Source: Nitrospirota bacterium
Lineage (GTDB): Bacteria > Nitrospirota > Thermodesulfovibrionia > Thermodesulfovibrionales > SM23-35
DNA: 32,032 nucleotides
Assembly (NCBI GenBank): GCA_014859105.1
Contig: JACUUX010000030.1
Coordinates: 1 to 32,032, forward strand
Direction: 5' to 3'
Part shown: in pieces, positions 1-32,032 of the stretch
Position numbering within the stretch: position 1 is the first letter of the stretch
Layout of the letters: every line of letters starts with the position of its first letter
The notes under the pieces: generated by a model
Told to the model about the DNA's origin: nothing
Seen by the model: the letters and a program-made list of their open reading frames with translations, nothing else
Database searches by the model: none
Made by a program: the position numbers and the translations under genes

Positions 1-172
1 ATGATAATGTTAGATGTAATATAAGTCTCCGGGATGATTCGCCGTGAATTGCTGGACAGGAATATTTCATATTGCTTATTGAAAAATTTGATTACATTCT
101 ATAATATTTAGAACAAATAGGATTCTTCATAAGTGGAATTTTTGTTACCTATAGTTTAACGAGGTAAAGGAA
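1..172. other. Upstream non-coding or decayed DNA
   Basis: No supportable gene lies here. A 25-codon open frame at 34-111 has no recognisable motif and is probably chance or residue of a decayed gene. The stretch contains the promoter candidate listed separately at 79-105. A purine-rich GAGG..AAAGGAA run at 161-172 sits directly before the ATG of the Cas10-like remnant and could be its former ribosome-binding site. Confidence 0.4.
79..105 (+). promoter_or_regulatory. Candidate sigma-70-type promoter for the cas operon
   Basis: TTGAAA at 79-84 and a perfect TATAAT at 100-105, separated by 15 bp, which is shorter than the usual 16-18. It lies upstream of the Cas10-like remnant and of the effector operon, and no better promoter is visible before cas10. 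The call rests on motif matching alone. Confidence 0.35.
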
Positions 173-383
173 ATGTTCAAATACGTCCTTATAGACTGCA
201 ACCGCATTCAGGAGTATGTTTTAGCATCAAATAGCCTAAAACACATAAATGCTAGTATGGTTTTTTGATAGATTATTACATCATTATTTACACTATTGGG
301 TAGTCAACTTTATCTCGATGTTTTGGACAGTCGTGGAAAGTTACACAAAGGGGTTGCAGTATGGACAATTATGCCCTCTGTAA
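173..383 (+). pseudogene. Decayed N-terminus of a second Cas10/Cmr2-like gene
   Basis: The ATG at 173 opens a 31-codon frame, stop at 266, reading FKYVLIDCNRIQEYVLASN, then LKHINASMVF. This resembles the first palm strand and following helix of Cmr2/Cas10-type proteins (pattern LID-x2-RIQEY-[IV]-x-[AS]-S/T-N) and the start of the intact neighbour (YLVIIDVDKIQDFIF). The stop follows a run of six T at 261-266. Dropping one T continues the reading as ASMVFDRLLHHYL, which keeps a family-like ASxLLDxL pattern, then runs open to a TAA at 381-383. I infer a frameshifted, largely deleted paralog. The match past the frameshift is weaker and could be chance. Confidence 0.45.
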
Positions 384-421
384 TTCTGTGTGAGGGGTAT
401 GTTATTTAAAAAGATGCAGTT

Positions 422-1966
422 ATGAATCAAAAATATCTTGTCATAATTGATGTGGACAAAATACAGGATTTTATCTTCCGCAATGTTAAACTTAAGCCCA
501 TCTTTGGCTCCTCATTCCTTGTTTCCCATCTCACAAGTCATGCTTATTGCAGGACCAAAAGAGTCTTAAACCACCTCACAAAAAAACAAAAGCTCATTGA
601 CTTAACTGCAGGAAATGACAAATACATTCCCCTCTTTTTTGACGGAGGAGTGATAAAAATCATCTTCAGCAAAAAAGAAGATGCAATCCGGTTTGTAGAG
701 GATATGCAGAGGGAATTCATTAATAATGCACCGGCTGCCACCTTCTCCCATGTTATCCATGAATTTTCCGACTTCAGCCACTCAATCCTTGAGAATGCGG
801 AGAAGATGCTTGCGAGGATAAAAAAATCAAAAATGTATACCATAATGCCTAACACTAACCCTATTTTCGAGCTGTGCCAGTGGTGCAGAACCTATCCGGC
901 TAATTTTAAAATCCAACTAAGTACGAATGAATCTGAATTGCTATGTGAACAGTGCAATGCCTCCTTTGATGCCTACAAGGATTTTGTCTCTACCGATAGT
1001 GATGTTCCCTTGAAGGTCTTTCACAAAGAATTTAAGGAAAAATTTAAATGTGACTTTAAAAGCGAGTTTGACGAGATAAAGGATAAGAGGAGTTATCTTG
1101 CTGTGGTAAAGATGGATGCTGACGACCTTGGCGATAAGCTTATAGAATTGACCCGAGACAAAAAGGAGGATAACTGTGTAGAGTCAATTAGAGTATTTTC
1201 ACAGAAACTGAACAGTGAAGTCTTAAGCCTCCTCTTTAATTCTTTTGATAATATCTTCAACGATGATGAGATAAAAAAGGGGGAACTTCCTCTTCGCCCG
1301 ATAATCATCGGAGGAGATGATATCTGCTTTGTGATGGCAGGAGATATGGCTATCAGGTTTGTCCTGAATTTTGTAGAGAAATTGAACCATAACACTTTCC
1401 TGAAATTACATGCTATAACCTTCTCAATTGGGATATGCTTTGTCAAAGCTCACTATCCATTCACCCTTGCACACAAGCTTGCAGAGGAACTTCTTAAAAA
1501 TGCAAAGAGCGAAAAACCGAGGAGAAGAGATGATATCTGGCACACAATTGACTGGGAGGTGCTTCATTCATCCTCCTTTGAGGATCTGAGTTCAATCCGC
1601 AGGACCGGATACACAATAAGCCAAGGAGTAAATGAATTCATTCTCACCTACAAACCATATATATTTAAAAATGGGGATCCAAGGGATTTCGTGAGTTTTT
1701 TAAAAAACGCAAAGTGTCTGAAAGGTATCCTGAAGGGTTCAAAGTTCAAGGGGTTGAGAAAGATCGTGAGAGAGAATTATGCTGTTTCAGATTTTGAGTT
1801 TAAAAAGATTACCTCGAAACTCTCAAAACAAGATATGGGAGAAATAAAAAATATCCTGAAGGGTTTTGGAATGGAAAATGATTCCATCTGGTCTATAAAA
1901 AACGGAAAGGCTTACAATAACTTTCTCGACATGGTAGAGCTTTCTGATTTCATAGGTGATGTGTGA
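422..1966 (+). CDS. cas10: Cas10 (Cmr2-like), HD-less, GGDD-containing type III large subunit
   Basis: Large subunit of a type III effector complex. By family knowledge it makes cyclic oligoadenylate from ATP when the complex binds target RNA. The 514-residue protein begins with a Cmr2-like palm (IIDVDKIQDFIF, residues 8-19), has a zinc-knuckle pair C152/C155 and C175/C178, a first-palm remnant near 225-240 (VVKMDADDLG) and an intact second-palm GGDD at 297-300 (IIIGGDDICF), so cyclase activity is expected. It is short for Cas10 because the N-terminal HD nuclease domain is absent; an HD domain instead occurs in the CARF gene at 8486. The stop overlaps the GTG start of the next gene (GTGA). 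A weak AAGA stretch is the only ribosome-binding candidate. Confidence 0.9.
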   Translation: MNQKYLVIIDVDKIQDFIFRNVKLKPIFGSSFLVSHLTSHAYCRTKRVLNHLTKKQKLIDLTAGNDKYIPLFFDGGVIKIIFSKKEDAIRFVEDMQREFINNAPAATFSHVIHEFSDFSHSILENAEKMLARIKKSKMYTIMPNTNPIFELCQWCRTYPANFKIQLSTNESELLCEQCNASFDAYKDFVSTDSDVPLKVFHKEFKEKFKCDFKSEFDEIKDKRSYLAVVKMDADDLGDKLIELTRDKKEDNCVESIRVFSQKLNSEVLSLLFNSFDNIFNDDEIKKGELPLRPIIIGGDDICFVMAGDMAIRFVLNFVEKLNHNTFLKLHAITFSIGICFVKAHYPFTLAHKLAEELLKNAKSEKPRRRDDIWHTIDWEVLHSSSFEDLSSIRRTGYTISQGVNEFILTYKPYIFKNGDPRDFVSFLKNAKCLKGILKGSKFKGLRKIVRENYAVSDFEFKKITSKLSKQDMGEIKNILKGFGMENDSIWSIKNGKAYNNFLDMVELSDFIGDV

Positions 1967-2592
1967 AGATTGACTATGTAGTTAAATTTAAATCTGACTT
2001 TCACACGGGCAGCGGAGCCGGGATACCGGGCGTGATAGACAATGGTCTCAAGTTCGATGCTGAAGGAATCCCAGAAATATCTGGAAAGACAGTAAAGGGG
2101 TTATTGAGGGATGCGATAATGTCCCTCACTCATATCCATAATGATGGAAGAGTTGACGAGATTATGAAAATTATCTTCGGCAAGGAAGGAGAAGATGAGA
2201 CCTGTTTCCGCTTTAATACTCCAACTGTTGATTCTAATACAAGAAGAAGGATACGCAATAACCCTCGTCTCCCTTGCAGGATATCTTCTGTAAATACGAG
2301 GAATGCCATAGACAGAGGGCGTCTTACTGCAAAGAAAGGCGCCCTCTTTTCTGTAGAGGTTGCCCCTTCATTTTTTGAATATTTAGGAAGCATCACACAA
2401 ATAAAAGAGTTCCATTCATCCATCAAAGAGGCTGTCCTTTTTTACATAATTGGAGGTCTAAGGTTTATTACTCATCTCGGTGGAAATAGAAGAAGGGGAA
2501 GTGGTCTCCTCAGGTTTGAAATCAAAGGTCTGGATGATGGAGTTGATAAAAAGAAGTGGGAAGAGATTATTCAGGAGGGGTTGCCTCTATGA
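1963..2592 (+). CDS. Cas7-family RAMP (Csm3-like), type III backbone subunit
   Basis: A 209-residue RAMP protein that would line the crRNA-target duplex in the effector filament. The N-terminal pattern HTGSGAGIPGVIDNGLKFD followed by EISGKTVKGLLRDA matches the Csm3/Cmr4 segment that precedes the conserved GSSLKGxLR helix. D26 sits where Csm3 has its target-RNA-cleaving Asp, so this is a plausible slicer subunit. The C-terminal glycine-rich loop (HLGGNRRRGSGLLRF, about 168-182) is the typical RAMP G-loop. It starts with GTG overlapping the cas10 stop, so translation is probably coupled. Confidence 0.8.
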   Translation: MKIDYVVKFKSDFHTGSGAGIPGVIDNGLKFDAEGIPEISGKTVKGLLRDAIMSLTHIHNDGRVDEIMKIIFGKEGEDETCFRFNTPTVDSNTRRRIRNNPRLPCRISSVNTRNAIDRGRLTAKKGALFSVEVAPSFFEYLGSITQIKEFHSSIKEAVLFYIIGGLRFITHLGGNRRRGSGLLRFEIKGLDDGVDKKKWEEIIQEGLPL

Positions 2593-3755
2593 TGTATCTA
2601 ATCCTTCAGGTTGAACTCCTTGAGAATGCCATATTCTCAAGAAACTTAAGCCCTGGCAATATCTACTACTCTCATAACTACATACCGGGGAGTGTGATAT
2701 GGGGTTATTTTGCGGGAAAGGTTGTGAGGAAGGATAAAGCCTTGTTCAAGAATTACTTCTTCTCAGACAGGTTGATCTTCTCCAACCTCTACCCTGTAAA
2801 GACATCCGGTTCATTGCAGTTCTTATCGCTCCCTCTTCCCTTTTCCACATACGCCTGTAAATACAGACCGGGGCTGTCAGAACCTCCTGTAGATGTGGAA
2901 AGACATGGATTTAGGGACTACCTTATTGATGAAAGTGGATTAGATAACCGCTGCTCTAACATTAACTGCAATGCTAAGCTTAAAGAATTCTCAGGGGGCT
3001 TTTATTATAAAAAGGGGCATAATTATTATTCTTTCTTCCCATCAATGATTGTAGACATGCACAATAGGATAGATGAAAAAAGCCAGACAACACCTGAAGA
3101 TGCCCTCTACGCCTATGAGGTACTGAGCAAGGGACAGTCATTCAAAGGATACATACTCTTTAGTAAAGATGAATTCAAAAGACTGGCAGCATTATGTGAG
3201 TTCAAGAATAGCGAAGTAGCCATCGGAAAAGGTAGAAACAACGGCTATGGACTGGTGCGGCTATCCTTTCTTGGAAGTGGAATACTTGGGCAAGGTGAAA
3301 GAGTCATTGATAAGCTTAAAACCCAAGCACAAGATAATATTTGTAAGGACATCACCTTTGACAATTCTATGACTCTTACCATTACATGCCTATCTGATAC
3401 AATATTGATGGACGAATGTGGCAATTTCATCACCTCTATAGATGTCTCTGTTCTTGCTTCTCTCCTTAATCAATCTCAAGGAGGTTATTTTAAAGCCAAT
3501 AACTTTGAACTTATCAGGCGATTTTCAGGTCCTGTTGAAATAGATGGCTATAACGCAAAACATAATCTACCAAAGAATAAAGTAATTGCCATAAGAAAGG
3601 GTTCGGTATTTTATTTTGAATATAAAGGTAATGATAAAGCTGGGTTGAAAGAGAAGCTTTTAGGGCTGGAACTATCAGGGATAGGGGAACGGAAGAATGA
3701 GGGTTTTGGTAGTATTGCAGTAAACCTTTCCTATCACTACGAAAACCACCTGTGA
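2589..3755 (+). CDS. csx10: Csx10-like Cas5-family RAMP protein
   Basis: A 388-residue RAMP protein, likely the Cas5-type subunit that holds the crRNA 5' handle in III-D complexes. The start is the ATG of an ATGATG that overlaps the previous stop by four bases; an in-frame start 11 codons upstream lies inside cas7 and is less likely. Visible features are the N-terminal RAMP strand (YLILQVELLENA), the Csx10-style YIPGSVIWGYFAG, a Cys pair CSNINC that may bind metal with nearby residues, and two glycine-rich loops (GKGRNNGYGLVRL and GERKNEGFGSIAV). Length and the IPGS motif suit Csx10 best; another Cas5-like RAMP is the alternative. Confidence 0.7.
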   Translation: MMYLILQVELLENAIFSRNLSPGNIYYSHNYIPGSVIWGYFAGKVVRKDKALFKNYFFSDRLIFSNLYPVKTSGSLQFLSLPLPFSTYACKYRPGLSEPPVDVERHGFRDYLIDESGLDNRCSNINCNAKLKEFSGGFYYKKGHNYYSFFPSMIVDMHNRIDEKSQTTPEDALYAYEVLSKGQSFKGYILFSKDEFKRLAALCEFKNSEVAIGKGRNNGYGLVRLSFLGSGILGQGERVIDKLKTQAQDNICKDITFDNSMTLTITCLSDTILMDECGNFITSIDVSVLASLLNQSQGGYFKANNFELIRRFSGPVEIDGYNAKHNLPKNKVIAIRKGSVFYFEYKGNDKAGLKEKLLGLELSGIGERKNEGFGSIAVNLSYHYENHL

Positions 3756-3762
3756 GGAGACG

Positions 3763-4161
3763 ATGCGGAGTTTAGATAGTTACATAGATGAAATAGAGTT
3801 GAAGACTGCTTTTGGGACACAGTCGGCTCATATCATAGCTAAGATAGAGGATTTTATAAAAAAGAACGGGCACCTTGTGCGGGCAGCAGGTAAACTCCCT
3901 TCTGTGGCACAGCTTGAGCGGTTAAGGGACTGTAAGGACATAAAATCCATGTTTGAATATATTTTCAACCAGTCACAGAAAAAAACCCACCCCTCATGGT
4001 CTGAGAAGGTTAGGGTTAAAGGGGAATCTAGCTCAAAGCCCTTCTACCAGTTCCTGCTCGATAGAATAAGTCAATTCAACAACGATATATACAAGGCGAA
4101 ATTCTTTGTTAGCGCCCTTGTGGATGGGGTAAAGATTGCAAGGGGTGGTAGAAATGAGTGA
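3763..4161 (+). CDS. Small alpha-helical subunit, Cas11-like
   Basis: A 132-residue, predicted largely helical protein between RAMP genes, in the position and size class of the type III small subunit Cas11 (Csm2/Cmr5 analog), which bridges the filament and contacts target RNA. A GGAG motif precedes the ATG at 3763. There is no catalytic motif. Basic residues are scattered (KTHPSWSEKVRVKG, and the C-terminal KIARGGRNE), consistent with RNA contact. The assignment rests on context, length and composition, because Cas11 proteins have little sequence signature. The last codons overlap the next gene. Confidence 0.5.
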   Translation: MRSLDSYIDEIELKTAFGTQSAHIIAKIEDFIKKNGHLVRAAGKLPSVAQLERLRDCKDIKSMFEYIFNQSQKKTHPSWSEKVRVKGESSSKPFYQFLLDRISQFNNDIYKAKFFVSALVDGVKIARGGRNE

Positions 4162-5644
4162 GATTGAAGGAAAATACATCATCCATTTCAAGCTCCGTTC
4201 GAGGACGAATCTCCACATAGGTACCGGGAAGGTTGATATGGATACAGATGCCCTCTGTCAGAGGAATGCCTCAGGAGAGATTGTCATATCCGGGACTACC
4301 CTTGCAGGGGTCTTCCGCTGTATCCTTGAACGGCTTTATGGTGAAAGCGATCCGATAATAACCGAATTTTTTGGTTATGTGGATGAGCAGTCATCAAACT
4401 CCCAGGCATCCCACATCTATTTTGAAGATGCAGTGATAGAAGACACCCGCTCACCCCATACCGATATAAGGGATGGCATAGGTATTAACAGGGGTTATCA
4501 ATCAGCCCAGTATCATTGCAAATACGACCGTGAAACGGTATTTAAGGGGGCTTTCTTCCCCTGTATCATCACCGTAAATCTGACTGCATCAAACAAGAAT
4601 AAAATAGATACCATCCTTAACTATCTAAGAATATGCCTTTATACACTCAACGAAGGACTCTCCCCATTAGGAGGTGGTGCCTCCGCAGGGCTTGGATTCT
4701 GCTCCATAGAGTCTGCGAAGATATGTTTCCTTGATTTTATGACAAGGAGAGACAACCTTCAGGACTTTCTCCTCAAAGACTTCTATGATGGTAATAACAC
4801 CATTACCCTTAAAGATAAGGACGGCAATGACTACTTTCAGGACTTTTCCTTCACCAGTAAGATTTCTGTCACCCCTTCTCAACTGAAATACTTCAACTAC
4901 TGTGTGAAGATAGAATATAACCTTGAGACAGTTGAGCCCCTCCTCATAAACGGACCAAGAACGAATGAAGAGGATGTGGATTTTAAATTCGTTACAACAG
5001 GTGGTGAGTGCTTCATCCCAGGAAGTTCTTTCAAAGGCCCGCTTCGGAGTAGGGCAGAGATGATTCTCAGAACAATGGGCGATAATAGCATCTGTGACCC
5101 TGTTGCCAACCCATGTCCCCAAAGCACTCCCTGCAGGGCATGTGAGATATTTGGCTATCAAGGGAAAAAGAGCAGTATACTCGTTTCTGACCTTGAAGCC
5201 TGTGAAAATCCATCCCTTAAGTATTTCACCCACAACAAAATAGACAGATTTACAGGTGGAACGATTGCAAATGCCCTCTTTGATGAAAGGCTTGTATTTA
5301 ATGGAACCTTCAAAGGCACTATGGTGATAGACTCGCCTGACTTATTCACCATCAGGCTTCTCATCCACCTTTTTAAAGACCTCTACCTTGAGGACATAAG
5401 AATGGGACATGGTAAAACAAATGGCTATGGCAAGATCAAAGGCAAGATCACAAAACTTCAAGTATTTGCAATAAGCCTTTCAAAGATAGACCGGAAACCG
5501 CTAAGTGAATACGGACTCACCTATAATAAAGAGGAAGGTATCTTCCAGATTATAGAAATTACTGATATATACTTTCCTGAAAACAAGAAAGTTTTTTCAA
5601 GTCTTATCAAGGCTGTAAAATCAAAGGAATGGGTATATGAGTAA
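4154..5644 (+). CDS. Double Cas7 (Csm3-like) RAMP fusion
   Basis: A 496-residue protein with two Cas7-type RAMP units in one chain. The first (about 10-200) has NLHIGTGKVDMDTDAL, ISGTTLAGVFR and a glycine loop SPLGGGASAGLGF. The second (about 250-440) has LLINGPRTNEEDVDFKF, FIPGSSFKGPLRSRAEM, a cysteine cluster C314/C321/C327/C330 that may bind zinc, and GHGKTNGYGKIKG. Asp residues near 30-32 and 274-276 sit where Csm3 carries its slicing Asp, so both units may cut target RNA. Fused Cas7 units are a known hallmark of III-D and III-E relatives. The ATG at 4154 is preceded by AGGGGTGG and overlaps the previous gene; an alternative TTG lies 18 bases upstream. Confidence 0.8.
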   Translation: MSEIEGKYIIHFKLRSRTNLHIGTGKVDMDTDALCQRNASGEIVISGTTLAGVFRCILERLYGESDPIITEFFGYVDEQSSNSQASHIYFEDAVIEDTRSPHTDIRDGIGINRGYQSAQYHCKYDRETVFKGAFFPCIITVNLTASNKNKIDTILNYLRICLYTLNEGLSPLGGGASAGLGFCSIESAKICFLDFMTRRDNLQDFLLKDFYDGNNTITLKDKDGNDYFQDFSFTSKISVTPSQLKYFNYCVKIEYNLETVEPLLINGPRTNEEDVDFKFVTTGGECFIPGSSFKGPLRSRAEMILRTMGDNSICDPVANPCPQSTPCRACEIFGYQGKKSSILVSDLEACENPSLKYFTHNKIDRFTGGTIANALFDERLVFNGTFKGTMVIDSPDLFTIRLLIHLFKDLYLEDIRMGHGKTNGYGKIKGKITKLQVFAISLSKIDRKPLSEYGLTYNKEEGIFQIIEITDIYFPENKKVFSSLIKAVKSKEWVYE

Positions 5645-6050
5645 ACTTTATCAATTCAGTGGAAGTCTTGAAAAGGTAAAAGCATTCTTTAAAGATACGA
5701 GATTCACAGCCATCATTGAGGGTATAGAGTCGGTTGAGATAAAGGATAATGTTTCCCTTAATGATCGTTTTAACGACTTCCTGAGGGCAAGGTTCTTCAA
5801 CGAAAAATATGATATAACGGTTACATCATCCAACGCAGTAATTCTTACAGAAGAAGATGGTATCAACGGGATTTCTAGGATTGAATACAGTGTAATAGAC
5901 TCAAAGGGTCTGACTAATTTTATAAATGGAAATCCTGTAGTTGTAAGAAAATACATCTGTAAAAAACCCGGAGATAATATTACAAAAATTAGTGACAGCA
6001 CATATACAGTAAACGAGAAACTTGTATTTTACAGACTAACAGGGAGTTAA
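5637..6050 (+). CDS. Small Csx19-like III-D accessory protein
   Basis: A 137-residue protein overlapping the preceding cas7-cas7 gene by eight bases and followed after three bases by the next RAMP gene. It is predicted to be mostly beta strand in the second half (AVILTEEDGINGISRIEYS, VVRKYICKK, LVFYRLTGS). Csx19 is a small, poorly conserved companion of Csx10-type III-D operons. Size, position and the acidic strand-turn pattern fit it, but I see no diagnostic motif. It could instead be an unrelated small subunit. Function is unknown. Confidence 0.4.
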   Translation: MSKLYQFSGSLEKVKAFFKDTRFTAIIEGIESVEIKDNVSLNDRFNDFLRARFFNEKYDITVTSSNAVILTEEDGINGISRIEYSVIDSKGLTNFINGNPVVVRKYICKKPGDNITKISDSTYTVNEKLVFYRLTGS

Positions 6051-6053
6051 AGT

Positions 6054-8495
6054 ATGAGTGGTGAATTTATAAATCCCTATAACTTTGCAAGGATTGATGA
6101 AGGGAACTGCCTGAAAAAGGGCTTTATTGACTTCAAGAAATTTCACGATGGATATCTCTCAGGAAGGCTTATATGTGAGATTAAGAGCGTGGGGGAGATA
6201 CCCCTTTTTATCCCTGATACAGAGAAAGAACAATATGCAATCCTTTTGAATGACGTCCCCACTACGGAAGTGGAGAAGATGATAAATGCTAAAAATTTAG
6301 ACCTTAAAAATGAGTATTTATTTCGCCGTAATAGAGGGAAATTGGAAATCGTAGAAAAAGAACCTTCAATCCCTGATGACCTGAGTAATCTTCAAGCAAT
6401 CGCAGAAGCCATTAAAGAGTGTTTCGGGACTGTAAGGGGGAGATTTGCAAAAATAAAAGTGGATTTAAAAGGCAAAGAAGTCTATGCCATAATCACCGAC
6501 GACCCGAAGGCATACAGGGCGGACTCACACAGACTCCTTTCCTTCTGCAGGGAGCCATCTGGAAAACCAATGATACCATCCACCTCCATAAAGGGTGCAA
6601 TACATACCCTAATTGAGACACTCTCTAACTCTTGCATGGCCCATGTGGAGGACAGATCAATTCTTCATAGATTAGATCCCAAATATGACCAGAGTGAAAT
6701 CGGCTCTTTGTCAAGAGGGTCTTATATTGTGATTAAAAGGGATGAGGATGGCGCTTCCCTTCTAAAGCTCGATTCTGCGAAGGTAACCACGGACTATTGT
6801 CTTGAAGTAGAACTTGAAAAAGCTTCAGGTAGCGATGCCCATGCTGTGATAGCAAAGGACAGCACAGGAAGATTCAAGTGTGTCAAACGTATTGGAAAGA
6901 AATCTGCAATGGATAAATGTCGTGATGGGTTTCAGGGATATCTGAAGAGGCGGGGAAGAAACGAAACCTGTGAAGTAGTCGCTCTAACCTCAGCAAATAT
7001 AAATATCCTCTCTAAGGATAACTATCATATAAAAGTAGATGTAACTGTTAATGGTGTTCAAAAAGAGTACTTTGAGCCAAGGCTTTTTGATAAGGATGCC
7101 AAAAAGGTCTATGCCCTTATATACTACAAAAAGAATATTCGTAAATACTATGTGAAGGCTGTTCAAAGTGATAAAAGCGCCCTAAAAGCATTACAAAAAA
7201 GTAATCCCTCCTTTAAAGGCTTAAGCCTTGTTGAGGCACGTGTAAAACGCTCTGGAAGCATAGAGACCAAGACCCAGGATATACTCTTCTTTAAATACTA
7301 TAAAGATGACCTCGGGGCGTACCTGAACAAGGTAAAAGGCTTGTTACAAGAGAACCCTTCTGACCCACTTCTCCGAGATGTCATCAAAGTGGGGGGTGAT
7401 GCAGCCAAGTCCTATGAGCAGATTCTGAAGGACAGGAAGGAGAACCTAAAAAAACAGGATGAGCCTGATAGCCTCAATGAGGGTGACCTTGTTTACTACC
7501 ATTCAGGAAATGGTTACCTCTCCTATACCCAGATACCGAGGAAGAAGTATCGCTATTCTATAGGAGATTTGATAAGAAATAAGGCATGTAATAGACTGAA
7601 TAACCTCTGCCCTGCTTGCAGTATCTTTGGAACTACTGAGACAGTGGAAAACGGTAGAAAAACTGCTATCTCAGGCAGGGTTTCTTTTGGAATGGGAAGG
7701 TTGGTATCCATTAACCACATTCTTGAGGAAGATGTCCCTCTAAAGATACTCTCCTCACCAAAACCATCGTGCAAGGAGTTTTATCTTGTAATGGAAGGAG
7801 GAAATTACAACAACCAGGACTCTCAAATCAGGGGAAGGAAATTCTACTACCATCACGACGTGAACCGTCTTGACTACAGGATGAAGGATGGGGACTTCAA
7901 GGGCGATGAGATAATAAACACCCAGAATGTGAGTATAGAAATCCTGAAGAACTTTAACTTTGAGTTTACCATTGATTTTATAAATTTCTCCCCTTATGAA
8001 CTTGGTCTCCTCCTCTTTGCCCTCGACCTGAAAGACAAGGATGATAAAAAGATATATCACAAGCTCGGCATGGGGAAACCCCTCGGCCTGGGAAGTGTGG
8101 AGATAGAGATTGATAAAGAAAGGTCATTTCTTATAAACAGGAGTGAGCGTTACATAGACCTCTTCTCGGATGGGAAAGAGACTTTAAATATAGATTCTTT
8201 TGTTGACCAGTTCAAACAGACACAGCATGAGAGATACAATCGTAGCAGACCTGAAAATGAAAAGAAGAATAACTTCTACAGTATTCCATACATCTCCGAC
8301 CTCTTCGATGTCCTGAGTGTAAATATCATCCTTACTGGCTATGACGACATAAAATACCCGAGGAAGACGGAGAACAGAGAGCCGAGGGGATTTCAATGGT
8401 TTGTGGATGAGATAAAAAAGAAGCGCCTACCACAGACCTTACCAGAACCGGATGGGGTAAGGAGAAAGACGAGGCAGCTTACAAAATGGTCATGA
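6054..8495 (+). CDS. Large RAMP protein of the TIGR03986 type
   Basis: An 813-residue protein with two RAMP-like units separated by an insertion. It opens with FINPYNFARIDEG, like the NPYNFVPL start of TIGR03986 CRISPR RAMP proteins. Unit one carries PMIPSTSIKGAIHTLIETL (about residues 170-190). Unit two carries CPACSIFGTTE with an upstream Cys (possible zinc site), GRVSFGMGRL, and a C-terminal KLGMGKPLGLGSVEIEID glycine loop. The middle (about 210-470) is a lysine-rich insertion without a recognised domain. By family it is an additional Cas7-like backbone element of III-D complexes. AGGGAG precedes the ATG, and the gene runs into the CARF-HD gene with a short overlap. Confidence 0.7.
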   Translation: MSGEFINPYNFARIDEGNCLKKGFIDFKKFHDGYLSGRLICEIKSVGEIPLFIPDTEKEQYAILLNDVPTTEVEKMINAKNLDLKNEYLFRRNRGKLEIVEKEPSIPDDLSNLQAIAEAIKECFGTVRGRFAKIKVDLKGKEVYAIITDDPKAYRADSHRLLSFCREPSGKPMIPSTSIKGAIHTLIETLSNSCMAHVEDRSILHRLDPKYDQSEIGSLSRGSYIVIKRDEDGASLLKLDSAKVTTDYCLEVELEKASGSDAHAVIAKDSTGRFKCVKRIGKKSAMDKCRDGFQGYLKRRGRNETCEVVALTSANINILSKDNYHIKVDVTVNGVQKEYFEPRLFDKDAKKVYALIYYKKNIRKYYVKAVQSDKSALKALQKSNPSFKGLSLVEARVKRSGSIETKTQDILFFKYYKDDLGAYLNKVKGLLQENPSDPLLRDVIKVGGDAAKSYEQILKDRKENLKKQDEPDSLNEGDLVYYHSGNGYLSYTQIPRKKYRYSIGDLIRNKACNRLNNLCPACSIFGTTETVENGRKTAISGRVSFGMGRLVSINHILEEDVPLKILSSPKPSCKEFYLVMEGGNYNNQDSQIRGRKFYYHHDVNRLDYRMKDGDFKGDEIINTQNVSIEILKNFNFEFTIDFINFSPYELGLLLFALDLKDKDDKKIYHKLGMGKPLGLGSVEIEIDKERSFLINRSERYIDLFSDGKETLNIDSFVDQFKQTQHERYNRSRPENEKKNNFYSIPYISDLFDVLSVNIILTGYDDIKYPRKTENREPRGFQWFVDEIKKKRLPQTLPEPDGVRRKTRQLTKWS

Positions 8496-10834
8496 TTATG
8501 GATAAACCCCTGAAAAAACTACTCATCGTTACAGTAGGGACATCCCTACTTGAGAAAAAGTTTGATAGCTTTGATGGAGCAACAATAAGTAATAATTTAC
8601 AGGGGTTTGATTATGATGCTTACAATAGTAATGACTTTGAATGGAATGACTATGTAAAAAAGTTTTATGAGGGAGTAAAAAACCTAAATATAAAGGCTGA
8701 ATTAGTCAAGAGGAACGAAACCAATCCAGTAAAATATCGTGCCAACCCTGACAACTTCCCTGCAGAGATATCAAGCATGCTCCTACTATTTAGTGAAGAG
8801 GGATATGTAACATTCAATAATTCAGATATCAATGTCATAAATACCCATCCCGGCTATGATATCCACTTCCTTATCTCAGAAACGGATGAGTGTAAGTATT
8901 GTGCCAGGTCTGTCCAGAGGTATTTTAACGAAAAGATAAAGGTTGATAATGGGCTCTTAATACCTCATGTTAACCTTCATATCGTAAATAAGTTGAGTGA
9001 AAACTCAACAACCTTTAATGAAGGGCTTAAAAATTTTCTCGACAAAGTCCATGAAATTTCTACACCTGCATATCCAGAAATCATTATCAATATCACTACA
9101 GGCTACAAGGGTGTTATCCCTTACATGGTTCTTGCAGGGATGTGTTATGAGAGAACCCGGATTATCTACCTCTATGAGAACTCCGTGTCTATTATAAAAA
9201 TACCAAAGTTACCAGTAAAATTTGATCTCGCTGGCTGGAATGATAATCGTGCCTTCCTGAAGGTGCTGGCAAGTTCTTCGAAATGGGCACAGTTTTACAG
9301 CGACCCTGAGAAACTTCCAGTCCCCCCTGAGTTCCAAACCCTTTTTGCAAGAGATGACTCAGGGATTTCCCTATCTCCATTTGGAAAATTTCTTCAAGAG
9401 AAATATCTCACATCGAAGAGGGAAAAGGCACTCTCTGAGTTCGGAAGAGGGTTTATCCTTGCGGAGATGATTCGTGATGATACAAAGCGGGAGATGCTCA
9501 AAAACTGGATAAGAAATTCTCAGAACATCTGGTATGGCGACAACATCCCCGAAGCTGTTGACCATTCAAGGGGGCACTGCCAGAGGCTTCTTGAACTCGC
9601 GGCCCATATAATCAGACCGATAGAGGCTGCTACTAATGGGCAGTTTCTTTCAGAGGATGAACTAATTGTTTTGACCATAGTCCTCTGGTTCCATGACATT
9701 GGCCATTCTGGCAGGAAGATGATTAAGGACATTAATGATTCCACAGTTACCAAATTATTGAATGGAGATAAAGATGGACTTATTGATATAGACATCTCTG
9801 ACTTTCCAACTGCCAATAGAGACTTACATCACATCCTCGGTTTCATAGAGGCATTAAGAGAGCCTGAATACTATGGCTTTAAGAATGATGGGGGTGATGG
9901 TTATCTTCCCCTTAAATACCTCAAGCCAGCCATATATGCCTATCTCTACCATAGAAAGAAAATGCCTAAAAATGATAATGGTAATGATTACTTTGAATTT
10001 CCACCATTAGGTATAAAGATACAAAAACCAATCCCTGATAGTTGGAAGAACGAAACTTTGGATATCAGATTAAGATTCCTTGCAGCCCTTCAGGCATTTA
10101 TAGATGAATGCGATAATTCACGGGAGAGAACAGGGGATGAGGAATTCAAAATGAGAAGAACAAGGCAAACGGAAAGGGAAATAGAGACGGAATATGAAAA
10201 GATGAAGGGGCTATATGATCAATTTAAAAACGATGATGAAGAGGATTTCGAACCTCTTGTCAGTCTTTTCAAAGATAGCAATGGTAATTTTAGGTCAGAT
10301 GAAGAATTAAAAGAGCTTAGTAAAAAGTTGGATTTAACAAAGACTAAAATAAATAGTACCCCTATAGGTGAACTTTTAGATTGTCTTATCAAAAAGTGTT
10401 TTAATGATAAATCCAATGACCTCCTGTTTAAGGAGATGACAAAGACCCTGAATAAGATAATCTTCAAACTGATACAAAACTGGCATATGGATAAGAGCGA
10501 TAAGTATAGCTCCGTCTTTTTCATTCCTGAAAAAAAGAATGCCAATCTCTGTTTCCATATCGGTATAGAAAGCGAGAATAATATTTTTGACCAAACAAAC
10601 GAGTTTGAAGAAGAATCCAAAAATATTGATAATATTATAATAATCTTTTCTTCGAGACCAAAAGACCAGGCAATAAAGGATATATGTGAGCAATACAAAA
10701 AGGTGAAGGATATACTTGAAAAGAATGGAATCAAGTTTGAAAGGATCTTCTGGTATAAAGATGGAAAACAACAAAGTGATGGTAAAGAGATTTTGAAATA
10801 TCTCTCCGAGGGTAACAGTGAAGACAATAAATAA
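8486..10834 (+). CDS. CARF-HD effector protein
   Basis: A 782-residue candidate cyclic-oligoadenylate-activated effector. Residues about 10-245 form a CARF-like Rossmann unit: LLIVTVGTSLLE at the first strand and loop, and NITTGYKGVIPYM at 202-214, as in Csm6/Csx1 and the TIGR02619 group. Residues about 350-500 form an HD domain with H360, H403-D404 (WFHDIGHSG), H448/H449 (DLHHILG) and a late His in YLYHRKKM, a full metal-binding set. About 280 further residues, highly charged and unrecognised, follow. I infer metal-dependent nuclease or phosphohydrolase activity gated by the Cas10 product; DNA, RNA and nucleotides are all possible substrates. The operon's Cas10 lacks its own HD. ATGs at 8486, 8492 and 8498 are all possible starts. 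Confidence 0.75.
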   Translation: MVMIMDKPLKKLLIVTVGTSLLEKKFDSFDGATISNNLQGFDYDAYNSNDFEWNDYVKKFYEGVKNLNIKAELVKRNETNPVKYRANPDNFPAEISSMLLLFSEEGYVTFNNSDINVINTHPGYDIHFLISETDECKYCARSVQRYFNEKIKVDNGLLIPHVNLHIVNKLSENSTTFNEGLKNFLDKVHEISTPAYPEIIINITTGYKGVIPYMVLAGMCYERTRIIYLYENSVSIIKIPKLPVKFDLAGWNDNRAFLKVLASSSKWAQFYSDPEKLPVPPEFQTLFARDDSGISLSPFGKFLQEKYLTSKREKALSEFGRGFILAEMIRDDTKREMLKNWIRNSQNIWYGDNIPEAVDHSRGHCQRLLELAAHIIRPIEAATNGQFLSEDELIVLTIVLWFHDIGHSGRKMIKDINDSTVTKLLNGDKDGLIDIDISDFPTANRDLHHILGFIEALREPEYYGFKNDGGDGYLPLKYLKPAIYAYLYHRKKMPKNDNGNDYFEFPPLGIKIQKPIPDSWKNETLDIRLRFLAALQAFIDECDNSRERTGDEEFKMRRTRQTEREIETEYEKMKGLYDQFKNDDEEDFEPLVSLFKDSNGNFRSDEELKELSKKLDLTKTKINSTPIGELLDCLIKKCFNDKSNDLLFKEMTKTLNKIIFKLIQNWHMDKSDKYSSVFFIPEKKNANLCFHIGIESENNIFDQTNEFEEESKNIDNIIIIFSSRPKDQAIKDICEQYKKVKDILEKNGIKFERIFWYKDGKQQSDGKEILKYLSEGNSEDNK

Positions 10835-11780
10835 TCTTGCAGTCGGAAATAAAACTGTTACTTCCTATCTTGATGGGTCACTTTCTGGCTTTACCACGAT
10901 GACCCTGAAATTCGTTCTCATACCCTTTGAGAAAATTTATCTTGGCCCTGACGAAAAAAAAGGTGACATCTGGCGGGGTGGTTTTGGGGAAGCTTTGAAG
11001 AATCTTGCATGTTTTTATAGGTGGGAGCCTACTGATTGTATGAATTGTGATAAGACCCAAAGTTGTTTTTACTATGCCTATTTTGAATCAGATAAGCCCC
11101 ATCCCTATGTCATCGCACCAGCCCTTGATTCAAAAGAAGTTTATGGGAAAGGTGATGAAATACATCTTGATATTGTTCTTATAGGTGAGGCAATTAGGCA
11201 TGCAGATAAGTTTGTAAAGACAATGGAGGAACTCGGCAGGAGAGGCATTGGAAGAAAAAGGGTCAGGTTTTATATCAAGGATGTAGCGGCAGGCAATGCC
11301 GTCAACTTTGAGGGAATCTCTAATAAAGAGCCAGAATCACCATGTCATTTCTTAATAGAGTTTCTAACCCCTGTTAAGATAAAAGAAAAAGACGAGGGCA
11401 TTTATTACAACAATCTATCCTTCCAGACACTCTTTAAGGTTTTGATAAAGAGGATTATCAATCTTAACAATCTTTATTGCAATGGAATAGGTTTTGACAA
11501 GGAGATGATCGAGAATGGAAAGCAGTATCTCCTCAGATTAGCTGAATCAATTGAAATTGAAACATTTACAGAATGGAAGGATTATAAGAGATTTTCTTCA
11601 AGACAGGATAAATCCATGAAGATTGGTGGACAGTTGGGGATAATAAAGTTGCAGGGTGATTTAACCCCTTTTTACCCTTATTTAAAGATAGGAGAATTTA
11701 TTGGCGTTGGACAGAACACAACAAGTGGATTTGGTAGGTATAGGCTTTTACCGTCTGAGAAATTCAAATCTAATGTTTAA
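10818..11780 (+). CDS. cas6: Cas6 crRNA-processing endoribonuclease
   Basis: Cuts the pre-crRNA within each repeat to give 5'-handle crRNAs. The 320-residue protein shows the Cas6 C-terminal signature: GGQLGIIKLQGDLTPFYPYL followed by IGVGQNTTSGFGRYRL (about residues 290-312), a glycine-rich loop that contacts the repeat. Four cysteines around 70-82 (CMNCDKTQSC plus an upstream Cys) may bind metal. The start is a GTG at 10818 with GAGGG at 10808-10812; a later ATG at 10899 would remove 27 residues. It is the last gene of the effector operon and sits immediately upstream of the array leader. Confidence 0.85.
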   Translation: MKTINNLAVGNKTVTSYLDGSLSGFTTMTLKFVLIPFEKIYLGPDEKKGDIWRGGFGEALKNLACFYRWEPTDCMNCDKTQSCFYYAYFESDKPHPYVIAPALDSKEVYGKGDEIHLDIVLIGEAIRHADKFVKTMEELGRRGIGRKRVRFYIKDVAAGNAVNFEGISNKEPESPCHFLIEFLTPVKIKEKDEGIYYNNLSFQTLFKVLIKRIINLNNLYCNGIGFDKEMIENGKQYLLRLAESIEIETFTEWKDYKRFSSRQDKSMKIGGQLGIIKLQGDLTPFYPYLKIGEFIGVGQNTTSGFGRYRLLPSEKFKSNV

Positions 11781-11985
11781 AATCAATAATAATGATTAAC
11801 TGATTGTAACTTAATGAGAATTTGGAGTTTTTCCGATTAAACCTCAGGCGGTAGTTGAAAATACTTGCTCTTTGACAACTTTATGGCTCTTTTTAATATT
11901 ATTTCAGTGACGCAGTGCGCAAAAATGTTTCTCAGACGGAAAACACACTGGAAAGGTTTGAGCAATAAAGGTTTACAGAGGGTGT
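11781..11985 (+). other. CRISPR leader
   Basis: An AT-rich stretch of 205 bases between cas6 and the first repeat with no coding frame. Array polarity (repeats ending GAAAC on this strand, truncated repeat at the far end) puts the leader here. It contains the promoter candidate at 11872-11900, a short inverted repeat CGCA-G-TGCG at 11911-11919, and a GG-N10-GC spacing at 11950-11963 discussed under findings. Confidence 0.75.
11872..11900 (+). promoter_or_regulatory. Candidate leader promoter
   Basis: A perfect -35 TTGACA at 11872-11877 followed after 16 bp by TAATAT at 11894-11899 (four of six matches to TATAAT) in a T/A-rich tract. Transcription would run into the array. This is the best sigma-70-type match between cas6 and the repeats. 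Confidence 0.55.
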
Positions 11986-12726
11986 ATTCTGAAGAGCCGA
12001 TAATAAGAGGCAACTGAAACATTTGTTATGTAATCCTCTATTGCATACCATACTTTATCAATTCTGAAGAGCCGATAATAAGAGGCAACTGAAACAGAAC
12101 GTTTTTCCTTACATAATCAAGGGCATGATAGAAATTCTGAAGAGCCGATAATAAGAGGCAACTGAAACATTACGCTATCACTGGCATCAAAAATGCTTAT
12201 GATGTGATTCTGAAGAGCCGATAATAAGAGGCAACTGAAACAAACGTAATCCTCCACTTTCATGTCCTTATGCTTATTCTGAAGAGCCGATAATAAGAGG
12301 CAACTGAAACTCGGTGAGACTCCCGAAGCGCAGGATAAGGTTAAATTCTGAAGAGCCGATAATAAGAGGCAACTGAAACGAATCATGCGGATGATATCAA
12401 AGGAAAGCTTTCTGAATTCTGAAGAGCCGATAATAAGAGGCAACTGAAACTGAGTACGTCAACACGAAGGAGTTTGCCTTTCTTAATTCTGAAGAGCCGA
12501 TAATAAGAGGCAACTGAAACGGTAGGATTTTACTCCATCCCTGTAATCACATACCGCATTCTGAAGAGCCGATAATAAGAGGCAACTGAAACTTTATTAC
12601 GAGGATGGTAGGAGGAACAGTAACATAATTCTGAAGAGCCGATAATAAGAGGCAACTGAAACTTTGATTTGCCGCGGCAACCAATTAAATTCTTTTTATT
12701 CTGAAGAGCCGATAATAAGAGGCAAC
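11986..12726 (+). CRISPR. CRISPR array, ten full repeats plus one truncated, ten spacers
   Basis: The 35-bp repeat begins ATTCTGAAGAGCC and ends GGCAACTGAAAC. Full copies, identical by eye, start at 11986, 12061, 12134, 12207, 12276, 12345, 12416, 12486, 12558 and 12628. The eleventh, from 12698, matches for 29 bases to 12726 and then loses the final TGAAAC. Spacer lengths in order are 40, 38, 38, 34, 34, 36, 35, 37, 35 and 35. The GAAAC end gives + strand transcription with an expected 8-nt handle ACTGAAAC, as usual for type III repeats cut by Cas6. Only a weak GCC/GGC stem is visible in the repeat. The leader-distal truncated repeat abuts the adaptation genes. Confidence 0.97.
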
Positions 12727-12729
12727 AGG

Positions 12730-12742
12730 CCGCTTTCAGCGG
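12730..12742 (+). other. Short hairpin between array end and RT-Cas1
   Basis: CCGCT and AGCGG form a perfect 5-bp stem around a TTC loop, starting three bases after the truncated last repeat. No T-run follows, so it does not look like an intrinsic terminator. It may mark or protect an RNA end between array transcript and cas mRNA, or it may be chance. Confidence 0.3.
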
Positions 12743-12776
12743 AGTGAAAGATAAGACTGAAAGGGAGACGAAGATT

Positions 12777-14834
12777 ATGGGGCTATTTGAAGAAATATGT
12801 TCTTATAATAATCTTCTATTGGCTTTTGATAGAGTCGAGGAAAACTCTGGTGCGCCAGGTATTGACAATGTTACCATTGAGGAATTTTCCATTGGACTCC
12901 AGGAGAGACTCATAGCTTTTCGAAAAGACCTTCTGCATGACACTTATAAACCAGATGCATTACTCAAAGTTGGTATCCCAAAGGAGAGCGGAAAAATAAG
13001 ATGGCTTTCTATTCCCACCGTTAAAGACAGAATAATTCAAACATCTGCATCGATGGTTCTTTCACCTATTCTTGATAAAGAGTTTGAGGAATGCAGTTTT
13101 GCATACAGAAAAAACAGATCTGTTCAAAAGGCTATTCAGAAAATAATTAACCTCAGAGATAAAGGTTACTTTTGGATAGTAGATGCTGATATATCATCAT
13201 TCTTTGATGAAATAGACCATGAAATTCTTGTAGAAGAGGTAAGGAAGTATATAAAAGATGTTAGAGTTATAGATTTGATTAAGAAATGGCTGAGTGTCGA
13301 TGTAGTTTATAAAGGCATAAGGAGCAAATTAACAAAAGGGGTTCCACAGGGATCGCCCATATCTCCTCTTCTTTCTAATCTATATCTGGACTCTTTCGAT
13401 GAGTTTTTGATGGAAGAGAGATTAAAACATGTCAGGTTTGCTGATGACTTTGTAATACTATGCAAGGATAGGCCAGACGCAGAAGAAGCACTTGAACTTA
13501 CAGAAGATATTTTGAAAAGGCTAAAACTGAACCTTAACTATGATAAGACCCGTCTTGTCCACTTTGATCAAGGATTTAGATTTCTTGGAGTAGAGTTTTT
13601 AAAGTCAATGGTATATCGCCCTATTTATGAAGAAAAATCGGATATTGAGGAAATTACCAAAGAGATTCCAGTCCACAAAAAACCTATATCACAGGTAACC
13701 TCTAAGATGCCTGATACATTAATGGCAAGGGCTTTTAAAGAAGCAATTATTGAATCCGAGAAAGAGGATATAGACTTTCTCTTTCAGAAAGGACCTGAAA
13801 TAGAGTCCACTGCCTCAGGAGATCCGTTCTTGAGAACTCTATATCTTCTGGAACAGGGTGCGGTTATTAGTAAAGAGAATGAAAGATTCATGATCTTAAA
13901 GGATAAGGAAGTAAAAAAAGAAATTCCTGCCATAAAGGTCGATCAGATAATGATTTTTGGGAATATACAGATTACAACCCAGGCAATGAAGTTCTGCCTT
14001 GAAGAGAATATCCCGATTATTCTTCTTTCAAGCAGAGGAAAATACTTCGGCACTGTGGAGTCATTTAAGAGAACAAATGTTGAATTGCATAAGAAACAGT
14101 TTGATGCAGCTGCTGATAAAAAATTTGCTTTTGAAATCGGAAAGGCGATAGTGAAGGCAAAGATCAATAATTCAAAGGTATTAATTCAAAGATATACAAG
14201 AAAAAGGCCGCATATTATTGTAAATGCTGAAATAGAGAATATGAACATGTTATTGAACAAAATACAATATATGGATAGTCGAGAAGAGTTACTCGGAATT
14301 GAAGGTGCCGCTTCTGCAAGGTATTTTTCTGTATTCAGGACTTTGATAGGTGAACAATGGAATTTTAAAAGAAGGCAGAAACAGCCGCCACCTGATCCAA
14401 TTAATAGTTTATTGAGTTATGGTTATACACTGGTTTTTTACAACATTTATGCGATTATAAGAATGCATGGTTTACATCCATATGTTGGATTTTTACACGG
14501 AATAAGGCACGGACATCCGTCACTTGTTTCAGACCTTATGGAGGAGTTCAGGGCACCGGTTGTAGATGCAGTAGTACTGAATTTGATCCTGAGAGGAAGT
14601 TTGAAGAAAGATGATTTTTTAATTCCCGAGGATGAAGGCTCACTATGTCTTTTGAAGGACGAGGCGAGGAAGGTGTTTATAAAGGCATTCGAAGGTAAAA
14701 TGAATAGTTCTATCTCTCACGAAGGGACTGGTTATCAAGTTGATTACAGGCGGTGTATTGATCTTCAAGTACAGGCTTTACGCCGTGTCATTGAAGGGAA
14801 GAGCGATAAATATGAGCCCATGACAATAAAGTGA
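12777..14834 (+). CDS. cas1: Reverse transcriptase-Cas1 fusion
   Basis: Spacer integrase fused to a reverse transcriptase; relatives capture spacers from RNA. Numbered from the ATG at 12777 (GGGAG nine bases upstream; a GTG at 12744 is the alternative), the 685-residue protein has a group II intron-like RT at about 1-280: GAPGID (25-30), first catalytic Asp in VDADISSFFDEID, PQGSPISPLLSN (190-201) and FADD at 221-224. A charged linker follows. Cas1 occupies about 350-680, starting LYLLEQGAVISKENER, with catalytic residues E509 (GIEGAASARYF), H574 (FLHGIRHGHP) and D586 (SDLMEEFR). Both active sites look intact. There is no Cas6 domain at the N-terminus, unlike some RT-Cas1 proteins; Cas6 is separate here. 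It lies directly downstream of the array and one base before cas2. Confidence 0.95.
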   Translation: MGLFEEICSYNNLLLAFDRVEENSGAPGIDNVTIEEFSIGLQERLIAFRKDLLHDTYKPDALLKVGIPKESGKIRWLSIPTVKDRIIQTSASMVLSPILDKEFEECSFAYRKNRSVQKAIQKIINLRDKGYFWIVDADISSFFDEIDHEILVEEVRKYIKDVRVIDLIKKWLSVDVVYKGIRSKLTKGVPQGSPISPLLSNLYLDSFDEFLMEERLKHVRFADDFVILCKDRPDAEEALELTEDILKRLKLNLNYDKTRLVHFDQGFRFLGVEFLKSMVYRPIYEEKSDIEEITKEIPVHKKPISQVTSKMPDTLMARAFKEAIIESEKEDIDFLFQKGPEIESTASGDPFLRTLYLLEQGAVISKENERFMILKDKEVKKEIPAIKVDQIMIFGNIQITTQAMKFCLEENIPIILLSSRGKYFGTVESFKRTNVELHKKQFDAAADKKFAFEIGKAIVKAKINNSKVLIQRYTRKRPHIIVNAEIENMNMLLNKIQYMDSREELLGIEGAASARYFSVFRTLIGEQWNFKRRQKQPPPDPINSLLSYGYTLVFYNIYAIIRMHGLHPYVGFLHGIRHGHPSLVSDLMEEFRAPVVDAVVLNLILRGSLKKDDFLIPEDEGSLCLLKDEARKVFIKAFEGKMNSSISHEGTGYQVDYRRCIDLQVQALRRVIEGKSDKYEPMTIK

Positions 14835-14835
14835 C

Positions 14836-15111
14836 ATGTTTGTAATGGTAAGCTATGACATAAAGGATGATGGCATACGGAGAAAAATTCAGAAAATTAT
14901 AGAAGGCTTTGGAGAAAGAGTCCAGTACAGCGTATTTGAATGCAGAATCTCAGAGTCACAATATAGAGAACTCAAGAAAAAGGTTATTTCAGTAATGGAT
15001 AAGGACTCAGATAGTATAAGATTTTATAAAATTTGCAATTTCTGCTCAAGAAGGGTTGAGTATCAAGGTAATGGGAAAATTGCAGAAGAAGATTTCTTTT
15101 TCATGGTATAG
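14836..15111 (+). CDS. cas2: Cas2, first copy
   Basis: A 91-residue Cas2 that would bridge two Cas1 dimers in the adaptation complex. The ferredoxin-like first strand MVSYDIKDD carries the conserved Asp. GFGERVQYSVFECRIS is the typical Cas2 helix-strand segment, and RFYKICNFCSRRVEYQG is the last conserved part. It begins one base after the RT-Cas1 stop and is followed by a second, different Cas2. Confidence 0.93.
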   Translation: MFVMVSYDIKDDGIRRKIQKIIEGFGERVQYSVFECRISESQYRELKKKVISVMDKDSDSIRFYKICNFCSRRVEYQGNGKIAEEDFFFMV

Positions 15112-15113
15112 GA

Positions 15114-15389
15114 ATGTTTACCGTAGTGAGTTATGATATTGCTGATGATAAAAGAAGAGCGGATGTTGCGAATGAATTAGAAAATTTCGGCCTGAGGGTG
15201 CAGAAAAGTGTCTTCGAATGTTTTCTAAATGCGGAACAATTTAAGGAAACGAAAGGAAGGCTCGAAACTAAAATTGACTTTGCCGAGGATCAAATCCGTT
15301 ATTACTATCTCTGCAAAAAAGATTTTAATAAGATAGAGTGCAAAGGGAGAAACGTGATTTATAGAGATGAAGATTATTTCATGATATAA
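15114..15389 (+). CDS. cas2: Cas2, second copy
   Basis: A second 91-residue Cas2, two bases after the first. VVSYDIADDKRR, FGLRVQKSVFECFLN and IRYYYLCKKDF are clear Cas2 segments. It differs from the first copy at many positions, so it is not a recent duplicate. Both copies retain the N-terminal Asp (SYDI) and FECxL-type strand and look intact. They could form a heterodimer or serve different prespacer types. Confidence 0.92.
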   Translation: MFTVVSYDIADDKRRADVANELENFGLRVQKSVFECFLNAEQFKETKGRLETKIDFAEDQIRYYYLCKKDFNKIECKGRNVIYRDEDYFMI

Positions 15390-15411
15390 ATACAACAAGG
15401 GGAAGGCTTTT

Positions 15412-15993
15412 ATGAGTTTTGAATGGTTTACAGGTCCTGATTCTGAAATATGGGTATATTTAGACAGGGTTTCAATCATCTTGAGTTATATAGTAGTATT
15501 TTCAATCATTTATGGTATCGTGGTTCTTGTCAAATTCTTCAGAAGGTACAGGAAAATAAAAACACATATGAAAAAAGTTGATGGGACAAGCCCTAAACCA
15601 ATGGCTCTGGCTATAAGTTTTGGTGGAAGCATTAAAAAACCTGTAGAAGATTATCTTAATAAACACTATACACAAAGTATTTCTATAATGGATTATTCTT
15701 CAGAAAAAGAAGTAACTCCACAAAATATTCATGACCACATTAAAAAACTTCTTGAGCTTAAACATGACTTACAAGCAGAAGGAGTTACAGAATTGCATCT
15801 ATTCATAAAAGGACCGGTTATATTTGGTGCATTGGTTGGTGCGATGTTCGATAATTGGTGTAATGTCAAGCTCTACCACAATAACAGAAAAGGAGAATAT
15901 GAAGAGTGGGCAATGCTTCATGCAGCAAAAGAACTTTCACCTGACGAACAACTCGCTGTTCAGACAGCAAAGATGCTGGAGGGAAAAAGATGA
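15412..15993 (+). CDS. Single-pass membrane SAVED-domain protein
   Basis: A 193-residue protein. One hydrophobic segment at about residues 17-43 (VSIILSYIVVFSIIYGIVVL) is followed by a basic stretch (KFFRRYRKIK), which predicts a cytoplasmic C-terminal domain. Residues about 60-175 look like a compact SAVED domain, the CARF relative that binds cyclic oligonucleotides: MALAISFGGSIKKPVEDYL near the start and LHLFIKGPVIFGALVGAMFD then VKLYHN near the end, as in the family's HLFxxGPxxxAxxLG signature. No protease, nuclease or TIR domain is attached. I infer a membrane-perturbing effector or sensor responding to the Cas10 product. It overlaps the next gene (ATGA). Confidence 0.7.
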   Translation: MSFEWFTGPDSEIWVYLDRVSIILSYIVVFSIIYGIVVLVKFFRRYRKIKTHMKKVDGTSPKPMALAISFGGSIKKPVEDYLNKHYTQSISIMDYSSEKEVTPQNIHDHIKKLLELKHDLQAEGVTELHLFIKGPVIFGALVGAMFDNWCNVKLYHNNRKGEYEEWAMLHAAKELSPDEQLAVQTAKMLEGKR

Positions 15994-16256
15994 CTAAAGA
16001 GGATTTAATAACAATTAACCTTGAGGTTATATACGGAAAAGAAAAGGGTCTGAATGCCAAGTTAGATTTAATAGATGAATATTTACAGAAGGTAAAAGAG
16101 CTGTCATGCGAGGGGAAAGAGGTAATTCTTACGGGTGCTGCTCCTGTCTGGCTTTATCTGAAAATAGCACATGCCCTTCACGGAAGAACAAAAAAGTTGA
16201 TTTATAATTCTCCAGTTACCGGAGACGTGGTTATTTTTGATCATAATCCTTTTTAG
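15990..16256 (+). CDS. Csx3-like small protein, possible ring nuclease
   Basis: An 88-residue protein whose second half, GKEVILTGAAPVWLYLKIAH followed by LIYNSPVTGDVVIFDHNPF, resembles the Csx3 core (GKGVILSGRGPIWLYxxxxH...VYDPRLGGAVVV). Csx3 (Crn3) proteins degrade cyclic tetra-adenylate or bind RNA, and so switch type III signalling off. Gene order beside a SAVED sensor supports that role. The N-terminal half is more divergent than typical Csx3, and I cannot confirm the catalytic His/Asp pair, though H168-type residues of the core are represented by AHALHG and FDH. It starts inside the SAVED stop codon overlap, so the two are probably co-translated. Confidence 0.55.
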   Translation: MTKEDLITINLEVIYGKEKGLNAKLDLIDEYLQKVKELSCEGKEVILTGAAPVWLYLKIAHALHGRTKKLIYNSPVTGDVVIFDHNPF

Positions 16257-16273
16257 AAAGTTCGGGAGTATAT

Positions 16274-17047
16274 ATGAAAGAGATATGTGTTTATCACTTA
16301 AATCTTTGCAAAAGTCATATTAAAGGATCAAAGATTGTTTTGTTGCCAGGTGATCCTTTCAGGGTTCCTGAAATCGCTGAGGAGATTAAAAAACAGAATG
16401 GTGGTGAGATAAAAGAAATTGCATGGAAGCGAGAATATAGGACATTCTTATGCTATGTCAACAAAAAACCGGTACTGGTAACCTCAACTGGAATCGGAGG
16501 TTCTTCGACTTCAATAGCCATTGAAGAACTGGCTATGCTTGGTGTGAGAACTTTTATTAGGGTTGGTACAACTGGAGCAATACAAAAACACATAAAACCC
16601 GGAGATGTGATTATTACAACCGGCTCTGTCAGGCTTGATGGAGCATCCACTCATTATGCACCTATCGAGTATCCTGCAGTGGCTCATAACGAAATTGTGA
16701 ATGCCCTCATTGAGGGTGCTAAGAAAACAAAAGTCAAGTATCATGTAGGGATAACAGCCTCTTCGGATACATTCTATCCCGGACAGGAGAGATACGATTC
16801 ATTTACTAAATATGTCCCTAAACGGTTTCAGGGTACGATGGCGGAGTGGCAAAAACTTTTTGTATTAAATTACGAAATGGAATCATCTACAGTTTTAACC
16901 CTTACAAGTACAATGGGTCACAGGGGGGGATGCATATCTGGGGTTGTTGTAAACAGGACAGTTAAGGAAAAAATAACAAAAGAAGCTCTTATGTCTGGAG
17001 AAGCAAATGCTGTCAAAGTAGCTTTAGCTTCATTGGAATTCTTATAA
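16274..17047 (+). CDS. udp: Uridine phosphorylase
   Basis: Catalyses uridine + phosphate to uracil + ribose-1-phosphate. The 257-residue protein is full length compared with about 253 in E. coli Udp, and nearly every family motif is kept: LPGDPFRV (phosphate-binding Arg), TSTGIGGSSTSIAIEELA, RVGTTGAIQ, SVRLDGASTHYAP, ASSDTFYPGQERYD (Gln and Arg that select uracil) and NYEMESS (ribose-binding Glu-Met-Glu). Specificity for uridine is therefore likely. GGGAG precedes the ATG. It sits 17 bases after the Csx3-like gene and before the polymerase module. It may be a captured housekeeping enzyme, a salvage enzyme for RNA degraded during defence, or a nucleoside-depleting effector; sequence cannot decide. 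Confidence 0.92.
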   Translation: MKEICVYHLNLCKSHIKGSKIVLLPGDPFRVPEIAEEIKKQNGGEIKEIAWKREYRTFLCYVNKKPVLVTSTGIGGSSTSIAIEELAMLGVRTFIRVGTTGAIQKHIKPGDVIITTGSVRLDGASTHYAPIEYPAVAHNEIVNALIEGAKKTKVKYHVGITASSDTFYPGQERYDSFTKYVPKRFQGTMAEWQKLFVLNYEMESSTVLTLTSTMGHRGGCISGVVVNRTVKEKITKEALMSGEANAVKVALASLEFL

Positions 17048-17123
17048 ATTCTTATTTATTTCAAAAAGTTTTCTGTTTAAGAAATTAAATTGCCTATATC
17101 TGTGATGAAGGAGATGATATTCT

Positions 17124-17774
17124 ATGATATGGATTTTTGAAGAAAATGAACAACATATACTGGAACAAATAAAAAACCTATTTCCAAATTTGGACGCAGA
17201 AAATGAGTGGAATAGAATTAAAATTATACTACAAGAAAATATACCTGATGATTGGAGATTAACAAGGTTTTCCCCTGATTTTTTAATACTCGATCTCAAA
17301 ACAGGCATTACACTGACAGGTGAGCAAAGTCGAGGGACTGGATCAGATACCATATATAAAACCATAAGAACTGCCCTTGATAGAGGAAGTTTCTCCAGAT
17401 CAAAAATTGCTAAGCATGCCGGCTCCTCAACGGCTTTTGACATTGCGAAAAGGCCAAATATATTTTTAGGAGATTCGACTCTTGATGAAATATTTGAACA
17501 CTCCAGCGTATTAGCGAGACAATACGAAAAGGTTAGCTATAAAAACGCGAATGTAAATTTTGGTAGTCAAAATAGCCCCAGGTATTATAATGTGCAAGTT
17601 AAATATCCCATTGAGTATTTTAAATTACAACCATTAACTAAAAAAGGCATCACTCCGGGTATTATTGTTTGGATGAAATGGCATGTTAACAGAGGGGACT
17701 GTAGTCTTATTAATGGTGTTCCACCGGATAAATATCATGGTGAAGACTATTGGTTCCTTTCTTTATATAAATAA
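17124..17774 (+). CDS. Unknown 216-residue protein, paralog of the 31697 gene
   Basis: Not recognised. The N-terminal region (about 25-90) contains IPDDWRLTRFSPDFLILDL and GITLTGEQ, then an Ile/Thr-rich segment ending in IRTALDRG. The same arrangement (LPDDWRMTRTKNNFMIKIV, NVTLVGYSY, IDTVFLKD) recurs in the 99-residue protein at the other end of the polymerase block. The middle (SFSRSKIAKHAGSSTAFDI) could form a helix-turn-helix, and the C-terminus is aromatic and strand-rich (YFKLQP, IIVWMKWHV, YWFLSLYK). There are no membrane segments or obvious catalytic motif. An AAGGAGAT lies ten bases before the ATG. Being adjacent to and co-oriented with the polymerase gene, it may be a regulator or partner of it. 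Confidence 0.7.
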   Translation: MIWIFEENEQHILEQIKNLFPNLDAENEWNRIKIILQENIPDDWRLTRFSPDFLILDLKTGITLTGEQSRGTGSDTIYKTIRTALDRGSFSRSKIAKHAGSSTAFDIAKRPNIFLGDSTLDEIFEHSSVLARQYEKVSYKNANVNFGSQNSPRYYNVQVKYPIEYFKLQPLTKKGITPGIIVWMKWHVNRGDCSLINGVPPDKYHGEDYWFLSLYK

Positions 17775-17819
17775 ATAAAAAGTTGTTTTTATAATAGGAA
17801 ATTATTGCGGAGGATTTCT

Positions 17820-20800
17820 ATGAAAGATATGATTATACTGTCTCCCCATCTTGATTCGTATAAAAAATTTATCAGTGTAAGTAATCAGGAGCAATCTTCA
17901 TTATTTAAACTTCTTTCCGAAGTATTCCCTATTAAAGTCGAAAAGTCTATTGAACAGAAGATTTTCACCAAAGCCCGACTGAGGGAAAAAGAGCTTGATG
18001 CGCAAGTAAAAGCTCTGTCCGGGAAAATACTTGCAACAGATATCATTCATCCGATTCATCGTACGGTCATTGCCAAAGTTGGGGAAGAACTCAATCAAGA
18101 TATTATAGAGAAAGCTATATCGGCAAAGATTCCCGAGGTCATGATTATGGTATATGACAGTTACGATGAATTGCGGATATTACCAGAAAAGATCGGGGAA
18201 ATCAGGGCAGGTGGTGTTTATGATTATTCAAAACTAAAGAGAGAAGAATCTATAAAGATAAACTTTGAGGGATACCAGATCAGCACAAGCCCGCTTACAG
18301 AACTACAGTGTTTTGAATCCTTTGAAAGCCTTATGACAAATATAAGGTTGAATCTCTCCATAGTGACTGATGTTCGATGGGTCTTTGATGGAATTGAACT
18401 CTATCACGACACTTCCACTAAGTCAGCAAATAGATCATTAGGCTCTGTCCCTCAGTTTACCGACAGAAGCAGCTTCATCATTAATGGGATTGAAAGAGTC
18501 CCGGTCGCACAGATTCTCCGCAGCGGATATGGGATCTTAATTGAGGGGAAAAGAGACAGTTCATTCGTAACTACTTACGAGGCATGGGTGAGGCCTAAAA
18601 GGGGGAGGTATCTGAAATTCAGCATACCTGACAGTGGTGATGATAAATGGATCATCTTGGCAACGATACACGGACTAAGAAAACCTATAAACCTCAAATA
18701 TTTCCTCGATGCATTTGATTTTATGAAGGAGGCTGATGAGGTATTCTCTGATAGCAGCTTTTATAAGCTTAACAAAGACGAAGCGATACTGAAAAGTCTC
18801 GGCAAGAGAAATATTACAGACACCATAGTCAGCCAAAAAGATATCAGTTTCCTCTCCCACCATTTTTTCAGTGATCAAAGTTCCTATTATCTCTCAGCAA
18901 AGGGTCGACAGAAGCTGAATGAAAAGCTGGCAGTTGCAAGCAGCAAACATGTACTTGCTTTACCTTCAATAGAAAAAATGTGTCTCACACGGGAAGATAT
19001 CCTGAGCACTGTTGCCTATCTCTTTAATCTTATTGAAGGAGAAAGCGGGTATACAGCAGATGATGTGGACAACCTGGCAAACAGGGAAGTGTTGCTTGTT
19101 GGGGATCACCTTGAAGCAGCTTCCATAAGGGCGCTTCGCAAGATTAAGCAGGCCCTTATAAAAGACATAAGACAAAATGAAGAAATGTCGTACACACTAT
19201 CCAAGATGCCTGTTTTCTTTAATTCTGCTATGGAAGACTATGCCAACGGTGAACTCTGTCAGATACTGGATATGACAAATCCTTTATCAGAAATCTCACA
19301 TAAAAGGAAGATAACTTTTTATGGGCCGGGAGGATTGTCGAAAGAGTACAGAGGTGTCTATAGACGGGACGTACATTATACCCATTATGGCCGCATCTGT
19401 CCTGTGGAAACCCCTGAGTCAGAAAAAATCGGGCTTACGGTTCACCTGGCTACTTACGCAAAGATCGAGGACGGTCAGATCAAAACCCCTATCATGACCG
19501 ATAAGGATTATCAGTTACCAGCGAATGCTGTTTTTATGGGTCCCAGTGATGAGACTCTTCCGATACTCCCCAAATCTGAAGAAAAGACCATTTTCGCCCG
19601 GCATGGTGAAAAGGAAATGATCAAATTAGATTCCCCGGATATGCCACATCACCAAGATGCTTTCCAGGGCCAGTTCCTGGGCATTGCAGCTTCCATGATA
19701 CCGTTTGTTCAGCATGATGATGCAAACAGGGTCCTTATGGGCGCCAAGAACCTTAAGCAGGCTCTTCCCCTTTTGAAACCGGAGCAGCCATTTGTTAAGA
19801 CGGGTATGGAAAAAGTTGCTGCGATGCTCAGCGGACGCGGAATTGTGGCAGAAAAAGCAGGGGAAGTCTTAAATGCCGACGAGCATGAGATCATTATTGA
19901 ACAAGAAGATCTGTCAAAAAGAACATACAAGCTGAATTCGATGGCACCTACACTCACGGAAACTGCTATTTTTCATAAGCCAGTTGTAAGTAAAGGCGAT
20001 TACGTTGCGGAAGGACAGCTCATTGCTGAAGGTGCTGCAATGAAAGACGGAGAGCTGGCGTTGGGAGTAAATCTGCTTGTTGCTTATATGCCCTGGGAAG
20101 GTTACAACTTCGAGGACGGCATCGTAATCAGTGACAGGCTCCAGAGAGAAGATATACTGACTTCTATCCATATTAAAGAAGTGATCGTTGATATCGATGA
20201 AGATGAAATCGCATGGTGGGAAGCAAAGAGCTCGAGTAGTTTTAAGGTTCTCGGAGATTTTATGCAGTTAAACAAGGACGGATATATCAACATCAACACT
20301 AAAGTTGAGGCGGATACTGTGCTTGTTCAGAAGTTTAAGAGATATAAAGAAAAGAAGAGCATGAAAAAGGGATGCAGTCTTATTTTTATAAAGGGGGAAT
20401 CGTATGTTGACAAGCCTATCTTGATTAAGGCGGACGATACTATGTGCGGAACGATCATCAAAGCAGAAAAGCGGGATATTTATGGCAAGCAGCGTATTGT
20501 TATCTGGATCCTTCAGGAAAGGAAAGTAACTGTTGGCGATAAACTCATGGGAAGACACGGGAACAAAGGGGTAATATCAAAAATACTCCCAATGCATGAA
20601 ATGCCATATTTTGTTGATGAAGAAAAAGGTGAAGTAGAGCAAAAGGGATCTGACTACTATCACGGAGAGGACAGGCCGCATAAACACATAGATATAGTCT
20701 TAAATCCAAATGGTGTAATATCGAGAATGAACCTCGGACAGCTTTTGGAAACGCATGCTGGCCTTTTCGCAAAGACAAAGGGAATCCCGCATATTACAGT

Positions 20801-23800
20801 AAGGCCATTCGAAGAATATGACATAGAGACTTTAAAAGGCGAACTTGATTCATTGGGGTTTTCTGATGGTAAAGCGACTCTCTACGACGGAGAAACAGCC
20901 CGACCATTCAAAAATCCTGTCACTGTCGGATACCAGTATATAGTGAAACTGAATCATCTGTCGGAGGAAAAAGTACATACCAGGCTGACTGGAAGATACA
21001 CCACGATTATCCAGCAGGCACCGAGAGGGAAAGAAAATGAGGGTGGACAGCGCATCGGCGAGATGGAGGTCTGGGCATTGCTTGCCCACAAGGCTTTCGT
21101 GCTCCTTCAGGAGCTCTTGTCGATTAAATCCGATGATGTTGAGGGAAGACTGGACGCCATGGAAAAAATGAAGAACCTCAACGTTACCAAAATGAATTTC
21201 GGTTCGCTGAAACTTCAGCGGCATATGCCTGAATCTTTCCGTGTGCTTCTACTCCTGCTCCATGGGCTTGCTATAAAGCCTGTGATACATTTAACGGACG
21301 GCACATCGATTGAAGATTTTGAATACACACCGTCTTTCACTGTAGACCAGATGTCAGAGCTTAGCCTTCATCGGAACGATGAAGGCGCGAAATGCCATGT
21401 CACAGAGAGCAGGTATAGAGAAAGGCTTGTTTATGGAGAAATATCCTGCGGGTGCAGGGGATATTTCAAGGATATCCTGCTGAGCAGAAATCCCCTGATA
21501 TGCAGAAAGCATGGCCGTGAAGTCAAACTTTCCTGTGGCTGCGAAGGGAATCTTTTGAATTTGACAGAGCATACGAATGCAGGATTCAAGTGCAAGAAGC
21601 ATAAAGAGGTAGTGAAATTTTCTGTAGGGAAGCAGGCCCAATTTTACTCAGCCAAGGATTTGAAAGAAGATAGTCAGATCATTAAAAGACTTGGCAATTT
21701 GATCCAGACAGAGATTTACGGATCAAAAGAACAGTTAAAAACAAAAAAAGAAATGGGGAAGTTATTACTCGATGTTATGCAAGACCCGAAATTTGCGGAG
21801 AAGGTACTTGAGAAGAAACCACAGCTTGCATTAACGAATGATCTGAAGATGCTTGTTGAGAGGGTGAAAAACATTCATGACAGGCCATTTTCAATTCTGA
21901 AGACCAGGGAGAAGAATATGGTCAGAAATCTCAACAGAAAACTCCTCGATAAGGCTTATCCCAAAGGACTGCAGGTAGTGTGGCAGGATGAGCAGACAGT
22001 ATTTACTGAAGATGGAATTTTTTCACAAAAGATATTTGGCCGTGAAGAGAAAAAAAGGCGTGAAACAATCGACTTCCTCAATCTGGCAATGGAGATGGGA
22101 TATCCTCTGTCCCGCACCACTTCGAAAGATGGAGGATATAAGTATGCTTTGACAATCAAGAAACTGCCAATAATACCGCCTGAACTAAGGCCCCTATTGC
22201 TTGATGAATCAGGCGGATCTGAACTGAACCGCCTGTATCAACGTGTCATAGCGCAAAACATAAGGCTTAAAGATATTCTTGAAATGAAGAAGAGGGGGGA
22301 GAATATTCCCCAAAATGAGATAGATGAAGAGGTCCAGGAACTCCAGAGTTGTCTGGACCAACTGATGGTCGACGGGCTCGAAGATTCAGGAAAGGTATAC
22401 CGTTCTCTCATGGATATGCTGAATGGCAAGTATGGGCTTTTCAGGCAGGCAATGCTCGGCAAACGGGTCGATGCCAGTGGAAGAGCTGTAATAGTACCTG
22501 CTCCTCATCTTTCCATCACTCAAATGGAACTTCCCTTCAAAATGGCACTTGAACTCTTCAAACCATGGATTCCGCAGTGTCTTATATGGTACAGCGAAAA
22601 TCTTGAAGGTGGCAAAGAAGACCTGAAAAAACTGAAAATAAAAAAGTTGGGGCGGGCACAGGCTGAAGGCATAATAGCTTTACACAGAGAACCCCTTCAG
22701 CAAAAAATGATCAAGGATGCCATGCAGGAATGGATCAAAGCTAATGATCTTGTCGTACTTCTCAACCGGGCCCCCAGCCTCCATAAATATAATATTCTGG
22801 CCTTTTCTCCGGTGATAACTGATAATCCTACAATTGGCCTTCATCCACTAGTCTGCACAGGATTCAATGCGGATTTTGACGGAGATCAGATGGCAGTATT
22901 TCTCCCATGGATTGGGCAGGACGAGGCGCGGGAAAGGCTCACTCCTCTCAGAAATGTTCTTTCTTCCGCAAATGGAAGTTTGCTCCTGGATTTCTCGCAG
23001 GACATCGTTGCCGGGCTCTTTTTATTAGAAAACAAGAAGAAAAAGGAAATAATTCAGGAGATGAAAGATAGCTATCTGACAAGCAACAAAGAAAAGTTTG
23101 CAGAAATTGCGAATAAAAAAATGCTGGATGGTTTCAGTAGCGCGACAAAAACAGGTTTGACGTTCAGCCTCTTTGACCTTGATCCCATAATGGTCTGGGA
23201 GAAGGAACGTGACGGGATTCTCAGTGAAGTTGTAAGGGATATCGGGCCATATGATCAGCTCTCCCAGGATATAAAAGAAAAGGTTGTTGATTTTTGGAAG
23301 ATAAGAGTGAAAGACAAAATAGCTGAAAAAATGAATGCGAACAAAGAGAACCCTATTGCTGTTATGTCATCATCAGGAGCAAGAGGCGATCTCGGAACAA
23401 TCACTCAGCTGGCGGGAATGAGGGGGTTCATGGTAAAAACAGGTGGTTCCCTGAGTGAAGAACCTGTCAGGACAAACTTCAGGGAGGGATTGTCACCCCT
23501 TGAATTTTTTATTTCCACACATGGATCCAGAAAATCGCTCGTCGACAAAAAACTCAAGGTAGCTGAAGCAGGGGACTTCACAAGAAGGCTTGTTCACAGC
23601 GCAATAGATTATTGTGTGGTAAATCATGACTGTGGCACCAAAGATGGGATACATATAGAGGATATCGATCCCCTGAGTGTTGAATCAATGGTGGATGAAG
23701 CGCTGATTGGGCAGGTATCTGCCTTTGACTATAATTCGGCCGGCATAAAGAGAGGCCGGAGTATTAAAAGTGAGGATATTGAATCGCTCAGGGAAATCGG

Positions 23801-24695
23801 GATCAATAAAATATTTATATGGGCTTCCGGGAAAGTCCCTTTTCGGAACAGGATCGTGGGAAGGGTTCTTATGCAAGATATACCCGGGGGGTTTATTAAG
23901 GCGGGAGAGGTTATTGGTGAAGAAGCAGCTGATAAGATCGAAGCTATGGGCATAAACAGACTTCTCTTAAGGTCGGTTATGACGTGCAAAGCTCAGAAAG
24001 GTTTCTGCCAGAAATGTTATGGGTGGGAACTCTCGATGAGAGAATACCCAGAGATAGGATTGCCGGTCGGTGTTATCGCTGCTGAATCTATCGGGGAGAG
24101 AGGCACACAGTTGAGCATGAGGACATTTCATACAGGCGGTGTCAAAGGAGAAGATATCACACAAGGACTTCCCCGAGTGAAGAATATCTTTGAGAACAAG
24201 CCCATTCCGCTGATGGTATTCAAAATCCTTAAGCCCGGGGATTCTCCATTTGCCATAAATGAAGAGGTTGATGAATTGAAGCTTTTCTTTGAAGTGAAGC
24301 GAATAGAATCGGAAAACGGGGAAATTCCTTCGTACGAGAAAATCGGCACAGTAAAGAAGTCCCTTGGAGAGCTCCTGGAGGAGTACAAATCACTTGATAA
24401 TCTCGTATTGCTCCTTCTTAGGGAAATGCATGCTGCCTATAAAGGAGAAATTGCTGACAAGCATTTTGAGATTATCCTCAAATCAATGTTTAAAGCTCAT
24501 GAAACAGGTTATAAACTTGTCGGCCTAACACATGCAGCCGCAACTGCTGATTTCCTTTCCTCAGCATCGTTTCAACGTGCCAAGCAGGTATTTAAAGATG
24601 CAGTCAAGCATAAGGGGGGGCTGAAGACGTCTTTGTCAGGGCTTAGAGATGCAATTATGCTTGGAAGACTTCCAGAAAGAGAGGAGGTTATCTAA
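17820..24695 (+). CDS. rpoBC: Fused beta-beta' RNA polymerase
   Basis: DNA-dependent RNA polymerase core with beta (about 1-1150) and beta' (about 1150-2291) in one chain. The ATG at 17820 has GCGGAGG six bases upstream; a TTG at 17805 is the alternative. Beta motifs: TDRSSFIINGIERV (214-227), GRICPVETPE (524-533), PFVQHDDANRVLMGAK (628-643), MPWEGYNFEDGIV, GRHGNKG (911-917), QRIGEMEVWAL. Beta' motifs: LLGKRVD-type MLGKRVDASGR, NRAPSLHK, catalytic NADFDGDQM with D1685/D1687/D1689, bridge-helix GARGDLGTITQLAGMRG, trigger-loop SIGERGTQLSMRTFHTGG, and Zn2 cysteines (HDCGT, MTCKAQKGFCQKC). A duplicated CxC...CxxH zinc ribbon lies at 1210-1261. It is shorter than rpoBC fusions of Helicobacter, without large insertions. 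No rpoA or rpoZ is nearby. It overlaps the sigma gene (TAATG). Confidence 0.97.
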   Translation: MKDMIILSPHLDSYKKFISVSNQEQSSLFKLLSEVFPIKVEKSIEQKIFTKARLREKELDAQVKALSGKILATDIIHPIHRTVIAKVGEELNQDIIEKAISAKIPEVMIMVYDSYDELRILPEKIGEIRAGGVYDYSKLKREESIKINFEGYQISTSPLTELQCFESFESLMTNIRLNLSIVTDVRWVFDGIELYHDTSTKSANRSLGSVPQFTDRSSFIINGIERVPVAQILRSGYGILIEGKRDSSFVTTYEAWVRPKRGRYLKFSIPDSGDDKWIILATIHGLRKPINLKYFLDAFDFMKEADEVFSDSSFYKLNKDEAILKSLGKRNITDTIVSQKDISFLSHHFFSDQSSYYLSAKGRQKLNEKLAVASSKHVLALPSIEKMCLTREDILSTVAYLFNLIEGESGYTADDVDNLANREVLLVGDHLEAASIRALRKIKQALIKDIRQNEEMSYTLSKMPVFFNSAMEDYANGELCQILDMTNPLSEISHKRKITFYGPGGLSKEYRGVYRRDVHYTHYGRICPVETPESEKIGLTVHLATYAKIEDGQIKTPIMTDKDYQLPANAVFMGPSDETLPILPKSEEKTIFARHGEKEMIKLDSPDMPHHQDAFQGQFLGIAASMIPFVQHDDANRVLMGAKNLKQALPLLKPEQPFVKTGMEKVAAMLSGRGIVAEKAGEVLNADEHEIIIEQEDLSKRTYKLNSMAPTLTETAIFHKPVVSKGDYVAEGQLIAEGAAMKDGELALGVNLLVAYMPWEGYNFEDGIVISDRLQREDILTSIHIKEVIVDIDEDEIAWWEAKSSSSFKVLGDFMQLNKDGYININTKVEADTVLVQKFKRYKEKKSMKKGCSLIFIKGESYVDKPILIKADDTMCGTIIKAEKRDIYGKQRIVIWILQERKVTVGDKLMGRHGNKGVISKILPMHEMPYFVDEEKGEVEQKGSDYYHGEDRPHKHIDIVLNPNGVISRMNLGQLLETHAGLFAKTKGIPHITVRPFEEYDIETLKGELDSLGFSDGKATLYDGETARPFKNPVTVGYQYIVKLNHLSEEKVHTRLTGRYTTIIQQAPRGKENEGGQRIGEMEVWALLAHKAFVLLQELLSIKSDDVEGRLDAMEKMKNLNVTKMNFGSLKLQRHMPESFRVLLLLLHGLAIKPVIHLTDGTSIEDFEYTPSFTVDQMSELSLHRNDEGAKCHVTESRYRERLVYGEISCGCRGYFKDILLSRNPLICRKHGREVKLSCGCEGNLLNLTEHTNAGFKCKKHKEVVKFSVGKQAQFYSAKDLKEDSQIIKRLGNLIQTEIYGSKEQLKTKKEMGKLLLDVMQDPKFAEKVLEKKPQLALTNDLKMLVERVKNIHDRPFSILKTREKNMVRNLNRKLLDKAYPKGLQVVWQDEQTVFTEDGIFSQKIFGREEKKRRETIDFLNLAMEMGYPLSRTTSKDGGYKYALTIKKLPIIPPELRPLLLDESGGSELNRLYQRVIAQNIRLKDILEMKKRGENIPQNEIDEEVQELQSCLDQLMVDGLEDSGKVYRSLMDMLNGKYGLFRQAMLGKRVDASGRAVIVPAPHLSITQMELPFKMALELFKPWIPQCLIWYSENLEGGKEDLKKLKIKKLGRAQAEGIIALHREPLQQKMIKDAMQEWIKANDLVVLLNRAPSLHKYNILAFSPVITDNPTIGLHPLVCTGFNADFDGDQMAVFLPWIGQDEARERLTPLRNVLSSANGSLLLDFSQDIVAGLFLLENKKKKEIIQEMKDSYLTSNKEKFAEIANKKMLDGFSSATKTGLTFSLFDLDPIMVWEKERDGILSEVVRDIGPYDQLSQDIKEKVVDFWKIRVKDKIAEKMNANKENPIAVMSSSGARGDLGTITQLAGMRGFMVKTGGSLSEEPVRTNFREGLSPLEFFISTHGSRKSLVDKKLKVAEAGDFTRRLVHSAIDYCVVNHDCGTKDGIHIEDIDPLSVESMVDEALIGQVSAFDYNSAGIKRGRSIKSEDIESLREIGINKIFIWASGKVPFRNRIVGRVLMQDIPGGFIKAGEVIGEEAADKIEAMGINRLLLRSVMTCKAQKGFCQKCYGWELSMREYPEIGLPVGVIAAESIGERGTQLSMRTFHTGGVKGEDITQGLPRVKNIFENKPIPLMVFKILKPGDSPFAINEEVDELKLFFEVKRIESENGEIPSYEKIGTVKKSLGELLEEYKSLDNLVLLLLREMHAAYKGEIADKHFEIILKSMFKAHETGYKLVGLTHAAATADFLSSASFQRAKQVFKDAVKHKGGLKTSLSGLRDAIMLGRLPEREEVI

Positions 24696-25660
24696 TGCCG
24701 GATCAGGGATATTTTGCTGATTTAAGCACATCATTTGGAGATATTACTAAGCAGGATGTTGAAAAACATACTGCCAGGTTGACGAAAGCGGAACATTCGA
24801 TTAGGGAAGAAATTCTAACAATACAGGCAAAGGATATCGAACAGTTTCTACAACAACAGAGTTTCCTGAAGTTTCAGCAGGAATTCTCGGAGAGTCCCTC
24901 TGAGTCCTCGGAGCATGAGACAATCGAAGAAGATGAAGCGTGGGACATAATTGCTGAAGGGTATGAAACATCAACTGACCCTGACGGGGACTTTTCAGAA
25001 GGTACTGACCTCACCACAGCTTTTGATACAACATATCAGGCCACCGATATACATAAAAGATCATTTGTTGTATCTAAAAGGCAGAAGATATATGATGTGG
25101 AGATTAGGGAGGATAAAGAAGAGTGGTGCGTTTATGTGCCTGCTGCGGCTGTTATCGACAGATATGATTTTAATCAGGCATTGAAAAACGTACCATCTAA
25201 GGTGTGGCTTGGCAACTTTATACTCAAAGTTGCGAATGAAAGACAGAAACACCTTCTTCATATAGGTGAATTCCTTGTCCAGAACATAGAGCGTCATCCT
25301 GAATTTATGGAAGATGGACTTGCATGCCTTCTGGAGTTCACCCAGGAAAATATAGCGAAAGAACTTGATGTTGATCTTACCACTATTACCAGGCTGAAAA
25401 ATGCACGCTTTTTCGTTACGAGGGTAGGAGAAATAACACTGGAGAATATTTTGAATAATACCAAGACAGGTTTTGCTTTGCTGGTAAGGAAGATCATTGA
25501 TCGAGAGGATCCGACCAAACCTCTCAGTGATACAGAAATAGCAGAGAAATTACCTGATTCTTGCAAGTGTACCGGCAGACACATAGGCAATATCAGAAAT
25601 GAATTGGGAATTCCAGGCAAGCATAATCGGAAAAAACCACGCATGGCAGAAAGAGCATAA
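24695..25660 (+). CDS. Divergent sigma-54 (RpoN-like) factor
   Basis: The 321-residue protein aligns by eye with the C-terminal half of RpoN: WLGNFILKVANERQKHLLHI (171-190), a core-binding/HTH part with FTQENIAKELDVDLTTITRL (215-234), then LVRKIIDREDPTKPLSDTEI (263-282) and TGRHIGNIRNELGIP at 293-307, where RpoN has its promoter-reading RpoN box (ARRTVAKYRE). The box is heavily altered, so a non-canonical -24 element is expected. The N-terminus is Gln-rich around 49-62 (IEQFLQQQSFLKFQQ), like region I, and is followed by an acidic stretch (78-102) like region II; the protein is much shorter than normal RpoN (about 480). The start overlaps the polymerase stop, with GAGGAGG upstream, implying equimolar synthesis. 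Confidence 0.88.
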   Translation: MPDQGYFADLSTSFGDITKQDVEKHTARLTKAEHSIREEILTIQAKDIEQFLQQQSFLKFQQEFSESPSESSEHETIEEDEAWDIIAEGYETSTDPDGDFSEGTDLTTAFDTTYQATDIHKRSFVVSKRQKIYDVEIREDKEEWCVYVPAAAVIDRYDFNQALKNVPSKVWLGNFILKVANERQKHLLHIGEFLVQNIERHPEFMEDGLACLLEFTQENIAKELDVDLTTITRLKNARFFVTRVGEITLENILNNTKTGFALLVRKIIDREDPTKPLSDTEIAEKLPDSCKCTGRHIGNIRNELGIPGKHNRKKPRMAERA

Positions 25661-25661
25661 G

Positions 25662-27584
25662 ATGGGAAAGGTGAAAATTCTTATTATAAGTAATGGAAAC
25701 TTTTTAGAACGTATTCTTAAAGACAATAATATTTATTATGAGTTACTGAACAGTAAGAGTCAAAGAGATATTAACGCAAAAATAAAATCTCTTCAAAAAA
25801 ACAAAATCGATATAATTTTTCTCGATACATCCTTAATAGATGAACCAGTCTCACAATTTTTTGAGCCCTTGAACAATTTTTGTAAAGATAAATCTTACAG
25901 CCATCCACCCATTTTTGTCGTATATGAGAAATCTTCCTTTGATGTAAGGGCTGAAATATGGAAACAGCCCATCATCGGTTTTGCCAAAAAGGGCTCTGCT
26001 GAAGCCAACTCCGATATTAAAAAAATTATAACTGATATAGAAAACAGAAAATCACATGAAAAAGATCCCGGGATAGAAATCGGTAGCGTAGAGTCTGTTG
26101 CCCCAGATCTTTACGAAAGATTTAAGTTCATCAGTCTTACCGCCGGAAGAATGCGCGAATTCATGTTGGATTTTAAGAACATCATTAATAACATTACCCA
26201 CATAAAAAATGATGATTCCTTTTGCAATGCTTACCCCAATGAATGGCTGGATTATATGCACTATACTCTTCATCCGCCTGAGGATAAACAAACACAGGAA
26301 TCCTTTGAAAAATTAGGAAAAAGATTGATAAGTAAAACAAATATTTTTGAGGATGCGAAACTCACAAAGAAATTTGAGGAAATATTTTGCGATGAAGAGA
26401 GAGTAAAAAACGAAAAGCTGAACCATATACTTATAGAGGGGGAGACAGGCACAGGTAAGTCCCTTATCGCAGAGATGATCAAACAATTCACATGTGCTAA
26501 GAGGTTTGAGAAAGTTACCTGCACAAACATTTCTACAAATCTCCTTGAAGGCGAATTATTTGGTCATATGAAAGGCTCTTTTACCGGAGCTTACCAAACC
26601 AAGGCAGGTAGGGCTATCAATGCTTATAACGGGATCATATTCCTTGACGAAATAGGAGACATGGATCCATATCTTCAGGCAAAGATACTTACCTTTCTTG
26701 ATAACGGTCGTATTGAGCCAATTGGTTGGATCGGACCTACTCTTTATATCCCATCATTGGTTGTTGCTGCTACTAACAAAGATCTGCTTAATCTTGCAAA
26801 AGCGAGAAAATTCAGGGAAGACCTTTACTATCGCTTTGCCCAGAGAATAACAATCCCACCATTAAGAGAAAGGAAAGGTGATACCGATCTCCTTGTAGAC
26901 TTCATTCTTCAAAATCCCGATATTAATCCTTTGAAAGGTGAAACAAGAACGGTCAGCTATATAAATGCACATGCGATAGAAAAGCTTAAAACGCATATTT
27001 TCCCGGGAAATTACCGTGAATTGGAATATATATTGCTTGACGCTGTAAAAAAGGCAAAAAGGCTAAGAAGCAGCGTTATCCTCCCCGAAGACATAGTCTT
27101 TCATGAGCCTTCAATAGAAGAAAGCGATGCTGTTTTCGTGGTTCCCAAAAAGACTGAAGGAGGAGAGGTAAAAATACTCCTCCAGTGGGACGTTTATTGG
27201 AAACAATACTTCTTTATCGGTGGCAGGTTTGAACGAAACAAGGATGTAACATTGGAAGATACCGCCCGCCGTGAAATAACAAACAAGATTAAAATAGACA
27301 AAGGCTATCGACTGACACCCATAAGCGATGACTTGTCCTCGCTTCAGTACCCGAAGCAGTATGCGGAAAGGCGGCTCTATCAATTCCATGTATTTGGCAT
27401 TGAATTCGAGCGTCCGGTGTTTGATTGGCTGATAAGACGCGCTTGCATTCTTGCAAGTATTAGCGACGTTGTACGGGGTGATTATAAGGGGAAAAGAATT
27501 TCTGAAACAGTCAGGGAGGTATGGGAGAAGCTCTCTTCAGGAATCGAAGAATTGCCTGAGTCATTCAAGGCGGAGGGGAAATGA
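25662..27584 (+). CDS. Sigma-54-activating AAA+ protein with receiver-like and Nudix-like ends
   Basis: A 640-residue bacterial enhancer-binding-protein relative that should remodel the sigma-54 complex by ATP hydrolysis. The AAA+ core is at about 225-480: Walker A GETGTGKS (260-267), sigma-54-contacting loop GSFTGA (305-310, consensus GAFTGA), Walker B IIFLDE (325-330), arginine-finger region KFREDLYYRF (383-392) and FPGNYRELE sensor II. Residues 1-125 resemble a receiver fold (KILIIS, DIIFLDTSL with D55, PIFVVYEKS, GFAKKGS) but lack the first-strand acidic pair, so phosphorylation is doubtful. After 490 there is no Fis helix-turn-helix; instead a Nudix-like segment (GGRFERNKD...EDTARREIT, 520-540) appears. 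It sits one base after the sigma gene. An upstream in-frame start lies inside that gene. Confidence 0.9.
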   Translation: MGKVKILIISNGNFLERILKDNNIYYELLNSKSQRDINAKIKSLQKNKIDIIFLDTSLIDEPVSQFFEPLNNFCKDKSYSHPPIFVVYEKSSFDVRAEIWKQPIIGFAKKGSAEANSDIKKIITDIENRKSHEKDPGIEIGSVESVAPDLYERFKFISLTAGRMREFMLDFKNIINNITHIKNDDSFCNAYPNEWLDYMHYTLHPPEDKQTQESFEKLGKRLISKTNIFEDAKLTKKFEEIFCDEERVKNEKLNHILIEGETGTGKSLIAEMIKQFTCAKRFEKVTCTNISTNLLEGELFGHMKGSFTGAYQTKAGRAINAYNGIIFLDEIGDMDPYLQAKILTFLDNGRIEPIGWIGPTLYIPSLVVAATNKDLLNLAKARKFREDLYYRFAQRITIPPLRERKGDTDLLVDFILQNPDINPLKGETRTVSYINAHAIEKLKTHIFPGNYRELEYILLDAVKKAKRLRSSVILPEDIVFHEPSIEESDAVFVVPKKTEGGEVKILLQWDVYWKQYFFIGGRFERNKDVTLEDTARREITNKIKIDKGYRLTPISDDLSSLQYPKQYAERRLYQFHVFGIEFERPVFDWLIRRACILASISDVVRGDYKGKRISETVREVWEKLSSGIEELPESFKAEGK

Positions 27585-28657
27585 ACAATCTGCTTAGCTT
27601 CGATAGAAAGAACTTTAGCAAACAGGGGTTAGAGGGAATAAAAAATGATTTCTTCTACGCTGTTTCTGTTACCCATATTAAAGGCAACTTCTGGAGACTG
27701 AAGGATTATGCAAAAAAGTTTTCGCGAAAGATACGAGACACGCAGCTTGCTATATACAGAAATGAGTCAAAATTTGATTCAGAACAAAAATGCTTTCTCG
27801 ATAATATCATAGCCGGTCTCCGCAATATACAGAGTGATCTTGATAATTCCATACAATGCACGGCTCAATATGTCAACTTTTCTCTTCAAAGCATGAAGGA
27901 GGCAAATCAACGACTCAGGCACATCCAGGATAAAGGGTACGGAGACGGAGTGAGAAAGGCTTTGTGGGGCATCAGAGATACCGTCATCCCAAATGCAATA
28001 GAGAAACTTTGCACAGATTTCATGCGGCTCGAGAATCAACTCATATCTGTCATTAAGGATTCCCTGAGGCCGAATGACGTTCTTCAGTGCTTTGAAGTAT
28101 TTGAAGCAAAAGATACCGGAATCACCGCAGTGCTTTATGCGCAGGCAAAAGACATATTACAAGAGCTGATCATGAACAGGAAGATATTTCTTGCGAGTGT
28201 GCCGGCAGGCTATTTTATTGATATCCTTGCACCCGCGCATAAAATATTCTATGACTTTTCAGACCCGGAGAAGACACTTAAAACTTTGAATAAAAAATTG
28301 GATATGTCTCTCAAGAAAAAGGAAGATTTCCCGAAATCAAAATCATTTCAGATAGCGCAGCAGATGTTATCCATGAATGACGATCCAAAAATCCTGGAGA
28401 CTTATGCAGGTAGAACTTTTATCATCCATTTCCTTAAGGATCAGCATGATGATAGGTCCTTTACCGGCGAGCATGTATCCGAGGAAGTTGTCTGGAAGCT
28501 TATGATGCACCTTGAACTGGAAGTCGAGGGCGAAAATGGGGAATTCCTTCATTGTAGAGTAGTGAAGGAGAAAAACCCTACATTGGTTAAGATCCTAACC
28601 CTTCCGAGACGCAAAACAGGATGGTTTTTGGTAACATCTCATGCCACTGTTGTTTAG
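27581..28657 (+). CDS. Unknown helical protein between bEBP and MoxR genes
   Basis: Not recognised. The 358-residue protein begins in an ATGA overlap with the activator gene. Residues about 30-150 are predicted long amphipathic helices with coiled-coil character (DSEQKCFLDNIIAGLRNIQS, MKEANQRLRHIQDKG). The middle is helical (LYAQAKDILQELIMNRK). The last 90 residues are strand-rich (RTFIIHFLKD, VVWKLMMHLELEVEGENGEF, GWFLVTSHATVV). There is no nucleotide-binding motif and no membrane segment. The position between a sigma-54 activator and a MoxR-VWA pair suggests an adaptor or substrate of the AAA+ machines, which is inference from context only. Confidence 0.75.
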   Translation: MNNLLSFDRKNFSKQGLEGIKNDFFYAVSVTHIKGNFWRLKDYAKKFSRKIRDTQLAIYRNESKFDSEQKCFLDNIIAGLRNIQSDLDNSIQCTAQYVNFSLQSMKEANQRLRHIQDKGYGDGVRKALWGIRDTVIPNAIEKLCTDFMRLENQLISVIKDSLRPNDVLQCFEVFEAKDTGITAVLYAQAKDILQELIMNRKIFLASVPAGYFIDILAPAHKIFYDFSDPEKTLKTLNKKLDMSLKKKEDFPKSKSFQIAQQMLSMNDDPKILETYAGRTFIIHFLKDQHDDRSFTGEHVSEEVVWKLMMHLELEVEGENGEFLHCRVVKEKNPTLVKILTLPRRKTGWFLVTSHATVV

Positions 28658-28667
28658 GAGGTAATAA

Positions 28668-30077
28668 ATGGGCATATTAAGCGGCCTTGCTGTAGGATAC
28701 GAGCAGATCGAGCCAGTGATTGTCTCAAACGTTGCTCTCGATAGAAACATTATCCTTGTTGGAAGACATGGAACATGCAAAACGACGCTTGCAAGAGAGC
28801 TTGCCAAAGGCTACGAGGGATCATTTGTCATATATGATGCGACCAAGGACGACATAATATCCATCTGCGGTATCCCAAAGACAAAAGCCCTCGAGGAAGG
28901 AGTATTTGATTTTGCCATAGGGGAGAGAACTATCTGGGACAAAAAGCTCATTGTCATAGATGAAATTGGACGTGCAACGAAAGAAAATCAGAATATACTC
29001 CTCGAGATTTTACAGGAGAAGACATGCTTCGGGAAAAAGCTTGCTTACAGGACACTGATAGCCACAATGAATCCCGAGTCATACGCTGCCTCCCTCCGAC
29101 TGGATGAGGCCCTGCTGGACAGGTTTTACTGTGTAATCAACGTGCCGGATTTTTATAAGGGTGCCCCAAAGAAGTCGATCAGTGATATTGTGATGATGAA
29201 TCTCAATCAGCAGAGAATGACAACAACTGATGGTCTTGTAGAAGCCTATGCGAAGGTCAGGAATAATTATGAAGAATTGAAACGGCTTGCCATAGATGCG
29301 GTAGCCACCTATGTGAGTCATCTGCTCGAGGTCCTGACAGGGAGTGGTGATCGGTACATTTCGCCGAGACGGTACACCATGCTGGCCGATGAAATTCTCA
29401 TTATCGGAGCTTATTATCTCTACACAGAGGAATCGAAATATCTGGAAAAGGCAGCTAGGATGGCCTTGAACTATGCGATAGCCCTTCCCCTGAAGATTGA
29501 ACTTGCAAAACTGTATTCACTTCACAATAACTTCAGACAATTTCTCGATATCGAAGGTGCTAAAAACACCAAGGTAATGCAGCTCCGGGCGGAGATTGCT
29601 CGCCTTAGGAACGATGAAGAAAAAACAGAATTCATAATCAGGAATCTTAAAGATATTGCAGAGCATCTTAAACAAGATGAAGCGACAAATCTGATGGGGC
29701 TTGCCCTTGAAAAATGTAAGGACAAGGAGCGGGCACTCCTGCCGGATTATTTTAATGCCCTCAGAACTATCGCTGATGGGGTTGGATTTGATGACATCAA
29801 GCGTTCAGTAACCTCTGAATACAGGATTGCCTGGGATGCAGGTATCCAGGAATTGATTCAGAAACTGGGTAAGATGAAATTAGGTTCAGCTGAGGACTCC
29901 TCGTACCTCGAAGAAATCAATAAATATCTTCAGAAAATACAAACCCCGGACATCTTTGGGAGCAAGGAGCCTGAAGTAATGCAGTTCAGGAAGCTGATTT
30001 TTCAGGAAAAAGATAAATTTCTCCGGATATCTTCAATAAAAGAGCTTTATTCACTCATTTTTCAGAAGGACTCATGA
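28668..30077 (+). CDS. MoxR-family AAA+ ATPase
   Basis: A 469-residue MoxR-type AAA+ ATPase, usually a chaperone-like partner of a VWA protein. Walker A is GRHGTCKT (32-39), Walker B LIVIDEIGRA (94-103), sensor I IATMNPESYAASLRLDEALL and arginine finger DRF (151-153). A helical lid follows (about 170-270, including ISPRRYTMLADEI). The last 180 residues are predicted helical, with TPR-like or coiled-coil character (KVMQLRAEIARLRNDEEKTE). AGGAGGT precedes the ATG at 28668. The stop overlaps the VWA gene start (ATGA), the usual MoxR-VWA pairing. It could activate, or load a metal into, the VWA partner, or act on the polymerase; neither is shown. Confidence 0.9.
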   Translation: MGILSGLAVGYEQIEPVIVSNVALDRNIILVGRHGTCKTTLARELAKGYEGSFVIYDATKDDIISICGIPKTKALEEGVFDFAIGERTIWDKKLIVIDEIGRATKENQNILLEILQEKTCFGKKLAYRTLIATMNPESYAASLRLDEALLDRFYCVINVPDFYKGAPKKSISDIVMMNLNQQRMTTTDGLVEAYAKVRNNYEELKRLAIDAVATYVSHLLEVLTGSGDRYISPRRYTMLADEILIIGAYYLYTEESKYLEKAARMALNYAIALPLKIELAKLYSLHNNFRQFLDIEGAKNTKVMQLRAEIARLRNDEEKTEFIIRNLKDIAEHLKQDEATNLMGLALEKCKDKERALLPDYFNALRTIADGVGFDDIKRSVTSEYRIAWDAGIQELIQKLGKMKLGSAEDSSYLEEINKYLQKIQTPDIFGSKEPEVMQFRKLIFQEKDKFLRISSIKELYSLIFQKDS

Positions 30078-31657
30078 GGGGCGATTTAAATATTTCCTCT
30101 GATGAGGCTTATCCTCTGCTTGAAGCCGCCAGCGAGTTAGAGATAACACTCCTTGAATGTCAAAAACTCATTACGATCAGCGATGAGGTGAACATTGCCT
30201 GCTGGAGCTATAACACGAAAACAGGAGAAGAAAAAATCATCATAAATCCTGAGATCCTCAATTTCCCGCCAAAATATCTTGAGATGGTACTAAGACACGA
30301 AATACTTCATAAGTACCTGTACAAAGGATACTCCCCAACGCTGCATGATCATCAATTGCTGAATGTCGCACTGGATATCTGTATTAATAGGTTGCTTTTC
30401 TCTGTATACAAAGATGATTTTGTGAATTTCTGCAATACAATCTATAGCAAAAATTCGGAAAACCGTCAAAATATCCTCGCTTTAGCATGGGCAGGCCTTG
30501 ATCCTGAAGAAATAAAGGATGAAAAGATCAGGAACCTGTACAAAAAAATATGGAAGGGACAAAGAGTTCCATCTCCGAAAGAAATCTACTACTCTCTGTT
30601 GAGTCAGGATATAGACCCTACGCAAGTTGGAGGACCAATACCATTTGCAGGAAGAAGTATAGGAAAGGGTCTTGGAAAGGGAGACAAAGGGGAAGCTAAA
30701 GGGGAAGATAAGGGGCGAGGAAATGGTACAGATGAAGGACAAGGCGAAGGAAGGAAGGGAAACGGAAAAAGAAAGAAAAAAGGAAATAAATATATCGATA
30801 AAGACGGCTCTCTGGGAGATGAAGAAGATAACGGAGATGACGGAATTGTTTTGCGCGAAATCCCTGATGATGATGGGCAGCATGAAGTAGACAAATCAGA
30901 AGATAAGATCTGGAAAGGATTAGGGGACATAGGGGAAAGTCAAGGTGGAGGGTTCTCCAATTCTGTTTCTGATTGGCTGAAAATCATTCAGGTCGAAAGA
31001 AGGGAATGTGAAACCTCTGAGCTTGAAGATTTCCTCAACCGGATAGAATCAGTTGACATACTTGATGAGGTCTCAACAAGGATTATTCATGCCATAACAG
31101 GAGCTACCCAGAGACAACTTTATCCCTATCGCCTCAGTCGAGCCGGATTTGTGTACCTCAACGCTGGCATATCCGACATCCTCCATCAATACTGGAACAA
31201 GACTGTCGAGGGGAGGAAGACAAAGCTAAATATCTATGTTGATACATCTCCCTCTATGTACCCTTTCAGGGAGCAAGAGATTTTTCTTATCGAGCGGTTC
31301 AGGGACCTTTTCCCAACTACTTTTTATGTTTTTGCAGGGAAAGTGGAGGAATTTCTTATTGATGACTTTATAAAAGGGAAATACCCTGGTGGGAGTTCAA
31401 CAAGCTTTGATAGTGTAATTAAGCATTTTATTGATTCAGATGCCGAATGTGGTGTTGTCTTCACGGACGGGGAATCTTCTGTCTCGATGCATAATAGAAG
31501 CAATTTCAAGATGTCAAGGAAAAGGCTTTTTACAGTGTATTTTAATGATGCCCAACGGAACCAACAGATAAAATCAGATTTGGATTATATGTCTGAGGCT
31601 GTAATGCAGATAAATGTAAAAGACAAGGTGCTTGGAAAAAAACTCAAAATGTATTAG
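30074..31657 (+). CDS. VWA-domain protein with HExxH metallopeptidase-like N-terminus
   Basis: A 527-residue partner of the MoxR ATPase. The N-terminal domain (about 5-180) carries RHEILHKYLYKG, an HExxH motif at 75-79, followed by HDHQLLNVALDICINR, as in the DUF2201-type putative metallopeptidase domain found before VWA domains. A low-complexity Gly/Lys/Glu linker spans about 193-280. The VWA domain (about 380-525) has a full MIDAS: DTSPS (390-394), the GGSSTSFDS threonine loop (439-447) and FTDGE (463-467). No signal peptide or membrane segment is seen, so it is cytoplasmic. Protease activity is possible but unproven, since many members of this group are uncharacterised. It is the last gene of the overlapping sigma-bEBP-unknown-MoxR-VWA operon. 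Confidence 0.87.
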   Translation: MRGDLNISSDEAYPLLEAASELEITLLECQKLITISDEVNIACWSYNTKTGEEKIIINPEILNFPPKYLEMVLRHEILHKYLYKGYSPTLHDHQLLNVALDICINRLLFSVYKDDFVNFCNTIYSKNSENRQNILALAWAGLDPEEIKDEKIRNLYKKIWKGQRVPSPKEIYYSLLSQDIDPTQVGGPIPFAGRSIGKGLGKGDKGEAKGEDKGRGNGTDEGQGEGRKGNGKRKKKGNKYIDKDGSLGDEEDNGDDGIVLREIPDDDGQHEVDKSEDKIWKGLGDIGESQGGGFSNSVSDWLKIIQVERRECETSELEDFLNRIESVDILDEVSTRIIHAITGATQRQLYPYRLSRAGFVYLNAGISDILHQYWNKTVEGRKTKLNIYVDTSPSMYPFREQEIFLIERFRDLFPTTFYVFAGKVEEFLIDDFIKGKYPGGSSTSFDSVIKHFIDSDAECGVVFTDGESSVSMHNRSNFKMSRKRLFTVYFNDAQRNQQIKSDLDYMSEAVMQINVKDKVLGKKLKMY

Positions 31658-31696
31658 GGGGGAACTGAAGTAAATAAAAGAAGGAGGAATCCATAC

Positions 31697-31996
31697 ATGC
31701 TTGTTTTTCAGAGAAATTTTGATCATATCGAAGATGGGTGCAATCGCGCGGAGATTGACCCCAAATGGTTAATAGAGGTGGTCGACGAAATAAAACTGTA
31801 TCTCCCTGACGATTGGAGGATGACAAGAACCAAAAATAACTTTATGATCAAAATCGTTGCAGAGCATAATGTGACGTTAGTAGGCTACTCATATCGTGCC
31901 AAAGATAATGTAATTATAAATATTATTGACACAGTATTCCTCAAAGATTATTTTGACCAACATGATTTAAGGGCTTCACTAGTGTGCTGTCTCTAA
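31697..31996 (+). CDS. Short paralog of the 17124 protein
   Basis: A 99-residue protein of unknown function with GAAGGAGG before its ATG. LPDDWRMTRTKNNFMIKI, NVTLVGYSY and the following Ile/Thr-rich strand match, in order, the N-terminal part of the 216-residue protein at 17124. It ends soon after that shared domain, at a point where the longer protein continues for about 120 residues, so it is either a single-domain version or a copy truncated by mutation. Only 36 bases follow it in the window, and they hold nothing recognisable. Confidence 0.65.
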   Translation: MLVFQRNFDHIEDGCNRAEIDPKWLIEVVDEIKLYLPDDWRMTRTKNNFMIKIVAEHNVTLVGYSYRAKDNVIINIIDTVFLKDYFDQHDLRASLVCCL

Positions 31997-32032
31997 CAGA
32001 TCTTTACATTTGGAAATTTTTCTCATAATGTT

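Follow-up and report, generated by a model that had tools for sequence, protein, structure and literature searches.

Bacteria, by the textbook, have one core RNA polymerase and regulate it through exchangeable sigma factors. The DNA studied here (the window, a whole contig of 32,032 bases from an assembly of 148 contigs) carries a gene with fused beta and beta' sequences, followed by genes for a sigma-54 and a sigma-54 activator, and a type III CRISPR locus lies upstream on the same strand. Does this arrangement encode a second transcription machine of the cell, and does the CRISPR locus govern it? The features concerned are the following.

422-11780, + strand: type III (Cmr-like) effector genes, with a GGDD-bearing Cas10, RAMPs, CARF-HD and Cas6
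8486-10834, + strand: CARF-HD protein, within the type III effector genes
11984-12726, no strand assigned: CRISPR array, 11 repeats
12744-14834, + strand: reverse transcriptase-Cas1 fusion
15412-15993, + strand: SAVED protein of the SAVED4-TM type, 193 aa
15990-16256, + strand: Csx3/Crn3 ring-nuclease family protein, 88 aa
16274-17047, + strand: uridine phosphorylase, 257 aa
17124-17774, + strand: uncharacterised protein just 5' of the polymerase gene (P0007), 216 aa
17820-24695, + strand: fused beta-beta' RNA polymerase, 2291 aa from ATG 17820
24695-25660, + strand: short divergent sigma-54, 321 aa; Sigma54_DBD (PF04552) 3.5e-14, above cut-off
about 25662-27584, + strand: sigma-54 activator (bEBP); Pfam Sigma54_activat 8.6e-43
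27581-28657, + strand: unnamed-family protein (P0004), 358 aa; four-base overlap with the activator stop
28668-30077, + strand: MoxR-type AAA+ ATPase, 469 aa; AAA_5 1.2e-12
30074-31657, + strand: putative vWA metallopeptidase, 527 aa; HEILH and MIDAS-like DTSPS motifs; DUF2201_N 0.0057, below cut-off

Composition of the cassette

The six genes from 17820 to 31657 lie on one strand and either overlap or are separated by at most 10 bases. This spacing supports the view that the polymerase, sigma-54 and activator genes are probably co-transcribed.

The longest reading frame of the polymerase gene runs from 17805 to 24695 with a TTG start at 17805, and the likeliest start is ATG 17820, which has GGAGG ahead of it; no internal stop interrupts the gene. 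Its product matches the beta domains Rpb2_3, 6 and 7 and the beta' domains Rpb1_1 (last third only), 2, 4 and 5 of Pfam, all above cut-off, and keeps the motifs NADFDGD, GDKLMGRHGNKG, NFEDG and GERGTQLSMRTFH. Catalytic domains of both subunits, the NADFDGD motif and the trigger loop, on which we recognise a core enzyme, are thus all present. Among columns invariant in 13 ordinary RNA polymerases, it retains 187 of 312 in beta and 193 of 371 in beta'. The canonical N-terminal clamp of beta' was not recognised, the Rpb1_1 match beginning at profile position 206; in the alignment the four-Cys zinc site of ordinary beta' is not conserved, two CGC...C..H clusters being found instead, and the bridge-helix region is divergent. 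Judged by its sequence, the window gene encodes a predicted core, intact and compact, in which beta and beta' are fused and which differs from the host enzyme.

The ATG of the sigma-54 gene shares one base with the polymerase stop codon. The protein possesses the C-terminal DNA-binding/RpoN domain; canonical region I and the core-binding domain were not recognised by alignment, and TIGR02395 scores 53 bits against a cut-off of 277, its last part alone matching. An acidic AEGY..DGDFSE motif is common to this sigma and that of Candidatus Jettenia ecosi, a relative described below. Scanning the window for -24/-12 sites gave 22, where 26.5 were expected, hence no excess. The scan for sigma-70 promoters and terminators was uninformative: shuffled sequences gave 39.1 (sd 5.1) promoter-like and 15.1 terminator-like sites, and the window has 47 and 14.

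The longest frame of the activator begins at 25599; ATG 25662 is the likelier start, since the Jettenia homologue begins at the aligned position. The protein carries the motifs GETGTGK, GSFTGA and FLDEIG, that is, both the Walker and the GAFTGA-type loop sequences. Its AAA+ part is closest to the RtcR and PspF2 models of PADLOC (8.4e-57 and 2e-56), which align from this part only (profile positions 146-398 of 481), with no match to CARF. Residues 24-153, approximately, match receivers in the predicted structure (TM 0.62-0.68 by target), in a region of pLDDT 56-79 within a model, built on a three-sequence alignment, that is poor overall (mean pLDDT 40.4). The N-terminus is therefore predicted to be receiver-like, and a CARF domain at this place was rejected on the strength of this model and the AAA+-only match. 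At the other end, Pfam detected no DNA-binding HTH; the C-terminal fragment scanned alone is weakly Nudix-like (NUDIX 0.002, below cut-off), and a PDB sequence search with it returned nothing useful.

No family in Pfam, NCBIfam, PADLOC or PHROG was assigned to P0004 at the thresholds applied, which leave room for remote homology; its similarity to the gene at the same place in a deltaproteobacterial MAG is weak and not significant (E 0.031). A short relative of P0007 is encoded at 31697-31996.

The sequence-only reading of this DNA had described one gene with beta and beta' catalytic motifs, a divergent sigma-54 overlapped by it and, downstream, a sigma-54 AAA+ activator with a GSFTGA loop, and all of this is borne out by the profile matches, the unbroken frame and the motifs given above.

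Host polymerase genes and the source of alpha

Elsewhere in the window genome, contig C108 has ordinary rpoB and rpoC, each in an open frame of its own (1316 and 1396 aa); an ordinary rpoN lies on C82 and a single rpoA on C39. Since the genome has all these genes, the cassette polymerase is a second enzyme. The idea that the fused gene might be the only rpoBC of its genome is ruled out by the genes on C108, and a lineage-wide fusion is likewise rejected, because in the window genome, Jettenia and the MAG alike the hosts' own rpoB and rpoC occupy separate open frames.

No alpha gene was recognised in the cassette, and P0007, tried as a candidate alpha subunit, gave no match. With no more than a single rpoA found, an alpha subunit, if the enzyme requires one, has to be supplied by the host in the window organism. 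The MAG relative has its own alpha N-terminal domain. The proposed self-contained character of the machine thus holds for core, sigma-54 and activator but does not extend to alpha, and the accompanying question of whether host alpha is used receives a divided answer: the sole rpoA found here is the host's, while the relative brings an alpha domain of its own.

Relatives and phylogeny

The cassette was very rare in the searches made. Its relatives were found in Candidatus Jettenia ecosi, in the deltaproteobacterial MAG and, as a broken remnant between transposase genes, in another genome of Jettenia's phylum. The window copy alone has all module genes unbroken, three of the four copies being broken or interrupted.

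In Jettenia, the fused polymerase (47-58% identical to that of the window, 47-49% by BLASTP) is followed by a sigma-54 and then by a receiver-like activator start (phmmer 1.6e-22). The sigma gene contains an in-frame TGA; its product is matched by the window sigma at 1e-9 and by Sigma54_DBD at 5e-5. Because the order polymerase, sigma-54, activator recurs in another phylum, it is not due to chance. In the MAG, one contig bears an alpha N-terminal domain gene upstream of the fused polymerase and overlapping its start, and another bears the polymerase end, a gene in the sigma position and an activator 37% identical to that of the window (6e-70). The polymerase has a frame break near the contig edge, and the activator loop reads GSYTDA, its last positions not being GAFTGA-like. 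The sigma-position protein has no Pfam match, and a sigma model from which it was left out matches it at E 0.04 only. Compared with the window and Jettenia sigmas it beats 300 of 300 shuffles each time; no relation emerges with ordinary sigma-54, where 53 of 300 shuffles reach its score, or with the second-type sigma, where 37 do. Genes for an HD-CE plus STAND-like protein and a ThiF/E1 protein neighbour the MAG copy.

All three long fused polymerases (window, Jettenia, MAG) share the active-site and trigger-loop motifs. They form one clade, whose support is 1.0 in the beta tree and in the beta' tree and 100 when the two are joined (39 taxa, 1579 columns), and in all these trees the clade stands apart from the hosts' own polymerases. 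Ordinary loci L034, L036 and L037, viral loci beyond 22 named ones, and fragments below 600 (beta) or 450 (beta') residues were left out of the trees. The clade has evidently spread horizontally. In the joined tree it is sister to MOD2 plus phage polymerases (support 92, long branches); the corresponding nodes in the single-half trees have FastTree supports of 0.71 and 0.12.

Multisubunit RNA polymerases of the phiKZ/AR9 type are known from phages. They resemble the cassette enzyme in being second multisubunit polymerases, often compact and in some cases fused or oddly split (IMG/VR loci L038-L119); fused beta-beta' genes occur in the IMG/VR contigs L089 (2244 aa) and L096 (2084 aa), and the GERGTQ sequence of the module polymerase is common to many phage enzymes. 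They differ in sequence, the first set being 25-29% identical against the 47-58% between window and Jettenia, and in company: at E 0.01, 50 viral loci had no homologue of sigma-54, activator or alpha apart from one marginal activator match (0.0047). Rfam gave no match on six phage loci. When the fused polymerase was compared with plasmid and phage records (66 and 48, respectively), none covered 80% of the query; plasmid records searched with the second fused type and with the sigma, and an IMG/VR scan with the window polymerase alone, yielded nothing useful.

Possible connection with type III CRISPR signalling

The earlier reading also inferred a signal-gated machine, with nucleotide signals that reach transcription as precedents. 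A search of the six module proteins, five of them (P0001, P0003-P0006) with PADLOC and P0002 with Pfam and NCBIfam only, recognised no CARF, SAVED or other sensor domain. Together with the receiver-like activator N-terminus this speaks against gating by a CRISPR signal, and the CRISPR-signal part of that reading is weak.

Cas10 is present in all four module-bearing genomes, on other contigs in the three relatives; its background frequency in Jettenia's phylum is 38 of 294 genomes. An indirect link with the CRISPR system may accordingly exist. The three relatives are not independent of one another, two of them coming from one phylum. Beside the relatives' modules no cas genes were seen, two of the three contexts being too short to judge: the Jettenia and MAG contigs end after 9.0, 4.9 and 12.6 kb, and the 40 kb around the remnant hold 35 ORFs without a core cas match. 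Adjacency to a type III locus, which the earlier reading would take as chance if the module occurred mostly far from CRISPR loci, is observed in the window and not within the 40 kb around the remnant.

Comparison with known systems

Altae-Tran et al. 2023 (PMC10910872) list, near type III CRISPR, a system UAS-58 labelled 'two-component RNAPol + CARF', and modules of the FleQ-like and vWA-MoxR-VMAP kinds are listed in that figure legend too. The text there leaves open whether 'RNAPol' denotes a core enzyme or a sigma factor. Our cassette differs from that description in lacking a CARF protein in the module and in its explicit sigma-54, activator and fused beta-beta' core; UAS-58 may be a cousin of it. 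In the open-access literature searched, with UAS-58 compared by its description in the text, no account of such a cassette was found.

The CARF-AAA-HTH activators RtcR and RtcR_PspF (PADLOC; as outlined in Makarova 2014, PMC4012209) have the AAA+ part to which, among PADLOC models, both module activators come nearest. The cassette activator differs in its receiver-like instead of CARF N-terminus and Nudix-like instead of HTH C-terminus, and would serve its own polymerase rather than that of the host. Calp (CalpL/T/S), as presented in PMC11229360, is similar in that a type III locus steers transcription through a sigma factor; Calp, however, releases a sigma for the host core, whereas the cassette supplies the core itself, and no homologues of the Lon-SAVED protease, CalpT or CalpS were identified in the window. 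The MoxR-vWA conflict systems, so far as described in PMC7159879 and PMC12839542, share with the cassette an adjacent MoxR ATPase and vWA-peptidase and a third uncharacterised protein, but here these genes are attached to a polymerase operon and the third protein has no recognised VMAP, iSTAND or STAND domain.

Interpretation

We consider it probable, on the sequence evidence, that the cassette is a rare, mobile, ATP-gated and dedicated sigma-54 RNA polymerase, the second one of its cell, which probably acts in defence or stress. A defence or stress role is the likeliest one in view of its placement beside the type III locus and, in the relative, beside HD-CE/STAND and E1-like genes.

The cassette might instead be a type III CRISPR effector, switched on by cyclic oligoadenylate from Cas10, for example via the SAVED-TM protein; recognition of a target would then command the second polymerase directly. 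Its immediate, same-strand adjacency to the genes for GGDD Cas10, CARF-HD, SAVED-TM and Csx3, and the Cas10 in every module-bearing genome, agree with this, but module proteins with no recognised CARF or SAVED domain, a receiver-like activator N-terminus, Cas10 genes on other contigs in relatives that are not independent, and the 35 ORFs around the remnant with no core cas match make it unlikely. A phage-derived polymerase captured by a mobile island, transcribing late or maintenance genes of the element with no part in defence, would account for the fused viral genes, GERGTQ, the joined tree and the transposases that flank the remnant; long branches make that placement unsafe, the viral loci with their single marginal exception have none of the regulatory partners, and the window contig has CRISPR-cas genes and no recognised virion genes among scanned ORFs, so we doubt this origin.

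Divergence of the bridge helix, loss of about 40-48% of invariant positions and damage to most copies would suit a catalytically poor decoy that titrates phage transcription factors, or a decaying cassette; with 2291 intact codons in the window, motifs kept in three long copies and conserved gene order, we find either quite improbable. An assembly artefact, wrongly joining a polymerase operon to a CRISPR locus, comes to mind for a window that is one entire contig among 148, yet it is highly improbable given the independent recurrence of the module order in Jettenia and the tight, same-strand genes across 12-32 kb.

How could a dedicated sigma-54 polymerase operate? The fused core would assemble with alpha, taken from the host in the window organism and supplied as an own N-terminal domain in the MAG copy. 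The mini-sigma-54 would direct this core to a limited number of -24/-12-like promoters and keep it closed there. Once its receiver-like and Nudix-like ends sense a cue, and not before, the activator would hydrolyse ATP to open the complex. The MoxR ATPase and vWA peptidase may remodel that complex, switch its state or form the output of the machine. Phage infection can take over or shut down host RNA polymerase; the outcome would be a private, off-by-default transcription channel that survives such an event. As a tentative extension, some bacterial immune or stress islands may carry their own complete sigma-54 machine, its fused core with or without an alpha of its own. Silent at first, it would on a trigger transcribe private rescue or suicide genes with no need of the host polymerase that phages hijack, type III CRISPR signalling being one such trigger in the window organism.

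If true, the one-core rule would be broken by a second core that is cellular, has spread horizontally and comes with a sigma-54 and activator of its own, and bacteria would have a means of continuing transcription after a phage has seized the host polymerase. The cassette would offer an orthogonal, ATP-gated expression system of use in the laboratory, and would reveal, as an experiment of nature, which portions of sigma-54 (region I, the core-binding domain) and of the core become dispensable once the two have co-evolved.

The polymerase cassette and its neighbourhood

The genome carrying the window amounts to 3.16 Mb in 148 contigs, the window being complete contig C115 of 32,032 bases. Six genes, overlapping or separated by at most 10 bases, form the cassette.

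Features of the window
Upstream of the cassette, + strand: type III locus (Cas10 with GGDD, RAMPs, CARF-HD protein, Cas6)
Upstream of the cassette: CRISPR array of 11 repeats, then RT-Cas1 (+ strand)
Upstream of the cassette, + strand: two small genes, read by eye as Cas2
Upstream of the cassette, + strand: SAVED-TM protein, Csx3 protein, uridine phosphorylase, 216-aa protein of no assigned family
17820 to 31657, + strand: fused beta-beta' RNA polymerase, short sigma-54, sigma-54 AAA+ activator, unassigned 358-aa protein, MoxR ATPase, putative vWA metallopeptidase

The SAVED-TM, Csx3 and uridine phosphorylase genes are consecutive (15412-17047) and separate RT-Cas1 from the polymerase. Uridine phosphorylase could act here as an effector or belong to ordinary metabolism. 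Two mutually related small genes (17124-17774 and 31697-31996; 30% over 57 aa, E 3e-6) bracket the polymerase operon. The C-terminal end of the 17124-17774 product is similar to a section of a 746-aa frame on contig C15 that has, by eye, a CYTH plus nucleoside hydrolase look.

A second polymerase in the genome

Ordinary rpoB and rpoC occupy separate open frames on contig C108, ordinary rpoN lies on C82 (3.3e-57) and the one copy of rpoA on C39. The second polymerase seen in the sequence-only reading is borne out, and judged from its genes the cassette is well supported as a second, dedicated sigma-54-type RNA polymerase; it is self-contained in part, no alpha gene being recognised in the module. 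No other genome of the family (n=20), phylum (n=395) or class (n=230), overlapping sets that each count the window genome, gave a match exceeding the ordinary RpoB level.

Compared with 13 ordinary polymerases (that of the window genome, five from its family and seven representing other phyla or classes), the fusion retains 187 of 312 invariant columns in beta and 193 of 371 in beta'. NADFDGD of the active site, GDKLMGRHGNKG and GTQLSMRTFHTGG of the trigger loop are all preserved. GEPGTQ has arginine in place of its near-universal proline, and the stretch forming the bridge helix is altered. Pfam recognised neither the first two thirds of Rpb1_1 nor the Rpb2_1 and Rpb2_2 regions; two CGC...C..H clusters lie, by eye, near the position expected of the ordinary zinc-binding domain.

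The cassette sigma has 321 aa versus 480 aa for the ordinary sigma of the same genome, and its C-terminal part alone is recognised (53 bits versus a full-length cut-off of 277). For the AAA+ domain of the activator, the closest PADLOC model is the CARF-AAA-HTH RtcR_PspF2 (8.4e-57; 2e-56 for the activator of a deltaproteobacterial MAG described below), but the likeness is confined to AAA+ and the CARF part of the model falls outside the match. The predicted structure of the N-terminus, five beta-alpha units (pLDDT 56-79), matches receiver domains; by eye, strand 1 is followed by SNGN and the customary acidic pair is missing. Nudix likeness of the C-terminus is weak (0.002, below cut-off).

Relatives in other genomes

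Relatives were sought with a degenerate pattern of the trigger-loop region, proline excluded, which matches the window polymerase but no ordinary reference locus among those it was checked against. Nine stretches were found in a collection of 84,980 species, two of them module members (L058 and L062). The other seven are ordinary or fragmentary polymerases (Spiroplasma, Rhodoluna and others), with no module partners beside them within the stretches. At the GEPGTQ proline of beta', ordinary or fragmentary polymerases of Spiroplasma (L057, L060, L063) carry Q and that of a Rhodoluna MAG (L059) N.

Candidatus Jettenia ecosi (L058) encodes a fused polymerase of 2039 aa, 47-49% identical to that of the window, followed by sigma-54 and, at the contig end, a receiver-like activator start. 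Its sigma contains an in-frame TGA (L075:8055-8057) with homology continuing on either side, and shares with the window sigma an acidic AEGY..DGDFSE stretch. In the deltaproteobacterial MAG (L062) the end of a polymerase is followed by a sigma-position gene, an activator (37% identity to that of the window, 6e-70; loop GSYTDA versus GSFTGA) and a gene in the place of the 358-aa protein; the MAG polymerase shifts frame close to its contig edge. The sigma-position protein has no match in Pfam. With a profile from which it was excluded, its score is E 0.04, top among the remaining ORFs of 2320; it outscores 300 of 300 shuffles against both the window and the Jettenia sigma, but not all 300 against ordinary sigma-54.

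The remainder of such a fused gene lies on MAG contig C266, its start overlapped by an alpha N-terminal-domain gene (PF01000 1.8e-8, PF01193 3.6e-7, both above cut-off); we infer that C266 and C179 belong to a single operon. Beside these alpha and polymerase genes, L076:6486-12283 encodes a protein of HD-CE plus STAND-like type together with a ThiF/E1 protein; the region may be a defence island.

Among 343 genomes of Jettenia's phylum one further copy was found. This remnant, in G569, is broken and covers roughly the N-terminal 771 residues, with 74-88% identity to the polymerase of Jettenia. Two ORFs with identical first 60 residues flank it, and three of the 35 ORFs around it match DDE transposases. 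The 395 genomes of the MAG's phylum yielded no copy beyond the MAG itself.

Phylogeny and other fused polymerases

Beta and beta' trees alike unite window and Jettenia, then the MAG (support 1.0), and the joined tree (39 taxa, 1579 columns) recovers both nodes at 100, with module polymerases separate from each host's own. The module clade adjoins the MAG's second fused polymerase and phage polymerases (92); because the branches are long, we do not rely on this placement.

That second kind of fused polymerase (L077, contig C203, 22-6739) has the ordinary GEPGTQ, measures at least 1801 aa, being ended by the contig edge, and has a sigma-54 of its own after it (424 aa, Sigma54_DBD 4.8e-23); the MAG may therefore hold three polymerases. 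Beta and beta' also share a single open frame in IMG/VR loci L088 (1763 aa, open at the end), L089 (2244), L096 (2084) and L117 (3763 aa). In six IMG/VR phage loci (L091, L094, L105, L111, L102, L119) beta is fused to the first part of beta', and what remains of beta' lies about 1.2-2.2 kb downstream in a frame of its own. Five of these loci have, between the two parts, a frame of roughly 480-550 aa that looks primase-like by eye. An Rfam intron search gave no match in L091, L094, L105, L111 or two further loci.

Link to type III CRISPR

Might type III CRISPR signalling gate the cassette? The module adjoins the type III locus on the same strand, cyclic-nucleotide genes lie between that locus and the polymerase, and Cas10 occurs in all four module-bearing genomes, against a background of 38 of 294 genomes in Jettenia's phylum (stricter E; the 38 include Jettenia and G569). 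However, the three relatives are not three independent observations, since two share one phylum, and their Cas10 genes sit on contigs other than those of the module. Adjacency to cas genes in relatives was judged at the G569 remnant, the Jettenia and MAG contigs being too short for it: the 35 ORFs there matched 15 PADLOC models but no core cas protein, the nearest in kind being CARF_m8-LolE (7.7e-8), RT-protease (4e-9) and PrimPol (5e-4). No sensor domain was recognised in the module proteins. The earlier observation of a polymerase, sigma-54 and activator beside a type III locus is confirmed; the gating proposed with it stays unproven. The window genome has three Cas10-like genes, on contigs C65, C62 and C115.

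Novelty and proposed mechanism

In the open-access literature searched, no account of a chromosomal second core polymerase with sigma-54 came to light, nor any known system that supplies its own core together with sigma-54 and activator. UAS-58, an 'RNAPol + CARF' briefly mentioned by Altae-Tran et al. 2023 (PMC10910872), may be related. Alpha would be supplied by the host in the window organism and by the module in the MAG; the trigger, the promoters and the parts played by MoxR and the vWA peptidase are what we infer. Sigma-54 holds polymerase in a closed complex, which a hexameric activator opens at the expense of ATP. Given this established behaviour, the most economical reading is that the cassette would provide a private transcription channel, off by default.

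What the first reader, a model, noticed from the sequence alone, without database searches (positions are those of the whole stretch)
25662..27584. Sigma-54 activator with no DNA-binding domain but a Nudix-like C-terminus
A normal activator ends in a Fis-type HTH. Here residues about 490-640 include GGRFERNKD then EDTARREIT, similar to the Nudix box (GX5EX7REUXEEXGU) although incomplete at the last acidic residues. A nucleotide- or cyclic-oligonucleotide-binding domain in place of the HTH would let a small-molecule signal control the ATPase. The N-terminus is a receiver-like fold missing the first-strand acidic pair.
Basis: partly seen in the sequence, partly recalled or inferred. Interest (0 to 1): 0.72.

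Follow-up and report, generated by a model that had tools for sequence, protein, structure and literature searches.

The report
Activator of a CRISPR-linked private RNA polymerase
The odd sigma-54 activator is one gene of a small transcription kit (its own fused RNA polymerase, its own short sigma-54-like factor and this activator) sitting in a type III CRISPR locus, which suggests that some bacteria couple virus detection to a private RNA polymerase.

Summary
The ORF (best start 25662) is a sigma-54 activator with an intact AAA+ core, no DNA-binding domain, a receiver-like N-terminus lacking the acidic pair, and a C-terminus that matches only Pfam NUDIX (E 0.0015-0.003, below cut-off) and lacks two of the three catalytic acids.

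The gene directly follows a 321-aa sigma-54-like protein and a 2,291-aa fused beta-beta' RNA polymerase with intact catalytic motifs, on a contig with a type III CRISPR array, Cas10, RT-Cas1 and a CARF-HD protein. The host genome has its own separate rpoB, rpoC and rpoN.

Sixteen of 183 genomes in one Synergistota order carry a fused-RNAP homologue. Where readable, it lies between a CARF-HD gene and an acidic protein plus a HTH-less activator, mostly beside type III cas genes. These activators form one AAA+ clade with the window's (100/100). None of the relatives has HTH or Nudix, so the Nudix-like domain is an extra, not a replacement.

Most likely: CRISPR signalling switches on a dedicated, enhancer-independent RNA polymerase. 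A CRISPR-linked "RNAPol + CARF" was noted in one line in 2023 (UAS-58), uncharacterised. This is an elaborated variant.

The parts
25662..27584 (+). sigma-54 activator (bEBP), 640 aa, without DNA-binding domain
   Evidence: Pfam Sigma54_activat 8.6e-43; start choice; AAA+ clade with Synergistota RNAP-linked activators 100/100
25662..26051 (+). receiver-like N-terminal domain (residues 1-130), acidic pair missing
   Evidence: 10.3 bits to a receiver model, above all 941 shuffles; TadZ-like receiver E 0.025; AF2 strand/helix alternation but pLDDT about 28-46
26430..27110 (+). AAA+ sigma-54 interaction domain and lid
   Evidence: Pfam; AF2 pLDDT mostly above 85; motif positions
27129..27374 (+). 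Nudix-like stretch, degenerate box (GGRFERNKD...TARREITNK)
   Evidence: Pfam NUDIX E 0.0015-0.0029, below cut-off; not confirmed by a local Nudix model
24695..25660 (+). short sigma-54-like protein (321 aa): acidic middle, sigma-54 DNA-binding domain with divergent RpoN box (CTGRHIGNIRNELGIP)
   Evidence: Pfam Sigma54_DBD 3.5e-14; PDB RpoN 3.8e-9; region I and core-binding domain not detected
17820..24695 (+). fused beta-beta' RNA polymerase, 2,291 aa
   Evidence: Pfam Rpb2_6 8.3e-74, Rpb1_2 4.9e-29 and others; NADFDGD at residue 1683, bridge helix and trigger-loop motifs; separate host rpoB/rpoC elsewhere in the genome
8486..10834 (+). CARF-HD protein (PF09651 + PF24391), homologue of the gene directly upstream of the RNAP in Synergistota
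   Evidence: BLASTP 24% over 529 aa, E 2e-25
422..11780 (+). type III (III-D-like) CRISPR effector genes incl. Cas10 with GGDD, Csx10-like, RAMPs, Cas6
   Evidence: NCBIfam hits; translation
11986..12726 (+). CRISPR array, 11 repeats spaced 69-75 nt (ATTCTGAAGAGCCGATAATAAGAGGCAACTGAAAC)
12744..14834 (+). RT-Cas1
   Evidence: PADLOC Cas1_IIIb 5.1e-122, RT 7.7e-94
14836..15389 (+). two Cas2-like genes
   Evidence: by sequence resemblance and position only
15412..16256 (+). SAVED protein with an N-terminal hydrophobic segment, then Csx3/Crn3-like protein
   Evidence: NCBIfam SAVED 1.3e-10, Csx3 5.8e-7
16274..17047 (+). uridine phosphorylase
   Evidence: NCBIfam PRK11178 2.9e-100, above cut-off
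27581..28657 (+). uncharacterised 358-aa protein, overlaps the activator's stop
   Evidence: no family; not found in 60 relatives
28668..31657 (+). MoxR-type AAA+ and metallopeptidase/vWA-type partner (HEILH, DTSPS)
   Evidence: Pfam AAA_5 1.2e-12, DUF2201_N 0.0057; motifs read from translation

Best explanation
The protein is the AAA+ activator of a private transcription machine run by a type III CRISPR system. SHOWN BY SEQUENCE: it is encoded with a fused beta-beta' RNA polymerase and a short sigma-54-like factor in a tightly packed, overlapping gene set on a type III CRISPR contig; it has the ATPase and sigma-contact motifs; it has no DNA-binding domain; related activators in another phylum are encoded in the same order next to a homologous fused polymerase and a CARF-HD protein. 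INFERRED: on target RNA recognition Cas10 makes cyclic oligoadenylate; a CARF protein (probably the CARF-HD protein) relays the signal; the activator assembles without an enhancer because it has only one polymerase to serve, and remodels the sigma-54-like factor so that this polymerase starts transcription of unknown defence targets. In this variant the pseudo-receiver and the Nudix-like tail would add a protein or nucleotide input that gates the ATPase.
For: Fused RNAP, sigma-54 DBD and activator adjacent and overlapping. Catalytic RNAP motifs kept in the window and NADFDGD in all 15 relatives checked. Host has its own rpoB, rpoC and rpoN. Same gene order in Synergistota: CARF-HD, fused RNAP, acidic protein, HTH-less activator; Cas10 in 9 of 13 neighbourhoods of 16-20 kb. 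Activator AAA+ clade window + 12 at 100/100 against 44 others. RNAP tree places the window polymerase outside sampled housekeeping RNAPs on the branch to the Synergistota ones, 100/99. CARF-HD homology E 2e-25. Contig composition fits the rest of the genome. CRISPR-linked 'RNAPol + CARF' noted independently in PMC10910872.
Against: No expression or biochemistry. Only one locus of the window's kind was found (0 further in 396 genomes of the phylum sample). The Synergistota protein in the sigma position is not detectably sigma-54, nor are the N-termini of the two activator groups detectably homologous. Region I, the usual activator target, was not detected in the window's sigma factor (300 of 2,000 shuffles as good). 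No canonical -24/-12 promoter stands out. The RNAP tree carries a long-branch warning. The CARF-HD gene is not adjacent to the RNAP in the window.
Confidence: 0.6

Rival explanations
1. The RNA polymerase is itself an effector: once released by the CARF-linked signal it makes RNA promiscuously (or consumes NTPs), and the AAA+ protein is only its on-switch; there is no specific regulon.
For: CARF-HD directly upstream of the RNAP in Synergistota; the third protein there is not recognisably sigma-54; no promoter motif found; type III systems usually drive toxic effectors (established knowledge).
Against: The window cassette keeps a recognisable sigma-54 DNA-binding domain with HTH and RpoN-box region, which argues for promoter choice.
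Confidence: 0.2
2. The activator works on the host's ordinary sigma-54 RNA polymerase (as RtcR-type activators do) and the RNAP cassette is a separate neighbour.
For: AAA+ and GSFTGA are of canonical type; host RpoN is present; 45% identity to an ordinary activator's AAA+.
Against: AAA+ clade with RNAP-linked activators in another phylum, same gene order; no HTH to choose host promoters.
Confidence: 0.1
3. The RNAP, sigma and activator came recently from a phage or other mobile element and only happen to lie in a defence island.
For: Jumbo phages carry multisubunit RNAPs; locus absent from the rest of the order and phylum sample.
Against: No relative by direct scans of 2.9 million viral contigs and only distant or ordinary RNAPs in phage records; viral activators fall outside the clade; recurrent CARF-HD and cas linkage in Synergistota.
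Confidence: 0.06
4. The C-terminal tail is not a Nudix fold but an unrelated extension (oligomerisation or protein contact); the box resemblance is chance.
For: Below Pfam cut-off; local Nudix model no better than shuffles; no structure model of use; acids missing.
Against: Only Pfam family found, E 0.0015-0.0029 over about 80 residues from before the box to after it.
Confidence: 0.4

Closest known systems
UAS-58, 'two-component RNAPol + CARF' near type III CRISPR (Altae-Tran et al. 2023, PMC10910872)
   Same: RNA polymerase plus CARF protein at type III CRISPR loci; FleQ (a sigma-54 activator) appears in the same figure's legend.
   Different: The paper's text gives one line, no sigma-54-like factor, no HTH loss, no mechanism. 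Figure and supplement could not be read here, so identity with UAS-58 is likely but not proven. The window adds the sigma-54 DBD, the Nudix-like tail, the MoxR/vWA genes and a longer, less derived polymerase.
RtcR / RtcR_PspF CARF-AAA-HTH activators
   Same: AAA+ sigma-54 activator, defence-linked; PDLC01995 is the best PADLOC match.
   Different: No CARF detected at the N-terminus, no HTH; falls outside the CARF-AAA-HTH rows in the AAA+ tree. Five true CARF-AAA-HTH loci of the phylum show no RNAP nearby.
HTH-less bEBPs that activate from solution (FlgR of epsilonproteobacteria, CtcC of Chlamydia; from memory)
   Same: Sigma-54 activation without enhancer binding.
   Different: Those serve the host RNA polymerase; this one is encoded with its own polymerase and sigma-like factor.
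NrtR-type Nudix-wHTH regulators (from memory)
   Same: A Nudix domain used as ligand sensor without catalysis.
   Different: No wHTH; here the tail is fused to an AAA+ ATPase, and the Nudix assignment is weak.
Type III-E Craspase / CASP-sigma (from memory)
   Same: Type III CRISPR output feeding a sigma factor.
   Different: There an ECF sigma for host RNAP is released by proteolysis; here a sigma-54-like factor comes with its own RNAP.

Membership tests
sigma-54 activator (bEBP) | AAA+ domain with Walker A/B and GAFTGA-type loop | tested here: met
   Pfam 8.6e-43; GETGTGKS, FLDEIGD, GSFTGA
sigma-54 activator (bEBP) | C-terminal Fis-type HTH (usual, not universal) | tested here: not met
   no HTH family to E 1; model match ends before the HTH
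response regulator receiver | (beta-alpha)5 fold with acidic pair, phospho-Asp and Lys | tested here: inconclusive
   fold supported by model score above shuffles; acidic pair absent, Asp and Lys kept; no confident structure
Nudix hydrolase | complete Nudix box GX5EX7REUXEEXGU | tested here: not met
   GGRFE..RREITNK: two helix acids replaced (sequence)
Nudix fold | profile match above curated cut-off | tested here: not met
   18-19 bits against 21.1
CARF-AAA-HTH (RtcR/PspF2) | N-terminal CARF domain | tested here: not met
   match only from profile position 146; no CARF hit in the N-terminus
sigma-54 (RpoN) | DNA-binding domain with RpoN box | tested here: met
   PF04552 3.5e-14, profile positions 14-160 of 160; RpoN box divergent
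sigma-54 (RpoN) | region I and core-binding domain | tested here: not met
   no Pfam hit for these domains; region I resemblance not above shuffles
bacterial multisubunit RNA polymerase | catalytic beta-beta' core incl. NADFDGD, bridge helix, trigger loop | tested here: met
UAS-58 RNAPol + CARF | RNA polymerase and CARF protein at a type III CRISPR locus | tested here: met
   in the window the CARF-HD gene is 7 kb upstream of the RNAP
UAS-58 RNAPol + CARF | sequence membership of the published cluster | not testable with these tools
   supplement and figures not available

The most novel reading that the evidence does not exclude
A CRISPR-controlled orthogonal transcription system: an immune locus that carries its own catalytic RNA polymerase subunits, its own sigma-54-like factor and an enhancer-independent AAA+ activator gated by a nucleotide-type signal through a degenerate Nudix domain, so that virus recognition turns on a private regulon out of reach of phage proteins that shut down the host polymerase.
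Probability: 0.3. Interest if true: 0.92.

Novelty: new variant of a known kind. Interest (0 to 1): 0.72.

Why it matters
Type III CRISPR outputs known so far are mostly nucleases, proteases, membrane proteins and host-RNAP transcription factors. A defence system with its own RNA polymerase would be a different kind of output, and many phages disable the host RNA polymerase, so a private one has an obvious use. The cassette is compact enough to reconstitute in vitro, could show how sigma-54 activation works without an enhancer, and may be an orthogonal expression tool. The association was listed in 2023 but, as far as I could find, has not been analysed or tested.

Tried and rejected
(1) A single genome-contig scan with the activator gave mostly generic AAA+ hits; only L004 proved to be a real relative, found by reading its neighbours. 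(2) Viral scans with the sigma-like protein and with the RNAP found no relative; with the activator alignment only generic activators. (3) Plasmid and phage records give only ordinary or distant RNAPs and RpoN. (4) AlphaFold2, two runs: AAA+ good, N- and C-terminal parts too poor for a fold search, so none was run. (5) I first read the Synergistota third gene (L004 1886-2785) as a small sigma-54 from a RpoN-box-like tail; rejected: no Pfam hit, tail not conserved in relatives, profile comparison null. (6) I first took the N-termini of window and Synergistota activators as homologous from the joint alignment; rejected by a profile built without the window. The phylum search with A5 contains the window by construction and is no evidence of homology. 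(7) A region I resemblance in the sigma-like protein did not beat shuffles. (8) Canonical -24/-12 sites: 10 found, 5.4 expected, none in a convincing place. (9) Contamination of the bin: composition argues against it, not proof.

Full report
What is there. Its best start is 25662, directly after the stop of the gene before it; a longer frame from 25599 overlaps that gene. It encodes 640 residues with a canonical sigma-54 AAA+ core (Pfam 8.6e-43). No HTH family is found anywhere in it. Residues 1-130 score like a receiver (10.3 bits to a model of 24 receivers of the same genome; best of 941 shuffles 6.9); the acidic pair is replaced by Ser-Asn while the strand-3 Asp and strand-5 Lys remain, so ordinary phosphorylation is unlikely. 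Residues about 490-571 match Pfam NUDIX and nothing else (E 0.0015-0.0029, below the curated cut-off; reversed control negative). A Nudix model from 28 relatives does not confirm this (5.2 bits, several of 906 shuffles higher). Two of the three helix acids are missing, so hydrolysis is unlikely even if the fold is right. Two AlphaFold2 runs gave good AAA+ cores and uninterpretable ends.

Surroundings. The gene before it (24695-25660) has a sigma-54 DNA-binding domain (Pfam 3.5e-14; solved RpoN structures 3.8e-9), a divergent RpoN box and no detectable region I or core-binding domain. Before that, 17820-24695 is a single 2,291-residue beta-beta' RNA polymerase: domain hits from Rpb2_3 to Rpb1_5, NADFDGD at residue 1683, bridge-helix and trigger-loop motifs, the second zinc site and a Zn1-like motif in the linker (zinc sites read from sequence). 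RNAP and sigma genes overlap by one base, the activator follows 1 nt after the sigma stop, and the next gene overlaps the activator's stop. The same genome has its own rpoN and separate rpoB and rpoC, about 37-44% identical to the fused protein in the conserved stretches.

The contig is a type III CRISPR locus: Cas10 with GGDD, Csx10-like and RAMP genes, a CARF-HD protein, Cas6, an 11-repeat array, RT-Cas1, Cas2-like genes, SAVED and Csx3-like proteins and a uridine phosphorylase. Downstream lie an unknown protein, a MoxR-type ATPase and a metallopeptidase/vWA-type protein. The window is the whole contig. Its composition fits the rest of the genome (GC 0.40 against 0.39-0.42; tetranucleotide correlation 0.92-0.95).

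Relatives. In the window's order (176 genomes) and a sample of 396 genomes of its phylum nothing similar was found (the order search used a stretch that also matches housekeeping rpoB, and only the window scored high). One hit of the first scan, a Synergistaceae contig (L004), turned out to encode the end of a second RNA polymerase, a 299-residue acidic protein and an activator that ends right after the AAA+ lid. Its genome has housekeeping rpoB/rpoC plus this polymerase, whose first half lies fused on another contig directly behind a CARF-HD gene. The two contig ends overlap by roughly 100 nt but are not identical, so the join is likely, not proven; intact copies in other genomes make this unimportant.

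In that order 16 of 183 genomes have such a polymerase. In the neighbourhoods read, CARF-HD lies upstream in 15 and a HTH-less activator downstream in 14; Cas10 was found in 9 of 13 stretches of 16-20 kb. All 15 polymerases checked keep NADFDGD. The third gene there is acidic and conserved within the group, but neither Pfam, nor a profile search, nor profile comparison links it to sigma-54 or to the window's sigma factor. Likewise a profile of the Synergistota N-termini does not find the window's N-terminus. What is demonstrably shared is the AAA+ domain, the RNA polymerase, the CARF-HD protein and the gene order.

Trees. On the AAA+ domain, the window and 12 Synergistota activators form one side of a branch with 100/100 support against 44 ordinary, CARF-type and viral activators. 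On 900 RNAP columns the window polymerase stands outside the sampled housekeeping polymerases on the branch to the Synergistota ones (100/99), with a long-branch warning. Its closest rows by path are ordinary polymerases from several phyla at nearly equal distance, so it is not a recent copy of the host's genes.

How it most likely works. Cas10 signalling is sensed by CARF proteins; the AAA+ activator then opens the promoter complex of the dedicated polymerase. With one dedicated polymerase no enhancer site is needed, which explains why the whole clade lacks the HTH. The Nudix-like tail is specific to the window protein and would be an extra input. The signal path, the promoter and the regulon are inferred. 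The main open points are the missing region I of the sigma factor and whether the Synergistota acidic protein does the job of sigma.

What is known. The text of Altae-Tran et al. [quoted passage not shown] it gives no mechanism, and the 2025 classification paper has no mention of RNA polymerase, sigma or RtcR. Other text searches found nothing (only open-licence papers are held). vWA-MoxR systems near CRISPR are reported there too. I therefore file the finding as a new variant of a known but unstudied kind.

Limits. One locus of the window's type; unnamed host genome whose phylum I did not establish; no expression data; figure and supplement of the key paper unread.

Noticed in passing
window 17124-17774 and 31697-31996: Two small unknown proteins flanking the RNAP cassette on both sides share a 57-residue stretch with the motif PDDWR(L/M)TR (BLASTP E 3e-6); possible duplicated substrate or adaptor of the MoxR/vWA pair.
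   Followed up: partly
window 16274-17047: An apparently complete uridine phosphorylase (above NCBIfam cut-off) lies between the CRISPR accessory genes and the RNAP cassette; nucleotide-consuming or signal-processing role possible.
   Followed up: no
window 15412-16256: SAVED protein with an N-terminal hydrophobic segment next to a Csx3/Crn3-like protein: likely cOA effector and its off-switch.
   Followed up: no
window 21490-21610: In the beta-beta' linker two tandem Cys/His motifs (CGC..CRKH and CGC..CKKH) resemble a duplicated beta' Zn1 site with the last Cys changed to His.
   Followed up: no
L150-L162 (Synergistota): Fused polymerases here are only about 1,370-1,730 aa, lack the trigger-loop STHGxRK motif and are shortened at the beta N-terminus, yet keep NADFDGD: very small multisubunit-type RNAPs.
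   Followed up: partly
L123-L127: True CARF-AAA-HTH activators in the window's phylum lie next to type I restriction-like operons (L123, L125, L126) or an RT-Cas1-like gene (L127), without any RNAP.
   Followed up: partly
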